A stretch of DNA of 64,000 bases from Kaistia terrae (GTDB lineage Bacteria; Pseudomonadota; Alphaproteobacteria; Rhizobiales; Kaistiaceae). This document shows, piece by piece, positions 1 to 64,000 of this stretch (position 1 is the stretch's first letter; each line of letters begins with the position of its first letter). The DNA lies in assembly GCF_026344005.1 (NCBI RefSeq), contig NZ_JAPKNH010000002.1:806001-870000 (forward strand). The letters run 5' to 3'. The notes below the pieces were generated by a model. That model was not told where the DNA came from, ran no database searches, and worked only from the letters and a program-made list of their open reading frames with translations. The translations under genes were made by a program, and so were the position numbers.

Positions 1-1
1 G

Positions 2-82
2 GCGGTCGCCGACCTTGTCCGCGCGCTCGGTTCCGTGTCGGCTTCAACCGCCGATCCACGCCGTTATCTCGCTGTCGCCTGA
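2..82 (+). CDS. C-terminal end of an upstream gene (partial)
   Basis: The frame is open from the window edge to a TGA at 80-82 and gives 26 residues ending in RRYLAVA. It stops 11 bases before the first XdhC-type gene, so it is probably the preceding gene of the same operon. In related operons this slot is often a CoxE-like VWA protein or a molybdenum hydroxylase subunit, but the fragment is too short to name. Confidence 0.45.
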   Translation, partial: AVADLVRALGSVSASTADPRRYLAVA

Positions 83-93
83 GGAGGGGCATC

Positions 94-435
94 ATGTCTG
101 CTGTTCAACCGCTGACACTGGGCGAGGCCGATGTGCTCGCCATTGCCGAGGACTGGCTGAGGGCCGGCCGCGCCGTGGCGTTGGCGACCGTGGTCGAGAC
201 ATGGGGCTCGGCGCCGCGTCCCGTTGGCAGCCATCTGGTCATCGATTCGGACGGCCATTTCGAGGGCTCGGTTTCCGGCGGCTGCGTGGAAGGCGCTGTC
301 ATCGGCGAGGCGATCGACGTGATTGCGGCCGGCGAGCCGCGCCTGCTTGAATTCGGCGTTGCCGACGAGACGGCCTGGCGCGTCGGCCTCTCCTGCGGCG
401 GGCGCATCAAGGTCTATGTCGAGAAGGTGGTCTGA
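94..435 (+). CDS. XdhC/CoxI N-terminal-domain protein
   Basis: This 113-residue protein is only the N-terminal domain of the XdhC/CoxI family, which inserts or sulfurates the molybdenum cofactor of xanthine dehydrogenase and CO dehydrogenase-type hydroxylases. The family signatures are visible: ATVVETWGSAPRPVG near residues 31-45 and GSVSGGCVEGAV near residues 58-69. The Rossmann domain usually fused to it is the next gene, whose ATG follows this stop codon directly (435/436). A GAGGAGG ribosome-binding site lies about 8 bases before the start. The product should act in the cytoplasm as a partner of the next protein. Confidence 0.85.
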   Translation: MSAVQPLTLGEADVLAIAEDWLRAGRAVALATVVETWGSAPRPVGSHLVIDSDGHFEGSVSGGCVEGAVIGEAIDVIAAGEPRLLEFGVADETAWRVGLSCGGRIKVYVEKVV

Positions 436-1155
436 ATGGATCGCTTCACGCTCCAGAGCCTGAATGAAGCGCGCCGGCAAAGGCAGGCGGCGATCCTGAT
501 CACCAATCTCGCTTCCGGTGTTGTCCGGCTGGTGCGGGAGAACGATGTCGATCTTGACCTCATGGTCGAGCCGACCCTGGCCGAAATCCTGCCGCAGCGC
601 TTCCGCTCGGCCCATTCCGGCCTGGTTCAGACGCCGGAGGGCGACGAGTTCTTTCTCACCGTGCATGTGCCGCCGCCGCGCCTCGTCATCATCGGCGCGG
701 TGCATATTTCGCAGGCGCTGGCGCCGATGGCGCGGATCGCCGGCCTCGACGTGACGATCATCGATCCGCGCACCGCCTTCGCCACGCCGGAGCGCTTCGC
801 CAATGTCGCACTCCTGGCCGAATGGCCGGAGGATGCGCTGAAGGGTATTCCGCTCGATGCGTTCACGGCCGTGGCGGCGCTGACGCATGATCCGAAGATC
901 GACGACCTGCCGCTTCAGGCAGCATTGGCGGCGAACTGCTTCTATGTCGGTGCGCTGGGTAGCCGGAAGACGCATGCCAAGCGCCTCGAAAGGCTGCAGG
1001 CCACCGGTGTTTCCGGGGCGGATGCGGCGCGGATACGGGCCCCGATCGGCCTTGCCATCGGCGCGCAATCGCCGGCCGAGATCGCCGTCTCCGTGCTGGC
1101 CGAGATCATCGACAGCCTGCGCAAGCGCGGTCTGACGACGCCCGGAGGCGCATAA
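436..1155 (+). CDS. XdhC family protein, Rossmann (NAD-binding-like) half
   Basis: The 239-residue protein matches the C-terminal XdhC_C part of the family. After a short N-terminal region a Rossmann strand-loop PRLVIIGAVHISQAL begins near residue 80, followed by VTIIDPRTAFATPERF and the conserved block YVGALGSRKTHAKRL near residue 170. The end ALGAQSPAEIAVSVLAEI-like segment is also typical. The usual G-x-G-x-x-A loop reads GAVHIS, a normal XdhC variant. It abuts the upstream domain gene and the downstream molybdopterin fusion gene, so the three likely form one molybdenum-enzyme maturation operon. Confidence 0.88.
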   Translation: MDRFTLQSLNEARRQRQAAILITNLASGVVRLVRENDVDLDLMVEPTLAEILPQRFRSAHSGLVQTPEGDEFFLTVHVPPPRLVIIGAVHISQALAPMARIAGLDVTIIDPRTAFATPERFANVALLAEWPEDALKGIPLDAFTAVAALTHDPKIDDLPLQAALAANCFYVGALGSRKTHAKRLERLQATGVSGADAARIRAPIGLAIGAQSPAEIAVSVLAEIIDSLRKRGLTTPGGA

Positions 1156-2766
<1,611 letters not shown>

Positions 2767-2823
2767 CACGGCGATCATCGATCGTTCGGCGACAGGCTGC
2801 CGCGCCGCCGTCGTGGATTTCCG

Positions 2824-3273
2824 TTACTTCTTGCCGCCGCGCGTGGCGAAACGCTCGAGCTTTTCGATGGCGCCGGTCCAGCTTGCCCTCTGGCTTGCAA
2901 GCGTCGCCTCGTCGGCGAGCGGGGCCTGTGTCAGCGTCAGCATGGTGCCGCCGACTTCGCCGCGCAGCGTGACGGTCACGGTAGACAGTTGGTCCGGGGT
3001 CGCGAGCAAGGTCCAGCTGAACGCCAGTTTCTGGTCCGGGACGATCTCCTGATATGCACCGCTGGCCTCATGCTGCTGGCCGTCGCTGGTCTTGAAGCGG
3101 ATGCGATAAGCGCCGCCGACGCGGAGATCGGTCTCGGCCTCGACGCTGCCTTCCTGGGTCTCATGCGGGCCCCACCAATGAACGATCTTGGACGGGTCGG
3201 TCCAAGCCTTGAAAAGACGGGCGGGCGACGCCTTGATCAGGAGTTTCAACGTCAGGTTGGGCGTATCGGCCAT
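2824..3273 (-). CDS. SRPBCC (AHSA1-like) domain protein
   Basis: This 149-residue protein has the START/AHSA1-type SRPBCC fold: the opening LLIKASPARLFKAWTDPSKI and WWGPHETQ are the classic family start, and WTGAIEKLERF at the end is the usual last helix. Such proteins bind small hydrophobic ligands in a helix-grip cavity; the ligand is unknown here. I chose the ATG at 3273 because GGAG lies 11 bases before it and the open frame further upstream has no family similarity. In relatives it often sits beside an ArsR regulator, but none is adjacent here. Confidence 0.8.
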   Translation of the reverse strand: MADTPNLTLKLLIKASPARLFKAWTDPSKIVHWWGPHETQEGSVEAETDLRVGGAYRIRFKTSDGQQHEASGAYQEIVPDQKLAFSWTLLATPDQLSTVTVTLRGEVGGTMLTLTQAPLADEATLASQRASWTGAIEKLERFATRGGKK

Positions 3274-3440
3274 GTTGGTTCGTTCTCCACGAAATCGGCA
3301 AGGCGGCCGAGCTGGGTCGACCAAGAGTGTTCTTCGGGATGCCGCCAGGCCATTGCATCGGCCATCGGCGCGGCGTTCAGGTGGCAGGAAACACGCCAGA
3401 CGCAGCTTGTCCACAAGGCCAGTGTCTTCGGGAGAAGCGA

Positions 3441-3476
3441 AGGGGAAAAGCCCCGGCAAGGTTCGAAACCTGCCGG
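3441..3476 (-). terminator. Candidate rho-independent terminator after the SDR gene
   Basis: Read on the minus strand, 19 bases after the SDR stop codon there is a stem CCGGCA/TGCCGG plus GGTT/AACC with one bulged base, spanning 3453-3476, followed by GGGCTTTTCCCC. The stem is strong and the T-run is short, so termination is plausible but may be leaky. Confidence 0.5.
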
Positions 3477-3494
3477 AGCTGTCCCATACGGCGT

Positions 3495-4277
3495 TTAGCG
3501 CAGGCCGGCGATGGTGAAGCCGCCATCGACCAGCAGCGATTGACCGGTGACGAACCGTGCCTCGTCAGTCGAGAGCCAGACAGCGACGTCGCCGACATCT
3601 TCCGAGGTTCCGACACGCTTTGCCGGCGTGAACGCTACAAAGGGAGCCAGCGCGCTGGCATCATTGTTCGTCAGCCGCCGTGCCATCGGCGTGTCGATGA
3701 TGCCAGGATTGATGTTGTTGATGCGGATGTTGTGTGGGCCGACCTCCAGCGCCACGGCGCGGATCATGGCGTCCAGGCCGCCCTTACTGGCCGAATAGGC
3801 CGACGAGCCAAACGAGGCGCCCTTCGCAAGCCAGGACGACGTGTTGACGATCGCACCGCCATGGCCGAGCGCAATCATCGCTTCAATCTCGTATTTCACT
3901 GACAGCCAGACGCCCTTCAGGTTGATGCCGATGACACGGTCGAATTCCTCTTCGGTCATCGCCGTGATCGGCGCGAAGCCTTCGACGCCGGCATTGTTGA
4001 AGGCCGCGTCGAGCCGGCCGAAGTGATCAACGGTTGTCCTAATCAGCGACTGGACGTCGCCCGATTTCGCAACATCGGTGGGAACGGCGAGGGCGCTGCC
4101 GCCTTCCGCCTCGATCAGGCGGACGGTCTCGTCGAGTTCGGTCGCCCGCCTTCCGGCGACGACGACCTTGGCGCCATCGCGGGCGTAGGCCACGGCGGCC
4201 GCGCGACCAATGCCACTGCCTCCGCCGGTGACGAGCGCGACGCGATCCTGAAGGCGGCGGTTGGATGACTGGGACAT
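3495..4277 (-). CDS. SDR family oxidoreductase
   Basis: A 260-residue classical short-chain dehydrogenase. The cofactor loop TGGGSGIG is near residues 18-25, NNAG near 94, the catalytic Ser in NTSSW, and the YSASK active-site motif near residue 158; the end VTGQSLLVDGGFT is typical. These enzymes use NAD(P)H to interconvert alcohols and ketones in the cytoplasm. The substrate cannot be read from the sequence. The ATG at 4277 has GAGG 5-6 bases upstream. A LysR-type gene starts divergently 140 bases away and is the likely regulator. Confidence 0.88.
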   Translation of the reverse strand: MSQSSNRRLQDRVALVTGGGSGIGRAAAVAYARDGAKVVVAGRRATELDETVRLIEAEGGSALAVPTDVAKSGDVQSLIRTTVDHFGRLDAAFNNAGVEGFAPITAMTEEEFDRVIGINLKGVWLSVKYEIEAMIALGHGGAIVNTSSWLAKGASFGSSAYSASKGGLDAMIRAVALEVGPHNIRINNINPGIIDTPMARRLTNNDASALAPFVAFTPAKRVGTSEDVGDVAVWLSTDEARFVTGQSLLVDGGFTIAGLR

Positions 4278-4360
4278 GAAGACCTCATCGTGGGGAAGGA
4301 TGGCGCGGCGGTTGTTCCGGCGCAGCATCGGTTGGCGGTGAGGCGAAAATGGTTGTCCCG

Positions 4361-4379
4361 ATTGCTAAACATAAGCCAT
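4361..4379. promoter_or_regulatory. Possible LysR operator between SDR and LysR genes
   Basis: In the divergent gap an imperfect dyad ATTGCTaaacatAAGCCAT has arms that match with one mismatch and a T-N11-A type spacing. LysR proteins usually bind such dyads in the shared promoter. The assignment rests only on position and symmetry. Confidence 0.3.
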
Positions 4380-4417
4380 GGTGTATCGCATGTGGTCATG
4401 AGTGTGGTTCATCAATC

Positions 4418-5314
4418 ATGCGAGCCAATGAACTGGCCGAACTGACGGCCTTCATCGCTGTCGCCGAGGCGCGCAGTTTCCGCCGCGCTGCCGCGCGGCT
4501 GAACCTGACTCCCTCGACATTGAGCCATTCGCTTCGGGCGCTGGAGACTCGGTTGGGCGTCCGGCTCCTGAACCGCACGACGCGAACTGTCTCGCCGACC
4601 GAGGCGGGGCAGGCGCTGCTGGAGCAGATCGGCCCCGCCTTCGCCAGCGTGGAGCGGGCGGTCGAAAACGTGAATGCCTTCAGCGCGCGGCCGCATGGCA
4701 CGGTGCGCCTCAACGTGCCGCGCGCGGCGGCGGCGATGATCCTGGCGCCGATGTTCCGCCGTTTCACGCAGGCCTATCCGGAAGTCACGCTGGAGGTTGC
4801 GGTCAACGATGCCTTCGTCGATATCGTCAGCGGCGGCTTCGACGCTGGCATCCGGCTCGGCGACAGCGTGCACCAGGACATGATCGCGATCCGCGTGTCG
4901 GCGGATTTCAACGCGGCGATCGTCGGTTCGCCGGGCTATTTCGCGACGCATCCGCAGCCGAAGCAGCCGCAGGATCTGCGCGACCATCTCTGCATTGGCC
5001 GGCGCGAGATTTCGAGCGGCGGGCTCTATCGCTGGGAATTCGAGAGGGACGGCAAGTCGCTGGCGATACCGGTCACTGGGCCGCTGGTGGTCGACACCTT
5101 CGATACGCTGTTGATTACGGCGGCCATGGATGGCGTGGGGCTGCTGTATGCCGCGGATATCCTCGTCACGACCGAGTTGGCGGATGGTCGGCTGATCCGT
5201 GTGCTGGAGGACTGGAGCCCGACGGTTCCGGGATTCCATCTCTACTATCCGGGGCGCCGCCATGTTTCGGCAGCGCTGCGCGCGCTGATCGAGATGATCC
5301 GCGTCGAGGCATGA
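4418..5314 (+). CDS. LysR family transcriptional regulator
   Basis: A 298-residue LysR-type regulator. The N-terminal winged helix-turn-helix covers roughly residues 3-62 (FIAVAEARSFRRAAARLNLT, then LETRLGVRLLNRTTRTV), and the periplasmic-binding-like effector domain begins near residue 90 (GTVRLNVPRAAA). The pattern is closest to the large AaeR/DsdC-like group common beside SDR or oxidoreductase genes. The ATG at 4418 gives the usual family start MRANELAEL; the frame extends upstream but without similarity. It is divergent from the SDR gene and probably controls it. Confidence 0.88.
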   Translation: MRANELAELTAFIAVAEARSFRRAAARLNLTPSTLSHSLRALETRLGVRLLNRTTRTVSPTEAGQALLEQIGPAFASVERAVENVNAFSARPHGTVRLNVPRAAAAMILAPMFRRFTQAYPEVTLEVAVNDAFVDIVSGGFDAGIRLGDSVHQDMIAIRVSADFNAAIVGSPGYFATHPQPKQPQDLRDHLCIGRREISSGGLYRWEFERDGKSLAIPVTGPLVVDTFDTLLITAAMDGVGLLYAADILVTTELADGRLIRVLEDWSPTVPGFHLYYPGRRHVSAALRALIEMIRVEA

Positions 5315-5373
5315 GCCGGTTTGGGGAAAGGCGTTGGCAGCACTCCCGAAGATGTGCTGCTAAAATACTGATA

Positions 5374-5397
5374 CCAAAAGACAATCGTCTCTTTTGG
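5374..5397. repeat. Inverted repeat downstream of the LysR gene
   Basis: CCAAAAGA and TCTTTTGG form a perfect 8-base stem with an 8-base loop, about 60 bases after the LysR stop and 80 before usg. There is no T-run, so it may be a weak terminator or a protein-binding site in the usg leader. Confidence 0.4.
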
Positions 5398-5473
5398 AAT
5401 TGAAAACAAGTCACTTCGGAGCGATCATCATCTAGTCCTTGTGAGGGACTTCCGATCGCCAGATGAGGTGCCT

Positions 5474-5740
5474 ATGCCGTCATCCCTGCTGCGTCAGCTT
5501 TCGGGCTATGGTCTGACGACCGCCCATATCCTCTATCGCCTGCCGGATCACCCGGTCTTCCTGCAAAGCTATCTCTGGCAGGACTACGACCTGGCGCCGG
5601 ATTTCCCGGAACTTCACAAGTTCCTGGACTTCTGGAAGCGCGAGCTCGACGGCCCGTTGCATTCGGTGCGGGTGGCGCATCGCGGGCTGATCGGACCGGC
5701 CGAATGCCGGATCGCAGCGGCGGAATTTTCCCTGAACTGA
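5474..5740 (+). CDS. usg: Usg family protein
   Basis: The 88-residue product matches the small alphaproteobacterial Usg family almost end to end: GYGLTTAHILYRLPDHP near residues 12-28, QSYLWQDYDLAPDFPELHKF in the middle and LHSVRVAHRGLIGPAE near the end. Usg is named from its position near tryptophan biosynthesis genes in some species, but its biochemical role is unknown; here no trp gene is adjacent. The ATG at 5474 has GAGGTG 4-5 bases upstream; a GTG at 5441 in the same frame lacks a comparable site. Confidence 0.9.
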   Translation: MPSSLLRQLSGYGLTTAHILYRLPDHPVFLQSYLWQDYDLAPDFPELHKFLDFWKRELDGPLHSVRVAHRGLIGPAECRIAAAEFSLN

Positions 5741-5797
5741 TGCATTGAGGAATCGGTCCCGCGCCGAAAAAAGCCGGCGCGGGCCATTCACCTGCGA

Positions 5798-6541
5798 TCA
5801 GGTCTCACCGTAGGGCGGATTGGGGATGGATTGGTGGGCGTCGCGCAGCGCCGCGGACCAATGCTCCCGCAGGCCGGCAAAATAGGCGTCATTGTCGTCG
5901 ATACGGTGCGACACCTCGAACTTCAGTCCGTCGCGGCGGATCACGGCGATGTCGATCGGCATGCCGACGCCAAGATTGGAGCGCAGCGTCGAATCCATGG
6001 AGATGAGGCCGAGCTTGAGCGCTTCCGAAATCGACGTGTCGGCAGTGACGGCACGGTCGAGGATCGGCTTGCCGTATTTATGCTCGCCGATCTGCAGATA
6101 GGGCGTGTCGGTCGTCGCCTCGATGAAATTGCCGGCCGAGTAGACCATGAACAGCCGCAGCCGCCCGCCCTTGACCTGGCCGGCCAGCAGCATGGTGACA
6201 TCGAAGCTGGCGGCCTGCTGCTCCATGGACTTGCCATGGATACGGTAGACTTCGCGGATCGCCCGGCCGACGAACTGCGCCACCTTGAACATCGACGGAA
6301 TCGTATGGATCGTCTCGATCTTGCCCGTTTCCGGGTTCTCGAGGCCTTCGGTCATGACGTTCAGAACGGACTGGCTGACGGCAAGATTACCCGCCGTGGC
6401 GATCGCGATCACGCGCTCGCCCTCGGTCTGGTAGAGGTGCAGCTTCCGGTACGTCGCGATGTTGTCGAGGCCGGCATTGGTGCGGGTATCGGCCAACATG
6501 ACAAGGCCGTCGCGCACCAGGATTCCAACGCAATAGGTCAT
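5798..6541 (-). CDS. Anbu-type proteasome-like peptidase
   Basis: A 247-residue member of the Anbu (ancestral beta subunit) branch of the proteasome/HslV N-terminal nucleophile family. It begins MTYCVGILVRDGLVMLADTR, so removal of Met exposes Thr as the presumed nucleophile, and RTNAGLDNIATYRKL carries the conserved Asp/Lys region. Known Anbu proteins assemble into open rings. It is the last gene of the conserved Anbu cluster, after an ATP-grasp, an alpha-E and a transglutaminase-like gene on the same strand. The 85-base gap to its upstream neighbour suggests its own ribosome-binding site. The substrate is unknown. Confidence 0.9.
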   Translation of the reverse strand: MTYCVGILVRDGLVMLADTRTNAGLDNIATYRKLHLYQTEGERVIAIATAGNLAVSQSVLNVMTEGLENPETGKIETIHTIPSMFKVAQFVGRAIREVYRIHGKSMEQQAASFDVTMLLAGQVKGGRLRLFMVYSAGNFIEATTDTPYLQIGEHKYGKPILDRAVTADTSISEALKLGLISMDSTLRSNLGVGMPIDIAVIRRDGLKFEVSHRIDDNDAYFAGLREHWSAALRDAHQSIPNPPYGET

Positions 6542-6625
6542 AAACTCTTCGTCCTGCCCCGCCCCGGCCGGAGTTTTAGGGCAGTGAAATTGAGGTGCAA
6601 GCGAAAATTTACGCTTCACCTCGCC

Positions 6626-7441
6626 CTATCTCTTCGCCGCGCGCGCTTCCGAGACGCTGATGGCAATCGAAGGGACCGCAACGCCGTTGCCATAGGCAGC
6701 GCCGCGAACGGGCGATGCGCCGATCCGGTCGAGGCCGATCGCCAGTCGAACATGACTATCCGTCGGGCAGAGATTCGTCGAGACGTCGAAGCCGACCCAG
6801 CCGACGCCGTCGAGATAGGCTTCGGCCCAGCCATGCTCGGTCGTCGCCGGAGTCTCGGCATCCGGACGGAACAGATAGCCGCTGGCGTAGCGGGCCGGGA
6901 TGCCGAGATGACGGGTCGCGGCGATCATCACATGCGCCATGGCGCGGGGATCGCCCTTGCCGGTGGCGAAAGTTGCCTTGGCGCTGTCGTCGTCAGGAGT
7001 GGATAGGAGGATCCGCTCGTGCAGGCTGTCCATCAGCCAATGCAGCAGCGACAGCCGATCGTTAGGCGCCGAGGCGGCAATGTCGTCGGCGAAGGCGCGG
7101 ATCTCGCCGTCGGGCGCGGTGGTCGGCGTGGTCCGCAGGAAGACGCCGACCGGAAAGCGCTCGGTCTGGCCTTGCACCATGCCGGCCATGTCATGCGTCT
7201 CGACGTCACCAAGCGCGGTGATGATGAGGCCGTCCAGCTTTCCCTGCGTGGTGAAGGATTGCACGACATTGCCGAACGAGTCGGTGGCGGTATCGAGCCG
7301 GCAATCATGGTCGACCTCGATGCGCCAGTTGACGACGAACTGGCCGTCATGGCCGCGCGGGGTCAGCCGTAGCGTCTGGATCGCGCCGAGGGCCGGCGGA
7401 TCGAAGCTGTAGGCCGTTTCATGAACAATTCGGAGGCGCAT
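6626..7441 (-). CDS. Transglutaminase-like protein lacking the catalytic Cys
   Basis: This 271-residue protein has the bacterial transglutaminase N-terminal beta domain (residues 1-80; MRLRIVHETAYSFDPPA) and the papain-like core. The core His (H203 in TEHGWAEAYL) and Asp (D219 in GWVGFD) are in place. Where active members read G-x-C-x-D-x-A-H, this one reads KGDPRAMAHVMIA, so the nucleophile position is Pro165. By family knowledge it should lack cysteine protease or transglutaminase activity and may act as a binding or adaptor partner. It is 12 bases downstream of the alpha-E gene in the Anbu cluster. Confidence 0.85.
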   Translation of the reverse strand: MRLRIVHETAYSFDPPALGAIQTLRLTPRGHDGQFVVNWRIEVDHDCRLDTATDSFGNVVQSFTTQGKLDGLIITALGDVETHDMAGMVQGQTERFPVGVFLRTTPTTAPDGEIRAFADDIAASAPNDRLSLLHWLMDSLHERILLSTPDDDSAKATFATGKGDPRAMAHVMIAATRHLGIPARYASGYLFRPDAETPATTEHGWAEAYLDGVGWVGFDVSTNLCPTDSHVRLAIGLDRIGASPVRGAAYGNGVAVPSIAISVSEARAAKR

Positions 7442-7453
7442 GGATCGTCTCCG

Positions 7454-8395
7454 TCAGGCCAGGTACTGGTCGGTGATGGCCTGGCCGAGACGGCCATTAT
7501 CCGCGATGAACTCGGTCAGGAATTCGTGCAGGCCGTCGCTGAACACCTCGTCGATGGTGGCGTTCTGCAGCCGGTTGCGGGTTGAGCGGGCGACGCGCTG
7601 CGCCTGGCCCTGACGGCCATAGGCGAGCGACAACTCGTCGAGGAAGGCGCAGATATTGTCGTAGCAGGAGGCGAGGGAGCGCGGCAGCTGGTCGTTCAGC
7701 ACCAGCAGATCGGCGACCAGCCAGGGCTTCAGGCTCTCGCGATAGACCCAGTGATAGGCGGTGTTGGCGGAGACGGAGCGCAGGATCGACGACCACTGGA
7801 AGAAATCGAGGCCGCCGCCGACGCTTTCCTCGGCGGGAAGCAGCAGGTGGTATTTGACGTCAAGAATGCGCGCCGTGTTGTCCGCCCGCTCGATGAACGT
7901 ACCGAGGCTTGAGAAGAAATAGACGTCGTTGCGGATCATGGTGCGGTAGGCCGAACCGTCGAAGCGCAGCGAGGCTTCCTTCACATAGACGAGGAACTCG
8001 TTGAGCTTCATACGGTCGCGCGCGGCGCCGTCAAACTGGCGCAGGCCGAGCCATGCGCCATTGATCGCGTCCCACATTTCCGATGTCAGCGCCGTGCGCA
8101 CGGAGCGCGCGTTGACGCGGGCGCGCTCGAGGCAGGAGCGGATGGAAGACGGATTCTCCGGCGAAAAGGCGAGGAAGTCGATGATGTTCTCGGCCGTCGG
8201 CTCGCGGTTCAGCGACTTGAACAGGCCAAGCGCGCCGGTGGCGGCGACGGCCGATTCCCACTCGTTCGAACCGCCGGCATAGGCGATCGGCATGGCGGCG
8301 AGGCGATTGGCGGCGTCGATGATGCGGGCGGTGTTGTCGGCGCGCTCCACATAGCGGGCAAGCCAGAACAGATTATCGGCGGTACGGCTCAGCAC
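7454..8395 (-). CDS. Alpha-E domain protein
   Basis: A 313-residue almost entirely alpha-helical protein with the alpha-E family start MLSRTADNLFWLARYVERAD and internal repeats of the same type (SSLGTFIERADNTARILDV near residue 165; helices rich in RA and SxR). The family has no settled biochemical function, but it is nearly always beside a circularly permuted ATP-grasp gene and a transglutaminase-like gene, as here, and is thought to take part in forming or handling a peptide-like product. It lies between those two genes, 12 bases from the transglutaminase-like gene. Confidence 0.9.
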   Translation of the reverse strand: MLSRTADNLFWLARYVERADNTARIIDAANRLAAMPIAYAGGSNEWESAVAATGALGLFKSLNREPTAENIIDFLAFSPENPSSIRSCLERARVNARSVRTALTSEMWDAINGAWLGLRQFDGAARDRMKLNEFLVYVKEASLRFDGSAYRTMIRNDVYFFSSLGTFIERADNTARILDVKYHLLLPAEESVGGGLDFFQWSSILRSVSANTAYHWVYRESLKPWLVADLLVLNDQLPRSLASCYDNICAFLDELSLAYGRQGQAQRVARSTRNRLQNATIDEVFSDGLHEFLTEFIADNGRLGQAITDQYLA

Positions 8396-8424
8396 GGAAA
8401 AGAACTCCGGATATCAACGCTCCA

Positions 8425-8460
8425 CCCGATCCGCTCCTGTAAACGGGCGGAGGGATCGGG
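8425..8460. repeat. Strong inverted repeat inside the Anbu operon
   Basis: In the 135-base gap between the ATP-grasp and alpha-E genes, CCCGATCC plus CTCC pairs with GGAG plus GGATCGGG (12 pairs, one bulge, 11-base loop). There is no T-run on either strand. It could stabilise or process the transcript between the two genes. Confidence 0.5.
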
Positions 8461-8530
8461 CGGGCGGATTGCATCGAACGTAGAGAGTGGTGCCCGTCTC
8501 CCGCAGGCGGGGGACGGTCTCGGTCCGGCG

Positions 8531-9949
8531 TCAGGCATCCAGCACCCAGGTATCCTTGGTGCCGCCGCCCTGGCTGGAATTGACCACCAACGACCCTTCC
8601 TTCAGGGCAACGCGCGTCAGGCCGCCGGGAACGATGCGGACCTTGTCCTTGCCCGAAAGCACGAAGGGACGCAGGTCGACATGGCGCGGCGCGATGCCGG
8701 CATCGACGAAAGTCGGCGATGTCGAGAGCGCGAGCGTCGGCTGTGCGATGAAGTCATCTGGATTGGCGCGCAGCTTGGCGGCGAACTCCTCGATGGTCTT
8801 CTTGTCGGAGGCGGGGCCGATCAGCATGCCGTAGCCGCCCGAGCCGGCCACTTCCTTGACCACCAGCGTGTCGAGGTTCTCCAGCACGTATTTCAGCGAA
8901 TCCGGCTCGCGGCAGCGCCAGGTCGGCACGTTCTTCAGGATCGGCTCCTCGCCGAGATAGAAGCGGACGATTTCCGGCATGTAGGAGTAGACGGCCTTGT
9001 CGTCGGCGACGCCGGTGCCGACTGCGTTCGACAGCGTGACGTTGCCGGCGCGGTAAGCGTTCATCAGGCCCGGCACGCCGAGCGCCGAATCCGGGCGGAA
9101 GGTGAGGGGGTCGAGGAAGTCGTCGTCGAGACGGCGATAGAGCACGTCGACTCGTTTCGGTCCCTCGGTCGTCCGCATGTACACGACATTGTCGCGCACC
9201 TGCAGATCGCGACCTTCAACCAGTTCGATGCCGAGCTTGTCTGCCAGGAACGAGTGCTCGTAAAAGGCCGAGTTGAACGGGCCAGGGGTGAGCAGCGCCA
9301 CTGTCGGGTCGCCCGGGGCCGAGCGGGGTGCGACCGATTTCAGCGTGGCGAGCAGGGCGTCCGGATAATTCTCGACCGGCGCGATGCGGTGTTCCGCGAA
9401 CAGGTCGGGGAACAGCTTCATCATCACTTCGCGGTTCTCCAGCATGTAGGAGACGCCGGAAGGCGTGCGGGCATTGTCCTCGAGCACATAGAAGGTGTCG
9501 GGATCGACCCGGACGATGTCGATGCCGGCGATCATCACATAGATGTCGTGGGCGAGCTTCACGCCCGCCATTTCCGGCTGGTAGTGGGGGTTCTGGTAGA
9601 TCAGGTCCTGCGGCACGATGCCGGCGCGCAGGATATCGCCCTTGGAGTAGATGTCGGTCAGGAAGGCGTTGAGCGCCTTGACCCGTTGTTCCAGCCCCTT
9701 CGACAGCTTGGTCCATTCCGGCGCGGTGATGATGCGCGGAATGATGTCGAAGGGAATGATCCGTTCTTCACCGTCATTGTCGCCATAGACGGCGAAGGTG
9801 ATGCCGATGCGGCGGAAGAGCAGTTCCGCTTCGGCGCGGCGGGTCGAGAGGAGATCCGGCGGCGTCGAATCGAGCCAGCGTTTGAGGATCTCGTAGCCCG
9901 GCCGGCAGCTCTCGCTGCTTGCGCTCATCTCATCGAAGGCAACGACCAT
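8531..9949 (-). CDS. Circularly permuted type 2 ATP-grasp protein
   Basis: The 472-residue protein matches the circularly permuted ATP-grasp family throughout: FRRIGITFAVYGDNDGEERIIPFDIIPRII near residues 45-75, the highly conserved YVLEDNARTPSGVSYMLENR around 153-172, KEVAGSGGYGMLIGP near 365 and the Arg/Asp-containing end. ATP-grasp enzymes ligate a carboxylate to an amine with ATP; a peptide-ligase role has been suggested for this branch but the product is not known. It is the first gene of the four-gene Anbu cluster and probably carries the main promoter in the 465-base gap upstream. Confidence 0.92.
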   Translation of the reverse strand: MVVAFDEMSASSESCRPGYEILKRWLDSTPPDLLSTRRAEAELLFRRIGITFAVYGDNDGEERIIPFDIIPRIITAPEWTKLSKGLEQRVKALNAFLTDIYSKGDILRAGIVPQDLIYQNPHYQPEMAGVKLAHDIYVMIAGIDIVRVDPDTFYVLEDNARTPSGVSYMLENREVMMKLFPDLFAEHRIAPVENYPDALLATLKSVAPRSAPGDPTVALLTPGPFNSAFYEHSFLADKLGIELVEGRDLQVRDNVVYMRTTEGPKRVDVLYRRLDDDFLDPLTFRPDSALGVPGLMNAYRAGNVTLSNAVGTGVADDKAVYSYMPEIVRFYLGEEPILKNVPTWRCREPDSLKYVLENLDTLVVKEVAGSGGYGMLIGPASDKKTIEEFAAKLRANPDDFIAQPTLALSTSPTFVDAGIAPRHVDLRPFVLSGKDKVRIVPGGLTRVALKEGSLVVNSSQGGGTKDTWVLDA

Positions 9950-10414
9950 GTGCGCGCTATCCCCCTATTGTTATCGTCTCTCTGCAACGCAAGCACCATG
10001 CCACCCCAAAGGTTCCGACCCTGTCGTGACGGCGCTTCCGGCTCGAGAGCCTTGAAGGCATTGCATATGACGCGGGCATTCTTGGCTAGGAGAAAATCTT
10101 TGATCTCGAAATATCGGCCCGAGGCGGCGCAACAGGCGGCAATTGCCTGAAAAATGATCAGTCGGGGCCGGCGATCTCGTGCTTATGCCTCGTCGGTGAT
10201 CCCCGCCCGGCAGGGAACACAAACCCGTCCATCGGCGTTTTGTTTGTCTCTTGGCAGCGCAGCGATGCGGCTCGCATGCCGGCAATCCGGCATTCGCGTT
10301 GACAGCGGATTCACGCACGCAAGCTGCCAGCGGCACCCGGCGTAGCCCTGTCCCGGGATACCGTCACAGCGACCTTCGACGAGACCTCGCGGTCACAGCG
10401 CAAAGGACATTGCC
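9950..10414. other. 465-base intergenic region, no gene seen
   Basis: This gap separates the divergent Anbu operon and the VOC gene and should hold both promoters. Short open frames on both strands have no recognisable start signals or family similarity, and I see no RNA fold or repeat that I can support. A TTGACA at about 10299 has no convincing partner hexamer. Confidence 0.5.
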
Positions 10415-10897
10415 ATGCAAAAGATCTCACCGTTCCTATGGTTCGATAACCAGGTCGAAGAGGCGATCATCTTCTATGTCTCGATCTTCAAGAACGCGAA
10501 GGTGAAAAAGGTGGCCCGCTATGGCGACGCCGGGCCAGGGCCCAAGGGGACCGTGATGTCGGCCTGGTTCGAGCTGGCGGGGGTGGAGTTCACCGCACTG
10601 AATGGCGGCCCGAAATTCAAGTTCAACGAGGCGGTGTCCTTTGTCGTCCGATGCGAGGATCAGAACGAGCTGGACGAATTGTGGGAGCGCCTGTCGGAAG
10701 GCGGCGAGAAAGGCCAGAGGGGATGGCTCAAGGACAAGTTCGGCATCTCCTGGCAGATCGTGCCGGTTGTCCTGGCGCCGATGCTGACCGATCTCGACGC
10801 GCAGAAATCCCAGCGGGTCATGCAAGCGCTTCTGGAGATGGACAAGATCGACATCGCCGGCCTGCAGCGGGCCTATGAGGGTGAGCGCGCGGCCTGA
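10415..10897 (+). CDS. VOC family (PhnB-like) protein
   Basis: A 160-residue protein of the PhnB/3-demethylubiquinone methyltransferase-like branch of the vicinal oxygen chelate superfamily. The start QKISPFLWFDNQVEEAIIFY, VMSAWFELAGVEFTALNGGP near residue 47 and the ending WQIVPVVLAPML are characteristic. Despite the database name such proteins are not shown to be methyltransferases; they carry a glyoxalase-type fold and the substrate is unknown. AAAGGA lies 7-8 bases before the ATG. It stands alone, divergent from the Anbu operon. Confidence 0.88.
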   Translation: MQKISPFLWFDNQVEEAIIFYVSIFKNAKVKKVARYGDAGPGPKGTVMSAWFELAGVEFTALNGGPKFKFNEAVSFVVRCEDQNELDELWERLSEGGEKGQRGWLKDKFGISWQIVPVVLAPMLTDLDAQKSQRVMQALLEMDKIDIAGLQRAYEGERAA

Positions 10898-10997
10898 TGG
10901 CCACAGACCTGTGCCCTGCGGACCGGTAGCGCGGAACACGCAAGTGCCCTAGCTTGCGCGCGACTCTACAGACGCAGAAGTCAGGATCGGATGTAAT

Positions 10998-11987
10998 ATG
11001 CAGTATCGTCGTTTGGGTAAGTCAGGCCTGCAGGTGAGCGAGTTTTCGCTCGGTTCCTGGGTCACGTTCGGCAAGCAGGTCGACCGGCGCGATGCGCTCG
11101 ACATCATGACGCTGGCCTATGACAGCGGGATCAATTTCTTCGACAACGCCGAGGGCTACGAGGCGGGCGCTTCCGAGGCGCTGATGGGCGAGGCGCTGAC
11201 CGAACTCGGCTGGAGTCGCGATTCCTTCATCGTCTCCAGCAAGGTGTTCTGGGGCGGCTCGAAGCCGACGCAGCGCGGCCTTTCGCGCAAGCATGTGACC
11301 GACGCCTGCCATGCGGCGCTGAAGCGCCTGCAGGTCGAATATCTCGACCTCTATTTTTGCCATCGCCCGGATATCGACACCCCGATCGAGGAAACCGTGC
11401 GCGCCATGCACGACCTCGTCCAGCAGGGCAAGGTGCTCTATTGGGGCACGTCGGAATGGTCGGCGCAGCAGCTGACCGAGGCCTGGGCCGTGGCCAAGGA
11501 TCTCAAGATCACGCCGCCGACCATGGAGCAGCCGCAGTACAATCTGTTCGAGCGCGACAAGGTCGAGGGCGACTATCGCCCGCTCTACGACCTGATGGGG
11601 CTCGGCACGACGATCTGGTCGCCGCTGGCGTCCGGCATCCTGACCGGCAAGTACAATAACGGCATTCCGGCAGGCAGCCGTCTGGACCTGCCGGGCTATG
11701 AGTGGCTGAAGGAGCTCTGGCAGAGCGAAAAGGGCAAGCAGCGCATTGCGCAGGTCGAGAAGCTGGCGGCGCTCGCCGGCGAGATCGGGCTGCCGATCCA
11801 CCATTTGGCGCTGCTCTGGTGCCTCGCCAACAAGAACGTCTCGACCGTCATCCTCGGCGCTTCGAAGAAGAGCCAGCTGGAAGACAACCTCGCCGCGCTC
11901 GACAGCCGCGAGACGCTGACGCCGGACGTGCTGGCCAAGATCGACGCGATCCTCGGCAACAAGCCGGCGGACCTCGCCCGCTACTAG
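10998..11987 (+). CDS. Aldo/keto reductase
   Basis: A 329-residue NADPH-dependent aldo/keto reductase of the branch related to the potassium channel beta subunit. The catalytic tetrad is visible: Asp and Tyr in FFDNAEGY, Lys in VSSKVFW and His in YFCHRPD. The C-terminal cofactor-binding block VSTVILGASKKSQLEDNL is present. It reduces aldehydes or ketones in the cytoplasm; no neighbour hints at the substrate. The ATG at 10998 is preceded by a poor ribosome-binding site, and a strong palindrome follows the gene. Confidence 0.9.
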   Translation: MQYRRLGKSGLQVSEFSLGSWVTFGKQVDRRDALDIMTLAYDSGINFFDNAEGYEAGASEALMGEALTELGWSRDSFIVSSKVFWGGSKPTQRGLSRKHVTDACHAALKRLQVEYLDLYFCHRPDIDTPIEETVRAMHDLVQQGKVLYWGTSEWSAQQLTEAWAVAKDLKITPPTMEQPQYNLFERDKVEGDYRPLYDLMGLGTTIWSPLASGILTGKYNNGIPAGSRLDLPGYEWLKELWQSEKGKQRIAQVEKLAALAGEIGLPIHHLALLWCLANKNVSTVILGASKKSQLEDNLAALDSRETLTPDVLAKIDAILGNKPADLARY

Positions 11988-12023
11988 GGCCTGCGCTTCA
12001 GCAACCAACGCGCTTCACGAACA

Positions 12024-12048
12024 CATGGCCGGGCTTGTCCCGGCCATG
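12024..12048. repeat. REP-like palindrome / possible terminator
   Basis: CATGGCCGGG and CCCGGCCATG form a perfect 10-base stem around CTTGT, 37 bases after the aldo/keto reductase stop. Palindromes of this composition recur in many Hyphomicrobiales genomes, so it may be a dispersed repeat; ATCGTTTTGAG follows, which could let it terminate transcription. Confidence 0.55.
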
Positions 12049-12163
12049 ATCGTTTTGAGACTTGCCGCCGCGACGCTGCCAACATCTTTGGTCTCGGCCT
12101 TGTTGAAGGCTCGCGTCGATGTATTGTGGCTGCACTGCCGTTGCGACATCCTGGGAATCATCG

Positions 12164-13192
12164 ATGAAGTTGCCATCCTTTTCCGCGCGCTTTCCGGCGC
12201 GCGCCACGGTTCTCTCCTTGGGCCTGTTGCTGGCGGCTGGCTCTGCCATGCAGGCGACGGCGGGGACGCTTGAGGACGTCAAGGCGCGTGGCACGCTCGT
12301 CTGCGGTGTCAGCGAGGGACTTGGCGGGTTCTCGGAGAAAGACGAGCAGGGGACCTGGCGCGGCTTCGATGTCGACTTCTGCAAGGCGGTCGCACTCGCC
12401 ATCTTCGGCGATGCCGGCAAGGTCGACTATGTGCCGCTATCGGCGATCGACCGCTTCAAGGCGTTGACCGACGGCAAGGTGGATCTTCTCTCCCGCAACA
12501 GCACCTGGACACTCTCGCGCGATGCCGGGCAGTCGCTGGAATTTGTCGGGGTCAGCTATTTCGACGGTCAGGGCTTCATGGTGCCGGCGCTTTACGGTGC
12601 GACAAGCCCCCTGCAATTGAACGGCGCTACCGTCTGCGTCGTCAGCGGAACGACGACGCAGGACAACGCCACCGCCTATTTCGAGCGGGCAGGTCTCAAG
12701 GTGTCGTTCCTGCCCTTCGCCGAGCGGCAGGATGCACGCAAGGCTTACGCGGATGGCAAGTGCGATGCCTATACGGCCGATCGCTCGGCGCTTGCCGGCG
12801 AAAGAGCCGACCTGCCGAAGCCGGACGACCATGTCATCCTCAAGGACGTCATCTCGAAGGAGCCGCTTGGGCCTGTCGTGCGTGACGATGATCCGAAATG
12901 GGTCAACCTCGTGCGCTGGGTGCTGTTCGGCCTGATCGACGCGGAGGAGGTCGGGTTGAGTTCCACTTCAGTCGGCGCCGACAAGGCGAAGGAGGCCGGC
13001 CTGCTGGGCGCCCTGAGCGGGCCGCCGCTCGGACTGACCGATGTCTGGATCACCCAGGTCATCGGCGGCGTCGGCAATATCGGCGAGATCTTCGAACGCA
13101 ATCTCGGCGAGGACACGCCGATGCAATTGAGCCGCGGCATCAACGCACCCTGGACACAAGGCGGGATCCTCTATGCGCCGCCCATTCAGTAA
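12164..13192 (+). CDS. Amino-acid ABC transporter substrate-binding protein (AapJ-like), orphan
   Basis: A 342-residue periplasmic binding protein of the general L-amino acid (AapJ/GltI-like) group. A Sec signal peptide is clear: basic start, then LSLGLLLAAGSAMQATAG with likely cleavage near residue 33. The mature part opens TLEDVKARGTLVCGVSEGLGGFSEKDEQG and contains DLLSRNSTWTLSRDA, typical of the group. No permease or ATPase gene is nearby, so it must serve a transporter coded elsewhere or have another role. The ATG at 12164 fits the signal peptide; an ATG at 12119 would break it. Its 3' end overlaps the next gene by 20 bases. Confidence 0.85.
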   Translation: MKLPSFSARFPARATVLSLGLLLAAGSAMQATAGTLEDVKARGTLVCGVSEGLGGFSEKDEQGTWRGFDVDFCKAVALAIFGDAGKVDYVPLSAIDRFKALTDGKVDLLSRNSTWTLSRDAGQSLEFVGVSYFDGQGFMVPALYGATSPLQLNGATVCVVSGTTTQDNATAYFERAGLKVSFLPFAERQDARKAYADGKCDAYTADRSALAGERADLPKPDDHVILKDVISKEPLGPVVRDDDPKWVNLVRWVLFGLIDAEEVGLSSTSVGADKAKEAGLLGALSGPPLGLTDVWITQVIGGVGNIGEIFERNLGEDTPMQLSRGINAPWTQGGILYAPPIQ

Positions 13193-14846
13193 CGCTCCGA
13201 TCCGTCAGTATTCGATCCGGCTTTTCGCGGGAGCCTTTCTGGCGTTCGCGACCCTTTTGCCATCCGGGCCATCCGCCGAGGCGGCCACGGTTCAGGAACA
13301 GCAGCGCAACCTCGCCGTCATCCGCATCAATGCGATCGACCTGCTGGCACGCGAAAAGCGACTGCCGCTGCCGATCCAGCAGCGGCGCGACGTATTGCGC
13401 GCCTATTACGAGGAACAGGCGGGAGAACTGCTCTGGCTTCGCGATGACCGCGCCGAGGCGCTGGTGGCGATCCTGAACGATGCCGGCGCGGACGGGTTGC
13501 GGCCGGACGACTATCCAACCCGCCAGCTCATGTCGCTGATGCAGAATACCGATCCAGAGGATGTTCGCGGCCTTGCCCTGATCGAGCTGTTCTTCTCGGC
13601 GGCGTTTCTAGAATATAGCGGCGATCTGTCGGTCGGGCGGTTCCTGCCGGCCAAGGTCGATCCCAATTTCTTCCTGAAGACCCGAACCTTCGATCAGGCG
13701 GCGGCGCTGCAGGCTGTTTCCAACGCGGACGACCTCGTCGACTTTTTCGACGCCTTGCAGCCTCCCAGCGACTATTACGCATCGCTGCGCGGCGCGCTGG
13801 CTCAGTATCGCGAGCTTGCCATGGAAGGCGGATGGGATCTTGTTCCCCTCGGCCCGACGCTGAAGCCGGGCATGACCGATCCTCGTGTCGCGGATATTCG
13901 CGAGAGGCTCTCGATAACCGATGGCGCCGACCCGGAGCCGCAGGGCGGGGATGAGACCTATGATGCGGAGCTGGTAAAGGCCGTCGAGCGCTTCCAGGCT
14001 CGGCACGGGCTCGACGTCGACGGTGTCGTCGGGCCGGCGGTGCTGGTGGCGATGAATGTGCCGATCGAGGACCGCGTCCAGGAAATCGAGCTGGCGATGG
14101 AGCGCTGGCGCTGGATGCCGCGAGATCTCGGCCAGCAATATCTGATGGTGAACATCGCCGGCTTCGAGCTTCGCCGCGTCAAGGACGGCCGCGCCGAGGA
14201 GCGCATGTCGGTCGTCGTCGGCAAGCCGTATAGCCGCACGCCGGTGTTCAGCGACCAGGTTCGCTATATCGAGATCAATCCCTATTGGACGGTGCCGTCC
14301 GGTCTCGCCGTCAAGGAAGAGCTTGGCAAGCTGCGCAGCAATCCCGGCGGTCTGGCATCACAGGGCTTCGAGGCGGTGCGCGGCAAGGATGTCTACGATC
14401 TGCGCTCAATCAACTGGGCGAATTACGGGCCGGGCAATTTTCCGTTCCAGTTGCGTCAGCAGCCGGGACCGAAGAATGCGCTCGGCCGCGTCAAGTTCAT
14501 GTTCCCCAACGAGCACAGCGTCTATCTGCACGATACACCGTCACGCAGCCTGTTCTCGAAGGCCGAGCGCGCTTTCAGCCATGGCTGCATTCGCCTGAGC
14601 CGGCCGCTCGAACTGGCCTTGCAGGTGCTGACGGCCGGCGGTGTTTCCGGCTGGAACATGGACCGGATCAACAGCGTGGTAGCGACGGAGAAGAACACCG
14701 TCGTCAAGCTGGCGACGCCGCTTCCCATCCACCTGACCTATTTGACCGCCTGGGTGGATGAGGACGGGGTCAATTTCCGCAAGGACATCTACAACCAGGA
14801 CGCCAAGCTGCTGGCCGCCCTTGACGGCAAGGCGCTGGCTTGGTGA
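13173..14846 (+). CDS. L,D-transpeptidase of the YcbB/LdtD type
   Basis: A 557-residue cell-wall enzyme. Order of parts: hydrophobic signal segment (residues 15-36, FAGAFLAFATLLPSG), a YcbB-like scaffold domain to about 240, a peptidoglycan-binding domain (AVERFQARHGLDVDGVVGP near 270-288) and a YkuD catalytic domain whose active site SHGCIRLSRP is near residue 470. Such enzymes make 3-3 (or 1-3) peptide cross-links using the active Cys in the periplasm. The start codon lies inside the preceding binding-protein gene in another frame (20-base overlap), which implies translational coupling. Confidence 0.92.
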   Translation: MRRPFSNAPIRQYSIRLFAGAFLAFATLLPSGPSAEAATVQEQQRNLAVIRINAIDLLAREKRLPLPIQQRRDVLRAYYEEQAGELLWLRDDRAEALVAILNDAGADGLRPDDYPTRQLMSLMQNTDPEDVRGLALIELFFSAAFLEYSGDLSVGRFLPAKVDPNFFLKTRTFDQAAALQAVSNADDLVDFFDALQPPSDYYASLRGALAQYRELAMEGGWDLVPLGPTLKPGMTDPRVADIRERLSITDGADPEPQGGDETYDAELVKAVERFQARHGLDVDGVVGPAVLVAMNVPIEDRVQEIELAMERWRWMPRDLGQQYLMVNIAGFELRRVKDGRAEERMSVVVGKPYSRTPVFSDQVRYIEINPYWTVPSGLAVKEELGKLRSNPGGLASQGFEAVRGKDVYDLRSINWANYGPGNFPFQLRQQPGPKNALGRVKFMFPNEHSVYLHDTPSRSLFSKAERAFSHGCIRLSRPLELALQVLTAGGVSGWNMDRINSVVATEKNTVVKLATPLPIHLTYLTAWVDEDGVNFRKDIYNQDAKLLAALDGKALAW

Positions 14847-14885
14847 TGGCGTTGCCGTCGGCGCGAAAGTAGCGCCCGCTGCCGC

Positions 14886-16334
14886 TCAGAATGAGCCGAA
14901 CAGGCTTCCGAGCATGATGACCGCGACCAGCGCGATCATCGCGCCGACGATGCCGACCATGACGATGTCGCGATAGCCTTCGCGGTGGGTGACGCCGCAC
15001 ACGGCTAGCAGCGTCACCACAGCGCCGTTATGCGGCAGGCTGTCGAGCGTGCCGGATGCCATGACGGCGACGCGGTGCAGCAGCGCCGGGTCCATGCCGA
15101 TGGCTGCGGCTCGCTCGAGATAGGTGCCGCCGAGCGCATCCAGCGCGATGGTGAGGCCGCCCGAGGCCGAGCCTGTCAGGGCCGACAGGATGTTGGTGGC
15201 GGCCGCGAGCGACACCAACGGCCCGCCGCCTATGCCGAGTACCCAGTCGCTGACGATCTGGAACGCCGGCATGGCCGCCACAACGGCGCCGAACCCGACG
15301 AGGCTCGCGACGCTCAAGACCGGAAGCACCGAGGCATTGGCGCCGGCGTCGATGGTGGCGCGCACCGCCGAAAGGCGGCGGAAGTTGATCGCCAGCACGA
15401 CGACGATGGCGCAGGCCAGCGCGGTGATGACGGCCCAGACGCCGCCGACGCCGGCGAGCGAGGTTCCGCCGAAACGCGCCTCCGCCAGATAGGAGAGGTC
15501 GAGGCGGGGCAGGATCACCAGCGACATCGCCATATTGACGAGGATGACGACGACGAGCGGCAGGGATGCCAGCAACAGGGACGGCGCCGAGGAACTCGGA
15601 CCGCCCCGCGTCAGTTCAGCCGTGTCGAATTCATGCGCCGTCGCCGCCCGCTCGCGCAGGCCATCCTCCACGGTATTGGTATCAACCGCGGGCGCGTCGC
15701 CAAATCCCTCGCCGGCCTTGCGCGCTGCCGCCTCGACGCGGTTGAGCCAGGCCATGCCGAACACGAGCATGATGATCGAGGCGATGATGCCGAGGCCGGG
15801 CGCTGCGAAGGGCGTCGTGCCGAAGAAGGGCATCGGGATCGCGTTCTGGATCGAGGGGGTGCCTGGAAACGCCGACATGGTGAAGGTCGAGGTGCCGAGC
15901 GCGATCGCCGCCGGCATCAACCGGCGCGGCACACTGGCGGCGCGAAACACCTGGGTCGCCATCGGCGCCAGCACGAAGAAGGCTACGAACAGGCTGACGC
16001 CGCCGAAGGTGACGATGGCGCCGGCGAGCACGACGGCCAGCACGGCGCGGCCCTGGCCGAGCTTGCGGATCATCGCGTCGGCGATGACCGTGACGGAACC
16101 GCTATCCTCCATCAGCTTGCCGAATAGCGCGCCGAGCAGGAAGAGCGGAAAGAACTGCGCCAGGAATTGCGCGGCGCTGGGCATGAAGGTCTGGGTCCAG
16201 TGCGCCAGCAAAGGCTCGCCGGAGAGAAGCGCCGCTACAAGGGCGGCAATCGGCGCGAGCAGCAGCACGCTCCAGCCCCGGAAAGCGAGGCCGACGAGAA
16301 GCGCCAGGCCGAGGACAATTCCGAGCAGCCCCAT
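14886..16334 (-). CDS. GntP family permease
   Basis: A 482-residue membrane protein with about twelve hydrophobic segments, matching the GntP gluconate/carboxylate:H+ symporter family. LLGALFGKLMEDSGSVTVIA near residues 66-85, FGGVSLFVAFFVLAPM near 110 and the ending ASGTLDSLPHNGAVVTLL are diagnostic. The central loop (residues about 225-265) is charged and cytoplasmic. The substrate is a carboxylate or sugar acid, not fixed by sequence. The ATG at 16334 follows the patatin gene's stop by 2 bases, so the two are one operon. Confidence 0.88.
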   Translation of the reverse strand: MGLLGIVLGLALLVGLAFRGWSVLLLAPIAALVAALLSGEPLLAHWTQTFMPSAAQFLAQFFPLFLLGALFGKLMEDSGSVTVIADAMIRKLGQGRAVLAVVLAGAIVTFGGVSLFVAFFVLAPMATQVFRAASVPRRLMPAAIALGTSTFTMSAFPGTPSIQNAIPMPFFGTTPFAAPGLGIIASIIMLVFGMAWLNRVEAAARKAGEGFGDAPAVDTNTVEDGLRERAATAHEFDTAELTRGGPSSSAPSLLLASLPLVVVILVNMAMSLVILPRLDLSYLAEARFGGTSLAGVGGVWAVITALACAIVVVLAINFRRLSAVRATIDAGANASVLPVLSVASLVGFGAVVAAMPAFQIVSDWVLGIGGGPLVSLAAATNILSALTGSASGGLTIALDALGGTYLERAAAIGMDPALLHRVAVMASGTLDSLPHNGAVVTLLAVCGVTHREGYRDIVMVGIVGAMIALVAVIMLGSLFGSF

Positions 16335-16336
16335 GC

Positions 16337-17371
16337 TCAGCACTCCTGCAACAGGATGTCGAGATCGGCGGTCGAGCGCTCGCCAATATCGTCGCCATGG
16401 TCGGCGAGGAATTCCGCCGCGGCGCGCCGGCCCTCGTCGCGCAGCATCGTCAGGAAAGCCCATTCGGCGTTGAGCTTCGAGGAGTGGCCGAGGTCGGACA
16501 TCATGTCGGTCATGATCCGGTGCGTCCGCATGCCGGCCCAGCGTGCGCCCTCGGGCGTGGCTGGCGTCGCCATCTCGCGCATCAGCGCGATCATCCGCAG
16601 TTCCTTCATCAAGGCAGCGTTGAAGGATATCTCGTTGAGCCGGTTCAAGATTTCCGATGCCGAGCGCGGCGTGCCTGCGCGCTCACGCGGGTTGATCTGT
16701 ATCAGGATGGTATCGAGCGCGTCGCTTTCGCGGATCAGCGGCGTGATGGTTGGATTGCCGGCAAGGCCGCCGTCCCAATAGGGATCGCCGTCGATCTCGA
16801 CCGCCTGGAACATGGTCGGCAGGCAGGCGGAGGCAAGCAGGACATCCGGCGTGATCTCCTGGTTGCGGAAGATGCGGCCGCGCCCGGTGCGGACATTCGT
16901 TGCCGTCACGAAGATCTTGATCGGCGCCTTGGCCAGGCGCTCGAAATCGACGCTCTCGGCAAGGATGTCGGTCAGCGGATTGTAGCCCATCGGATTGAGA
17001 TCGTAGGGCGAGAACATCCGCGCCATCAGGTCCATGGCGATGAAGGCGGGCGAACTGTCGAGCGACCAGTTTCCCATCACCTTGTCGATCGGGTTGCGCT
17101 GAATGGGGCTCATCGCGCCGGCCTTGGCGACGCGCTCCCAGAAATCATGCAGCGCGTGGCGAGCGCCCTCGGCGCCATCGATGGCAAAGCCCGAAATCAT
17201 CACGACGGCATTCATGGCGCCGGCCGACGTTCCCGACACCGCCTCGATTTTCAACCAGGGCTCTTCGAGCAATCGGTCGAGGACGCCCCAGGTGAAGGCG
17301 CCATGCGCGCCGCCGCCCTGCAGTGCCAGATCGATCAGGCGCGTCTGCTTTCCGGACTTCGCTGCTGGCAT
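16337..17371 (-). CDS. Patatin-like phospholipase family protein
   Basis: A 344-residue patatin-domain hydrolase with a Ser-Asp dyad: oxyanion loop LALQGGGAHGAF, nucleophile elbow VSGTSAGAMNAV and the Asp in YWDGGLAGNP. Patatin proteins cleave acyl esters of lipids; there is no signal peptide, so it is probably cytoplasmic or membrane-associated. I prefer the ATG at 17371: the GGGGGA site directly touches an ATG at 17377 but lies 6 bases from 17371. It is cotranscribed with the GntP permease that follows. Confidence 0.88.
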   Translation of the reverse strand: MPAAKSGKQTRLIDLALQGGGAHGAFTWGVLDRLLEEPWLKIEAVSGTSAGAMNAVVMISGFAIDGAEGARHALHDFWERVAKAGAMSPIQRNPIDKVMGNWSLDSSPAFIAMDLMARMFSPYDLNPMGYNPLTDILAESVDFERLAKAPIKIFVTATNVRTGRGRIFRNQEITPDVLLASACLPTMFQAVEIDGDPYWDGGLAGNPTITPLIRESDALDTILIQINPRERAGTPRSASEILNRLNEISFNAALMKELRMIALMREMATPATPEGARWAGMRTHRIMTDMMSDLGHSSKLNAEWAFLTMLRDEGRRAAAEFLADHGDDIGERSTADLDILLQEC

Positions 17372-17572
17372 ATCCATTCCCCCGCGGCCGGGCCTGATTG
17401 CCCACCCTTGCCGATATCAGAGCCACGCATTCTGCCAAGAGCACAGCGTTCCCCGACGTGAGCGTAGCGTCCCAAGATCAATTTTATGAGACGCTCAGCC
17501 TGTTCGTAGCAAGAGACGTGCCGTAGCGGTGGGCTCGGTTCTCTGGGAGGCGGAAGGGGGATAGGCTACGCC

Positions 17573-18424
17573 TTACGATGGGTGCGTGGCCTCCGTCTCG
17601 ATGCGGGCAGCGCGGCGGGTCGAGACCAGGAAGGCGACGACGAAGGCGGCCGTCATCAGCAGCACGATGGTCGGGGCGGGGGCGCTGTCGAGGAAGAAGC
17701 TCAGATAGACGCCGGAAAGCGAGGCAATCACCGCGATGGCCGTTGCTAGCCACAGCATGGTGCTGAACTTCTTCGTCAGTAGAAAGGCGATGGCGCCGGG
17801 CGAGACCAGCATGGCGATGGCGAGGATGATCCCGACTGCCTTCAGCGCGCCGACGATAGCTAACGACAGGATGCAGAGCAGCCCATAATGCAGCCAGTTG
17901 ACCCGGAGCCCCACGACCCTGGCTTGCACCGGATCGAAACTGTGCAGCAGCAGATCGCGCCATTTCAGGGCGATGATCGCGGTGATGACGAGGGCGATGA
18001 TGCCGGTCTCGGCGATGTCACGCCAGCCGACGCCCAGCATGTCGCCGAACAGGATGTGGTCGAGATGAACGTCGGTCTCGATCTTGGTGTAGAGCACGAT
18101 GCCGAGGCCGAACATGCCGGAGAACACAATGCCCATCACCGTGTCCTGCTTGATGCGGCTGTTCGCCTTCAGATAGCCGCTGGCGAGCGCGCAGCCCATG
18201 CCGGCGACGAAGGCGCCGATCGCGAGCGGCGCGCCGACGATATAGGCGATGACGACGCCCGGCAGCACGGCATGCGAGATGGCGTCGCCCATCAGCGACC
18301 AACCCTTCAGCACCAGATAGCAGGAGAGCAGCGCCGTCGGCACGGCGACGAGTGCCGAGATGACAAGCGCATTGCGCATGAACTCGAACTGCAAGGGCTG
18401 CAGAAGCGTTTCGAGGATCGTCAT
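17573..18424 (-). CDS. sitD: Manganese/iron ABC transporter permease SitD
   Basis: A 283-residue ABC-3 family permease with eight or nine membrane segments. SYLVLKGWSLMGDAISHAVLPGVV (near residues 35-58, shown here in part) is the conserved loop of metal permeases, and KAVGIILAIAMLVSPGAIAFLL is the ATPase-facing region. It is the last gene of sitABCD; its ATG overlaps the sitC stop (ATGA at 18421-18424). Together the four proteins import Mn2+ (possibly also Fe2+) across the inner membrane. The two permeases are paralogous and should form a heterodimer. Confidence 0.9.
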   Translation of the reverse strand: MTILETLLQPLQFEFMRNALVISALVAVPTALLSCYLVLKGWSLMGDAISHAVLPGVVIAYIVGAPLAIGAFVAGMGCALASGYLKANSRIKQDTVMGIVFSGMFGLGIVLYTKIETDVHLDHILFGDMLGVGWRDIAETGIIALVITAIIALKWRDLLLHSFDPVQARVVGLRVNWLHYGLLCILSLAIVGALKAVGIILAIAMLVSPGAIAFLLTKKFSTMLWLATAIAVIASLSGVYLSFFLDSAPAPTIVLLMTAAFVVAFLVSTRRAARIETEATHPS

Positions 18425-19278
18425 GATGCCGTCTCCAGCGCTTCCGCCGCACGGCGGCGGGCGGCCAGAAGGCCATGTTTCGGTGCGAAAACGAAAGCAG
18501 CCAGGAAGACCAGAGTCTGCAGCACGACAATGATGCCGCCGGTGGCTCCGTCGAGGAAATAGCTCGCATAGGCGCCGACGAAGCTGGTCAGCGCGCCAAC
18601 CGCGACGCTGATCATCAGGAGCCTTGGAAACCGGTCGGTGAGCAGGTAGGCGGTGGCGCCGGGTGTCACCACCATGGCGATGACGAGGAACGCACCGACC
18701 GTTTGTAGCGCCGCGACCGTGCAGGCGGAGAGCAGCGTGAAGAACAAGATCCTCAGCGCGGTCGGGTTGAGGCCGATCGAGCGGGCGTGGCTCTCATCGA
18801 AGAAGGTCACCATCAGGTCCTTCCACTTGACGAGAAGGATGGCGAGCGAGACGAAGCCGATGATGGCGAGTTGCAGCGTATCTTCCGGTGTGATGGCGAG
18901 GATGTTGCCGAGCACGATGGTCTGGATGTTCACGGATGTCGGCGACAGCGAAACCATGAACAGGCCGAGCCCGAAGAAGCCCGTGAAGATCAGCCCGATG
19001 ATCGCGTCTTCCTTGAGCTTGGTGCGCTGGTTCAGGAACAGCATGGCCGCGGCGGCGAGGCCGCCGGAGAAGAAGGCGCCGATCGAAAACGGCAGGCCGA
19101 GCATGTAGGCGCCGGCAACGCCCGGAACGATTGCATGGGAGAGCGCATCGCCGATCAGCGACCAGCCCTTCAGCATCAGATAGGCCGAGAGAAAGGCGCA
19201 GACGCCGCCGACCAGCGCGCTGACCCACATGGCATTGACCATGTAGCCATAGGAAAACGGCTCGAGCAGGATGGCCAT
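18421..19278 (-). CDS. sitC: Manganese/iron ABC transporter permease SitC
   Basis: A 285-residue ABC-3 family permease, paralogous to the downstream sitD product: AYLMLKGWSLIGDALSHAIV near residues 33-52 and ALQTVGAFLVIAMVVTPGAT near 190. About eight membrane segments. The start at 19278 overlaps the sitB stop by one base, and the frame continues open upstream only as an antisense-type artefact of GC-rich sequence. It makes the membrane channel of the Mn2+ importer with SitD. Confidence 0.9.
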   Translation of the reverse strand: MAILLEPFSYGYMVNAMWVSALVGGVCAFLSAYLMLKGWSLIGDALSHAIVPGVAGAYMLGLPFSIGAFFSGGLAAAAMLFLNQRTKLKEDAIIGLIFTGFFGLGLFMVSLSPTSVNIQTIVLGNILAITPEDTLQLAIIGFVSLAILLVKWKDLMVTFFDESHARSIGLNPTALRILFFTLLSACTVAALQTVGAFLVIAMVVTPGATAYLLTDRFPRLLMISVAVGALTSFVGAYASYFLDGATGGIIVVLQTLVFLAAFVFAPKHGLLAARRRAAEALETAS

Positions 19279-20180
19279 CAGCGCCTGGTCTCCAGTTCCT
19301 CGACGGGCGCCTGGGCTTGTGCGCCGGAGCCGAGCAATAGTGGGCTCTCGTCGTCGCTGATGATGTCGATGGATCCGCCGTCGATGTTTGTGTCGAGAAC
19401 GATATGGCGCAGGACGCCGCCAAATGTCTTTTCGAGATTGGCGCGGGTGAAGGTCTCGCGCGTCGGGCCATAGGCGAGAACCGTGCGATTGAGCAGGACG
19501 GCGCGGTCGCAGAACTCCGGCACGCTGCCGAGATTGTGGGTCGAGACCAGCATCACCCGGCCTTCGTCGCGCAGCCCGCGCAGCAATTCGATGATCGCCG
19601 CTTCCGTTTGCACGTCGACGCCGGTGAACGGCTCGTCCAGCAGGATGACGCGGCCATCCTGCGCCAGTGCGCGGGCGAGGAAGACGCGCTTGCGCTGGCC
19701 GCCGGAAAGCTCGCCGATCTGGCGTTTTCGCATGGCGCTCATGCCGACACGCTCCAGCGCCTCGTCGACGGCCGCATGGTCCGACCGCCTGGCGATCCGC
19801 ATCAGGTTCATGTGGCCATAGCGGCCCATCATGACGACATCCTCGACGAGGACGGGGAAGTTCCAGTCGACGTCCTCGCTCTGTGGGACATAGGCGACGA
19901 GGTTCTGCTTCAGTGCCTTCTCGACCGGCTGGCCGAGAATGGTGATGTCGCCGCGCGACACGCGGACGAAGCCCATGATCGCCTTGAACAGGGTCGACTT
20001 GCCGCTGCCATTGACGCCGACCAGCGCCGTGATGGTGCCGGTTGGAACGGTGAAGCTGGCGTCGCGCAAGGCGGTGTGGCCATTGCGATAGGTGACGGTG
20101 GCGTTGGTCACCGAGATGCCGGCACTCGCCTCGGACAAAGGGGCCGCCGGGGATGCCAGCGGGGCGACGCGCGCGTTCAT
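19278..20180 (-). CDS. sitB: Manganese/iron ABC transporter ATP-binding protein SitB
   Basis: A 300-residue ATPase. Walker A VGVNGSGKSTLF near residues 54-65, Q-loop YVPQSEDVDWNFP, signature GELSGGQRKRVFLARAL, Walker B VILLDEPFTGVD and the switch His in STHNLG are all present. The VPQSEDVDW Q-loop is typical of metal importers of the SitB/YfeB/MntB group. The C-terminal tail after about residue 250 is longer than the core domain. It overlaps sitA (4 bases) and sitC (1 base). Confidence 0.92.
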   Translation of the reverse strand: MNARVAPLASPAAPLSEASAGISVTNATVTYRNGHTALRDASFTVPTGTITALVGVNGSGKSTLFKAIMGFVRVSRGDITILGQPVEKALKQNLVAYVPQSEDVDWNFPVLVEDVVMMGRYGHMNLMRIARRSDHAAVDEALERVGMSAMRKRQIGELSGGQRKRVFLARALAQDGRVILLDEPFTGVDVQTEAAIIELLRGLRDEGRVMLVSTHNLGSVPEFCDRAVLLNRTVLAYGPTRETFTRANLEKTFGGVLRHIVLDTNIDGGSIDIISDDESPLLLGSGAQAQAPVEELETRR

Positions 20181-21106
20181 TGGGCCGTGACCTTCTGGGC
20201 GATGCCCTTGGCGATCGTCTCGGATGTGACGCGAAGCAGGTCCACATAGGTCGGGACAGGGCCATCCGCCTCGCTCAGGCTGTCGACATAGAGCACGCCG
20301 CCATAGGCAGCCCCCGTCTCGCGCGCCACCTGTTTGGCCGGGTTGGCGGAGATGGTGCTTTCGCTGAAGACGACGGGGATGTTGTTGGCGCGGACCGCGT
20401 CGATCACCTTGCGCACCTGCTTCGGCGTGCCTTGCTGATCGGCGTTGATCGGCCAGAGGTAAAGCTCCTTCAGGCCGAAATCGCGGGCGAGGTAACTGAA
20501 GGCGCCCTCGCTCGAAACCAGCCAGCGCTTCTCGGCCGGGATCGCCTCGAGCGAGGCGCGGATCGGCGCGACCGTTGCGGTGATCTTCGCCTTGTAGACC
20601 TCGGCATTGGCGGCATAGGTCGCGGCATTGGCCGGATCGTGCTTCGCGAAGGCATCGCGGATGTTATCGACGTAGAGGAGGGCGGCGGCGGGGGACATCC
20701 AGGCATGCGGATTGGGCTTGCCGCCATAAGGTCCCTCGGCGATGCCGATCGGGTCGACGCCTGCCGAGACGGTCGCCTGCGGAACGCCGTCGAGATTGGC
20801 GAAGAATTTCTCGAACCAGAGCTCGAGGCCAAGCCCGTTCCAGAGGATCAGTTGCGCGTCCTGCGCCTTCACGATGTCGCGCGGCGTCGGCTGGTAGTTA
20901 TGGATTTCGGCGCCGGGCTTGGTGATGGATTCCACGATCGCGACGTCGCCGGCAACGTTCTGCGCCATGTCGGCGATGATGGTGAAGGTCGTGACGGCCT
21001 TGAATTTCCCGACGTCCTCGGCGATCGCCCCGGCTGGCGATAGCACGGTGGCGGCCAGCAATCCGGCGAGGGCGATAACCAAGCGGCGACGCGTTCGATC
21101 GAGCAT
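20177..21106 (-). CDS. sitA: Manganese/iron-binding periplasmic protein SitA
   Basis: A 309-residue metal-binding lipoprotein-like or secreted protein of the ZnuA/MntC (A-1) family. Signal peptide RRRLVIALAGLLAATVLSPAG is followed by the mature protein. Expected metal ligands are seen: His in IHNYQPTPRD, His in NPHAWMSP, Glu in SSEGAFSYLA and an acidic residue in FSESTISANP. The lack of a His-rich loop favours Mn/Fe over Zn. I chose the ATG at 21106 (GGAAACGAG upstream, good signal peptide). Two Mur/Fur-like palindromes lie upstream. Confidence 0.9.
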   Translation of the reverse strand: MLDRTRRRLVIALAGLLAATVLSPAGAIAEDVGKFKAVTTFTIIADMAQNVAGDVAIVESITKPGAEIHNYQPTPRDIVKAQDAQLILWNGLGLELWFEKFFANLDGVPQATVSAGVDPIGIAEGPYGGKPNPHAWMSPAAALLYVDNIRDAFAKHDPANAATYAANAEVYKAKITATVAPIRASLEAIPAEKRWLVSSEGAFSYLARDFGLKELYLWPINADQQGTPKQVRKVIDAVRANNIPVVFSESTISANPAKQVARETGAAYGGVLYVDSLSEADGPVPTYVDLLRVTSETIAKGIAQKVTAQ

Positions 21107-21128
21107 GTCTCGTTTCCAATTCGTGCAA

Positions 21129-21145
21129 TTGCGAATTACTCGCAT
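21129..21145. promoter_or_regulatory. Mur/Fur-like operator, proximal copy
   Basis: TTGCGAATTACTCGCAT is an imperfect 17-base dyad 23 bases upstream of the sitA start. It matches the distal copy at most positions (TTGCRAAT-N-AYTCGCAW). By position it would overlap the transcription start region and block transcription when metal is sufficient. Family assignment is inferred from known manganese-responsive Mur control of sit operons in rhizobia. Confidence 0.6.
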
Positions 21146-21170
21146 GAAAGCTCGCATGGTTTAATCGAGA

Positions 21171-21187
21171 TTGCAAATCATTCGCAA
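21171..21187. promoter_or_regulatory. Mur/Fur-like operator, distal copy, with sit promoter
   Basis: TTGCAAATCATTCGCAA is a near-perfect 17-base palindrome 65 bases before sitA and exactly 42 bases (about four helical turns) from the proximal copy. On the minus strand it overlaps a possible -35 TTGCGA with a -10 TTAAAC 17 bases further on, so binding would occlude the promoter. Confidence 0.65.
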
Positions 21188-21408
21188 AAGCGGCGTCAGG
21201 GCGTCTCCGGTGGGAGTGCGTGAGCCGGGCCCGGCGAGGGCGCCGGTGGATTGGATTGCGAGATAATGCGGGGCGCTGGTGCAGGTATTTTGGCCGGGAA
21301 ACGGCGACGCTGACACTGCCGCCCGCCGCGAGAGGGGTGGCGCGTGTGGACCTGCCTGGGCTTTCGCCATCGCGACGGGCGCACGGAGCGCCAGCCGTTC
21401 GGGCCCGC

Positions 21409-22110
21409 TCAGATCAGCTTGAGGGCGCGAAAGCTGGCGTGGCCGTTGCGGCCGACAATGATGTGGTCATGCACGGCGATGCCGAGCGGGTCAGCGATGG
21501 CGACGATGGTCTTGGTCATCTCGATGTCGGCGCGCGATGGCGTCGGGTCACCGGAAGGATGGTTATGCGCCAATACGATGGCCGTCGCGGAAAGCTCCAG
21601 CGCCCGCTTCACCACTTCGCGCGGATAGACCGGCGTGTGGTCGACCGTGCCGACCTGCTGCACTTCGTCGGCGATCAGCACGTTCTTGCGGTCCAGGAAC
21701 AGGATGCGGAACTGCTCCTTTTCCTCATACGCCATGGCCGCGCGGCAATAGTCGATGACGGCGCTCCACGAGCCGAGCAGAGGGCGCTGCCGCACGGCGC
21801 CCCGGGCATAGCGAGTGGCCGCGGCGTGGACGAGTTTCAGATGGGTGGCGACCGACGCACCGACGCCGGAAATCTCGGTCAGCCGTGCCTCGGGCGCGGC
21901 CAGCACGTCGGAAAAGGTTCCGAAACGAGCCAGCAGCGCCTTGGCGATCGGCTTGGTGTCGCGCCGGGGCACGACCTGGAACAGGATCAGTTCCAGCAAC
22001 TCGTAGTCGGCGACCGAGTCCGGTCCCGTCTCGCGGAAGCGCGTCTTCAGCCGCTCCCGATGCCCCGAATAGTGAGGCACATCTTCAAGGCTCTCGTCGA
22101 ACCCGCTCAT
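21409..22110 (-). CDS. radC: RadC family JAB-domain protein
   Basis: A 233-residue RadC protein: a helix-hairpin-helix-like N-terminal region ([33 protein letters not shown]) and a C-terminal JAB/MPN metallo-domain with [15 protein letters not shown], the H-x-H-x10-D zinc motif. Once thought to be a DNA repair factor, its actual role is not settled. Its ATG overlaps the stop of map by 4 bases, the order commonly found in alphaproteobacteria. Confidence 0.92.
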
Positions 22111-22940
22111 GCCCCTGTGGGGTAGGGCGGGCAGGTATAGCCGCGCGGCGACAAGGTGAAGATCTCGCAGCCCGTATCGGTGACGCCGACCGTGTGTTCG
22201 AACTGGGCGGTGAGCGAGCGATCGCGGGTGACGGCGGTCCAGCCATCGCGCAGCACCTTCACATGCGGTCGGCCGAGATTGATCATCGGCTCGATCGTGA
22301 AGATCATGCCGGCGCGCAATTCGACGCCTTCGCCGGGGTTGCCGTAATGCAGGATGTTCGGCGTGTCGTGAAACACCTTGCCGACGCCGTGGCCGCAGAA
22401 ATCGCGCACGACGCTGCAGCGCTCGGCTTCGGCGTAGGACTGGATCGCATAGCCGATGTCGCCGGTGGTGTTGCCAGGCTTCACGGCCGCGATGCCGCGC
22501 ATCAGCGATTCATAGGTCACCTCGACCAGCCGGACGGCAGCGCGCTTGACGTCGCCGACCAGGTACATCCGGCTTGAATCGCCATACCAGCCGTCGAGGA
22601 TAAAGGTGACGTCGACATTGACGATGTCGCCATCCTTGAGCGGCTTGTCGTCCGGAATGCCATGGCAGACGACATGGTTGATCGAGGTGCAGGTCGACTT
22701 GGTGTAGCCGCGATAGCCCAGCGTCGCCGGCAGCGCGCCATGGGCGGCGCCGAATTCGTAGACGTAGCGGTCGATCTCGTCCGTCGGTACACCCGGCTTG
22801 ACGATGTCGGCCAGGCCGTCGAGGCATGCCGCCGCCAGCTGGCCGGCGCGCTTCATCGCCGCGAAGGCTTCGGGGCCATAGAGGCGGATCTGCCCGGTGT
22901 TTTTCACGGGGGCGGCGTCTGCATCGACATAGGTGACCAT
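22107..22940 (-). CDS. map: Type I methionine aminopeptidase
   Basis: A 277-residue enzyme that removes the initiator Met from nascent proteins in the cytoplasm. All five dimetal ligands are visible: Asp in DIVNVDVTF, Asp in WYGDSSRMY, His in [11 protein letters not shown], Glu in TIEPMINLG and Glu in AQFEHTVGV. The substrate-pocket Cys/His region [11 protein letters not shown] is also conserved. It is translationally coupled to radC downstream and divergent from the cinA-like gene. Confidence 0.95.
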
Positions 22941-23195
22941 TTGGGTACTCCGTGCCCCGCCAGCACATCATTCCGTGGCCGCGGGAACAAGCCTGATAAT
23001 GAAGGTTTGTCCCCGATCTGGCCCATCGGAGCCTTAGTTACAAGAGTTTTTGCATGCCGCACCCGGTTGCGCGACGCTCCGCCGCCGGAAGCCCAGGCGG
23101 TTTCGCGGCGAGCATCATGGCCGGCCGCATGTCGGCCGCACTTGAGCGCGGAGCGCCGGAAGGCTAAACCCGTTCCAGACCGATGGAGTTTGTGA

Positions 23196-23954
23196 ATGGC
23201 TGAATCCACCACGGAAGCCGCGCCTGTCGTTACAGCAGCGATCCTCGTCATTGGCGACGAGATCCTGTCGGGGCGGACCAAGGACAAGAACATCGGCTAC
23301 ATCGCCGAATATTGCACCAATATCGGCGTCGACATCCGCGAAGTGCGGATCGTGCCCGACATTGAAGAAGAGATCGTCGCCGCGGTGAACGCGCTCCGCG
23401 TTCGCTACGACCACGTGTTCTCGACCGGCGGCATCGGGCCGACGCATGATGACATCACGGCTGACTCGATGGCCAAGGCCTTTGGCGTGACGATCGATTA
23501 TGATCCGCGCGCCGTCGCCATCCTGAGCGCCCATTACGAGCCCGGACAATTGAACGAAGCGCGGATGCGCATGACGCGAATTCCCGCTGGCGCCGACCTG
23601 ATCCTGAATTCGGTCTCCAAAGCGCCGGGCTTCACGATCGGCAATGTCCATGTCATGGCCGGCGTGCCGTCGATCATGCAGGCGATGTTCGACGAGGTTG
23701 CCGCCAAGATCCCCACCGGCGCCAAGATGCTGTCGCGCACGGTGCCCGTCGGCATGGGCGAGGGGCGCATCGCCAAGAAGCTCGGCGAAATCCAGCTCGA
23801 TTATCCCGATGTCTCGATCGGCAGTTATCCGAAGATGCTCGACGGATCGTTCGCTACCGACATCGTTCTGCGCTCGCGCGATGCCGAACGGCTCGACCAG
23901 GCGGCCCGCGATGTCGAGGCGATGGTCGCAGCTATGATGCAGGCGACTAGCTGA
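23196..23954 (+). CDS. CinA N-terminal-type molybdopterin-binding-fold protein
   Basis: A 252-residue protein that is only the MoaB/Mog-like N-terminal half of CinA (competence/damage-inducible protein A). VIGDEILSGRTKDKN near residues 18-32 and FSTGGIGPTHDDITADSMAKA near 75 are diagnostic. The C-terminal nicotinamide-nucleotide amidase half is absent, as is common in alphaproteobacteria where it is a separate gene. GGAG precedes the ATG. Cytoplasmic; related full-length proteins have ADP-ribose pyrophosphatase activity, not shown for this short form. Confidence 0.88.
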   Translation: MAESTTEAAPVVTAAILVIGDEILSGRTKDKNIGYIAEYCTNIGVDIREVRIVPDIEEEIVAAVNALRVRYDHVFSTGGIGPTHDDITADSMAKAFGVTIDYDPRAVAILSAHYEPGQLNEARMRMTRIPAGADLILNSVSKAPGFTIGNVHVMAGVPSIMQAMFDEVAAKIPTGAKMLSRTVPVGMGEGRIAKKLGEIQLDYPDVSIGSYPKMLDGSFATDIVLRSRDAERLDQAARDVEAMVAAMMQATS

Positions 23955-24050
23955 TATGTCCGGATTTTCTGTGGATCGACAGACGGCCCGATTGCATGGC
24001 AAGGAGCCGCATCACACAGGTTCCGCTTCTTTTACGTCCAGGAGACAATG

Positions 24051-24548
24051 ATGGTCGACGCTCGCAGCGACAAGGCGTTCCCGGTATCCTGGGATCAGTT
24101 CCACCGGGATGCACGAGCGCTGACCTGGCGCCTTTCCGGCGACCAGAAGTGGCAGGCGATCGTCTGCGTGACGCGCGGTGGCCTTGTGCCGGCAGCGATC
24201 GTCGCTCGTGAGCTTGGCATCCGCATGATCGAGACCATCTGCGTCGCCTCCTATCACGACTATAACCAGCAGGGTCAGCTCAAGGTCCTGAAGCCGGTCA
24301 GCCAGGAGATCATCGATCTCGGCGGCGGCGAGGGCGCCGGCGTGCTCGTGATCGACGATCTGGTCGATACCGGCCGCACGGCCCGCCTGGTGCGCGAGAT
24401 GCTGCCGAAGGCGCATTACGCCACGCTCTATTCGAAGCCGATGGGCCGCCCCATCGTCGACACCTTCATCACCGAAGTGTCACAGGATACGTGGATCTAT
24501 TTCCCCTGGGACATGGGTCTCGCCTTCCAGCCGCCGATCGTCGGCTAA
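24051..24548 (+). CDS. gpt: Xanthine (guanine) phosphoribosyltransferase
   Basis: A 165-residue type I phosphoribosyltransferase that converts xanthine or guanine plus PRPP to the nucleotide for purine salvage. The PRPP loop [14 protein letters not shown] is near residues 100-113, and the substrate region [11 protein letters not shown] near the C terminus is characteristic of Gpt. Two ATGs stand in tandem (24048 and 24051); AGGAG is better spaced for the second. A perfect 8-base hairpin follows the gene. Confidence 0.92.
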
Positions 24549-24562
24549 AACCTTGCCAGATC

Positions 24563-24589
24563 GCGTTTGCATCTGCGAACCGCAAACGC
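24563..24589. repeat. Inverted repeat after gpt
   Basis: GCGTTTGC and GCAAACGC pair perfectly around an 11-base loop, 15 bases after the gpt stop. No T-run follows, so it could be a weak terminator, a processing site, or a leader element of the next gene. Confidence 0.4.
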
Positions 24590-24620
24590 CTCGCTCTAGA
24601 ACGACTTAGGAGACAACGAA

Positions 24621-24965
24621 ATGACCGATCCGAACAAGCCCGCCGACGACGAAGATTTCGAAGCCTTCGCAGCAGACTACGAAGAGCACCGCGATGCTCT
24701 CTATGACCTGATCTCGGATTATGCCGACGACAAGCAGCTTGATGACGGCCTGCTCGGCGCCATGGTGCTCGATCTCGCCGTTTCGCTGCGCATGATCGCC
24801 TATGCCAACAGCGTCGAGAAGCCTTCGGTCAGCGGCCTGAAGATGGAGCTGGATCGCTTCACCAAGGACGCGGAAGAGCATGCTCGCTCGGCCAAGCAGG
24901 ATGCCGAGGACTTCATCGCCGAAGTCAAGGCAACCCGCGAAGAGGGCGCCGAGCCGGAAGCCTGA
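24621..24965 (+). CDS. Conserved-looking acidic helical protein, function unknown
   Basis: I do not recognise this 114-residue protein. It is very acidic at both ends (DDEDFEAFAADYEEHRD start, EEGAEPEA end) and predicted helical, with a moderately hydrophobic stretch GLLGAMVLDLAVSLRMIAYA near residues 41-60 and a charged coiled-coil-like helix from about 73 to 105. GGAG lies 8 bases before the ATG, codon use resembles its neighbours and a strong terminator follows, so it is very likely a real, separately ended gene. It might bind a partner or membrane, but nothing shows a role. Confidence 0.75.
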   Translation: MTDPNKPADDEDFEAFAADYEEHRDALYDLISDYADDKQLDDGLLGAMVLDLAVSLRMIAYANSVEKPSVSGLKMELDRFTKDAEEHARSAKQDAEDFIAEVKATREEGAEPEA

Positions 24966-24990
24966 TCGGCATCCGCGTTCTGCAATATTC

Positions 24991-25027
24991 AAGGGGCGGC
25001 CCCGTGCATCGGCGCCGCCCCTTTTTT
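24991..25027 (+). terminator. Rho-independent terminator
   Basis: The stem GGGGCGGC/GCCGCCCC followed by CTTTTTT is a textbook terminator 25 bases after the acidic protein's stop. It also separates this gene from the convergent EamA gene that ends at 25038. Confidence 0.88.
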
Positions 25028-25037
25028 GTGGTCGTTG

Positions 25038-25946
25038 CTATCCGCGCGTCACCATGGCGATGCCGATGGCGATTGGAACGATGCCGAGGCAGTCGATCCA
25101 GCTCACCGGCTCGCGAAACATCAGCCAGCCGAAGGCGAGGCCGAGCGGCGGCAGCAGGAAATGCAGCGACGTGGCTTGGGTCGCGGTCTTCGTTTGCAGC
25201 AGGCGGAACCACAGCAGATAGCCGCCGATCGATGCCGCGATCACCAGATAGCTCCAGCCGCCGACAAGCGCCGGCGTAAGGCGGATATCCCCGAGGCTTT
25301 CGGTCGCCAGCGCGATGGGGAGCAGCAGGATACCAGCCGCGAACGACTGGATCGCCGTGCCTGTCCAGAGATCGCCGCCGGGCTTCAGCTTCTTGAACAG
25401 GATCGTTCCAGCGACGAGCGCCACCAGCCCGGCCAGCACCAGCAAGGTGCCGTGCCAGTCCTCCAAGCCGCCCGAAAGCCGCGACCTCAGGACAATGGCA
25501 ACGCCCAGCATGCCAAGCAGCAGCCCGCCGAGCTTTAGCGGTGACAGACGCTCGCCCAGGACTGGTCCGGCTATGAGCGCCGTCAGCAGCGGATTGGCGC
25601 TGATCAGCACGGCGGTGAAGGCGGAAGAAACCGTCTGCATGCCGGCATAGCTGAGGCCGAGATAGAGCGCGCTGTTGAAGACGCCAAGAACGGCCCAACT
25701 GGCGAGGGTGCGCCCGTCCAGCCGTATGGCACGGCCGGTGATGGCGGCGAGTCCGATCAGGATCACCCCGGCGGCGAGAAAGCGGCTTGATAGCAGCAGA
25801 AGAGGCGGGCAATCCGGCAGCGCGAATTTCGCCGCCGCGAAGGCCGAACTCCAGATCAGGCAGAAGAGCGCAATCAGACCAAGGTCTGCGAGGCTGTTGC
25901 CTCGCGCCATATGCCTTGTCGTTGCCGATGCCACTCGATCCGTCAT
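25038..25946 (-). CDS. EamA (DMT superfamily) transporter
   Basis: A 302-residue inner-membrane protein with ten predicted hydrophobic segments in two EamA repeats (first from about residue 22, second from about 158). FCLIWSSAFAAAKFAL, SANPLLTALIAGPVLGERLS and FREPVSWIDCLGIVPIAIGI are typical family patterns. Members export or import small metabolites; the substrate is unknown. An internal ATG at 25910 is an alternative start. A LysR gene starts divergently 128 bases away, the common arrangement for EamA exporters induced by their substrate. Confidence 0.9.
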   Translation of the reverse strand: MTDRVASATTRHMARGNSLADLGLIALFCLIWSSAFAAAKFALPDCPPLLLLSSRFLAAGVILIGLAAITGRAIRLDGRTLASWAVLGVFNSALYLGLSYAGMQTVSSAFTAVLISANPLLTALIAGPVLGERLSPLKLGGLLLGMLGVAIVLRSRLSGGLEDWHGTLLVLAGLVALVAGTILFKKLKPGGDLWTGTAIQSFAAGILLLPIALATESLGDIRLTPALVGGWSYLVIAASIGGYLLWFRLLQTKTATQATSLHFLLPPLGLAFGWLMFREPVSWIDCLGIVPIAIGIAMVTRG

Positions 25947-26018
25947 TCGCGATCTGCCTGCTGGTTGAAGAGCCGGCCGCAGCCGGGAGCGAATGCATAG
26001 GCTTTCTGCGTTCTATTT

Positions 26019-26056
26019 GGAAATTCGATGTTTGGATGATATCCATTCGAAATTCC
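26019..26056. promoter_or_regulatory. Nested dyad, probable LysR operator for EamA/LysR
   Basis: In the divergent gap the arms GGAAATTCGA (26019-26028) and TCGAAATTCC (26047-26056) pair with one mismatched pair, and enclose a second dyad TGGATgatATCCA (26033-26045). Two nested symmetric boxes close to both starts are what a LysR dimer-of-dimers would bind. Confidence 0.55.
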
Positions 26057-26074
26057 GATATCGGAGGTGCAGCC

Positions 26075-26935
26075 ATGTTCGACCTCGATCTATTGAAGAC
26101 CTTCGTTTCGGTCGTCGATGCCGGCGGCTTCACCCGCGCCGGGGAGCGCGTGCATCGCACCCAGTCGACGGTCAGCCAGCAGATCCGCAAGCTCGAGGAT
26201 CTCGCCGGAACGCCGCTACTGATCCGCGAGGGCAGGGGTGTCGCGCTGACTGCCGAAGGCGAGCGGCTGGTCGGCTATGCGCGCCGCATCCTGGCGCTGT
26301 CGGAGGAAGCGCGCAGCGTCGTCGGCGCCTCGCAGGCGGCCGAGCATGTGCGTCTCGGGTTGACCGAGGATTTCGCCGTCGCGGAATTGACCCGGCTGGT
26401 CGCAAGCTTCGCAAAACTCCGGCCCGAGTGCCGCCTCGATGTGCGCTGCGACCTGTCCGTTGAGTTGGAACGAGGGCTGGAGCGCGGCGATCTTGATATC
26501 GTGCTGATGAAGCGCGATGCCGGCGTCGGCCCGGCTGAGGGCGTCTGGCCGGAAGAACTGGTTTGGGTCGGTGCCGGCGACGTCGATTGGCGGCGTGTCG
26601 ACCCTATACCGTTGATCGCATTTCCGCAGGGCTGCCGCTATCGCGACCGCGCCGTGCATGCGCTGGAGGTCTCCGGCAAGCGCTGGCGCGTCGCCTATGA
26701 GAGCGCCAGCCTGATCGGCATTGAGGCGGCGATCACAGGCGGCCTCGGCGTGGCGCTGATCGAGGCGCGGTCGATCCGCCCCGCCTATTCGGTGTTGGCG
26801 GGCGACGGGTTCGGCCCCGTGCCGCCGACCGAACTGGCGCTGCGCGTTGCGCCGGGCGCACGCCGCCCGGTCCTGGACCTCGCCGACCTCGTCATGGCCT
26901 ATTGCGAGCAGGAAGGTCTCGCGCGCGCCGCCTGA
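26075..26935 (+). CDS. LysR family transcriptional regulator
   Basis: A 286-residue LysR regulator: winged helix-turn-helix in residues 1-60 (FVSVVDAGGFTRAGERVHRT, QIRKLEDLAGTPLLIREGRG) and an effector domain from about 88 (EHVRLGLTEDFAVAELTRLV). The sequence around the domain linker resembles regulators that sit beside exporters. The ATG at 26075 has GGAGGT 7 bases upstream; the open frame before it has no similarity. It is divergent from the EamA transporter and probably controls it through the nested dyad between them. Confidence 0.9.
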   Translation: MFDLDLLKTFVSVVDAGGFTRAGERVHRTQSTVSQQIRKLEDLAGTPLLIREGRGVALTAEGERLVGYARRILALSEEARSVVGASQAAEHVRLGLTEDFAVAELTRLVASFAKLRPECRLDVRCDLSVELERGLERGDLDIVLMKRDAGVGPAEGVWPEELVWVGAGDVDWRRVDPIPLIAFPQGCRYRDRAVHALEVSGKRWRVAYESASLIGIEAAITGGLGVALIEARSIRPAYSVLAGDGFGPVPPTELALRVAPGARRPVLDLADLVMAYCEQEGLARAA

Positions 26936-26988
26936 CGCGGTAGCTCGCGGTCGGCTGTCATCGGCCGGCCTTCTGACAGGCTAACGGG

Positions 26989-27011
26989 CCGCCGCGCGGA
27001 TCGCGCGGCGG
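26989..27011. terminator. Hairpin between convergent genes
   Basis: CCGCCGCGCG and CGCGCGGCGG form a perfect 10-base stem with a 3-base loop between the converging LysR gene and the 27028 gene. No T-run is present, so termination on either strand would be weak or factor-assisted. Confidence 0.45.
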
Positions 27012-27027
27012 ATCAGAGATCCAGCGA

Positions 27028-27726
27028 TTACGCCGTCAGGCTGCCAGCCTCGGCTGTCAGCGTCAGGCCGAGCGCCTTGCCGTTGCTGTCTATGGCGCTG
27101 AATACATCCGAGCCGTCCACGCTCTCCTTGCTCCACGACGCGATGGCGCCGGCGCGGATATGCAGGTGCATGTCGTCCTGCATGGCGTTCAGGAAGCCGT
27201 GGCTGAATGAGACGCTGGTCAGCGTTCCGGTCCAGCGATGCACGACGCCGCGCTTCACCGCCTGCAGCGTGACCGGACTGCCAGCGGTCTCGGCCGCCTT
27301 CAGCGGCGCATCGTCGGGCGCGTCGCCCGGGCCGGGGCGCGCGGCAGGCGGGGCTGCGTCGACGGGCGTCCGCGCGATACCCTCCAATGCCGCATCGAAG
27401 CGCTCCAGGCCGTCCAGCGCCGTCAACTTGGCAATCGTGTTGCCGTCGGCGTCGAATATCTCGATGAAGGGCAGGACATTCGTCATCACCATCTGGTCGG
27501 TAACGAGGGTGGCAATGGCCGCGAGTTCAAAACGCGTCTCGCGCGCCGGCCCGCGCAGAACGGCAAATCCATCCTCCAGCTCGACGCTTTCGATCGCGCC
27601 AAGGCCTTCCAGCAGGGCGCCGTCGGCCCGGATGCCGAGGATCAGATTGCCGATGGCGGGCACGCGACGCAAAACAGCCAACGGGTCATGCGCCAGCACC
27701 TGGCGATGGGATACGGGATCGGTCAT
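27028..27726 (-). CDS. Unrecognised protein, possibly distantly HemS/ChuX-like
   Basis: I cannot name this 232-residue protein with confidence. Residues 16-118 (VLRRVPAIGNLILGIRADGALL, then FIEIFDADGNTIAKLTAL near 87-104) and residues 140-225 (WTGTLTSVSFSHGFLNAMQDDMH in part) suggest two similar halves. The phrase IEIFDADGNTIAKL resembles the FFDxxGxAVHK strand of heme-handling HemS/ChuX proteins, but the known heme-ligand motif is not evident. There is no signal peptide or membrane segment. A Pro/Ala-rich linker lies near 121-140. It is a single gene, convergent with the LysR gene. Confidence 0.6.
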   Translation of the reverse strand: MTDPVSHRQVLAHDPLAVLRRVPAIGNLILGIRADGALLEGLGAIESVELEDGFAVLRGPARETRFELAAIATLVTDQMVMTNVLPFIEIFDADGNTIAKLTALDGLERFDAALEGIARTPVDAAPPAARPGPGDAPDDAPLKAAETAGSPVTLQAVKRGVVHRWTGTLTSVSFSHGFLNAMQDDMHLHIRAGAIASWSKESVDGSDVFSAIDSNGKALGLTLTAEAGSLTA

Positions 27727-28002
27727 GGGAGCACCTCTGTGGCTCGTCGTTCAAAGCGCGGGCGAGCCGTCGTGGTGCCACGATTCCCCCGCGCCGATGT
27801 AGCAGCCGCCGGCCCGGGAATTGAAGGCCTATTTTAGGGAAATGGAGAGGTGCACTGTCGCTCGACGCTGTTCGGGCGGTCGGCGCGGGCGCCAATATCC
27901 CCGACATGTGCGCGCCCAAGTGTCGGTTGGGCCCAACCGCGGTGGAAGTTGCGTCGAGGGGGGCTATTCACGCGACCGCCGAGATGGCAGAACTCCGCCG
28001 CT
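27727..28002. other. Intergenic region before tRNA-Leu
   Basis: No gene is supported here. It must carry the promoter of the 27028 gene (minus strand) and of the tRNA (plus strand). The only structure seen is a pair of palindromes near 27901-27939, listed separately. Confidence 0.5.
27924..27939. repeat. Perfect 16-base palindrome
   Basis: CGGTTGGGCCCAACCG is perfectly self-complementary and lies 64 bases before the tRNA. Its left edge overlaps a second inverted repeat, CCGACA (27901-27906) with TGTCGG (27921-27926), so two alternative hairpins compete. Function unknown. Confidence 0.5.
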
Positions 28003-28087
28003 GCGGGCGTGGCGAAACTGGTAGACGCAAGCGACTTAAAATCGCTCGACCTCGGTCATGCGGGTTCGACCCCCGCCGCCCGCACCA
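28003..28087 (+). tRNA. tRNA-Leu (anticodon UAA)
   Basis: The cloverleaf is clear. The acceptor stem GCGGGCG pairs with CGCCCGC, the anticodon stem AGCGA/TCGCT encloses loop CTTAAAA with anticodon TAA at 28037-28039, a long class II variable arm follows, and the T arm GGGTTCGACCCCC is normal. The CCA end is encoded at 28085-28087. It reads UUA codons, which are rare in this GC-rich sequence. A stem GAGGAC/GTCCTC (28088-28118) follows and may end the transcript. Confidence 0.96.
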
Positions 28088-28116
28088 GAGGACCGACGGT
28101 CGTTGACCCTCCGTCC

Positions 28117-29238
28117 TCAGTCGTCCCGATGATCCCCGGCGGAGCTGTCACTGAACTTCGCGTCGGGAATGACCACCAGCTTGCCGACGAAGCACTTGGC
28201 CTTGAAGTCGTCCTGTGCCTCGCGAAGGCGAGACAGCGGGTAGCTGCCGGCGAGCAGCGGGCGGATCTTTCCCGTCCTGATGTAGCCAAGGATAGTCTGG
28301 AAATCGCCACGCGTGCCTTGCGAGGATCCGTGGAGCTGGAGTTGCTTCAGATACAGCGTGCGCAAGTCCAGTTCGACGAGCGCGCCGCCAATGGCGCCTG
28401 CCGTCGTGTAGCGACCTTCCGGCCGCAGGATCCGCAGCAACTCGTTGAACCTCCGGCCTCCGACCAGATCGGCGACGATATCGATGGCTTGGCCTCCGGT
28501 CGCGTCGGTCACGGCCTCCGCCAGATCCGTGACGTCGCTGCGAATGACGGCTTCCGCGCCGACAGCCTTCACGGCCGCCTCCTTGCCCGCGCCGACGATG
28601 GCATAGGGTATTGCGCCCCGAGCCCGGCATAGCTGGATCAGGCCGGAGCCGACGCCGCCCGAGGCTCCGGTGATCAGGACACGCTCGCCTGCCGATACGG
28701 CTGCCCGCACCAGCATCTGCTCGCCGGTCAGGTAGGCGCAGCAGATGGTCGCCAACTCCGCGTCGGTCCACTCCGTATCGATCGCATGGGCGTTTTCGGC
28801 CGGAACAGCGACATATTCGGCAAAGCCGCCGTCACGGCCGTGGCCGATATAGTCGATGTCGGCCAGGCTATCGCCATCGGAATTGTAGATGCTGAAATCG
28901 ACGATGACGCGCTGGCCAATCCGGCTTTCGGCGATTCCCGGTCCGCTGGCAACAATCCGTCCGACCGTATCGGCGCCCTGGATGCGGGGGAACGTCAGGG
29001 TCGACTCCGTGGCCCAGCGGCGCCACGAGGCAACGGCCCCGGCGTCCTCGTCGGTCCCGTAGGCGCCTTCGCGGACCCAGATGTCCGTATTGTTGATGCC
29101 GCAGGCGGCGACCTCGATCAGCACCTCTCCGGCGGCCGGAACGGGGACAGGCCAGTCCCTGCGATACTCCAGCGTCTCGGGCCCACCATGTCCGGTGAGA
29201 AGAAAGGCGGACATCGTGGTCGGGATTTCTGCAGGCAT
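28117..29238 (-). CDS. Zinc-independent MDR-family alcohol dehydrogenase/quinone oxidoreductase
   Basis: A 373-residue medium-chain dehydrogenase. The N-terminal GroES-like domain (residues 10-130, GEVLIEVAACGINNTDIWVREG) and the Rossmann domain with VLITGASGGVGSGLIQLCRARG near 190 are clear. The catalytic zinc Cys position in the first domain reads GINNTD, and the structural Cys cluster is absent, so it belongs with quinone oxidoreductase-like members that use NADPH without zinc. I chose ATG 29238 because GGTGAG precedes it; GTG 29244 is an alternative. It diverges from the Pot-type ABC operon. Confidence 0.85.
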   Translation of the reverse strand: MPAEIPTTMSAFLLTGHGGPETLEYRRDWPVPVPAAGEVLIEVAACGINNTDIWVREGAYGTDEDAGAVASWRRWATESTLTFPRIQGADTVGRIVASGPGIAESRIGQRVIVDFSIYNSDGDSLADIDYIGHGRDGGFAEYVAVPAENAHAIDTEWTDAELATICCAYLTGEQMLVRAAVSAGERVLITGASGGVGSGLIQLCRARGAIPYAIVGAGKEAAVKAVGAEAVIRSDVTDLAEAVTDATGGQAIDIVADLVGGRRFNELLRILRPEGRYTTAGAIGGALVELDLRTLYLKQLQLHGSSQGTRGDFQTILGYIRTGKIRPLLAGSYPLSRLREAQDDFKAKCFVGKLVVIPDAKFSDSSAGDHRDD

Positions 29239-29280
29239 GGGCACTCACCGGAATGGCTGAAGACGTTGGGAGAGGGGCGG

Positions 29281-29325
29281 TTGACAGCTTATAACCTTAA
29301 TGTCTATCAACATAGTCGTATTAAA
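29281..29325 (+). promoter_or_regulatory. Promoter/operator region of the Pot-type ABC operon
   Basis: An AT-rich island unlike its surroundings. TTGACA is at 29281-29286; the better-placed -10 is TATTAA at 29320-29325, with TTAATG 17 bases upstream. A dyad CTATcaacATAG sits at 29304-29315 inside TTAAT/ATTAA flanks. The 10-mer TCGTATTAAA (29316-29325) recurs in the same orientation upstream of the M24 gene, suggesting one regulator for both transcription units. Confidence 0.55.
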
Positions 29326-29355
29326 ATATCCGCTATTTGCCGAAAGGTCATTCCG

Positions 29356-30399
29356 ATGAAGTCGCGTCTTGTCCGTATCGCCCTCGCTGCCCTGATCGCC
29401 GGGGTCAGTACGGCGGCAATCGCCCGTGATCTGACGGTGATTTCCTGGGGAGGCAATTTCCAGGATGCGCAGCGCAAGGCCTATTTCGAACCTTTCGCGG
29501 CCGAGACAGGCAAGAAGGTCGTCGACGATTCCTGGGAAGGCGGCGTCGGCACCTTGCGGACGCGCGCGGAGGCCGCCGGCGATCCGGGCTGGGACGTGAT
29601 CCATGTCGAAGTCGAGGAGCTTCAGATCGGCGGCGCCGAAGGACTGTTCGAGCCGATCGACTGGAGCAAGATCAGCGCGAAGGACGAGTTGATCCCCGCC
29701 GCGCAGAACAAGTATGGCGTCGGCGCGATCACCTGGTCGGCGGGCATCGCCTATGACGCCGACAAGGCGGGGCCGGCCCCCACATCGGTCTCGGATTTCT
29801 TCGACGTCGAGAAGTTCCCGGGCAAGCGCGCGCTTCGCAAGGGGCCGAAATATGCGCTCGAACTGGCGCTGATCGCCGATGGCGTGCCGGTCGACCAGGT
29901 CTATAGCGTGCTGCGCACGCCGGAAGGTGTCGATCGGGCCTTCGCCAAGCTCGCCAAGATCAAGCCGGATCTCGTCTTCTTCGAGAGCGGCGGTCAGGCC
30001 ATCCAGTTGCTCGCTTCGGGCGAGGCGTCGCAGGTGCTGGCCTTCAATGGTCGCGTCACGGCGGCGAACCAGACGGACAAGCGCAACTTCAAGTTCATCT
30101 GGCCGGGCAGCATCTATGCGCTCGACAATTGGGTCATCCTCAAGAACAGCCCGAACAAGGAAGAGGCGCTGAAGTTCATCGATTTCGCCTCGCGCGCCAG
30201 CCAGCAGCAGATCCTGCCGCAACTGGTCGCCTTCGGCCCGACCAACACCAAGGCAACGGCCGCCCTGCCCGAAGCCGTCGCCGCTGAACTGCCGACCTAT
30301 CCGAAGAACCTGGCCGGAGCGCTGCAGATCGACGCCACCTTCTGGTCGGAGAACATCGAGCCGCTGACCGAGCGTTTCAACGCGTTCGCCAGCCAGTAG
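29356..30399 (+). CDS. Spermidine/putrescine-type ABC transporter substrate-binding protein
   Basis: A 347-residue PotD-like (family 1) periplasmic binding protein. Signal peptide IALAALIAGVSTAAIAR, then the typical mature start RDLTVISWGGNFQDAQRKAYFEPFAAETG and the ligand-pocket segment AITWSAGIAYDADKA near residue 115. The ligand is a polyamine-like or other amine-containing small molecule. It is the first gene of a six-gene operon with both permeases, the ATPase, an FAD oxidoreductase and a PhzF-like enzyme. Confidence 0.88.
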   Translation: MKSRLVRIALAALIAGVSTAAIARDLTVISWGGNFQDAQRKAYFEPFAAETGKKVVDDSWEGGVGTLRTRAEAAGDPGWDVIHVEVEELQIGGAEGLFEPIDWSKISAKDELIPAAQNKYGVGAITWSAGIAYDADKAGPAPTSVSDFFDVEKFPGKRALRKGPKYALELALIADGVPVDQVYSVLRTPEGVDRAFAKLAKIKPDLVFFESGGQAIQLLASGEASQVLAFNGRVTAANQTDKRNFKFIWPGSIYALDNWVILKNSPNKEEALKFIDFASRASQQQILPQLVAFGPTNTKATAALPEAVAAELPTYPKNLAGALQIDATFWSENIEPLTERFNAFASQ

Positions 30400-30411
30400 C
30401 GATTGTCAAAA

Positions 30412-31608
30412 ATGTCTGGAAACGGGGCCGCGCGCGCGAGACGTGCGCGGCTGTCTACCGTGGTGCTGCTGGCGCCGATGGCGCTGTTCCTGCTGGCTGT
30501 GATTGGGGTTCCGCTGTTCCTTCTGGTCTGGCAGAGCGTCGCCGATCGCGACGTTGCCATTGGCTTGCCTCGAACCGTTGCCATGCTGGCGGAAGGCGAG
30601 GGTGCGCCGTCGCCCGCGATCTATCCGGCCTTGGTCGCGGATCTGGCAGCTGCATCCGATAGCGCTGTTGGCCGTGTTGCGCGCCGCCTCAACATCGAAA
30701 AGGCCGGTCTGCGGACGGCTGTCCTGGCGGCACGCGCGACGGCGCTGGAGAGCCCGTCCGATCCGGTCGCGGCCTTGCAGGCAGCCGATGGCCGATGGGC
30801 TCAACCCGAGATCTGGCAGGCGATCCGGGCGGCGAGCGGTCCCTTGACGGATCGCTATCTTCTGGCCGCTATCGATCTGGAGCGCGACGCCAAAGGCGAG
30901 ATCACCAGCCGGCCGACGGAACTCGCGATCTATCGCAGCATCCTGACGCGGACTTTCGTCATTGCGGCGTCGGTCGCGGCGCTGTGCCTGGCGCTCGGCC
31001 TGCCGCTCGCCCTCTATCTCGCTTCCCTGCCGCCGAAGTTTGCCGAGCGCTGGCTGCTGGTGCTGATGCTGCCGCTCTGGACGTCGATCCTGGTGCGCGC
31101 GATGGCCTGGACGCTGCTGCTGCAGTCGAATGGCCTGGTCAACAGCCTCCTGCAACGGGCGGGGCTGATCGCCCAGCCGCTTGATCTCGCCTTCAACCGC
31201 TTTGCCGTCCTTGTCGCCATGACCCATGTGCTGCTGCCCTTCATGGTCCTGCCGATCTACAACGCCTTGCGCGCCATCCCGAAGACGCAGTTGATGGCCG
31301 CCGGTTCGCTTGGGGCGACGCCGCTGCAAAGCGTTGTTCGGGTCTATCTTCCGCAGGCCCGCGCCGGAATCGCTGCGGGGCTGCTTCTCGTGCTGGCCTC
31401 TGCGGCCGGCTATTACATCACCCCGGCGCTGGTTGGCGGACCGGCCGACCGCATGATCGGAACCTTCGTCGAGCTCGCCGTCATCCGCACCAACAATCCC
31501 GGCCTCGCCGCGGCCCTGGGGCTGGTGGCGCTGCTTCTGTTCCTCGCGCTTGTCGGCGTCCTGATCGCCGCGCTGAAGCCCATGCGCGCGCTGGAGGGGG
31601 CTCGCTGA
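30412..31608 (+). CDS. ABC transporter permease, PotB-like
   Basis: A 398-residue inner-membrane permease. One hydrophobic segment (about 18-42) is followed by an unusually long, mostly periplasmic region of about 130 residues, then five segments in the binding-protein-dependent permease domain. The EAA-like loop reads AAGSLGATPLQSVVRVYLPQ. This long insert is a known feature of one subgroup of Pot-like permeases. The ATG at 30412 is preferred to a TTG 9 bases earlier. Its stop overlaps the next gene by one base. Confidence 0.88.
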   Translation: MSGNGAARARRARLSTVVLLAPMALFLLAVIGVPLFLLVWQSVADRDVAIGLPRTVAMLAEGEGAPSPAIYPALVADLAAASDSAVGRVARRLNIEKAGLRTAVLAARATALESPSDPVAALQAADGRWAQPEIWQAIRAASGPLTDRYLLAAIDLERDAKGEITSRPTELAIYRSILTRTFVIAASVAALCLALGLPLALYLASLPPKFAERWLLVLMLPLWTSILVRAMAWTLLLQSNGLVNSLLQRAGLIAQPLDLAFNRFAVLVAMTHVLLPFMVLPIYNALRAIPKTQLMAAGSLGATPLQSVVRVYLPQARAGIAAGLLLVLASAAGYYITPALVGGPADRMIGTFVELAVIRTNNPGLAAALGLVALLLFLALVGVLIAALKPMRALEGAR

Positions 31609-32429
31609 TGTCGACCGATTACGGCCTGCCGCTGCCGCGATGGTGGATGCGCCTTGGCTCGATCCTGCTCGTCGTCATTCTCGTCCTGCCTGCGCTGGTC
31701 GTCGTGCCGATTTCGTTCTCGTCGGGCAGCATCATCGCGTTTCCGCTGCCCGGCTTCTCCTGGCACTGGTATGGCGAGGCGGCGGCGTCGCCGGCGTGGC
31801 GGGATGCCCTGCTGAGCAGCCTGCGGGTTGGTGCTGCCTCCACGCTCATAGCGACCGTGATCGGCACAGCCGCGGCGCTGGGGATCGATCGTCTCCAGGG
31901 GCGGACTCGTGCGATCGTGCTGCTCGCAACCCTGCTTCCGCTGGTGATTCCGATCGTCATCCTGGCGCTGGGCGCATATTTCGCGCTGGCGACGGTGGGG
32001 CTCAGCAACAGCCTGACCGGGCTCGTCATCTTCCACGCCGCGCTCGGCCTGCCTTTCGTCACGCTAAGCGTTGTCGCCTCGCTGCAGGGCTTCGACCGGA
32101 CGCTCTGGCGCGCCGCCGCCAGTCTCGGCGCCAGCCCGATCACGGCCTTCCGGCGGGTGATGCTGCCGATCATCGCGCCCGGCGTCGCCGCTGGAGCCAT
32201 CTTCGCTTTTGCCATGTCGCTGGATGAAGTGGTCGTCGCTTCGTTCGTCACAGCGCCCTCACAACGGACCCTGCCGCTTCAGATGTTCTCGGGAATCAAG
32301 GAAAACACCGGGCCGATCGTCACCGCCGTAGCGACGCTCCTGCTTCTGCTGTCGATGACGTTCCTGCTGGTCGTCGAGATGCTTCGACGCCGTTCGCGCC
32401 GGCTCGCCACCGCCTCGGAGGCGACGTGA
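31608..32429 (+). CDS. ABC transporter permease, PotC-like
   Basis: A 273-residue permease with six hydrophobic segments and the EAA-like loop AAASLGASPITAFRRVMLPI near residues 166-185. It matches PotC-type subunits in length and in the MSLDEVVVASFVT segment near residue 205, which is diagnostic for Pot/spermidine-type permeases. It should pair with the longer upstream permease in the inner membrane. Start and stop each overlap the neighbouring genes (TGATG junctions). Confidence 0.9.
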   Translation: MSTDYGLPLPRWWMRLGSILLVVILVLPALVVVPISFSSGSIIAFPLPGFSWHWYGEAAASPAWRDALLSSLRVGAASTLIATVIGTAAALGIDRLQGRTRAIVLLATLLPLVIPIVILALGAYFALATVGLSNSLTGLVIFHAALGLPFVTLSVVASLQGFDRTLWRAAASLGASPITAFRRVMLPIIAPGVAAGAIFAFAMSLDEVVVASFVTAPSQRTLPLQMFSGIKENTGPIVTAVATLLLLLSMTFLLVVEMLRRRSRRLATASEAT

Positions 32430-33520
32430 TGGCCTTGGCAGAGCCGCTTCTGCGCCTTCGGGGCGTCACCAAGCGCTATGACGGCGGCGGGCTGGTGGTC
32501 GATGCGCTGGACCTCACCGTCGAGCGGGGCGAATTCCTGACGCTGCTGGGTCCCTCCGGCTCCGGCAAGACGACGACCCTGATGATGATCGCCGGCTTCG
32601 AGCAGGCCAATGCCGGCGAGATCCTCTATGAGGGGCGCTCGATCGCCAACCTGCCGCCGCACAAGCGCGACTTCGGCGTGGTGTTCCAGAGCTATGCCCT
32701 GTTCCCGCATATGAGCGTTGCCGAAAACGTCGCCTTCCCGCTGACCCTGCGCGGAATTGCCAGGGCGGAAATCGATCGTCGGGTGGCGCGGGCGCTGGAT
32801 ATGATCGAGCTCGGCGGGCTGGGTGCGCGACGGCCGGGGCAATTATCCGGCGGCCAGCAGCAGCGGGTCGCCCTGGCGCGTGCGCTGGTGTTCGAGCCGA
32901 AGCTGGTCCTGATGGACGAGCCGCTCGGCGCGCTCGACAAGCGGCTGCGCGAGCAGATGCAGCTGGAGATCCGCAGGCTGCATCGCGAACTCGGCCTCAC
33001 CGTCGTCTATGTCACCCACGACCAGACGGAAGCCATGGTGATGTCCGACAGGGTGGCGGTGTTCCATCTGGGGCGGGTCCAGCAACTCGCCGATCCCCGG
33101 ACCATTCACGAGCAACCTGCAAACGGTTTTGTCGCCCGCTTCATCGGCGAGACCAACGCCTTTGACGGTCGCCTGACCGGAACGGGCGACGGGCGCGACG
33201 TCCGCATCGACGGCTCAGCCGGGCTGGTGCTTCGCGGCGTGGCCGGCCAGTCCGCGCCCCGCAGCGCCTATGTCCTGGTCTCGATACGGCCGGAGCGGAT
33301 TTCCATCGGCGATGGCCATGGCGAGAACCGCGTCGTCGGTCGGGTGAGGCAGGCGATCTATTTCGGCGACCACCTCGGCATCGAGGTCGCGATCGACGGC
33401 GGCGCGATGGTTCGCGTCAATCTGGGCGTGCGCGGCGTGGATCATGCGCCGGTGCCGGACAGCGAGATTGTTCTGAGCTGGCGGGCGGAGCATACGCTCC
33501 TGCTCGAGCCGGTCATCTGA
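32429..33520 (+). CDS. ABC transporter ATP-binding protein, PotA-like
   Basis: A 363-residue ATPase with Walker A LGPSGSGKTTTLMMIAG near residues 40-56, VFQSYALFPHMSVAENVAFP Q-loop, signature LSGGQQQRVALARALV, Walker B LVLMDEPLGALD and the switch His in VTHDQTEAM. The C-terminal part from about 240 is a TOBE domain (YVLVSIRPERISI). Both sequence and position assign it to the Pot-type importer. It overlaps the permease stop at 32427-32429. Confidence 0.92.
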   Translation: MALAEPLLRLRGVTKRYDGGGLVVDALDLTVERGEFLTLLGPSGSGKTTTLMMIAGFEQANAGEILYEGRSIANLPPHKRDFGVVFQSYALFPHMSVAENVAFPLTLRGIARAEIDRRVARALDMIELGGLGARRPGQLSGGQQQRVALARALVFEPKLVLMDEPLGALDKRLREQMQLEIRRLHRELGLTVVYVTHDQTEAMVMSDRVAVFHLGRVQQLADPRTIHEQPANGFVARFIGETNAFDGRLTGTGDGRDVRIDGSAGLVLRGVAGQSAPRSAYVLVSIRPERISIGDGHGENRVVGRVRQAIYFGDHLGIEVAIDGGAMVRVNLGVRGVDHAPVPDSEIVLSWRAEHTLLLEPVI

Positions 33521-33538
33521 GGAGTGAGACGAGAACGT

Positions 33539-34651
33539 ATGGCTGCCAGTAAGGTCATTGTCGTGGGCGCGGGCATTGCCGGTTTGTCGCTTGCCCGCTC
33601 CCTCGTGAAGCAGGGATTTGCGGTCGAGCTGTTCGACCAGGGGCCGATCCCCAATCCGCTTTCCTCGTCCTTCGACGAGCATCGCATCACCCGCCATACC
33701 TATGGTTCGCTGGACGGCTACACGCGGCTGATGCCGGATGCCTTCCGGGCGTATGACGCGCTCTGGCAGGACCTTGGCAAGCGTCACTACCTGCCCACCG
33801 GCATCGCCTATGTGCGCCGGCAGGCGGATGACTGGTATGCGACGACTGCCCGCGATCTCGACGCGTTCGGCATCGAGCATCGACTTCTGACGGAGGGCGA
33901 GGTCGCCGCGCGCTTGCCGATGGTCCGGCCCGGCGGCATCCATTCCGTCGTCGAGGTCGGTGGCGCCGGCCTGTTGTTCCCGCAGCGTATCCTGGCGGAT
34001 CTGGTCGCCTGGCTCCGCGAGGCAGGCGTCGTTCTCCATGAGCACAGCGCGGTCGAGGCGATCGACCTTGAGCATGGCCGTGTCGTCGTGGCCGGCAAGA
34101 CGCATGCGGCGGACGTCGTGCTGGTCGCGGCCGGCGCGTGGGTTACCCGGCTCCTGCCGGAGGTTGCTCCCGCGGTCACGCCGTCGCGGCAGACCGTGCT
34201 GTATCTCGATCCGCCCGACGATCTCCGAAGCGCCTGGGCCGAGGCGCCGATCCTGATCGAGGAGGGCGCACATCTGAGCTATACGCTGCCGCCGCGTGGC
34301 GGCACGGGTCTGAAGATCGGCGATCATCATTTCAGCCGGCGTGGCCATCCGGACGAGGACCGGACGCCGTCATCCGAGGATATCGCGCCCGTCGAAGCGG
34401 CAGCCGCCGCCGCCTTTGCCGGGTTTGAGCGCTATCGGATCCTCGAGGCCAAGACCTGCTTCTATACGGTCAGCGATGACGAGAGCTTCTTCGTCCAGCC
34501 GCTTGGACGCACAGGCTGGGTGGTGAGCGCCTGTTCGGGCCATGGGTTCAAGCTGGCGCCGTTGATTGCCCAAGGTGTCGCCGAGGCGATCTCCGGCAAG
34601 CGCGACCCTGCCAAAATCGCCGAATGGGCGGCCGGAAAGGATCCCAGATGA
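33539..34651 (+). CDS. FAD-dependent oxidoreductase (DAO/sarcosine oxidase-like)
   Basis: A 370-residue flavoenzyme with the N-terminal FAD motif VIVVGAGIAGLSLARSLVKQG and FD at the end of the second strand, and the DAO-family block near the C terminus (GRTGWVVSACSGHGFKLAP). Members oxidise secondary or N-methylated amines such as sarcosine and N-methyltryptophan. The substrate is unknown but, since the gene follows a polyamine-type importer, it may act on the imported amine. ATG 33539 is chosen over GTG 33524 because the latter touches its ribosome-binding site. Its stop overlaps the phzF-like gene by 4 bases. Confidence 0.88.
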   Translation: MAASKVIVVGAGIAGLSLARSLVKQGFAVELFDQGPIPNPLSSSFDEHRITRHTYGSLDGYTRLMPDAFRAYDALWQDLGKRHYLPTGIAYVRRQADDWYATTARDLDAFGIEHRLLTEGEVAARLPMVRPGGIHSVVEVGGAGLLFPQRILADLVAWLREAGVVLHEHSAVEAIDLEHGRVVVAGKTHAADVVLVAAGAWVTRLLPEVAPAVTPSRQTVLYLDPPDDLRSAWAEAPILIEEGAHLSYTLPPRGGTGLKIGDHHFSRRGHPDEDRTPSSEDIAPVEAAAAAAFAGFERYRILEAKTCFYTVSDDESFFVQPLGRTGWVVSACSGHGFKLAPLIAQGVAEAISGKRDPAKIAEWAAGKDPR

Positions 34652-35451
34652 AGCTCGACGTCTTTATCATCGACGCGTTTTCCGATCGACCGCTGGCCGG
34701 CAATCCGGCCGGCGTCTGCCCTTTGCCGGAATGGCTGCCGGACGCGTCGATGCAGGCGATCGCCTCCGAACTGAACCAGACCGAGACGGTCTTTTTCGCT
34801 CCCGAGGATGACGACTACCGTATCCGCTGGTTCACGCCGACGCGCGAGGTCGACCATATCGGCCACGCCACGCTGGCCGCAGGTCATCTCGTGCTGTCGA
34901 AGCTCGATCCGGCTCGCTCGGAAGTGCGGTTTCGCACCGGCGACGACTACATGCTGGTTCGGCGGGACGGCGACGGCGTGGCGCTCGACATGGCGGCCTT
35001 GCCGCCGCGACCGGCCCGCGTCACCGACGAGGTGGTGGCGGCATTGGGCGCGCGGCCGGTCGAGGCCCTGGCGGCCAAGCATCATCTCTTCGTTTTCGAG
35101 ACTTGGCAGGAGGTCGCCGGCCTGCGCCCGGACATGGCGGCGGTCGCCCGGCTGGAGCTGCCGGCGGTGATCGTCACCGCCCCGTGCGGCGTTGATGGCG
35201 ATGGAAATCCCGTCGACTTTGTCTCGCGCTTTTTCGCGCCGGCCAACGGCGTGCCCGAGGACCCGGTCTCCGGTGTCTCGCATTGCTGCCTGACGCCCTA
35301 CTGGGCGTGGCGTCTCGGCAAGGCGCATCTGGTCGGGCAGCAATTGTCGGCGCGTGGCGGCACCATTCGCTGCGAAGATCGCGGGGAGCGCGTTGTCCTT
35401 GGCGGAAGGGCGGCGATCTCGTTGCAGGGCGTGCTGAGCCTGCCAGCCTGA
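34648..35451 (+). CDS. PhzF family isomerase/epimerase-like protein
   Basis: A 267-residue PhzF-type protein with two similar diaminopimelate-epimerase-like halves. FIIDAFSDRPLAGNPAGVCPL opens the protein, the conserved Glu is in ELNQTETVFF near residue 47, and ARVEDPVSGVSH-type sequence (VPEDPVSGVSHCCLTPYW) marks the second half. PhzF enzymes catalyse proton shifts; most homologues have unknown substrates. The ATGA overlap with the FAD enzyme suggests they act in sequence on one metabolite. Confidence 0.9.
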   Translation: MKLDVFIIDAFSDRPLAGNPAGVCPLPEWLPDASMQAIASELNQTETVFFAPEDDDYRIRWFTPTREVDHIGHATLAAGHLVLSKLDPARSEVRFRTGDDYMLVRRDGDGVALDMAALPPRPARVTDEVVAALGARPVEALAAKHHLFVFETWQEVAGLRPDMAAVARLELPAVIVTAPCGVDGDGNPVDFVSRFFAPANGVPEDPVSGVSHCCLTPYWAWRLGKAHLVGQQLSARGGTIRCEDRGERVVLGGRAAISLQGVLSLPA

Positions 35452-35454
35452 TGA

Positions 35455-35496
35455 GATCGGGGGAGAGGGCGACGCGGCTTCCGTCCGCCCCCGATC
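35455..35496. terminator. Hairpin between convergent PhzF-like and M24 genes
   Basis: GATCGGGGG and CCCCCGATC form a perfect 9-base stem around a 24-base loop, filling almost the whole 53-base gap between the two converging genes. There is no T-run. It probably separates the two transcripts. Confidence 0.5.
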
Positions 35497-35504
35497 CTGC
35501 TTCG

Positions 35505-36659
35505 CTACACGATCGTGAATTCGCGCGGATAGCGGGTCAAATAGTCGAAGCCCTTGTCGGTGACGACGATGGAATCGCCGACCCGCGCGCCGAACGTGTT
35601 GGGGATGGTGATGCCGCCATCGACGGCGAACGTCATGCCGGTTTGCAGCGGGGTCTTGTCGCCGCGCTTCAGTTGCGGCTCTTCAAGGTAGGAATAGCCG
35701 ATGGCGCGGCCCGTGCGATAGGCGAGGCCGAAGCCGGCGGAGCGATAGACTTCCTCCGCCGCCGCATGGACGTCTTCGGCGATGGCGCCGGGCCGGATTT
35801 CCGCCAGCGCGGCCTGCTGGGCGGCCACCACCGTCTCATAGGTGCGCTGCTGCTCGTCGGTCGCCGAGCCAAGGAAGAATTCGCGATCGAAGCCGAGCTT
35901 GAACTGCTTGAACGTCGCCATGCCGCAGAAGCAGAAATAGATCGGGTCGCCCTTGGCGAGCGGCTTCACCGTCGAACGGCGATGAACCATGCAGGTTTCC
36001 CAGCCGGACTGCAGGATCTGCAGATTGTAGATTGTCGGCGAGACGAGCGCGTCCTCGCCATTGTCGGCCAGGAAGCGGGCGGCGCGACGCGTGCCGGCGG
36101 CGATGACAGCAAGCGCCAGCTCGTATTCCGGCACGCCTTCCGCAATCGCGGCGCGACCACCTTCGACCATCGCCACGGCAACCTCGCCGGCCTGGTGCAT
36201 GGTGGCGATCTCATCCGGCGACTTGATGGCGCGCAGGGTGCCGATCGTGCGCGAGACGTCCCGCCAGTCGGCGTCTGGGGCCAGCGCGCGCAGGACCGAG
36301 GCGACACGCGGGTGTGTTTTGAAGGGTTCGATGCCGATGACGCGATAGGTCTGGCCGGCGAAGATCGCCTCGACATGGCGCGGCCACTCGCCGTCGATCC
36401 CGTCGGTCCATTCGCGAACGTCCGGGACCGATCCCATCCGCCGCGCCAACTCGGCTTCCATGGCCGGCGTGATGAGGACGGGGGCACCCAGGCGAGGAAT
36501 GACCAGGAGCGTTGCCCGGTCATACTCCATGCCGAGATAGTCGCAGAAGCCCGAGAAATAGAAGATCGAGTCCGCGTCATGCAGGATGGCGACGTCGATG
36601 CCGTCCTCCGCCAACCGTTGCTGCAACTCGATCGTTCTCGCCTCTTGCACCCGCATCAT
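35505..36659 (-). CDS. M24 (creatinase/aminopeptidase P-fold) protein lacking most metal ligands
   Basis: A 384-residue pita-bread-fold protein: a creatinase-type N-terminal domain (residues 1-130, FYFSGFCDYLGMEYDRATLLVI) and an M24 domain from about 150. Where metal aminopeptidases have Asp-Asp-His-Glu-Glu, I read YFCFCG (no first Asp), GFDREFF (second Asp possibly kept), RTGRAIGYS (His replaced), FAVDGGIT (Glu to Asp) and ARVGDSI (Glu lost). It cannot be a normal metallopeptidase and may act like creatinase or as a different hydrolase. It is relatively near ectoine-type genes, where the M24 hydrolase DoeA/EutD occurs, but it is not a clear DoeA. Confidence 0.82.
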   Translation of the reverse strand: MMRVQEARTIELQQRLAEDGIDVAILHDADSIFYFSGFCDYLGMEYDRATLLVIPRLGAPVLITPAMEAELARRMGSVPDVREWTDGIDGEWPRHVEAIFAGQTYRVIGIEPFKTHPRVASVLRALAPDADWRDVSRTIGTLRAIKSPDEIATMHQAGEVAVAMVEGGRAAIAEGVPEYELALAVIAAGTRRAARFLADNGEDALVSPTIYNLQILQSGWETCMVHRRSTVKPLAKGDPIYFCFCGMATFKQFKLGFDREFFLGSATDEQQRTYETVVAAQQAALAEIRPGAIAEDVHAAAEEVYRSAGFGLAYRTGRAIGYSYLEEPQLKRGDKTPLQTGMTFAVDGGITIPNTFGARVGDSIVVTDKGFDYLTRYPREFTIV

Positions 36660-36716
36660 AACCCTCGCTTCATCGACCCCGGCGCTTGTCGCCGACTGAA
36701 CTTCAATAGGCGTCTC

Positions 36717-36754
36717 TTTAATACGATAAAATCTATGGATTCAATCGTGTATTA
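36717..36754 (-). promoter_or_regulatory. Dyad promoter/operator upstream of the M24 gene
   Basis: In the 153-base gap, TTTAATACGA (36717-36726) and TCGTGTATTA (36745-36754) form a dyad with two extra bases in one arm. Read toward the M24 gene, the element is TCGTATTAAA, identical to that before the Pot-type operon, and it contains a possible -10 TATTAA. This suggests the M24 gene has its own promoter and is co-regulated with the converging operon. Confidence 0.55.
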
Positions 36755-36812
36755 GATGTGCGACGAGAACCGCCGCGCTCTTCACCGCGCCGGTTCTATG
36801 ATTTGTCAGTGG

Positions 36813-37196
36813 CTAGACGGGATCGTATCCGCCATGGGCGTTGTGGGTCTCGGTGCCGGCCAAGGGCGGGTTGAAGACGCAGACGAGATGCAGATCGCCC
36901 TTGAGCGCCCGCAGGATGTGCTCGTCATGCTGGTCGAGCGCATAGACGGTTCCGACCGCGATCGGATGCGTCTTGCCGGTGGCGACATCGAAGACTTCGC
37001 CGGCGCCGGCGATGCAGTAGTTCGTCTCGTAGTGCTCCTTGTAGTGGCAATGCACTTCAGAGCCTTCGGGCACGACCGTGTGGTGGACGGAATAGCCGAG
37101 CCCGTCGCCCTTCACGATCAGCCGCGTGCTGCGCCAACTGTCGGTGACGACATGGCGGTCGGTCTTGCGCAGGTCTTCGACGTCGTGAACGATCAT
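36813..37196 (-). CDS. ectC: Ectoine synthase (EctC), orphan
   Basis: A 127-residue cupin closely matching EctC, which cyclises N-gamma-acetyl-2,4-diaminobutyrate to ectoine. Residues described as essential in EctC are found at the same numbers: W21, S23, T40, the iron ligands E57, Y85 and H93, with Cys106 and Phe108 near the end. The block YALDQHDEHILRA and CVFNPPLAG are diagnostic. No ectA, ectB, ectD or ask_ect lies in the window, so it is an orphan. It sits 24 bases after an amidase gene at the end of an Ehu-like importer operon. In vivo direction of the reaction is unknown. Confidence 0.9.
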   Translation of the reverse strand: MIVHDVEDLRKTDRHVVTDSWRSTRLIVKGDGLGYSVHHTVVPEGSEVHCHYKEHYETNYCIAGAGEVFDVATGKTHPIAVGTVYALDQHDEHILRALKGDLHLVCVFNPPLAGTETHNAHGGYDPV

Positions 37197-37220
37197 GATC
37201 TTGCCTTCTGGGGTTCGGTT

Positions 37221-38531
37221 TCAGCGGTGGGAAGAAGCGAGGACGGCCTCGACCGAGGCGGCGAGGGCGAGCAGGGCGCTGTCATGCCCATTCCGCCCTG
37301 TCAGCATCAGCCCGATCGGTTGGCCCTGCGCGATGGGAAGGCTGACGCTCGGCGCATCGATGCGATTGGCCACCTCGGTCAGCCGGAAGGTCAGGCGGTT
37401 TGCGGGGTAATAATGTTCGTCGTCCGAGACGTCGTCGACGCGCGGCGGCAGGATCGGCACGGTCGGCGTCAGCAGCCCATCGAAGCCTTCGAGGTCGCGG
37501 TGATAGGCCTTCGCCAACCGCGCCAACTCCTGCCGGGCGCGGAGATAGGCGACGGCGGACACATCCTTGCCAAGCTGGATGCGCGGGCCGACACGCGGAT
37601 CGTAGTCCGCCGCGCGGCTCTCGAGATGAGGCTGGTGCCAGGCGAAAGCCTCGGCGACGATGAGGCCGCCCTCGACGGCGATCCGGCCATAGCTCTCCAA
37701 TTCCGGCCAGTCGCGCTCAACGATTACCGCGCCGGCTTGCCGGAGGGTTTCGACAGCCTCCAGGAAGCGGGCAGTGACCGCCTCGTCGGCGGCGTCGAGC
37801 GCGAATTTTGGCGGCAGCAGGAAGCGGTGGCCGCGCAGGTCGGCGGGCTGGATCGCCGTCTCGCCGGTGATCGCCTGATCGGCGCGGGTGCAGGTCTGGA
37901 TATCCCGCGCCAGGAATCCGGGGACGTCAAAGCTTGTGGACAGGTGGAGCAGGCCCTCATCCGGGTAGCGACCCTTGCTGGGCTTGAAGGCGGCAAGGCC
38001 GCAAAAGGCGGCGGGGATACGGACGGAGCCGCTGGTGTCGCTGCCCAGCGCCAGATCGGCAAAACCGAGCGCCACGGCGACGGCGCCGCCGGATGTCGAG
38101 CCGCCGGCGATCCGCTCGCGCGACGGATCGAGCGGTGTGCGCGGCGTGCCGAAATGTGGATTGAGCCCGAGCGCGCCGAAGGCGAACTCGGTCATGTTGG
38201 TCTGGCTGGTGACGACCGCGCCGTTCGCCCGCAGCCTGGCCACCAGCGCGGCGTCTTCCTTCGCCGGCGGGGCGTCCCGGAGAAGCTTCGCCCCGGCGGT
38301 CGTCGGCCAGCCGGCGACGTCGAAGCAGGCTTTTGCTGCGACGGTCAGTCCATAAAGCGCCGGCCGGGCGGACGGGGATGCCGCCAGCGTATCCCAGGCC
38401 GCCGCCTCCCGCAGCGCGGCTTCATCGCGCCGGCGGAGAATGGCCAGCCTGGCGTCCTCGGGGTGCGCGTCGATCCGCGCCAGTTGCTGCGCGACGTTGT
38501 GGCGAAAGTCGCCGGCCAGGGTCTGCGTCAT
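37221..38531 (-). CDS. Amidase signature family protein
   Basis: A 436-residue amidase with the Ser-cisSer-Lys triad: Lys in TVAAKACFDV near residue 67, first Ser in GGSTSGGAVAVALG near 145 and the nucleophile region GSDTSGSVRIPAAFCGLAAF near 164. Cytoplasmic. It cleaves an amide or acylamide; between an Ehu-like importer and ectC, a role on an acetylated diaminobutyrate-like compound is possible, in place of the usual DoeB-type deacetylase, but nothing in the sequence proves it. It is 10 bases downstream of the ABC ATPase. Confidence 0.88.
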   Translation of the reverse strand: MTQTLAGDFRHNVAQQLARIDAHPEDARLAILRRRDEAALREAAAWDTLAASPSARPALYGLTVAAKACFDVAGWPTTAGAKLLRDAPPAKEDAALVARLRANGAVVTSQTNMTEFAFGALGLNPHFGTPRTPLDPSRERIAGGSTSGGAVAVALGFADLALGSDTSGSVRIPAAFCGLAAFKPSKGRYPDEGLLHLSTSFDVPGFLARDIQTCTRADQAITGETAIQPADLRGHRFLLPPKFALDAADEAVTARFLEAVETLRQAGAVIVERDWPELESYGRIAVEGGLIVAEAFAWHQPHLESRAADYDPRVGPRIQLGKDVSAVAYLRARQELARLAKAYHRDLEGFDGLLTPTVPILPPRVDDVSDDEHYYPANRLTFRLTEVANRIDAPSVSLPIAQGQPIGLMLTGRNGHDSALLALAASVEAVLASSHR

Positions 38532-38541
38532 GATCTCGCTC

Positions 38542-39312
38542 TCAGCTCAGATGGACGGCGCGCAGGAACGCGCGGGTGCGCTCGTTTCGCGGCTCGTTGA
38601 GGATTTGCTGCGGTGTCCCGTCTTCCAGGATCCGGCCACCTTCCATGAAGCAGATCCGGTCGGCAATCGCACGGGCGACGCCGATCTGGTGCGTGACGAC
38701 GACGATCGTCAGGTCGCGCTCATGCGCCAGCGCGCGCATCACTTCCAGAACCTCGCCGACGCGCTCGGGATCGAGCGCCGAGGTGGCTTCGTCGAACAGC
38801 ATGATTTCCGGCTCCAGGGCCATGGCGCGGGCGATGGCGACCCGCTGCTGCTGGCCGCCGGAAAGCGTCGCCGGATAGTTCTGCAGCTTGTCGGAAAGCC
38901 CGACCTGCGCCAGCAGCGCGGCGGCGCGCGCTTCGGCCTCGGCCTGCGACAGACCCAGCACATGGCGCGGCGCGGCGGCGACATTGCCGAGCGCGGTCAG
39001 GTTGGGAAACAGGTTGAAGTTCTGGAACACCATGCCGACCAGCGAGCGCATGTCGCGCAGGTGCTTTCGCGTCGGCTTGATGCGGTGCTTGCCGCCCGCC
39101 GCGTCCCAGAGAGGCCGGCCGTCGAGGCTGACCTTGCCCTGATCGATATCCTGCAGCGCCATGATGATGCGCAGCAGCGTCGACTTGCCGGAGCCGCTCG
39201 GGCCGATGATCGCGACCTTCTCGCCGCGCGCGACGCGAAAATCGAACTGGTCCAGCACGACGGTCTGGCCGAAGCGCTTGTCCACTTTGTCGAAGGTGAT
39301 CATGTCGCTCAT
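38542..39312 (-). CDS. Polar amino acid-type ABC transporter ATP-binding protein (EhuA-like)
   Basis: A 256-residue ATPase: Walker A IGPSGSGKSTLLRII, Q-loop MVFQNFNLFPNLTALGN, signature LSGGQQQRVAIARAMAL, Walker B IMLFDEATSALD and switch HQ in VVVTHQIG. It belongs to the GlnQ/HisP group, to which EhuA (ectoine uptake) also belongs. The switch region THQIGVARAIADRICFMEGGRI is normal. The ATG at 39312 overlaps the permease stop by 4 bases; the longer open frame upstream lies in another gene's antisense frame space. Confidence 0.9.
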   Translation of the reverse strand: MSDMITFDKVDKRFGQTVVLDQFDFRVARGEKVAIIGPSGSGKSTLLRIIMALQDIDQGKVSLDGRPLWDAAGGKHRIKPTRKHLRDMRSLVGMVFQNFNLFPNLTALGNVAAAPRHVLGLSQAEAEARAAALLAQVGLSDKLQNYPATLSGGQQQRVAIARAMALEPEIMLFDEATSALDPERVGEVLEVMRALAHERDLTIVVVTHQIGVARAIADRICFMEGGRILEDGTPQQILNEPRNERTRAFLRAVHLS

Positions 39313-39974
39313 GCGTAGCGGGTCCCGAGGCGCTGGCGCAGCAGGAACACGGCAAACGCCGCGATCAGGCTCATGACGAGATAGGCGATTGCCGCCATGG
39401 TCATCGGCTCGACATAGCGGAAGCTTTGCGAGCCGGCGTCGTTGGCGGCGAACATCAGTTCCGGGACGGTGATCGCGGCCAGGATCGGGGTATCCTTGAG
39501 CATGGTGATGAAGGTGTTGCCGAGCGAGGGAACCAGCGGCGCGATCGCCTGCGGCAGGATGAGGTAGCGATAGGCGGCGAACCGCGAGAAGCGCAGGCTT
39601 TCGATCGCGTCCCACTGGCCGCGCGGGATGCTGTCGAGCCCGGCGCGATAGGCTTCCGCGACATAGGCGCCGTGATAGAGGCCAAGCGCCAGGATGCCGG
39701 TGGTGACCGGCTCCAGCACGATGCCGGCATCCGGCAGCACGAAGAACAGGACGTAGACCTGGATCAGCAGCGGCGTCGACCGCAGCAGTTCGACCAGCCC
39801 GCGCCCGAGCCAGGCAATGGCGGTTTGCTTCGAGCGGCCGAGGGCCAGCAGCACGGCGCCGATGATAAGCGAGGCGAAAAAGCCGCCGATCGTCGCGATG
39901 AAGGTGACGACCGCGCCGCGCAGCAGCGCCGGCAGGATCTCGGCCGCGAACGGCCAGGAGAAGATCTCCGTCAT
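39309..39974 (-). CDS. Polar amino acid-type ABC transporter permease (EhuD-like)
   Basis: A 221-residue permease with five or six hydrophobic segments and the HisM/GlnP-family marks ELLRSTPLLIQVYVLFFVLP near residues 62-81 and RGQWDAIESLRFSRFAAYRY near 118. It is the second permease of the importer, its ATG overlapping the stop of the first (39971-39974). It sits in the inner membrane with its partner and the EhuA-like ATPase. Confidence 0.9.
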   Translation of the reverse strand: MTEIFSWPFAAEILPALLRGAVVTFIATIGGFFASLIIGAVLLALGRSKQTAIAWLGRGLVELLRSTPLLIQVYVLFFVLPDAGIVLEPVTTGILALGLYHGAYVAEAYRAGLDSIPRGQWDAIESLRFSRFAAYRYLILPQAIAPLVPSLGNTFITMLKDTPILAAITVPELMFAANDAGSQSFRYVEPMTMAAIAYLVMSLIAAFAVFLLRQRLGTRYA

Positions 39975-40633
39975 GCCGGCTGACCCGTCTGGCGGCCGCG
40001 CGACAGCACCTTTTCCATCCGGCGCATGAAGCTGGCCGCGATCAGCGAAATGACGAGATAGATCGCCAGCGTCACCAGCAGCACGTTGCCGGAGCTGTAG
40101 GTCTTGGTGATGATCGATTTCGCCTGGAAGGTCAGATCCGGAATGGTGATCAGCGAGACCAGCGAGGTCGCCTTGATCAGCTCGATCAGCAGGTTGCTGA
40201 ACAGCGGCATCATCATGATCAGCGCTTCCGGCAGGATGACGATGCGCAGCGTCTGGAAATAGCTGAAGTTGAGCGCGGCGGCGGCGTCCAACTGGCCCTG
40301 AGGCACGGCCTGGATGCAGCTTCGCACCACTTCCGCGCCATAGGCGCCGAAGCAGAGCCCGAGGCCGAGCGTCGCGCATTGCAGCGGCGTCAGGTCGATG
40401 CCGAGATAGGGCAGGACGTAGAACAGCCAGAACAGCTGGACGAGCGCCGAGGTGCCGCGGAAGAACTCGACATAGACGCCGGAGGCGATGCGAAGCACGC
40501 GCAGCTTCGACGATCGCGCCACGCCGGCGACGATCGCCAGAACCAAAGCGAGCAACGCCGAAAGGACCGACAATTTGACGGTCCACCAGACGCCGGCCAG
40601 AAAATCGAAGCGGTATTCCCAGATCAGGGCCAT
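39971..40633 (-). CDS. Polar amino acid-type ABC transporter permease (EhuC-like)
   Basis: A 220-residue HisM/GlnP-family permease: VEFFRGTSALVQLFWLFYVLP near residues 55-75 and the loop QAVPQGQLDAAAALNFSYFQ near 108. Five hydrophobic segments. The ATG at 40633 is preferred over a TTG one codon upstream. Between it and the binding-protein gene is a 10-base-pair hairpin, which commonly sets a higher expression of the binding protein than of the membrane parts. Confidence 0.9.
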   Translation of the reverse strand: MALIWEYRFDFLAGVWWTVKLSVLSALLALVLAIVAGVARSSKLRVLRIASGVYVEFFRGTSALVQLFWLFYVLPYLGIDLTPLQCATLGLGLCFGAYGAEVVRSCIQAVPQGQLDAAAALNFSYFQTLRIVILPEALIMMMPLFSNLLIELIKATSLVSLITIPDLTFQAKSIITKTYSSGNVLLVTLAIYLVISLIAASFMRRMEKVLSRGRQTGQPA

Positions 40634-40650
40634 CAAACCGAACTCGAAAA

Positions 40651-40680
40651 CGGGACGCGCATCCTCGGACGCGCGTCCCG
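40651..40680 (-). repeat. Intercistronic hairpin (transcript stabilising or attenuating)
   Basis: CGGGACGCGC and GCGCGTCCCG pair perfectly around ATCCTCGGAC in the gap between the binding-protein and permease genes. It lacks a T-run, so partial termination or protection of the upstream mRNA from 3' decay is more likely than full termination. Confidence 0.55.
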
Positions 40681-40691
40681 GTCAGGGAAGG

Positions 40692-41540
40692 CTACTTGCA
40701 GAGCTCAGCGAGCTTGACCGTGCCGTCGGGAATGTCGGCCGCGGTGAAGCCATAGGGTTCGCCGATCTTGGCGGCCTCGCCCGAGGTCAGGATCACGGCG
40801 AGATGTTTGTTGAATTCGTCGACGAAGGGCTGGTCTTCGAGGCGGAAGGCGTAGCTGCCGATGCCGATCGCCGGCTTGCCGTCGATGATCGCCTGCTCGA
40901 ACGGGATCGCGCGCTCGACGGCGGGATCATTGGCGGTCTTGATCGTCGACTGGACGGTGACGCCGGTGTTGAGGAACGCATCGATGCGCTTGGTCTTCAC
41001 CGCCGCAAGCAGCGAGGCGACGTCGGGCAGGGTGACGAGCTGGTCCTTGGAGACGCCGGCGGCCAGGGCGTGGTCGGCGATCGGGCCGCCGCCGGTCAGG
41101 TAGCCGAGCTTGATCGCCGGATCCTTGGCGATGTCGGAGTAGCTGTGGATGCCCTTCGGGTTGCCCGCGGCCACGATGATCCCGTCATTGACGAAATGCG
41201 TCGGCTCGGCGAAGGCGACCAGCTTGCAGCGGTCGGGGCGGATGTAGAGGTCGGAGGCGATGATGTCGAAGCGGCGGGCCTGCAGGCCGGGGATCAGCGC
41301 GCCGAACTGCGTGGGTACTGCCTCGAGTTCGACCTTGCCGATCTTGGCGAGGACGGCGTTCAGCAGGTCCACCTCATAGCCGGTCAGCTTGCCGTTTGGC
41401 CCGGTGACGATGAAGGGTTCCTGCTCGGCGAAGCCGACGCGGACCGTCTTGCCTGCCTTGACGTCGTCGAGAAGGCCGGCGGATGCGCCGGAGAGTGAGG
41501 CGAGCAGAAGCGCTGCGCCGACGAGAGCCGATCTTATCAT
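40692..41540 (-). CDS. Polar amino acid-type ABC substrate-binding protein (EhuB-like)
   Basis: A 282-residue periplasmic binding protein. Signal peptide SALVGAALLLASLSGASAG, then a family 3 binding domain with RVGFAEQEPFIVTGPNGKLT in part, FGALIPGLQARRFDIIASDL near 72 and ERA-type end AKIGEPYGFTAADIP. The pattern (GALIPGLQ, PDRC, EP, GNPKGIHSYSDIA) is like EhuB-type ectoine-binding proteins, though other polar amino acid ligands remain possible. GGAG precedes the ATG at 41540. It is the first gene of the MocR-linked operon. Confidence 0.85.
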   Translation of the reverse strand: MIRSALVGAALLLASLSGASAGLLDDVKAGKTVRVGFAEQEPFIVTGPNGKLTGYEVDLLNAVLAKIGKVELEAVPTQFGALIPGLQARRFDIIASDLYIRPDRCKLVAFAEPTHFVNDGIIVAAGNPKGIHSYSDIAKDPAIKLGYLTGGGPIADHALAAGVSKDQLVTLPDVASLLAAVKTKRIDAFLNTGVTVQSTIKTANDPAVERAIPFEQAIIDGKPAIGIGSYAFRLEDQPFVDEFNKHLAVILTSGEAAKIGEPYGFTAADIPDGTVKLAELCK

Positions 41541-41579
41541 GCTGGTATGCTCCACACCGCCATTGTTTGCGTCACATAA

Positions 41580-41754
41580 CCATACAAACAGTGCAAGGTT
41601 TCGGAAGAATGTATGTTTCAAATGTATGGAGAAGTGGCGATTTTTCACCCCACAATTCCGTTGAAGGGCGGAATGGAATTACTTCCCATTCGGATCGGTA
41701 GGCCTGTAGCTTGTGACAGGCGCGAGCGCGGGATATCTGCAACGCCATACAAAC
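41580..41754. promoter_or_regulatory. MocR-type operator region with four CCATACA-like boxes
   Basis: The divergent gap between the EhuB-like and MocR genes holds CCATACAAAC at 41580-41589 and again at 41745-41754, plus two reversed relatives: ATGTATGTTT at 41609-41618 and ATGTATGG at 41622-41629. Repeated direct and inverted boxes are typical for MocR/GabR regulators, which bind as head-to-tail dimers. The first three lie next to the transporter start, the fourth 20 bases before the MocR start. Confidence 0.55.
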
Positions 41755-41773
41755 GCGTGTCGCGGAGATGCAC

Positions 41774-43186
41774 ATGGGACGTTCCCCGTCGATCGGTCCT
41801 GGCAGTCCCCGATGGAGCCCGAGGCTGGAAGAAGCCTCGCCGTCCAAGCATCAGGGCATCTTCGACGCCCTTGTGGCCGATATCGCCAGCGGCCGGCTGC
41901 GGCCCGGCGATCGTCTGCCGCCGCAGCGCGCGGTCGCCGCCGCGCTGGGGGTGGATCTTACCACCGTCACCAAAGCCTATAGTCGCGCGCGCGAAGAGGG
42001 GATCATCGACGCCACGACGGGGAGGGGATCTTTCGTCGCGGGCGAGCCCCGTCCCGCCAGCACTCTCGCGGATGTCGCGGCAGGGGCGATCGATCTCAGC
42101 AAGAACAGCCCGCCAAAGCCGCAGGATTTCCAGCGCATTCTGGCGCGGGATATCGGCCAGGCCTTGTCCGGCAGCGACGAATCCCTGCTCGATTATCAGG
42201 AAACGGGCGGCAGTTGGACCAATCGCTCGGCAGGGGCGACATGGCTCGGTCAGCGCGTCGACGGCTGCGCGCCGGACCGCGTGATCCTGGCCTCAGGAGC
42301 TCAGAGCGCCCTGTTCGCCATTTGCCATCTGCTGTGTCGCGCATCCAGACATGTGGCCGTCGGGGAGTTCTGCTATCCGGGAATTCACACGGTCGCCGCC
42401 CAGCAGGAGCTCGTGCTCGTTCCGCTGGCGATGGATGGCGAGGGCATCCTGCCGGCCGCGTTCGAGGACGCCTGCCGGCTCCAGTCGCTCGACGCGTTGT
42501 ACATAACCCCGACCGCGGACAACCCGACGACGGCGAGCCTTTCTGAGCTACGGCGGCAGGAGATTGTCCGGATCGCCCGCAAGCACGCGGTTTCGATTAT
42601 CGAGGATGATCCTTACGGCGCATTGCTCGATGCGCCGCCGCCGGCGATCGCTTCCCTTGGTCCGGACATCACCTGGCATATCGCGACCCTATCGAAATGC
42701 CTGACGCCGGCCCTGCGTTTTGGCTATGTCGCCGCGCCATCTCCCAAACAGGCGCAGGAATTGGCGGCGACGCTGCAAGCCATGACGATGATGGCGTCGC
42801 CATTGCTGGCCGGCATCGCCACACGGTGGATCCGTTCCGGCTTCCTGCAGGAAATGTCAGCCGCCATTGGCGCGGAGAACACCGGGCGGCAAGAACTCGC
42901 CGCGTCGATTCTCTCCGGAATGAGATTGGCAGCCAATCCTTCCGCTCCCCATCTCTGGTTGACGTTGCCCGATCCCTGGCGAGCGTTCGATTTCGTTCGC
43001 CAGGCGGAGCTCCGGGGCGTGCTGATCCTGGCGAGTGCCAGTTTTGCGATCGCCAAGCCGTCACTCGAAGCTGTCCGGATCTCGCTAGGCGCCGCGCCGG
43101 ATCGCGGCGCGTTGGAAACGGCGCTGCGGAGCCTCCGGAGCCTGCTTGATCAATCTCCGCCCGATACGCGCCGCGCTATAGTCTGA
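41774..43186 (+). CDS. MocR/GabR family transcriptional regulator with aminotransferase domain
   Basis: A 470-residue fusion of a GntR winged helix-turn-helix (residues 25-95, GDRLPPQRAVAAALGVDLTT) and a fold type I PLP-aminotransferase domain. The Schiff-base Lys is in ATLSKCLTPALRFGYV near residue 300 and the phosphate region in IEDDPYG. Such proteins sense amino-compounds through PLP; EnuR, the ectoine-catabolism regulator, is in this family. ATG 41774 has GGAG 6 bases upstream and is preferred to 41768. It is divergent from the Ehu-like operon, and likely controls it. Confidence 0.88.
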   Translation: MGRSPSIGPGSPRWSPRLEEASPSKHQGIFDALVADIASGRLRPGDRLPPQRAVAAALGVDLTTVTKAYSRAREEGIIDATTGRGSFVAGEPRPASTLADVAAGAIDLSKNSPPKPQDFQRILARDIGQALSGSDESLLDYQETGGSWTNRSAGATWLGQRVDGCAPDRVILASGAQSALFAICHLLCRASRHVAVGEFCYPGIHTVAAQQELVLVPLAMDGEGILPAAFEDACRLQSLDALYITPTADNPTTASLSELRRQEIVRIARKHAVSIIEDDPYGALLDAPPPAIASLGPDITWHIATLSKCLTPALRFGYVAAPSPKQAQELAATLQAMTMMASPLLAGIATRWIRSGFLQEMSAAIGAENTGRQELAASILSGMRLAANPSAPHLWLTLPDPWRAFDFVRQAELRGVLILASASFAIAKPSLEAVRISLGAAPDRGALETALRSLRSLLDQSPPDTRRAIV

Positions 43187-43219
43187 CGCCCGCGCCGATC
43201 GCGACAAGGTCGGCGATGC

Positions 43220-44569
43220 CTAGCGAAGCCGTGATTTCCACTCGCCCGATGCCGGCCTGGGCACGCCGAGATTTTCGCGCAGCGTCGCGCCCTCGTACTC
43301 CGTCCGGAACAGGCCGCGCCGCTGCAGTTCCGGCACCACATGCTCGGCAAACTGTTCAAACGCGGCGGGGACGTGGGTCGGGGAAATCATGAAGCCGTCC
43401 GCCGCGCGGCGGTCGAACCACTCCTCCATCCGGTCGACGATCACGGCCGGCGTGCCGACGAGATCGCCCTCGGTGCGCGCGCCATACCATTTGCCGAGCT
43501 GGCGGACGGTGAAGTTTTCGCGCGCCGCGACCTCCAGCACCTCGTGGTAATGGCCATAGACACCCTTGACCTCGAGCGGGGGCAGCGGCTTGTCGAGGTC
43601 GAACTGCGAGAGGTCGACATCAATGTGATAGGAGAGGCGGGCGAGGCCGGCCTCCGCCGGCACGAGTTCTTCAAATTCCAGCTTCCGCGCCTCGGCGTCT
43701 TCCTCGCTCCGGCCGACAATCGGCGTCACCGCCGGCAGGATCTTGAGATGGTCGGGATCGCGGCCATGCCGAGCCGCCAGTGCCTTCACCTCCGCATAGA
43801 AGGCGATGGCGGACTCGATTGAGGCATGGCTGCAGAAGATCACGTCGGCCCAGCGTGCGGCGAAGTCGCGGCCATCCGGTGAAGAGCCGGCCTGGATGAT
43901 GACCGGATAGCCCTGCGGCGAGCGCGGCAGGCTGAGCGGCCCCTGGACCTGGAAATGCGCACCCTGATGGTTGATCGAGGCGACGGCGGCTGGGTCGGCG
44001 AAATCGCCGCTCGCCTTGTCGAGCTTCAGCGCGCCGTCCTGCCAGCTGTCCCAGAGCTTGGCGGTGACTTCGAGGAACTCGTCGGCGCGCTGGTAGCGCT
44101 CGGAGCGCCCGGGCAGCTTCTCATTGCCGAAATTGAGCGCTTCCGCGTCCTGGAACGAGGTGACGACGTTCCAGCCGGCGCGACCGGATGTCAGGTGATC
44201 GAGCGAGGAGAAGGTGCGCGCGGCGTTGAACGGCTGCTGGTAGCCGGTCGAAAGCGTGGCGCCGACGCCGAGATGCTCGGTGACGGCGGCAATCTGCGCG
44301 ATCACCGGGATCGGATCCAGCCGAGGGGTGCCAACGCCGTAATGCACGTGGTTCTCGATGCTGTTGCCGAAACTGCGGGGGATGCCGAGGCTGTCGGCGA
44401 AGAAGACGAAATCGAACCGCGCCGCCTCCAGGATGCGGCCGACCTTCTGGTAGAAGGCCGGCGAGAACCAGCCGGATTCCGCGTCGGGATGGCGCCATGC
44501 GCCGACGCCGCCGGGCCCGGCATTCATGAAGGCGGCGAGATGGATCTGTCCGGGGCGGGTGCGGGGCAT
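43220..44569 (-). CDS. LLM class flavin-dependent monooxygenase (NtaA/SnaA/DszA-like)
   Basis: A 449-residue FMNH2-dependent monooxygenase of the luciferase-like superfamily: QIHLAAFMNAGPGGVGAWRH start, FFADSLGIPRSF, GWNVVTSFQDAEALNFG near 130-146 and GYPVIIQAGSSPDGRDFAAR near 215 are typical of the NtaA/SnaA/DszA group, which needs a separate flavin reductase. It is the last gene of the Ssu-like operon and probably oxidises a sulfur- or nitrogen-bearing substrate brought in by it. The ATG at 44569 is the only good start; the open frame beyond has no similarity. Confidence 0.87.
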   Translation of the reverse strand: MPRTRPGQIHLAAFMNAGPGGVGAWRHPDAESGWFSPAFYQKVGRILEAARFDFVFFADSLGIPRSFGNSIENHVHYGVGTPRLDPIPVIAQIAAVTEHLGVGATLSTGYQQPFNAARTFSSLDHLTSGRAGWNVVTSFQDAEALNFGNEKLPGRSERYQRADEFLEVTAKLWDSWQDGALKLDKASGDFADPAAVASINHQGAHFQVQGPLSLPRSPQGYPVIIQAGSSPDGRDFAARWADVIFCSHASIESAIAFYAEVKALAARHGRDPDHLKILPAVTPIVGRSEEDAEARKLEFEELVPAEAGLARLSYHIDVDLSQFDLDKPLPPLEVKGVYGHYHEVLEVAARENFTVRQLGKWYGARTEGDLVGTPAVIVDRMEEWFDRRAADGFMISPTHVPAAFEQFAEHVVPELQRRGLFRTEYEGATLRENLGVPRPASGEWKSRLR

Positions 44570-44594
44570 GATGATTCCGGAAAAAAGCGGGGGG

Positions 44595-45323
44595 TCAGGA
44601 ATGCGCCGTTTCGGGCGCGGCATTGCCGGCCGGCAGCGGCACGCCGAGATGGCGCAGCAATTGCGCTTCGAGCGCGGCGAGGTGGCCGTCCTCCGGGCTG
44701 CGCGGTCCCCGGCCGGGGATCGCGACGCTTTCCGAGATCTGGCCGCCGTCGAGTACGATGACGCGGTCGGCAAGCCGGACCGCTTCGGCGACGTCATGCG
44801 TGACCATGACGACGGTCCAACCATGCGCGCGCCAGAGCGTCCCGACGAGGTTTTGCATTTCGAGCTTGGTCAGCGCGTCCAGCGCGCCGAACGGTTCGTC
44901 GAGCAGCAGTACTTCGGGCTGCCTCACCAGCGCCCGGGCCAGCGAGACGCGCTGGGCCTGGCCGCCGGAAAGCGTCAGTGGCCACGACGCGGCCTTACCG
45001 GCAAGGCCGACCTCGCCGAGCGCATCCGCGACGATGCGCGACTGGTCCTTTGCCGGCAGTCCGAAGCCGACATTCTCCGCCACCTTCAGCCAGGGCATCA
45101 GCCGCGCCTCCTGGAAGGCGACGGCGAGCCGGTCGGTGGACTGGAGACGGCCTGAGGTGGCCTGCTCCAGTCCGGCGATGATGCGCAGCAGGGTGGATTT
45201 GCCCGAGCCGGAGCGGCCGACGATGGCGATGAACTCGCCCGCCGGGATGACAAGGTCGATGCCATCGAGAACGGGGACATCGTCGAAGCGCTTCGAGATG
45301 CGCTCAAGCCTGATTTCGGGCAC
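44595..45323 (-). CDS. Sulfonate/nitrate-type ABC transporter ATP-binding protein (SsuB-like)
   Basis: A 242-residue ATPase with Walker A VGRSGSGKSTLLRIIAG, Q-loop VAFQEARLMPWLKVAENV, signature LSGGQAQRVSLARALV, Walker B VLLLDEPFGALD and switch His VTHDVAEAV, all of the SsuB/TauB/NrtD type. I give the GTG at 45323 (GAGAG 9 bases upstream); a TTG at 45341 is an alternative start giving six more residues. It lies 24 bases after the LLM start and just before the SsuA-like stop. Confidence 0.85.
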   Translation of the reverse strand: MPEIRLERISKRFDDVPVLDGIDLVIPAGEFIAIVGRSGSGKSTLLRIIAGLEQATSGRLQSTDRLAVAFQEARLMPWLKVAENVGFGLPAKDQSRIVADALGEVGLAGKAASWPLTLSGGQAQRVSLARALVRQPEVLLLDEPFGALDALTKLEMQNLVGTLWRAHGWTVVMVTHDVAEAVRLADRVIVLDGGQISESVAIPGRGPRSPEDGHLAALEAQLLRHLGVPLPAGNAAPETAHS

Positions 45324-45347
45324 GTATGCGACTCTCGTCAATCCGGG

Positions 45348-46313
45348 CTACTTCGACAGGTCGACGACGTAGTCGGCGATGTCGGGCGCCTTCTCGATGA
45401 AGCCGAACTCGACATATTGCGTGCCAAGGCGGTTCAGATCGGCGACGGCCGTGGCGTCGAGCGGCAGGATCCTGGGCGTGTCGAAGCCGGCAACCACCTT
45501 GGCGAGACCTTCCGAGGCGCCGAATTCGCGATAGGCGTCCGGGATCAGGGCCGGATTGGCTTGCGCGCGCGCCGCTTCCTGGACCAGGCCGTCATAGACC
45601 GCCTTCAGCGCCTCGCGATGCTTCTCGGCGAACTCGCGGCTGACGATGTGGATCGACCAGTTGGCGGTCGGCAGCTGATCGGCGGTCACCAGCACCTTGG
45701 CGCCTTCCGTCGATATGGCGTTGGCGAGATTCTGGTCGTAGCTCGCGATCGCTGCGACCTGGCCGCTGGCAAAGGCCGAGGCAAAGCTGGTCGTATCCAG
45801 CGTCACCTTCTCGACCTGCGAGACGTCAAGCCCGGCTTCCTTGAAGGCGAGGTTGAGGATGTAGTCGCCGGTCGCGCCCTCGCCGTCGATGCCGACCTTC
45901 TTGCCGTAAAGATCCTTGAGCGAGGTCACGCCCGAGCCCGGCGCCGCGACGATGCCCTGGCTGTTGCCGGAGTATTTCTCCAGCGCGAACGCGACCCAGT
46001 CGCTCTTCTGGGCCGAGAGGTTGACGAAATAGCCGGTTCCTGTCGACGAGGCGTCGGCGCTGCCGGAGGTCACGGTGTTGTAGGCCGAGAACGGATCGAG
46101 CGGGCCGATGAACTCGACCTTCGCGCCGACCTTGGCGAGTTCCTTCTCCAGGATGCCGGTGGTGCGAACGGTGGTCAGGTAGTTGGCCGTCGGCAGATAG
46201 GCCGCGCGAAACGTCACCACGTCCTCGGCAAGCGCTACGCCGCCGGAGAAAAGGAGGCCGAGAGAGGCCGCAACGGTCGTGCGGCGGAGGCTGGAATGCA
46301 TTGGGAACATCAT
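45348..46313 (-). CDS. Sulfonate/taurine/thiazole-type ABC substrate-binding protein (SsuA/ThiY-like)
   Basis: A 321-residue NMT1/SsuA-type binding protein. Signal peptide RRTTVAASLGLLFSGGVALA is followed by RAAYLPTANYLTTVRTTGIL, FSAYNTVTSGSADASSTGTG near 76 and the ligand-face DQLPTANWSIHIVSREFAE near 215. It resembles alkanesulfonate binding proteins, but the downstream-transcribed thiM neighbour means a thiazole ligand is equally possible. AAGGA lies 7 bases before the ATG at 46313. Confidence 0.87.
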   Translation of the reverse strand: MMFPMHSSLRRTTVAASLGLLFSGGVALAEDVVTFRAAYLPTANYLTTVRTTGILEKELAKVGAKVEFIGPLDPFSAYNTVTSGSADASSTGTGYFVNLSAQKSDWVAFALEKYSGNSQGIVAAPGSGVTSLKDLYGKKVGIDGEGATGDYILNLAFKEAGLDVSQVEKVTLDTTSFASAFASGQVAAIASYDQNLANAISTEGAKVLVTADQLPTANWSIHIVSREFAEKHREALKAVYDGLVQEAARAQANPALIPDAYREFGASEGLAKVVAGFDTPRILPLDATAVADLNRLGTQYVEFGFIEKAPDIADYVVDLSK

Positions 46314-46363
46314 GTCGTCCTTGAAATAATCAGGTGGAGGAATGGGGCGACGACGGCTCGTGG

Positions 46364-47197
46364 TCAGCGTCCGTCATAAGTGTTGCGCCAGGCGAGCAGC
46401 CGGCCTTCCAGCAACCGCACGAGATAATCCGTGAGGATGCCGAGAAACGCGTAGATGACGATGCAGAGGAAGACCTGGTCGGTGCGGACGAAGCGTTGCG
46501 CCTGCGCCAGGATGTAGCCGATGCCGGCATTGGCGTTGACGGTCTCGCTGGTGACGAGCGCGATCCAGGCGATGGCGAGCGAGAAGCGCAGGCCGGTCAG
46601 GATCGAGGGCAGGGCGCCGAGGAACAGGATCTTGTAGGCGATCAGGTATCGCGGCGCGCGATAGACCAGGCCGACCTCGACCAGCTTGCTGTCGACATTG
46701 CGGACGCCGGCGAAGGTGTTCAGGTAGATCGGCACGAGCACGCCGACGGCGATCAGCGACACCTTCATCCATTCGCCGATGCCGAAAGCGACGATGAACA
46801 GCGGCACCAGCGCGTTGAATGGCACGGCGCGCAGCATTTGCAGCGGCTTGTCGACGACGATCTGCCCGGCGCGGTAATAGCCCGCCAGCAACCCGGCCGC
46901 GAGGCCGAGCGCGACGCCGATGATGGTTCCGGCCAGCACGCGGCCGAGGCTGGCGACGAGCGCCTGCGGCAACCGGCCGTTCAGCGTCAATTCCCAGGCG
47001 GCGGCCACGACCAGCACCGGCGAGGGCAGCACCTTTGGGCCGACGATGCCGGCGGCGGAGACGAACCACCAGACCAGCAGGATCGCGATCGGGCTGAGCC
47101 AGGGCAGCAGGACGTTTCGCGAGAGATCGCGCTTGGCCCGCCGCTGCGGACGGTTGGCGATCCGGGTCGGCTGCAAGGTCTCGGTCTCGATGGTCAT
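46364..47197 (-). CDS. Sulfonate/nitrate-type ABC transporter permease (SsuC-like)
   Basis: A 277-residue permease with six hydrophobic segments. The N-terminal 25 residues are charged and cytoplasmic; EAA-like loop GLVYRAPRYLIAYKILFLGALP near 178-199 (in part) and the ending ALVTSETVNANAGIGYILAQ are typical of SsuC/TauC. The ATG at 47197 begins 16 bases after the thiM stop. A longer frame that reads upstream contains no transmembrane segment and overlaps thiM, so I rejected it. Confidence 0.87.
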   Translation of the reverse strand: MTIETETLQPTRIANRPQRRAKRDLSRNVLLPWLSPIAILLVWWFVSAAGIVGPKVLPSPVLVVAAAWELTLNGRLPQALVASLGRVLAGTIIGVALGLAAGLLAGYYRAGQIVVDKPLQMLRAVPFNALVPLFIVAFGIGEWMKVSLIAVGVLVPIYLNTFAGVRNVDSKLVEVGLVYRAPRYLIAYKILFLGALPSILTGLRFSLAIAWIALVTSETVNANAGIGYILAQAQRFVRTDQVFLCIVIYAFLGILTDYLVRLLEGRLLAWRNTYDGR

Positions 47198-47213
47198 GCG
47201 ATCGGCAACCGGT

Positions 47214-47999
47214 TCACGCCGCGAGGTCGAGCAGCGATAGCTGGTCGAGCAGGGCGATCGAGAACGAGCCGGTTCCCGGCGCGATCGCCGCCGCTCGTTC
47301 GGCAGCAACGGCGAGGACCGCATGCGCCGACACCGCTGCCTGCAACCGGTCCGGCACGACGCCGGCAAACGCCGCCACCAGCGCGCCGAGGCTGCAGCCG
47401 GTGCCGGTGACGCGGGTGAGGTTGATATGTCCGCCCGGCACGGAGACGACTGCGTCACCATCGGTGATGTAATCGGTCGGCCCGCTGACGGCGACGATAC
47501 CGCCGGTCTTCTTCGCCAGGCTCTTCGCGAAGGGGATGGCTTCTTCCGGGCCGGCGGTCGAATCGACGCCCTTGGTGCCGCCCGCGCCGCCGGCGAGCGC
47601 GATCACCTCGCTGGCATTGCCGCGCACCACGCCAGGACGAAGCTGCACCAGTTCGGCGGCGAGGCGGTCATTCTGCGTCGCGCCGGCGCCGACCGTGACC
47701 GGATCCAGTACCCAGGGCGTTCCCCGGGCTGCGGCAGCCTTCGCCACGGCGAGCAGGATCGGCGGATCGTCGGAGACGAGCGAGGCGAGATTGATCCAGA
47801 CCCCCTGCGCGATGCCGGCGAAATGCTCGGCGGCCGAGGGAATGCCGCCAATCGCTGGCGACGCGCCGACCGCGAGCAGCACGTTGGCGCTCAGGGGCGC
47901 GGCGATATAGTTGGTGAGGCCGAAGACCAGCGGCGACGCCTGGCGGACGGCGGCGAGGTTCGACGCGATGGCGGGGGCGGGCCAGGTCTGGGAGGTCAT
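47214..47999 (-). CDS. thiM: Hydroxyethylthiazole kinase
   Basis: A 261-residue ribokinase-like ThiM, which phosphorylates hydroxyethylthiazole for thiamine salvage. LVFGLTNYIAAPLSANVLLAVGASPA near residues 24-49 (in part), WVLDPVTVGAGATQND near 95-110 and the active-site Cys segment VTGTGCSLGALVAAF near 195-209 are characteristic. The first gene of the operon carrying the Ssu-like importer and LLM monooxygenase. GGAG is not evident, but the ATG at 47999 follows CCAGAACC, and it is the first reasonable start. No thiamine riboswitch was found upstream. Confidence 0.92.
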   Translation of the reverse strand: MTSQTWPAPAIASNLAAVRQASPLVFGLTNYIAAPLSANVLLAVGASPAIGGIPSAAEHFAGIAQGVWINLASLVSDDPPILLAVAKAAAARGTPWVLDPVTVGAGATQNDRLAAELVQLRPGVVRGNASEVIALAGGAGGTKGVDSTAGPEEAIPFAKSLAKKTGGIVAVSGPTDYITDGDAVVSVPGGHINLTRVTGTGCSLGALVAAFAGVVPDRLQAAVSAHAVLAVAAERAAAIAPGTGSFSIALLDQLSLLDLAA

Positions 48000-48099
48000 G
48001 GTTCTGGATCTCGGGCAGGCCGCCGAAGCGTGTCCGGACGGCGCGATGGGATCGTCGGAAGCCTCGACAGCGCGGGCTCCCTCGGAAGAAATCCAGATC

Positions 48100-48140
48100 A
48101 GTCTAGGGAGTTTGACGCGCGATCGTAACGCCGTAACGCC
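48100..48140 (-). promoter_or_regulatory. Candidate promoter with tandem 8-base repeat upstream of thiM
   Basis: On the minus strand -35 TTACGA (48123-48128 complement) and -10 TAGACT (48100-48105 complement) are separated by exactly 17 bases. The -35 overlaps one copy of a tandem direct repeat CGTAACGC-CGTAACGCC at 48124-48140 on the plus strand, a possible activator or repressor site. Confidence 0.4.
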
Positions 48141-48215
48141 CTGAAATGGCAAGCGGAAGGTGCATCAAATTCTGCCAAGGGCGAGGACGAGGGAATATGA
48201 TTTCGTACCGCTGCG

Positions 48216-49136
48216 TCAGCTTCCCACAGAATTCGCCGCCGGTCCCGTTTCCATCGGCAGGGAGTCGTCCGCCGCCCATTCCTGCAGCGAGGCATCATAA
48301 AGCAGCGGCTCCGGAAGACCGGCAAGCACGGCGGAGAAGGCGACCGCCGATGCCGCGATGCCACCGCCGCAATAGGCGATGCCGCCCTCCTTGCCGCTGA
48401 GGCCGGCCACGTTCAGGCGTTTGGCGAGGACCGCGACAGGCAGGAAGCAGCCCGACTGCGGATCAAGCAATTCGCCGGCCGGCAGGTTGACGCTGCCGGC
48501 GATCCGCCCGGCGCGCCCTTTTGAGGGCGCCGATGCGCCGGAGAAGTTTGCAGGCGGCAGCGCGTTCACGATCGGCCTTTGCGGCTCGCCGATGGCGGCC
48601 AGCACGGTTTCGCACGTCGCGATCATACGGCGCGGTTGCAGGCGAGGCGCCGAGCCGGCGGACAGTTGGCGGGAAGGGCCTGTTTCGACCGGGCGGCCTT
48701 CATCGATCCAGTTCTTCCAGCCGCCATCGAGGATCGAGACATTGTCGAGGCCGAACAAGCGGAAGACCCACCAGACCCGCGTCGCCCACCAGGGATTTCC
48801 CCGGCTGTAGACGACGACATGGGAATCGCGGCCGATCCCGAGCCGGGCAATTGCGGTTGCGAACGCCGCTTCATCCGGCGCCATGAACAGAAGCGAGGCA
48901 TTCGCGGCGGACAGATCGCGCTGTAGATCGAGGAACTGGGCGCCGGGAATGTGGGAGGCTTCGAAACCCTCGATGTCACCTTCTGGCCGGTCGAGACCCC
49001 TCTCTGCATCCGCAACGAGCCGGGTGGTCGAATCGAGGATTCGGAGATCGGGGGATCCCAGACAGTCTGCCAACCAGGAGCCGGAGACGAGCAGGGGCGC
49101 ACGGGTCGGTGTTGATAAATCGTCGTGGCGGCTCAA
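48216..49136 (-). CDS. Sulfurtransferase (two rhodanese domains)
   Basis: A 306-residue thiosulfate/3-mercaptopyruvate sulfurtransferase-like protein with two rhodanese domains. The first, inactive, runs from about 8 to 140 (RILDSTTRLV, HIPGAQFLDLQRDLSA); the second carries the catalytic Cys in AYCGGGIAASAVAF near residue 260. The loop is C-G-G-G-I-A rather than the C-G-S-G-V-T of 3-mercaptopyruvate enzymes. GAGGAG is 6 bases before a TTG at 49136, which I take as start; ATG 49163 touches its own purine-rich site and is less likely. It lies 74 bases after the ABM gene. Confidence 0.85.
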   Translation of the reverse strand: MSRHDDLSTPTRAPLLVSGSWLADCLGSPDLRILDSTTRLVADAERGLDRPEGDIEGFEASHIPGAQFLDLQRDLSAANASLLFMAPDEAAFATAIARLGIGRDSHVVVYSRGNPWWATRVWWVFRLFGLDNVSILDGGWKNWIDEGRPVETGPSRQLSAGSAPRLQPRRMIATCETVLAAIGEPQRPIVNALPPANFSGASAPSKGRAGRIAGSVNLPAGELLDPQSGCFLPVAVLAKRLNVAGLSGKEGGIAYCGGGIAASAVAFSAVLAGLPEPLLYDASLQEWAADDSLPMETGPAANSVGS

Positions 49137-49210
49137 GTCAGTCTCCTCGCGGTCTGGCGGCATTCCCCGGTTCGAATTCGTCCGAATCGGGGTTCGCCTT
49201 TGCGTTCAGG

Positions 49211-49564
49211 CTAGTTCTTCGGATAGGGGCTCGCCATTTTCAGCCAGTTCACCTTCATGTCGCCGTCGAGATAGGCGGTGCGCTTCGACAGATAGTCGAG
49301 GATGTAGGGCTGTTCGAGATGTGCCTTCAGGTGGTCGAGGCTCGCCCAGGCCTCGAAGAACAAGAACAGGTCCGAGTCGGCCCGGTCGCGATGGACGTGA
49401 TATTCGAGCGCGCCGTCTTCGAGCCGCGTCGGCGCGACCATTGCCAGCAGGGCTGCTTCCAGCGCGTCTGCCTGGCCCGGCTTGGCGCGGGCAGTGCCGA
49501 CCAAGGCGTAGGGTCCGGTCTCATCCGCATCGGGCTCGGGAAGGGCGAAGGCTGCGTTGGACAT
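49211..49564 (-). CDS. ABM (antibiotic biosynthesis monooxygenase) domain protein
   Basis: A 117-residue cofactor-free ABM-domain protein: YALVGTARAKPGQADALEAALLA in the first strand-helix, LEYHVHRDRADSDLFLFFEAWAS in the middle and the HLEQPYI segment. Such small dimeric proteins oxidise quinols or break down small ligands, and one branch handles stress compounds. Its neighbour is a sulfurtransferase gene; both are divergent from the ArsR gene, so they form one regulated unit. CGGAG precedes the ATG. Substrate unknown. Confidence 0.85.
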   Translation of the reverse strand: MSNAAFALPEPDADETGPYALVGTARAKPGQADALEAALLAMVAPTRLEDGALEYHVHRDRADSDLFLFFEAWASLDHLKAHLEQPYILDYLSKRTAYLDGDMKVNWLKMASPYPKN

Positions 49565-49578
49565 GGGGAACTCCGATT

Positions 49579-49598
49579 GGTAAGAAGGTGGCCTTACC
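49579..49598. promoter_or_regulatory. ArsR-type operator, copy 1
   Basis: GGTAAG-N8-CTTACC is a perfect 20-base dyad in the divergent gap, 15 bases before the ABM start. It shares its layout with the second copy 33 bases away, as GGTAMG-N8-CKTACC. Confidence 0.65.
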
Positions 49599-49611
49599 TA
49601 TCAGCGACAAA

Positions 49612-49631
49612 GGTACGATGCAATCCGTACC
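49612..49631. promoter_or_regulatory. ArsR-type operator, copy 2
   Basis: GGTACG-N8-CGTACC is a perfect 20-base dyad 12 bases before the ArsR start. With copy 1 it is spaced 33 bases centre to centre (about three helical turns), as expected for a repressor covering both divergent promoters. Confidence 0.65.
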
Positions 49632-49643
49632 TAAGGAGAATCC

Positions 49644-49964
49644 ATGGTCGATAGCGAAGGGCATCCGGATGGCGACGAGATCGCGCTGGGCAGCGTGCTC
49701 GCCGCCCTGGCCGATCCGTTGCGGCGGCAGGTGGTGGCGGAACTGGCCCGTGCTCCCGGCGGCACCGAGCGGACCTGCGCCTCGTTCGGCTTCCCGGTGA
49801 GCAAGGCAACGCTGACCCATCATTTTCGCGTGCTGCGCGAGGCAGGCCTGATCCGTCAGGTCAATCGCGGCAACAGTCGCGCCGCCTGCCTGCGCGCCGA
49901 CGACATCGAGGCGCGGCTGCCCGGCCTGCTCGATCTTGTCGCGGCCGAAGGCGGCAAGAAATAG
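49644..49964 (+). CDS. ArsR-family winged helix-turn-helix regulator
   Basis: A 106-residue regulator with LGSVLAALADPLRRQVVAELA and the recognition helix VSKATLTHHFRVLREAGLIRQ. I see no metal-ligand Cys pair (one Cys at 46 and one near 84 only), so it may sense a non-metal signal such as persulfide or quinone. AAGGAG lies 5 bases before the ATG. It is divergent from the ABM and sulfurtransferase genes, with two matched operators in between, and probably represses them and itself. Confidence 0.88.
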   Translation: MVDSEGHPDGDEIALGSVLAALADPLRRQVVAELARAPGGTERTCASFGFPVSKATLTHHFRVLREAGLIRQVNRGNSRAACLRADDIEARLPGLLDLVAAEGGKK

Positions 49965-49973
49965 CCGCCTTCG
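49946..49973. terminator. Hairpin at the end of the ArsR gene
   Basis: CGAAGGCGGC and GCCGCCTTCG form a perfect 10-base stem that overlaps the ArsR stop codon, between it and the convergent cupin gene. No T-run follows, so it may act in both directions weakly. Confidence 0.5.
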
Positions 49974-49994
49974 AGGTCCGTGGGAGCCGATCCG

Positions 49995-50519
49995 CTACGG
50001 GTGCTTGTGGATCGGATCGACCCAGTAGACTTCCTCCGGCTTCTCGACCGGATCGACGGTATCGATGTTGACGACGACCGCCTCGTTGTCGGAGCGGACC
50101 AGAACGCATTCGAGAGTCTGGCTCGGATCGGCGTTGATCTCCTGATGCGGCACGAAGGGCGGCACAAAGATGAAATCACCGGCCTCGGCCTCCGCGACGA
50201 ACTCCAGACGGTCGCCCCAGCGCAGCCGGGCGCGGCCCTTGACCACGAAGATCACGCTTTCCAGTTCGCCGTGATGGTGCACGCCGGTCTTGGCGTTCGG
50301 GGCGATCTGCACCGTGCCGGCCCAGATCTTCTGCGCGCCGACGCGGGCATGGTTGATCGCCGCCTGCCGGTACATGCCCGGCGTCTGGGCCGTGTTGTCG
50401 TCGAGCTGGTTGCCCTTGATGACCCGCACGCCGTCATGTTTCCAGCGCGGGGCGGCAGCGTGGTCGTGGGAATGGTCATGAACATGCGAAGGATCGTGGG
50501 AATGGTCGTGCTGGCTCAT
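49995..50519 (-). CDS. Cupin-domain protein with His-rich N terminus
   Basis: A 174-residue protein. The first 20 residues contain eight His and four Asp in alternation (MSQHDHSHDPSHVHDHSHDH), which should bind metal ions. The rest is a cupin: HHHGELESVIFVVKGRARLR and FVPPFVPHQE near residues 80-135 provide the metal-binding His/Glu. Family function is not fixed; relatives include oxygenases and isomerases. It is the last gene of the organosulfur-type operon, 35 bases after the second flavin reductase. Cytoplasmic. Confidence 0.83.
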   Translation of the reverse strand: MSQHDHSHDPSHVHDHSHDHAAAPRWKHDGVRVIKGNQLDDNTAQTPGMYRQAAINHARVGAQKIWAGTVQIAPNAKTGVHHHGELESVIFVVKGRARLRWGDRLEFVAEAEAGDFIFVPPFVPHQEINADPSQTLECVLVRSDNEAVVVNIDTVDPVEKPEEVYWVDPIHKHP

Positions 50520-50554
50520 TGTGTCTGCCTCGTTCTCGTCGGCGGTGGTCTGGC

Positions 50555-51046
50555 TCAGGCCGCCCGCTCTCGCAGTCCATGATAGCGCCCGTCGAGATAG
50601 ACGAGCGGTGCAATCGGCGCCTCGTCGAGCGCGATCGCCTCGATGCGGCCGATGAAGATCGTGTGGGTGTGATGGCGGACGGCCTTCTCGACCGTGCAGT
50701 CGAAGGTGGCGATCGCCCCGCGCAGCGACGGCGCGCCCGTCTGCAGGGTGGTCCAGTCCGCCTCGATGAAGCGTTCGTGTCGGCGCGCCGGATCGGAGCA
50801 CCGGTCCGCCAGGTCCTTCGCGCTGTCGGGTAGCAGGTTGACGCAGAACGTACCGGAGCGCGCCAGCGGGTCGTGGCTCGAGGTGCCGGCATTGACGCAG
50901 ACGAGCAGGGTCGGCGGGTCGCCGGTCAGCGAGGTGACCGAGGTCGCGACCAGGCCGTAGGGCGTGCCGTCCTCGCGCGTGGTGATCAGCGAGACGCCGG
51001 AGGCCAGTCGCCGCATGCCGAGCTTGAACCCATGGAGGTCGGTCAC
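50555..51046 (-). CDS. Flavin reductase family protein
   Basis: A 163-residue flavin reductase-like domain: LITTREDGTPYGLVATSVTSL near residues 20-40, SHDPLARSGTFCVNLLP and HTHTIFIGRIEAI are family marks. It probably supplies reduced FMN to an LLM monooxygenase of the same operon. The start at 51046 overlaps the previous gene's stop by 4 bases. The two reductases of the operon are both of this fold but differ in sequence, so they are not recent duplicates. Confidence 0.87.
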   Translation of the reverse strand: MTDLHGFKLGMRRLASGVSLITTREDGTPYGLVATSVTSLTGDPPTLLVCVNAGTSSHDPLARSGTFCVNLLPDSAKDLADRCSDPARRHERFIEADWTTLQTGAPSLRGAIATFDCTVEKAVRHHTHTIFIGRIEAIALDEAPIAPLVYLDGRYHGLRERAA

Positions 51047-51531
51047 GGCAGGTACTTTCCACGGAAATAGACGAGCGGTTCGCCATCGCCGCGCCGGTGC
51101 CAGCCGACGACCTTGCCGAACACGACGCTGGTTTCGCCGCGCTCGATGACGTCGACAACCTCGCAGTCGAAAGCGCCGAGCGCGCTGGAGAGCACGGGTG
51201 CGCCGGTCTTGAGGCTCGTCCAGTCCGGCGAGGCGAAGCGCGCGGCGCGGTCGGAATGGCGGTCGGCGAAGAGGTCCGCCAGCGCCTGCTGGTCGCGGCC
51301 GAGATAGTTGATGGCGAAGTGCCGCCGCTCGAGGATGGCGGCGCGGGCCGCCGTCTTGTGATCGAGCGACACCAGCAGCGTCGGCGGCGAGGCCGAGACA
51401 TGGGCGGCCGACAGGCCGATGAAGCCGACGGGCCCGCCGGTATCGGCGGCGGTGACGAGCGTCATGCCGACGGCGCGCTCGCCCAGCACCTGCCAGAACG
51501 TGCCGACGGAAATCTCGGTCGGTTCGCTCAT
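51043..51531 (-). CDS. Flavin reductase family protein
   Basis: A 162-residue flavin reductase-like protein, FWQVLGERAVGMTLVTAADTGG then AHVSASPPTLLVSLDHKTAA and HFAINYLGRDQQALADLFAD. It is a second likely FMN or FAD reductase for the two monooxygenase genes of the block. It overlaps the BisC-type gene (51528-51531) and the next reductase (51043-51046), so the three are translationally coupled. Confidence 0.87.
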   Translation of the reverse strand: MSEPTEISVGTFWQVLGERAVGMTLVTAADTGGPVGFIGLSAAHVSASPPTLLVSLDHKTAARAAILERRHFAINYLGRDQQALADLFADRHSDRAARFASPDWTSLKTGAPVLSSALGAFDCEVVDVIERGETSVVFGKVVGWHRRGDGEPLVYFRGKYLP

Positions 51532-53900
51532 GATGTCCGTCCCGGCGACGGCGTGAATGCGAGCTCTGTCATTTCTTTGGGGTCTCCGTGAATTATGGGA
51601 CGCACCGTCGCGGCGGCGACGAGGTGCGGCAGGTCGTGGGCGGTGACCCGGGTGGGCGCACCGGCATATTTCTCGATCTCGACGAGGCAGGTCTGGGCGA
51701 TGCAGCCCTGCGAAAGGCCCGAGGCGCCGATGTCGAGGGTCAGCACGTTGGGGTTTCCCGCCTGCTCGATCGAACCCGGCTGGTCGAACCAGGCGCCGGT
51801 CGAGAGCTTGACGACATGGGGCGCGATCGCATCGGTAACGACGGCGCTGGCGAGGCAGGCGCCGCGATCGTTGAAGACGCGGACGATGTCACCCGACGCT
51901 ATGCCGCGTGCCAGGGCATCCTCGGTCCGGATCTGGATCGGTTCGCGGCCATCGACCTTGCCGGCCTTGCTCCAGGGCGCGGTATCGAGCTGGCTGTGCA
52001 GCCGCCGCTCCGGCTGGTCCGAGATCATGTGCAGCGGATAGGCGTTCGCGCGGGCCGAACCCAGCCACTCGGCCGGCTCGTACCAGCGTGGATGGCCCTG
52101 GCAATCGGCCAGCCCGAAGGCGGCGATGCGCTCGGAATGGATCTCCATCTTGCCGGACGGCGTCGGCAGCGGATGGGCCTCGGGATCGCGGCGATAGTCC
52201 TGCAGATAGACGACGCCCTCGTCATGAAGGGGCAGCGGCACCACGCCGGCCTCGAGGAAGGCATCGAAATCGGGGAGGTCGGGCAGCAAGGCCGACGAGT
52301 CGCGGCGGAATTCGCTATAGAGCCGGCGCAGCCACCCGTCCTCGTCGAGCCCCTCGGTGAAGGCGGCTTCCAGGCCCATCCGGGCCGCGATGGCGGCGAG
52401 GATGTCGAAGTCGGAGCGCGCCTCGCCATAGGCCGGCTTCAGCTTGCGCATCGCCACGATCGTGCCCTCGCGCGTCGAGAAGCCGATATCCTCGCGCTCG
52501 ACCGAAGTCGTCACCGGCAGGACGATGTCGGCATGCTTGGCGGTCGGCGTCCAGTAGGGCTCATGCACGATGATGGTCTCGGGCCTTTGCCAGGCGGCGA
52601 CGAGGCGGTTCAGGTCCTGATGATGATGGAACGGGTTGCCGCCCGCCCAATAGATGAGCCGCGCGTCCGGATAGGTGTGGACGCCGCCATTATAGGCGAA
52701 GCGTTCGCCCGGCGAGAGCAGCATGTCGGTGACGCGGGCGCAGGGAATGAAGGCGTCGATCGGGTTGCGTCCCTGCGGGAAGGTGGGCCCCTTCAGCTTC
52801 ACATGCGGCGAACCGATGCCGTTCATGGCGCCGTAGCCGAGGCCGAAGCCGCCGCCCGGTAGGCCGAACTGCCCCAGCATGCAGCCGAGCGTCATCAGCA
52901 TCCAGAAGGGCTGTTCGCCATGCGAGGCGCGCTGCAGGGCCCAGGCGATGTTCAGCATCGTGCGGCTTGAGGCCATGTCGCGGGCGACCCGGCGGATCGT
53001 TTCCTCCGGCACGCCGGTGATGGCGGCGGCCCATTCCGGCGTCTTCGGCATGCCATCCGTCTCGCCCAGCAGATAGGGCAGGAATTCGCCGAAGCCGCTG
53101 GCGTAGCGGTCGATCTGGGCGCGGTCGGTGAAGCCTTCCGTCTGCAGCACGAAGGCGAGCCCGAGCATCAGCGCAGTATCGGTATTAGGTCGGATCGGGA
53201 TCCACTCGACCTCGCCGCCGACGTCGAGATTGGACTGCACGGGGCTGAAATTGACGAAGCGGGCGCCGTTCGCCTTCATCCGGCGGAGCGCCCCGGCGAC
53301 GCGGTGCGATCCCGCGCCGCCCGGCGACACCTGCGCGTTCTTGGCCGGCACGCCGCCGAAAGTGACGAACAGCTCGGTATGCCGCTCCATGACGTCCCAA
53401 GACGTCATGCCGCCCATGATCTCGTCCATGGTGCCGAGCAGATGCGGCATCAGCACCCGGCCCGCCCCGAGGCTGTAGGAATCGGTCTGGCGGATATAGC
53501 CGCCGATGACGTTCAGGAACCGGTGCAACTGGCTCAGCGCATGGTGGAAGCGGCCGGCGCTGGCCCAGCCATAGGAGCCGCCGAAGATCGAGGCGTTGCC
53601 ATGCTCGGCGATGACGCGGGTGAGCTCCGAGGCCACCAGTTTGATCGCGATCTCCCAGTCCACTTCGACGAAGGCCTCACGGCCGCGCAGATCCCGTCGC
53701 GCGCCGGGGCCCTGTTCGAGCACGCTGCGTCGGACCGACGGACGGGCGATGCGCGCGACGTCGAAATCCGACAACCGGTCGGCAAGGCCGATCGGCGAGG
53801 GATCTTCGTCGCCACGCCAGCGCCCGAGGCCCGGTTCGCCGCTTTCATGCGGCCGCGCCTCGTAGAGCCCCCAGTGGAACAGGGTGTGCGCCGTCGCCAT
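51528..53900 (-). CDS. Molybdopterin-dependent S/N-oxide reductase (BisC/TorA family)
   Basis: A 790-residue bis-MGD enzyme of the DMSO-reductase family. GGSYGWASAGRFHHALSQLH near 106-125 and the Ser Mo-ligand region QTDSYSLGAGRVLMPHLLG near 138-156 fit the Ser-coordinated BisC/TorA/DMSO group. No Tat signal is present (it starts MATAHTLFHWG), so it acts in the cytoplasm like biotin sulfoxide reductase. Substrates known for the family are sulfoxides and N-oxides such as methionine sulfoxide and biotin sulfoxide. It is coupled to the two flavin reductases. Confidence 0.9.
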   Translation of the reverse strand: MATAHTLFHWGLYEARPHESGEPGLGRWRGDEDPSPIGLADRLSDFDVARIARPSVRRSVLEQGPGARRDLRGREAFVEVDWEIAIKLVASELTRVIAEHGNASIFGGSYGWASAGRFHHALSQLHRFLNVIGGYIRQTDSYSLGAGRVLMPHLLGTMDEIMGGMTSWDVMERHTELFVTFGGVPAKNAQVSPGGAGSHRVAGALRRMKANGARFVNFSPVQSNLDVGGEVEWIPIRPNTDTALMLGLAFVLQTEGFTDRAQIDRYASGFGEFLPYLLGETDGMPKTPEWAAAITGVPEETIRRVARDMASSRTMLNIAWALQRASHGEQPFWMLMTLGCMLGQFGLPGGGFGLGYGAMNGIGSPHVKLKGPTFPQGRNPIDAFIPCARVTDMLLSPGERFAYNGGVHTYPDARLIYWAGGNPFHHHQDLNRLVAAWQRPETIIVHEPYWTPTAKHADIVLPVTTSVEREDIGFSTREGTIVAMRKLKPAYGEARSDFDILAAIAARMGLEAAFTEGLDEDGWLRRLYSEFRRDSSALLPDLPDFDAFLEAGVVPLPLHDEGVVYLQDYRRDPEAHPLPTPSGKMEIHSERIAAFGLADCQGHPRWYEPAEWLGSARANAYPLHMISDQPERRLHSQLDTAPWSKAGKVDGREPIQIRTEDALARGIASGDIVRVFNDRGACLASAVVTDAIAPHVVKLSTGAWFDQPGSIEQAGNPNVLTLDIGASGLSQGCIAQTCLVEIEKYAGAPTRVTAHDLPHLVAAATVRPIIHGDPKEMTELAFTPSPGRTS

Positions 53901-53905
53901 GTCGC

Positions 53906-54550
53906 TCAGGCCGGCACGGGCTGGAAGCCCGGCGCTGTCTCGACGAATTCCGGCAAGGTGCGGAGTTTCGCGACGACCGCCGTCAGCGCCGTCAGGTCGC
54001 TGAGATCGATCTGGTTGCGCTCGGCGACCAGGACCTGCGGCAGCAACACGATGTCGGCGAGGGTCGGCGTTGCACCGGCGGCGAACGGACCATTGCCCCG
54101 TCGGGCGATCAGGTCCTCGACCGCTTCCAGCCCCGAGCGGATCCAGTGCGGCGCCCAGCCGGCGGTGCGGGCGCTGTCGAGCTGGAGGTCATTGGCGAGG
54201 AAGCGGGCGACGCGGGGCGTACCGAAGGGGTGGATGTCGCAGGCGATCGCGAGCGCGATCGAGCGCGCCAGCGCCCGGTCGGCGGCCGAGCCGGGCAGCA
54301 GCGACGGCTGCGGCGCGATCTCGTCCAGATATTCGATGATGGCGAGCGACTGGGTGATGACGCGGTCGTCGTCATCGACGAGCGCCGGCACCAGCTTCTG
54401 CGGGTTGACCGCAACGTAGCCCGGCTTCAGGTGCTCGGCCGCCTCGCCATGGATATCGATCGGGATCCGCTCCGGCGCCAGTCCCTTCAGCGCCAGCGCG
54501 ATGCGGACGCGGTAGGCGGCCGACGAGCGGTTGCAGTCGAAGAACTTCAT
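53906..54550 (-). CDS. maiA: Maleylacetoacetate isomerase / zeta-class glutathione transferase
   Basis: A 214-residue zeta-type GST: thioredoxin-like N-terminal domain with DCNRSSAAYRVRIALALKGL in residues 5-24 and the glutathione site NPQKLVPALVDDDDRVITQS, then an all-helical domain. The classical role is isomerising maleylacetoacetate in tyrosine breakdown, but no other tyrosine genes are near; in this operon it may instead be a glutathione-dependent step on a sulfur- or halogen-bearing compound. It is 5 bases upstream of the BisC-type gene. Confidence 0.85.
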   Translation of the reverse strand: MKFFDCNRSSAAYRVRIALALKGLAPERIPIDIHGEAAEHLKPGYVAVNPQKLVPALVDDDDRVITQSLAIIEYLDEIAPQPSLLPGSAADRALARSIALAIACDIHPFGTPRVARFLANDLQLDSARTAGWAPHWIRSGLEAVEDLIARRGNGPFAAGATPTLADIVLLPQVLVAERNQIDLSDLTALTAVVAKLRTLPEFVETAPGFQPVPA

Positions 54551-54606
54551 CGTTCCTCTGTCCTCTGTTGGGCGCCGGGCCGGATTCGGCCCGGCCTGTT
54601 CCGGCG

Positions 54607-55695
54607 TTATTCGGCGGCGATCTGCGCGCCGTCGCGGGCGGCGACGAGAGCGCGGACGCGCGGCAGCAGATCGCGGCCATAGGCGACGGCATCGGTGATC
54701 GGATCGAAGCCGCGGATCAGGAAGGTGCTGATGCCGAGGTCGTAATAGTCGAGCATGGCATCGGCGACCTGATCGGGCGTGCCGACCAGCGAGGTCGTGT
54801 TGCCCTTGGCGCCAACAAGGCCGGCCAGCGCCGTCCAGAGGCGCTTGTCGTGGCGGTCGCCCTTGGCGGCGGCGTCGAGCAGGCGCTTGGCGCCTTCGTT
54901 CGCCGGCTGCTTGTCGAAGCGGTAGCCGGTCTGGTCGAGAACCGAGCGCGCCCGCTCCAGGATCGCGTCGGCCTTGGCCCAGGCGGCTTCCTCGGTGTCG
55001 GCGATGATCGGGCGCAGCGACAGGCTGAAGCGCGGATCGCGGCCATGCGGCCTGGCGGCAGCGCGGACCCGGGCGATCAGGTCGCGGACCTGCTCATGCG
55101 TCTCGCCCCAGAGCGCATAGACATCGGCGTGGCGTCCGGCGACTTCGAGGGCCGCGGCGGAGGCGCCACCGAAATAGACCGGGATGCCGGTCGGGCGACA
55201 GGGCTTCACATCCGAGAAGGCGCCATCGACGCGGTAATACTTGCCGGCATAGTCGAACGGCTTGTCGCTGGTCCATTCCGAGCGGACGATGTCGAGGAAT
55301 TCACCGGCGCGGGCATAGCGCTCGTCCTTGGTCAGGTGGTCGCCGTCGCGCGCCAGTTCGGCATCCTCCGCGCCGGTGATGATGTGGACGGCGACACGGC
55401 CCTGCGTCAGGTGATCGAGGGTCGCCAGCTGGCGGGCAACGATGGTCGGTGCGTTGAAGCCCGGCCGGTGCGCGATCATCAGCTGCAGGTTCCGCGTCAC
55501 GGAAGCTGCGTGCTGGGCGATCAGGATGCTTTCCGGCGTCGACGAGCCGAAGGCGACCAGGACGCGGTCGAAGCCGCCGAATTCCTGCGCCTTGGCCATC
55601 GCCTCGATGAAGGCGACATCGACGACGGGGCCTTCGCCGGGAACCGTCTCGGAATAGTTTCTCTGGCCGACAAAGCCGATGAATTCGACGGGCAT
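54607..55695 (-). CDS. LLM class flavin-dependent oxidoreductase (SsuD-like)
   Basis: A 362-residue alkanesulfonate monooxygenase-like enzyme. It starts MPVEFIGFVGQRNYSE and contains SSTPESILIAQHAASVTRNL near 51-70, AVHIITGAEDAELARDGDHL near 102-121 and YFGGASAAALEVAGRHADVYALWGE around 175-199 (in part), typical of SsuD. SsuD releases sulfite from alkanesulfonates using FMNH2, here probably from the flavin reductases. The ATG at 55695 has GGAGAA 5-6 bases upstream; the open frame beyond is an artefact. Confidence 0.88.
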   Translation of the reverse strand: MPVEFIGFVGQRNYSETVPGEGPVVDVAFIEAMAKAQEFGGFDRVLVAFGSSTPESILIAQHAASVTRNLQLMIAHRPGFNAPTIVARQLATLDHLTQGRVAVHIITGAEDAELARDGDHLTKDERYARAGEFLDIVRSEWTSDKPFDYAGKYYRVDGAFSDVKPCRPTGIPVYFGGASAAALEVAGRHADVYALWGETHEQVRDLIARVRAAARPHGRDPRFSLSLRPIIADTEEAAWAKADAILERARSVLDQTGYRFDKQPANEGAKRLLDAAAKGDRHDKRLWTALAGLVGAKGNTTSLVGTPDQVADAMLDYYDLGISTFLIRGFDPITDAVAYGRDLLPRVRALVAARDGAQIAAE

Positions 55696-55718
55696 GGGGT
55701 TTCTCCGAAGTCTTGGGA

Positions 55719-56912
55719 TCAGGTGGCTGATGCCAGCGCAGCGCGGCCGGCGGCGAGGTGGACGGTGTCTTCCTGCGGGCTGTGGATGCGGCCGCAGAGC
55801 ACGTTGCGGTAATGCCGTTCCAGCGGGTTGGCGCGGGCGAGGCCGTGATTGCCGGAAAGCTTCAGGCAGGCGCCGACGAGGTCGATCGCCCGCTCGGTGA
55901 TCGCGACCTTCAGCAGGTTGGCTTCTTCCGGGGAGGGCGCGTCGCCTTCGTCGAGATCGCGGGCTGCCGACCAGAGCAGGCGCCGGTTGACGGCAAGCCC
56001 TTCCTCGATCGCGCCGATCGCCTGTTGCATGCGCGGCAGGGTGGCGAGCGGCGCGCCGAGGCCGCTTGGGACGCGGTTCTGCAGGAAGCCGCGCGTCCAT
56101 TCGGCGGCGGCTCGCGCCACGCCGTCATAGATCGCGCCGATCAGCAGCGCGCCCCAGACCGAGGCGGCGGCGTCGCGGCCCTGGCCCCATTCCGCCGGCA
56201 GGCGGATGTCGGCGGCGTTTTCCAGCGGGATCAGCACGTCGTCGAAATGCACGTCATGGCTCTCGGTCGCGCGCATGCCGAGCTGGTTCCAGGTCTTCTC
56301 GATGCGGACGCCGCGTGCCGACATCGGCACGAGGAAGGCGCCGACACGCGGCTCGCGCTCGTCGGTTCGCGCCCAGACGATGCCCCAGCGCAGTACGCCG
56401 GCGCCGGTCGAATAGATCTTGTGGCCGGAAATCCGCCAGCCGCCGTTTTCGAGCTTCGCGGTTGTCGCCGGAAGGCCGCCGCGCAGCGGCGTGCCCAGCT
56501 CCGGCTCGACCCGCAGGCCGTTGATCAGACCGCCGGAATCGGCCGCATCGGCAAGCACCCTGGCGACAAGCGCTTCCGGCCAGCGGCTCTGCGGCAGCGT
56601 GGAGAGGTTGATGTATTGCATCGAGAGGACGAGTGCGATCGAGGGATCGCCCTGCGCGATGGCGCCGATGACGCGGGCCGCCGTCAGCAGGCCGGCGCCG
56701 CCGCCGCCATGCGCCTTCGGCGCCGTCAGCGCGGAGAGCCGCGTTTCGTGCAGGCGCGCGATGTGGCGGCGCGGCAGTCGGCCGCTGGCATCACTCGACG
56801 CGGCGGTGACGGCGAATTCGGCGGCGATCTGCTCGGCCGTGTCGATGGGGGAGACGATGTCCTTCATCGGGCTTGGGACGTGTTGGGGCTGGTCATGGCG
56901 GGCTCCGTCCAT
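55719..56912 (-). CDS. Acyl-CoA dehydrogenase family flavoprotein (DszC/SfnB-like)
   Basis: A 397-residue protein with the acyl-CoA dehydrogenase fold: helical N-terminal domain (RLSALTAPKAHGGGGAGLLT near 57-76), SGHKIYSTGAGVLRWGIVWA near 161 and ESHDVHFDDVLIP. The catalytic Glu region is not obvious, so it is more likely a flavin-dependent monooxygenase or sulfone-type enzyme (DszC/SfnB group) than a true beta-oxidation enzyme. It starts with the ATG that overlaps the LysR stop (TGATG), implying translational coupling. ATG 56867 is an alternative. Confidence 0.82.
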   Translation of the reverse strand: MDGARHDQPQHVPSPMKDIVSPIDTAEQIAAEFAVTAASSDASGRLPRRHIARLHETRLSALTAPKAHGGGGAGLLTAARVIGAIAQGDPSIALVLSMQYINLSTLPQSRWPEALVARVLADAADSGGLINGLRVEPELGTPLRGGLPATTAKLENGGWRISGHKIYSTGAGVLRWGIVWARTDEREPRVGAFLVPMSARGVRIEKTWNQLGMRATESHDVHFDDVLIPLENAADIRLPAEWGQGRDAAASVWGALLIGAIYDGVARAAAEWTRGFLQNRVPSGLGAPLATLPRMQQAIGAIEEGLAVNRRLLWSAARDLDEGDAPSPEEANLLKVAITERAIDLVGACLKLSGNHGLARANPLERHYRNVLCGRIHSPQEDTVHLAAGRAALASAT

Positions 56913-57820
56913 CAGCCCACTGCCACGAGGCGGGGCAGGAGGTTGGCGGTCTGGAAGTTCAGGCTCATGTGCTCGTCGAGAATCGAGATGAAGCGCTGTA
57001 CCGGCGGCGAGGGATGGCTGGTGGTGTGGAGGCGAAGGCGGGTGCGGCCGAGATCCGGCAGCCTGCTGTCGCGAATGATCCTGAGATTGGAGGGGATGCC
57101 CTCCGGCGTGCGGATGGTGACGCCGAGGCCGGCGGTCACGGCGGCCCAGAGGCCCGACAGGCTGGTGCTGCTGAAGGCAAGTCGCCAGCGCATGCCGGCC
57201 GTGTCGAGCGAGGTGATGCCGGCCGTGCGGAACATGCAGGGCGCGCCCATCATGACCAGCGGCAGCGGCGCGGAATCATCCGGCTCATAATCCTCCGGCC
57301 CGACCCAGACGATCGGGAATTCGGCGAGGCTTCGGCCCGGCAGGCTCGGATCGGCCTGCGTGTCGCCCCAGAACAGCACGAGGTCGATCTGGCCGGCGGC
57401 GAGGTCCTCCAGCAGCGTCGCGTTCTTGTCGACCCGCGCCTCGACCAGCACGTTCGGATGGATGCGCGCGAAGCGACCCAAGACGCCCGGCAGCCATGTC
57501 TCGGCGAAATCGGGCGGCATACCGATCGCGATCCGGCCCGACATGTCCGAGCGGTCGACGGCGCTGACCGCCTCGTCGTTCAATTCGAGGATGCGCTGGG
57601 CGTAATGGAACAGCGTCTCGCCGACATCGGTCAGCAGCAGGCCGCGACCGTTCTTGCGGAACACCTCGCAGTTCGCCTGCTGTTCCAGCTTGCGCATCTG
57701 CAGGCTGACCGCCGATTGCGACCGGCCGACGCGCTGGGCCGCCTTGGCAAAGCTGTTCAACTGCACGCCGAGCACGAAGCTGCGCAGGACGTCCATGTCG
57801 AGATTGGATGGCAATGTCAT
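56912..57820 (-). CDS. LysR family transcriptional regulator
   Basis: A 302-residue LysR regulator: helix-turn-helix in residues 8-66 (FAKAAQRVGRSQSAVSLQMR, RKNGRGLLLTDVG) and an effector domain from about 95 (GRIAIGMPPDFAETWLPGVL). It is the first gene of the eight-gene sulfur-type operon, unusual for LysR, which are mostly divergent; it may therefore regulate its own operon and possibly act with a sulfur effector. GAGG lies 7 bases before the ATG at 57820. Confidence 0.88.
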   Translation of the reverse strand: MTLPSNLDMDVLRSFVLGVQLNSFAKAAQRVGRSQSAVSLQMRKLEQQANCEVFRKNGRGLLLTDVGETLFHYAQRILELNDEAVSAVDRSDMSGRIAIGMPPDFAETWLPGVLGRFARIHPNVLVEARVDKNATLLEDLAAGQIDLVLFWGDTQADPSLPGRSLAEFPIVWVGPEDYEPDDSAPLPLVMMGAPCMFRTAGITSLDTAGMRWRLAFSSTSLSGLWAAVTAGLGVTIRTPEGIPSNLRIIRDSRLPDLGRTRLRLHTTSHPSPPVQRFISILDEHMSLNFQTANLLPRLVAVG

Positions 57821-57911
57821 CGGCGGACCTCGGAGGTGGAGCAACGGCAACAGCCGATGCGGAAGATGCCGGCGACGGAACGGATCCGCCGCCGGGTTCG
57901 TCGGAGCTGGC

Positions 57912-59342
57912 TCAGGCGGCCTGGTCGCCCAGGATTGCCTTCACTTCGAGGAATTCGTGCAGGCCGAACGGGCCGCCCTCGCGGCCATTGCCGGAGCGCT
58001 TGTAGCCACCGAACGGCGCCGAGGAATCCCAGCCCGGATAGTTGATCGAGACCTGGCCGGCGCGCAGGCGCCGGGCGATGACCGCAGCGCGGTCGCGGTC
58101 GCCGGCCTGCACATAGGCGGCGAGGCCGTAGATGCTGTCATTGGCGAGCTCGATCGCCTCTTCCTCGTCGCGATAGGTGAGGATCGACAGCACCGGCCCG
58201 AAGATCTCTTCGCGCGCGATGCTGTGCGAGGGAAGGACATCGCCGAAGACCGTCGGCTGGATGTAATAGCCGCGGTTGAGGCCGTTCGGCCGTCCGGGGC
58301 CGCCGGTGATCAGGCGGGCGCCTTCCGCGATGCCGGCCTCGATCAGCCGCTGTACGCGGTCGAACTGGACCTGGCTAACGACCGGGCCGAGCTGCGTCGC
58401 CGGATCGGAGGGATCGCCGACCTTGAAGGCCTCGGCCGCCTCGCGGGCGATGGCATAGGCCTCTTCCTTGCGCGATTCCGGCACGAACAGGCGGGTCGGC
58501 GCGGCGCAGGACTGGCCGTTGTTCAGGTAGGCGCCGGCGACGCCCTTCGAGACGGCGTCCTTCAGATCGGCATCGGCGAGAACGATGTTGGCGGACTTGC
58601 CGCCGAGTTCCTGGCTGACGCGCTTGATCGTGTCAGCCGCCGCCTTGGCGACGAGGATGCCAGCGCGGGTCGAGCCGGTGAACGAGACCATGTCGATATC
58701 GGGATGGGCCGAGATCGCCTCGCCGACGGTGGCGCCGTCGCCATTGACGAGGTTGAACACGCCGGCCGGGACGCCCGCCTCATGCAGGATTTCGGCGAAC
58801 AGGATCGCCGACAGCGGCGAGATCTCGCTCGGCTTCAGCACGATGGTCGAGCCGACGGCGAGCGCCGGGGCGACCTTGAGCGCGATCTGGTTGATCGGCC
58901 AGTTCCAAGGGGTGATCAGGCCGACGACGCCGATCGGCTCCTTGACGATGCGGGTCGTGCCCTGCCAGCTCTCGAATTCCAGCTCTTCGAGCGCCTTTAT
59001 CGCGGATTCGAGATGCGCGACGCCGACGCCGGCCTGCGCGTCGCGGGCAAAGGTCGTCGGCGCGCCGATTTCCTGGCGGATGGTGTCGCCGATCTCGTCG
59101 AGGCGCGAGGCGTAGACTTCCGCGACGCGCTTCAGCAGCGCGAGGCGCTCGGCCTTCGAGGTCGCCGAGAAGGCCGGGAAGGCGGCGCGGGCAGCCTTGA
59201 CCGCCTTGTCGACGTCGGCGGCACTGCCGAGCGAGATGGTCGCGAAGGCTTCCTCCGTCGCCGGGTTGATGACGTCGATCGTGTTCGGCGTCACGGGATC
59301 GACCCACTGGCCGTCGATGTAGAACTTCAGAAGATTGGACAT
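57912..59342 (-). CDS. Aldehyde dehydrogenase
   Basis: A 476-residue NAD(P)-dependent aldehyde dehydrogenase. The nucleophile Cys is in LNNGQSCAAPTRLFVPES near residue 278, catalytic Glu in ELGGKSANIV, the cofactor motif FTGSTRAGILVAKAA and the N-terminal ITPWNWPINQIALKVAPALA are all as expected. It oxidises an aldehyde to the acid; the substrate is unset. It is transcribed after the sugar importer ATPase (33 bases) and before the LysR gene, so it likely handles a metabolite of the imported sugar. Confidence 0.9.
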   Translation of the reverse strand: MSNLLKFYIDGQWVDPVTPNTIDVINPATEEAFATISLGSAADVDKAVKAARAAFPAFSATSKAERLALLKRVAEVYASRLDEIGDTIRQEIGAPTTFARDAQAGVGVAHLESAIKALEELEFESWQGTTRIVKEPIGVVGLITPWNWPINQIALKVAPALAVGSTIVLKPSEISPLSAILFAEILHEAGVPAGVFNLVNGDGATVGEAISAHPDIDMVSFTGSTRAGILVAKAAADTIKRVSQELGGKSANIVLADADLKDAVSKGVAGAYLNNGQSCAAPTRLFVPESRKEEAYAIAREAAEAFKVGDPSDPATQLGPVVSQVQFDRVQRLIEAGIAEGARLITGGPGRPNGLNRGYYIQPTVFGDVLPSHSIAREEIFGPVLSILTYRDEEEAIELANDSIYGLAAYVQAGDRDRAAVIARRLRAGQVSINYPGWDSSAPFGGYKRSGNGREGGPFGLHEFLEVKAILGDQAA

Positions 59343-59375
59343 GGACAGTCTCCTTGGAGGGATGCGGAGGAAGGG

Positions 59376-60920
59376 TCAGGCCGCCTGCGGCCTCGGGGTT
59401 TCATCGGCCCAGACATGGCCGGTGACGGCGGCGATCAGCCGGTCTTCGCTGAACTCGCTCTCGGCGATCTCGCCGGTGAGGCGGCCATCGGCGATGGTCA
59501 GGATGCGGTGCGAGACGCCGATGATCTCGGGCATCTCGGAGGAGATGACGATGACGGCGAGGCCGCTTTCGGCGAGCTTGGCGATCAGGCCGTGGATCTC
59601 CGCCTTGGCGCCGACATCGACGCCGCGCGTCGGCTCGTCGAGGATCAGGAGCTTGGGCGCCACGGCGAGCCACTTGGCGATGACGATCTTCTGCTGGTTG
59701 CCGCCCGAAAGCGTCAGCACCGGCTGCTTCGGGCCGGCCGTGCTGATCGAGAGCCGCTTGCGGTAATCCTCGAACAGCAGGCCTTCGAGGCCGGAGGCGA
59801 TGACGCCGAGGCGGCTGACGCGGCCGAGATTGGGGAGCGCAAGGTTGTCGCTGCCGCCGAGGCCGAGCACCAGGCCCTGATGCTTGCGGTCCTCGGGGAC
59901 CAGGCCGATGCCGAGCGCGATCGCGTCGCGCGGCGAGCGGATCGAGCGGACCTCGCCCTCCCAGCTTAGGGTGCCGGATTCGAGCGGGCGAATGCCGAAG
60001 ATCGCCTCGGCGATCTCGGTGCGGCCGGAGCCGACGAGGCCGTAGAGGCCGACGATCTCGCCGCGATGCACGTTGAAGCTGATGTCGCGCACCGGGCCCG
60101 AGGTGAGCCCTTCGACGCGCAGCAGTTCGGCGCCTTCCTGCCGCTCGGCGCGGATGAAGTAGTGGTCGAGGTCGCGCCCGATCATCAACCGGGTGACCTC
60201 GTCCTCGTTCGATTGCCGGGTTGTCAGGCCGCCGGAGACCTTGCCATCGCGTAGCACCGTGATGCGGTCGCTGATCTCGAAGATCTCGCGCATCTTGTGC
60301 GAGATATAGACGGTGGTGACGCCGCTTTCCGACAGGCGGCGAATGGTCTGGAACAGGTGGTCTGCTTCCTGCTGGGTCAGAGAGGCGGTCGGCTCGTCGA
60401 AGATGACGATGGACGACTGGAAGGCGACGGCGCGGGCGATCTCGACCAGCTGCTGGCGGGCGATCGACAGGGTCGAGACGATGTCGTCCGGCCCGAAGTC
60501 GCAGCCGAGCCGGTCGAGCGCCTGGCGGGTGTCGGCGCGCAGCCTTGCGCCGTCGACCCGGCCGAAGCGCTTGAGCGGCAGGCTGCCGAGAAAGATGTTC
60601 TCGGCAACGCTGAGTTCGGGCACCAGCGACAGTTCCTGGTGGATCAGGAGAATGCCGAGCTGCTTGGCGGCGAGCGGATCGGTCAGGGCCACGTCGCGGC
60701 CGTCATAGCGGATGACGCCGCCATCCGGCTGGTAGACCCCGGCCAGGATCTTCATCAGCGTCGACTTGCCGGCTCCGTTCTCGCCGCAAAGGGCATGGAC
60801 CTCGCCCTTGCGGAGGGTGAAGCTGACATCGTCCAGGGCGCGCACGCCGGGGAAGCTCTTGGAGATCCCGGAAGCGCTGAGGATGACGTCGTCGGTCGGC
60901 TGCGTTGCTGAATTCGTCAT
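59376..60920 (-). CDS. Sugar ABC transporter ATP-binding protein (RbsA/XylG-type)
   Basis: A 514-residue ATPase with two nucleotide-binding halves, as in RbsA. First half: Walker A CGENGAGKSTLMKILAG, signature STLSIARQQLVEIARAV and Walker B SIVIFDEPTASLT. Second half: degenerate Walker A GLVGSGRTEIAEAIFG (no KS) and signature LSGGNQQKIVIAKWLAV with Walker B LLILDEPTRGVD. The degenerate second site is normal in this family. It drives uptake of a pentose or related sugar with the permease at 62977-63984. Confidence 0.92.
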   Translation of the reverse strand: MTNSATQPTDDVILSASGISKSFPGVRALDDVSFTLRKGEVHALCGENGAGKSTLMKILAGVYQPDGGVIRYDGRDVALTDPLAAKQLGILLIHQELSLVPELSVAENIFLGSLPLKRFGRVDGARLRADTRQALDRLGCDFGPDDIVSTLSIARQQLVEIARAVAFQSSIVIFDEPTASLTQQEADHLFQTIRRLSESGVTTVYISHKMREIFEISDRITVLRDGKVSGGLTTRQSNEDEVTRLMIGRDLDHYFIRAERQEGAELLRVEGLTSGPVRDISFNVHRGEIVGLYGLVGSGRTEIAEAIFGIRPLESGTLSWEGEVRSIRSPRDAIALGIGLVPEDRKHQGLVLGLGGSDNLALPNLGRVSRLGVIASGLEGLLFEDYRKRLSISTAGPKQPVLTLSGGNQQKIVIAKWLAVAPKLLILDEPTRGVDVGAKAEIHGLIAKLAESGLAVIVISSEMPEIIGVSHRILTIADGRLTGEIAESEFSEDRLIAAVTGHVWADETPRPQAA

Positions 60921-60934
60921 GGCCGGGTTCCGCC

Positions 60935-61927
60935 TCAGATCGCCGGACGCGGATACTGGTCGATGGTTTCCTTGGTGAACTTCGGCGTGTCGAAGAACAC
61001 CTTCTTCGGCACATCTTCGCCCTCGATCACCTTGAGCGCGGTGCGGATGGCGCTGCGCGCATCTTCCTCGGGTGCCTGGATCGACGAGCCGTAATAGATG
61101 CCGCCGGCCTTGATCGCGTCGTAGCCGGCGCTGAAGACGTTGCCGGACGTGACCTTGATCTTGTCCTTGTCGATCTTGCCGGCCGCGATCGCCGCGTCGA
61201 TCGCGTTGAGGGCGCCGAGCGCCACGCCGTCATCGGCGCCGATCAGGCCGTCGATCGTGTTGCCGAAGCGCGAGATGTAGGCCTCGGTCACGGCCTGCGC
61301 CTTTTCGCGCTTCCAGTCGGAGGGCTGCGAATCCAGGATCTTGATGTCGGGGAACTTGCCGAGCGCGTCGCGATTGCCCTTTTCGCGCTCGATCGAGGCG
61401 GAGCCGCCGGGATTGCCGGTGATCAGCACGACATTGCCCTTGCCGCCCAGCGCCTCGGCCAGCAGCTCGCCGGCATGCAGGCCGGTGATGTACTGGTTCG
61501 GGCCGGAGAAGGCGGCGATGTACGGTTCGCCGGCCGGATCGATCACCGAGTTGGAGATGACGACCGGGATGCCGGCAGCATGCGCCTCGCTCACCGCCGG
61601 AATGACCGTCTTGGCGTTGCTCGGCAAGACGATGATCGCATCGACCTGCTGGGCGATCAGGTCGCGGATGTTGTTGGGCTGGCGGGTCACGTCGCCCTGC
61701 GAATCCAGGATGACGGTCTTCACGCCGAGCCCTTCGGTGAAGCTCTTGAAGGTAGTGTCGTAGACCGTGCCATAGGGGTTCACGAGATCGAACGACAGGC
61801 CGATCGTGATCTCCTTCAGCGGTTTCTTCAGCGGCGCCTTCAGGAAGTCGGGAGCATCCTGCGCGAGGGCGGGCCCCGCGACGAACATGGCGGCCATGGC
61901 GATGGCGGCCAGGAAATGGGAACGCAT
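60935..61927 (-). CDS. Sugar ABC transporter substrate-binding protein 1
   Basis: A 330-residue periplasmic binding protein of the ribose/LacI-like type (family 1 periplasmic). Signal peptide FLAAIAMAAMFVAGPALAQ, then ITIGLSFDLVNPYGTVYDTT, DAIIVLPSNAKTVIPAVSEA near 98 and LGGKGNVVLITGNPGGSASI near 160. Start at ATG 61927 with AAGGAG 6 bases upstream. It is a clear paralogue of the next binding protein, sharing DWKREKAQ-V-TEA-ISRFG and several other blocks. Confidence 0.88.
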   Translation of the reverse strand: MRSHFLAAIAMAAMFVAGPALAQDAPDFLKAPLKKPLKEITIGLSFDLVNPYGTVYDTTFKSFTEGLGVKTVILDSQGDVTRQPNNIRDLIAQQVDAIIVLPSNAKTVIPAVSEAHAAGIPVVISNSVIDPAGEPYIAAFSGPNQYITGLHAGELLAEALGGKGNVVLITGNPGGSASIEREKGNRDALGKFPDIKILDSQPSDWKREKAQAVTEAYISRFGNTIDGLIGADDGVALGALNAIDAAIAAGKIDKDKIKVTSGNVFSAGYDAIKAGGIYYGSSIQAPEEDARSAIRTALKVIEGEDVPKKVFFDTPKFTKETIDQYPRPAI

Positions 61928-61975
61928 CAAGGTCTCCTTGGCCCGGGGGAGGCCGGGCGGTTCGAGGAACGAGGC

Positions 61976-62941
61976 TCAGAAATTCGGGATCGGGGTCTGG
62001 TCGATGTTGGCGCGCGAGAAGGCCGGCGTTTCGTAGAACTGGCTCTTCGGCACGGTCTCGCCGTCGATGATCCGGACGGCGGTGGTGAGCGCCAGGGCGG
62101 CGTCCTGCTCCGGCGGCATCAGCACGGAGCCATAGAACGAGCCGCCCTTCTTGATCGTCTGGTAACCCTCGGCGAAGGCTGCGCCGGAGGTGACCTTGAT
62201 GTGGTCGGCCTGGACGCGGCCCGAAACCACGGCGGCGTCGATCGCGCTCAGCGCGCCGAGGCTGATGCCGTCGTCATTGGCGCAGATGCCGTCGATCTTG
62301 TCGCCGAAGCGGGAGATCAGGGCCTCGGTGACGGTCTGCGCCTTTTCGCGCTTCCAGTCGGTCGGCTGTGAATCCAGCACCTCGATACCGGGATGCTTGG
62401 CCAGCGCATCGCGGCAGCCGCGTTCGCGCTCGATCGAGGATTCGGTGCCCGGCGTGCCGGTCAGGATGACGACGCGGCCCTTGCCGCCGAGCGCTTCGGC
62501 GAGCAGTTCGCCCGAGCGGAAGCCGGTCAGGTGATGGTCCGGGCCGGTCCAGGCCACGACGTATTTTTCGCCCGACTCGTCGACCCGGCCGTTCGACAGC
62601 ACGATCGGAATCCCGGCGTCGTGGGCTTCGCGCACCGCCGGGATGACGGCCTTCTTGTTGTTGGGAAGTAGGACGATGGCGTCGACCTGCTGGGCGACCA
62701 GGTCGCGCAGATTGTTGCTCTGGCGGGGGACGTCGCCCTGCGAGTCGAGCACGACGATCTTGATGCCGAGTTCGCCTGCCGTCTTCTTGAAGGCGGCGTC
62801 GTAGGCGGCGGCCCAGGGATTGACCAGGTCGAAGGCGAGGCCGACCGTGATGTCGCCGCGCGGCTTGGGTTCGGCGGAGGCGGCGAGCGGGCTGACGACC
62901 AGCGTCGCCAGGGCTGTCACGGTAAGCAGGATATTGCGCAT
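61976..62941 (-). CDS. Sugar ABC transporter substrate-binding protein 2 (tandem paralogue)
   Basis: A 321-residue binding protein of the same type as its downstream neighbour: signal peptide LTVTALATLVVSPLAASA, then ITVGLAFDLVNPWAAAYDAA, DAIVLLPNNKKAVIPAVREA and LGGKGRVVILTGTPGTESSI. The two share most conserved positions by eye but differ in the ligand-pocket segment before residue 150 (WTGPDHHLTG here, FSGPNQYITG there), so they may bind different sugars for one permease. It starts at the ATG at 62941, 35 bases after the permease stop. Confidence 0.88.
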   Translation of the reverse strand: MRNILLTVTALATLVVSPLAASAEPKPRGDITVGLAFDLVNPWAAAYDAAFKKTAGELGIKIVVLDSQGDVPRQSNNLRDLVAQQVDAIVLLPNNKKAVIPAVREAHDAGIPIVLSNGRVDESGEKYVVAWTGPDHHLTGFRSGELLAEALGGKGRVVILTGTPGTESSIERERGCRDALAKHPGIEVLDSQPTDWKREKAQTVTEALISRFGDKIDGICANDDGISLGALSAIDAAVVSGRVQADHIKVTSGAAFAEGYQTIKKGGSFYGSVLMPPEQDAALALTTAVRIIDGETVPKSQFYETPAFSRANIDQTPIPNF

Positions 62942-62976
62942 CAGGCAGATCTCATTTTCGGAAGGGAGGAAGGCGT

Positions 62977-63984
62977 TCAGCCCTGGCGCGGCTTGCGCGA
63001 GAACTGGGTGTCGAAGAACAAGGCGAGGATGAGCGCGCCACCGATCGTGACGAGCACGTAGTAGGCAGGGACGTGGATCATGTTCAGGCCGTTGCGGAGC
63101 GAGGCGAGCAGCAGCACGCCGCCCAGCGTGTTGACGATCCGGCCTGAGCCGCCGCTGAGCTTGGTGCCGCCGAGCACGACGGCGGCGATCGCCCAGCCCT
63201 CGTAGCCGAGGCCGAAGGCCGGCATGGCGGCGCCCATATTGGCGGCCATGGCGATGCCGCAGAAGGCCGCGAGCAGGCCGGAGATGGCGAAGCCGATGAT
63301 GACGTGGCGCGAGACGCGCACGCCGGCATTCACGGCTGCCGTGCGGTTGCCGCCGATGGCGTAGGTCTCGCGGCCGTATTTCGTGTGTTTCAGCACGTAG
63401 TGGCCGATCGCCAGCAGCGCCAGGAACAGCAGCGCGATGGCGTGGATGCGGCCGATGCGCAGCGCGCCCAGCTCGTTGAACAGGTCGATTGAGGCCGAGA
63501 TCGATTCCTCGCCGGCAAAGGCGAAGGCGAGGCCTTTGATGCCGATCATGCCGGCCAGCGTGACGATGAAGGAATCGATGCCGGCGCGTTCGACCAGGAA
63601 GCCGTTGAGCAGGCCGATGGCGAGGCCGGCGCCGAGCCCGATCGCGATCGGCAGCCAGAGGCCGAGGCTCGGTTGCAGCCCGACGGCGAGGCAGGCGGCG
63701 AGGCCCGCGACCGAACCGACCGTCAGGTCGATGTTGCGGCTGATGATGAGGAGGGTCAGGCCGATGCTGAGGAAGCCGAAGAAGGCGGCCTGCAGCAGGA
63801 TGTTCGAGAGGTTGAACACGCTGAGGAAATGCGGGCTCTTCAGGCTGAAGAAGACCAGCGCGGCGGCGAGGAAGATCCAGACCGGGTAGCGTCGCGCCCA
63901 GAGGCCGATGGCGGTCAGCGCGGTGGCTGCCCAGTTGGTGCTGTCGCGGCCGAGGCCGTCGATCGGTTCGGAGACGGCGCTCAT
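62977..63984 (-). CDS. Sugar ABC transporter permease (RbsC-type)
   Basis: A 335-residue membrane permease with about ten hydrophobic segments, RbsC-like: FGFLSIGLTLLIISRNIDLTVGSVAGL near residues 69-95 (in part) is the conserved entry and GRETYAIGGNRTAAVNAGVRV and EGWAIAAVVLGGTKLSGGSG later are diagnostic. Its ATG overlaps the stop of the gene entering from the right edge by 4 bases. It serves the two binding proteins and the double-domain ATPase downstream. Confidence 0.9.
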   Translation of the reverse strand: MSAVSEPIDGLGRDSTNWAATALTAIGLWARRYPVWIFLAAALVFFSLKSPHFLSVFNLSNILLQAAFFGFLSIGLTLLIISRNIDLTVGSVAGLAACLAVGLQPSLGLWLPIAIGLGAGLAIGLLNGFLVERAGIDSFIVTLAGMIGIKGLAFAFAGEESISASIDLFNELGALRIGRIHAIALLFLALLAIGHYVLKHTKYGRETYAIGGNRTAAVNAGVRVSRHVIIGFAISGLLAAFCGIAMAANMGAAMPAFGLGYEGWAIAAVVLGGTKLSGGSGRIVNTLGGVLLLASLRNGLNMIHVPAYYVLVTIGGALILALFFDTQFSRKPRQG

Positions 63985-64000
63985 ACCAGGACCTTCTTGC
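63981..64000 (-). CDS. Last residues of the next gene of the sugar operon (partial)
   Basis: Only the end of the frame is in the window: KKVLV then TGA at 63981-63983, overlapping the permease start (ATGA). It shows that another gene precedes the permease in the same operon. It cannot be named. Confidence 0.5.

Follow-up and report, generated by a model that had tools for sequence, protein, structure and literature searches.

An orphan ectoine synthase-type protein of Kaistia terrae lies in a recurrent seven-gene module with its own clade of amidase

Comparison of sequences establishes that the only EctC (ectoine synthase-type) protein encoded by the genome of Kaistia terrae belongs to a gene unit with a MocR-type regulator, an Ehu-like importer and an amidase, that this unit recurs in other genomes, that the amidase falls in a clade of its own and that characteristic residues are altered. 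The explanation that we prefer, tentatively and with somewhat less than even confidence, is that these seven genes are a self-contained, horizontally shared module, which imports a cyclic amidine resembling ectoine, or an N-acyl-diamino acid, and breaks it down. In that explanation we infer the substrate, the direction of the reaction, the order of the steps and the regulation.

The window, that is, the whole 64-kb stretch of DNA that was analysed, carries the features collected in Table 1. Profile searches bore out the initial annotation in its gene calls, in the order EhuB, EhuC, EhuD, EhuA, amidase, EctC (41540 down to 36813) and in the presence of the divergent MocR-type regulator. One point had to be corrected: ectC, which had been taken as the last gene of the same-strand run, is followed 153 bp further on by the gene of an M24 peptidase, and a simple scan of the interval between the two gave neither a terminator nor a promoter. 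The peptidase gene is missing from the copy of the module in a sister species, and we judge it to be no part of the module, the limits of which (36812-43189) were set by comparison with that same copy. The peptidase was also considered as a DoeA and rejected, as it reaches 83.6 bits against a cut-off of 613 (TIGR02993) and the sister module does without it.

Table 1. Features of the module and of its surroundings (positions in the window)
Feature	Position	Strand	Evidence and remarks
MocR-type regulator (GntR + aminotransferase domain)	41768..43186	+	Divergent; PF00392 and PF00155
Divergent promoter region, 227 bp	41541..41767		Two TTGTATGG, candidate MocR operators
EhuB-like substrate-binding protein	40692..41540	-	TIGR02995, 237.7 bits (cut-off 190.9); alignment
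EhuC-like permease	39971..40636	-	TIGR03004, 237.4 bits (cut-off 196.95)
EhuD-like permease	39309..39980	-	TIGR03003, 238.5 bits (cut-off 205.2)
EhuA-like ATPase	38542..39309	-	TIGR03005, 343.1 bits (cut-off 345.4, just under)
Amidase-signature hydrolase, EctC-linked clade	37221..38531	-	PF01425, 264.4 bits; clade, signature positions
EctC with Asn59, 127 aa	36813..37196	-	PF06339, column 59, AlphaFold2 model
M24 peptidase, outside module	35505..36659	-	PF00557; no counterpart in sister copy

In the sister species the block from mocR to ectC is kept at 94.8% DNA identity, to be compared with 86.4-90.9% at eight other shared loci (main piece), and the 8.7-kb left flank of the sister copy has no match to the window. 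The order mocR-ehuBCDA-amidase-ectC is also that of Pseudomonas sp. SLFW and of two Rhizobium plasmids, which makes five loci with the full order, Kaistia terrae and four further ones. The amidase adjoins ectC in ten loci (Kaistia terrae and nine further), among which the transporters differ. The arrangement is not a matter of chance, since the full order recurs in four loci besides this one and the pairing of amidase and ectC in nine, and the proposal that EctC, the importer, the amidase and the MocR regulator belong to a single unit is upheld by the order common to the five loci. One might nevertheless suppose that importer and regulator serve some other amino acid, ectC being a passenger or the remnant of an ect operon. 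The varying transporter would fit this view, and so would Ancylobacter lacus, whose EctC is 80% identical while all the other module genes are missing from the 17.6 kb of its DNA that was covered. We hold it to be quite improbable, in that EctC retains its catalytic residues, the gene order is common to distant hosts and a dedicated clade of amidases co-occurs with EctC.

The PF01425 score of the amidase and its Lys/Ser-Ser region, which we take to hold the catalytic residues, place it in the amidase-signature family, and the EctC-linked members share the signature positions Ala68, Ser167, Leu336, Glu386 and Arg390. They form one clade, with support of 99/99 against four others and an SH-aLRT of 99 against 32 others, which marks the amidase as a specific partner of EctC. 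When 397 genomes of the order were surveyed, with four candidates scored per genome, five were found to hold an amidase of the linked type, and all five also hold an EctC, each with Asn59; the amidase adjoins ectC in four of them and is on another contig in the fifth (G031). The best model for the protein is NF005460 (419.6 bits, cut-off 447). It is no indoleacetamide hydrolase (252.3 bits where 532 are required), and plasmid amidases of Azospirillum, Paraburkholderia and Paracoccus were set aside as functional hints, as they lie outside the linked clade, in regions with no annotated ectC.

EctC itself is a member of the ectoine synthase family (PF06339, 169 bits, cut-off 27; NF009806, 170.8 bits, cut-off 128), with 5bxx and 5onm as its best Foldseek matches. 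The active-site residues W21, S23, T40, E57, Y85 and H93 are all kept, as first noticed, together with the published R25, Y52 and F108, and residue 38 is His as in S. alaskensis EctC, the P. lautus enzyme having Asn. What sets the protein apart is alignment column 59, two residues past the iron ligand Glu57: it is Asn in 10 of 10 amidase-linked EctCs and Val in 83 of 83 that are linked to ectA/B, and in our set neither Asn59 nor Cys59 occurs among the latter. We therefore suggest residue 59 as a check for annotators of EctC. In the AlphaFold2 model residues 56-70 form a strand, the alternation of which suggests that residue 59 faces the pocket. Val59 is also present in four rows with no visible ectA/B, and no amidase adjoins ectC in 12 of the 22 Asn59 rows, five of these 12 having been viewed with 1.5-kb flanks only. 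A single clade of weak support (80/93) takes in all 22, so that Asn59 may reflect ancestry rather than a switch of specificity. Kaistia EctC thus departs from bona fide biosynthetic EctCs in two traits, the want of ectA and ectB in its genome and Asn59 in place of Val59, the use of Val59 as a criterion being an observation of the present analysis and not a published one.

Conserved metal and ligand residues, and His38 shared with S. alaskensis EctC, lend some weight to a role in salvage or osmoprotection, where an imported N-acyl-diamino acid, or its amide after trimming by the amidase, would be closed by EctC to ectoine or an analogue. Closure is the direction favoured by the equilibrium of EctC according to PMC6344544, and the solitary ectC of P. 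syringae led to ectoine in an H. elongata ectC mutant, as related in PMC5924519. The latter text also relates that P. syringae given N-gamma-ADABA made no ectoine, data which it calls inconclusive. An importer, a MocR regulator and a hydrolase look catabolic, and the amidase would have no clear role in closure; we regard salvage as somewhat unlikely.

The genome of Kaistia terrae (99.35% complete) was searched with profiles against curated cut-offs, and the expected absences were confirmed genome-wide for ectA and ectB (best matches of 31.7 bits against 120.6 and 188.3 against 552.2) and for doeA and doeB (80.8 against 613 and 301.4 against 402.7). The 301-bit DoeB-like protein was discarded as a DoeB: G017 and G018 hold a like paralogue (299.8 bits each) and G018 has a true DoeB (610.6) as well, hence our reading of it as a paralogue. 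The sister species also possesses a canonical ectoine-catabolism locus, whose DoeA (821.9 bits), DoeB (610.6) and EutC (537.7), together with a second EhuB (396.6), each exceed the respective cut-off; the module is therefore probably no plain substitute for that locus.

This bears directly on the reading of the initial annotation, in which ectoine would be imported, opened by EctC in place of DoeA and deacetylated by the amidase in place of DoeB, the two enzymes being non-homologous to those that they replace. Several features speak for it. The host has no DoeA or DoeB over cut-off; EhuB, EhuC and EhuD exceed the NCBIfam cut-offs for ectoine importers, EhuA being 2.3 bits under; and the nearest MocR family of the regulator is EhuR (NF052286), at 377 bits and below the cut-off of 480, a shortfall shared by the regulators of two other modules (364.5 and 376.8 bits). 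As an EnuR the regulator was rejected, being below cut-off. The canonical operator ATTGTnnnnnnACAAT has no exact match in the window; with two mismatches it occurs five times, where 5.55 are expected, and a single such EnuR-like site (41641-41656) is inside the divergent region, its intact half-site not being conserved in the sister species. Exact TTGTATGG is found twice in the window, both times in the divergent region (41580-41587 and 41745-41752), where 0.30 would be expected per window, and it is also present in related divergent regions; these repeats are possible MocR operators. In the pocket region of EhuB the motif AEQEPF replaces ANE.P[FY], with Gln in the module EhuBs and Glu in the EhuBs compared in the alignment. 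Thus, while the importer scores, the regulator family and the EnuR-like site keep ectoine in play as the imported substrate, the canonical locus of the sister, the Gln of EhuB, the different promoter motif and Asn59 all count against it, as do the lost half-site and the minimal hydrolysis of ectoine by EctC reported in PMC6344544. We consider ectoine catabolism of this kind unlikely, and ectoine itself is probably not the substrate.

In the explanation that we prefer, uptake and degradation of a related compound, the MocR protein, probably sensing an amine via PLP, would act on the divergent region, perhaps through the TTGTATGG repeats, and so control the operon, while the Ehu-like transporter would bring in a zwitterion that resembles ectoine. 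EctC of the Asn59 type and the dedicated amidase would act successively on a pair made of a cyclic amidine and an N-acyl-diamino acid, EctC hydrolysing the ring to the N-acyl-diamino acid and the amidase stripping off the acyl group, thereby pulling an unfavourable ring opening. The equilibrium of EctC lies almost wholly on the ectoine side, according to PMC6344544, so that opening of ectoine itself would be a harder version of the idea; the same paper states that homoectoine can be hydrolysed by EctC, which we count in favour of the explanation. A bolder proposal, somewhat unlikely as it stands, would be that Asn59-type EctCs are in vivo not ectoine synthases. They would instead be hydrolases that open the ring of some other cyclic amidine, or of a cyclic guanidine amino acid, and would form with the dedicated amidase an undescribed catabolic pathway spread horizontally among Proteobacteria.

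Orphan EctCs made up 145 of 582 in a 2018 survey, and PMC5924519 and PMC6344544 leave their role open. The module now gives one group of them a partner enzyme of their own, along with an importer, a regulator for which an operator motif can be proposed and a signature confined to one residue, and with these in hand the role becomes testable. Our literature searches on amidases and orphan EctCs gave no paper that describes the module, as judged by the listings, which is not proof that none exists.

Among known systems, the solitary EctC-type proteins of groups 2-3 in PMC5924519 likewise are without ectA/B, keep the catalytic residues and come mostly from Proteobacteria; the module adds the recurrent operon context, the dedicated amidase and the Asn59 signature. 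With the catabolic locus of the Sinorhizobium meliloti type (ehuABCD, eutABCDE, enuR), as given in the same text, it has in common the Ehu importer and a MocR regulator, but it has the amidase and EctC instead of DoeA/EutD and DoeB/EutE, its mocR is divergent and its promoter region carries another motif. The bona fide ectoine synthases of P. lautus and S. alaskensis share fold, metal ligands and substrate ligands with Kaistia EctC, which differs by Asn59 for Val59, a one-residue insertion at 100 and the absence of ectAB from its genome. Finally, biuret hydrolase (6c62) and allophanate hydrolase (4gyr) have the amidase family and the Lys/Ser-Ser region in common with the linked amidase, which stands in its own clade, with Lys-Ala for Lys-Asp, DTSGS for DTGGS, Glu386 and Arg390.

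The initial annotation placed the genes correctly, and its claim of an ectC gene orphaned of ectA and ectB agrees with searches of the whole genome, which returned no EctA, EctB, DoeA or DoeB over cut-off and a single copy of EctC. This protein passes PF06339 and NF009806, has the ectoine synthases 5bxx and 5ono as nearest solved relatives, and yields an AlphaFold2 model (mean pLDDT 88.2, with lower values towards the C terminus) with 5bxx and 5onm as best structural matches; the neighbouring amidase belongs to PF01425. That ectC comes last holds for the shared unit described below, but an M24 peptidase gene on the same strand had been overlooked. Facing the latter is a separate cluster with ABC transporter genes (read by eye), an FAD-dependent oxidoreductase and a PhzF protein.

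Coordinates of the features discussed
Feature	Sequence	Positions	Strand	Remark
mocR-ehuBCDA-amidase-ectC	window	36813-43186		mocR divergent
ectC	window	36813-37196	-	
M24 peptidase	window	35505-36659	-	153 bp past ectC, same strand
Match with sister species	window	36812-43189		ectC stop to just past mocR stop
Separate cluster	window	28786-35451	+	
EnuR-like match	window	41641-41656		two mismatches; in divergent region
ARAGORN tRNA call	window	41053-41141		within ehuB; probably false
ARAGORN tRNA call	window	44396-44483		within next, LLM-like coding region; probably false
DUF1989 protein	L080, Burkholderia multivorans	13214-14074		
Second ehuB with cupin gene	L076, Rhizobium sp. WYJ-E13	4786-6013		
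ectC and deiminase-like gene	L087, G137	8146-9466		

A copy of the module in a sister species (G018) encodes an EctC identical to that of the window across 126 residues, and its DNA matches the window at 94.8% identity over exactly the stretch in the table, where the match ends. Its 8.7-kb left flank has no match anywhere in the window, while its right flank extends over 258 bases to the contig end. Eight other loci common to both genomes, chosen by convenience as those already retrieved, show 86.4-90.9% identity over the main piece of each (80.9-84.6% in the second pieces found in three of them). Because the match is so bounded, and closer than elsewhere, mocR-ehuBCDA-amidase-ectC behaves in this comparison as a single shared unit, from which the M24 gene is excluded.

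Pseudomonas sp. SLFW shares this gene order, as do plasmids from Rhizobium sp. WYJ-E13 and from R. bangladeshense. The amidase-ectC pair is accompanied by different transporter genes in Caballeronia zhejiangensis, Shinella zoogloeoides and Burkholderia multivorans, and by no adjoining transporter in G207 and G117, making ten loci with the window. An amidase match adjoins ectC in five of the nine plasmid regions examined, out of 121 plasmid records having an EctC match. Past ectC the accessory genes differ: two loci have DUF2817 with a VOC protein, three have Flavodoxin_2 oxidoreductases and one has RidA. Few genomes of the family carry the module: EctC occurs in 3 of 28, one of which (G017) holds a true ectABCD cluster. 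As separate observations, a DUF1989 gene lies near the pair in B. multivorans, adjoining a probable GntR-type regulator (by eye), and in WYJ-E13 a further ehuB is accompanied by a gene for a DHCW-motif cupin, with the same TTGTATG-type motif as in the module lying ahead.

The ten amidases linked to ectC form one clade against four others (support 99/99), as do eleven against 32 others (SH-aLRT 99) once L179 of G031 is joined to them on similarity. At signature positions chosen post hoc, these eleven share Ala68 (Asp in 31 of the 32 others), next to what we take to be the catalytic Lys of the family, together with Ser167, Glu386 and Arg390, which none of the 32 has. With four candidates scored in each of 397 genomes of the order, amidases reach at least 356 bits in G000, G018, G031, G207 and G117, and at most 309.5 in the others among the matches listed; all five genomes have an EctC with Asn59. 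In G031 the two genes are on separate contigs, and the gene after the amidase encodes an oxidoreductase that shares 47% identity with the Flavodoxin_2 protein from the WYJ-E13 module.

Residue 59 was compared in 118 distinct EctC sequences (one per locus, identical rows merged, matches under 90 residues left out, the best 30 or so loci from each large search), labelled by what lies nearby: ectA or ectB up to 2.5 kb away on the same strand, or the amidase within 300 bp. All 83 rows having ectA or ectB carry Val at this position, and all 10 that are amidase-linked, the window and its near-identical sister among them, carry Asn; the 25 others have Asn (12), Cys (9) or Val (4). Lying two residues after the iron ligand Glu57 within one strand of the model (56-70), it should face the same side. 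All Asn59 rows, with one Cys59 row (L089), fall in a single clade of 23 (support 80/93), so that these counts are not independent events and Asn59 may reflect ancestry. A second orphan group (L082, L096, L097, L127, L129), outside this clade and with no amidase match beside ectC, has Cys59 and Ser in place of Cys106 (VSVF or VSIF). At L087, an Asn59 EctC precedes an arginine deiminase/DDAH-like gene reading as two frames. Adjoining EctC domains occur in open frames of about 240-470 aa in G516, G618, G707, G738, G782, G662, G064, G104, G265 and G338, with eight matches in 3.3 kb of G707:C81.

Comparison delineates the unit and its partners; our reading of substrate, direction and order of steps is inference. 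The importer would take up a substrate, EctC would then open its ring and the amidase would deacylate the product, a sequence that we tentatively favour over its rivals. Ectoine, one of the substrates first proposed, is suggested by EhuB, EhuC and EhuD, over their respective NCBIfam ectoine cut-offs (EhuA is 2.3 bits below its own), and by the lack of a canonical locus in this species; yet the sister species has such a locus besides the module (DoeA 821.9, EutC 537.7, EhuB 396.6 and DoeB 610.6 bits, all over cut-off) and, in excerpts of PMC6344544, the EctC equilibrium lies almost wholly toward ectoine, whose hydrolysis is minimal. Plain ectoine is thus probably not the substrate. The main rivals to our reading are ring closure or salvage, which we hold less likely, and ectoine catabolism proper, which we hold less likely again. 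The same excerpts report that EctC hydrolyses homoectoine, and passages of PMC4795551 report side reactions. The function of orphan EctC is stated as open in parts of PMC5924519 and PMC6344544, neither amidase nor ectC occurs in the main text of PMC5320631, and among the open-licence papers listed by our searches none had an entry describing the module.

Its regulation and binding protein may be set beside those of canonical loci. MocR scores 377 against the EhuR model (cut-off 480). The exact EnuR operator, as quoted in an excerpt of PMC8739950, is absent from the window, where its two-mismatch matches number 5 against 5.55 expected, the intact half of the one in the divergent region being altered in the sister. 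Exact TTGTATGG occurs twice in the window, both times inside the 227-bp divergent region; the divergent region likewise holds 2/2 locus copies of this motif in the sister, 2/2 in Pseudomonas and 3/3 in R. bangladeshense; that of WYJ-E13 has the 7-base form only (2/5). Ligand contacts of EhuB mentioned in excerpts of PMC6344544 are aromatic residues and an Arg. All aligned EhuBs retain the P.RC motif's Arg. The six module rows, drawn from five loci, have AEQEPF at the place of ANE.P[FY], the form shown by 2q88 and by five other EhuBs, of which four are ect-linked and one is doe-linked; the difference is Gln for Glu at a single position. The Glu replaced in the module proteins is reportedly, in the EhuB structure paper, an ectoine contact.
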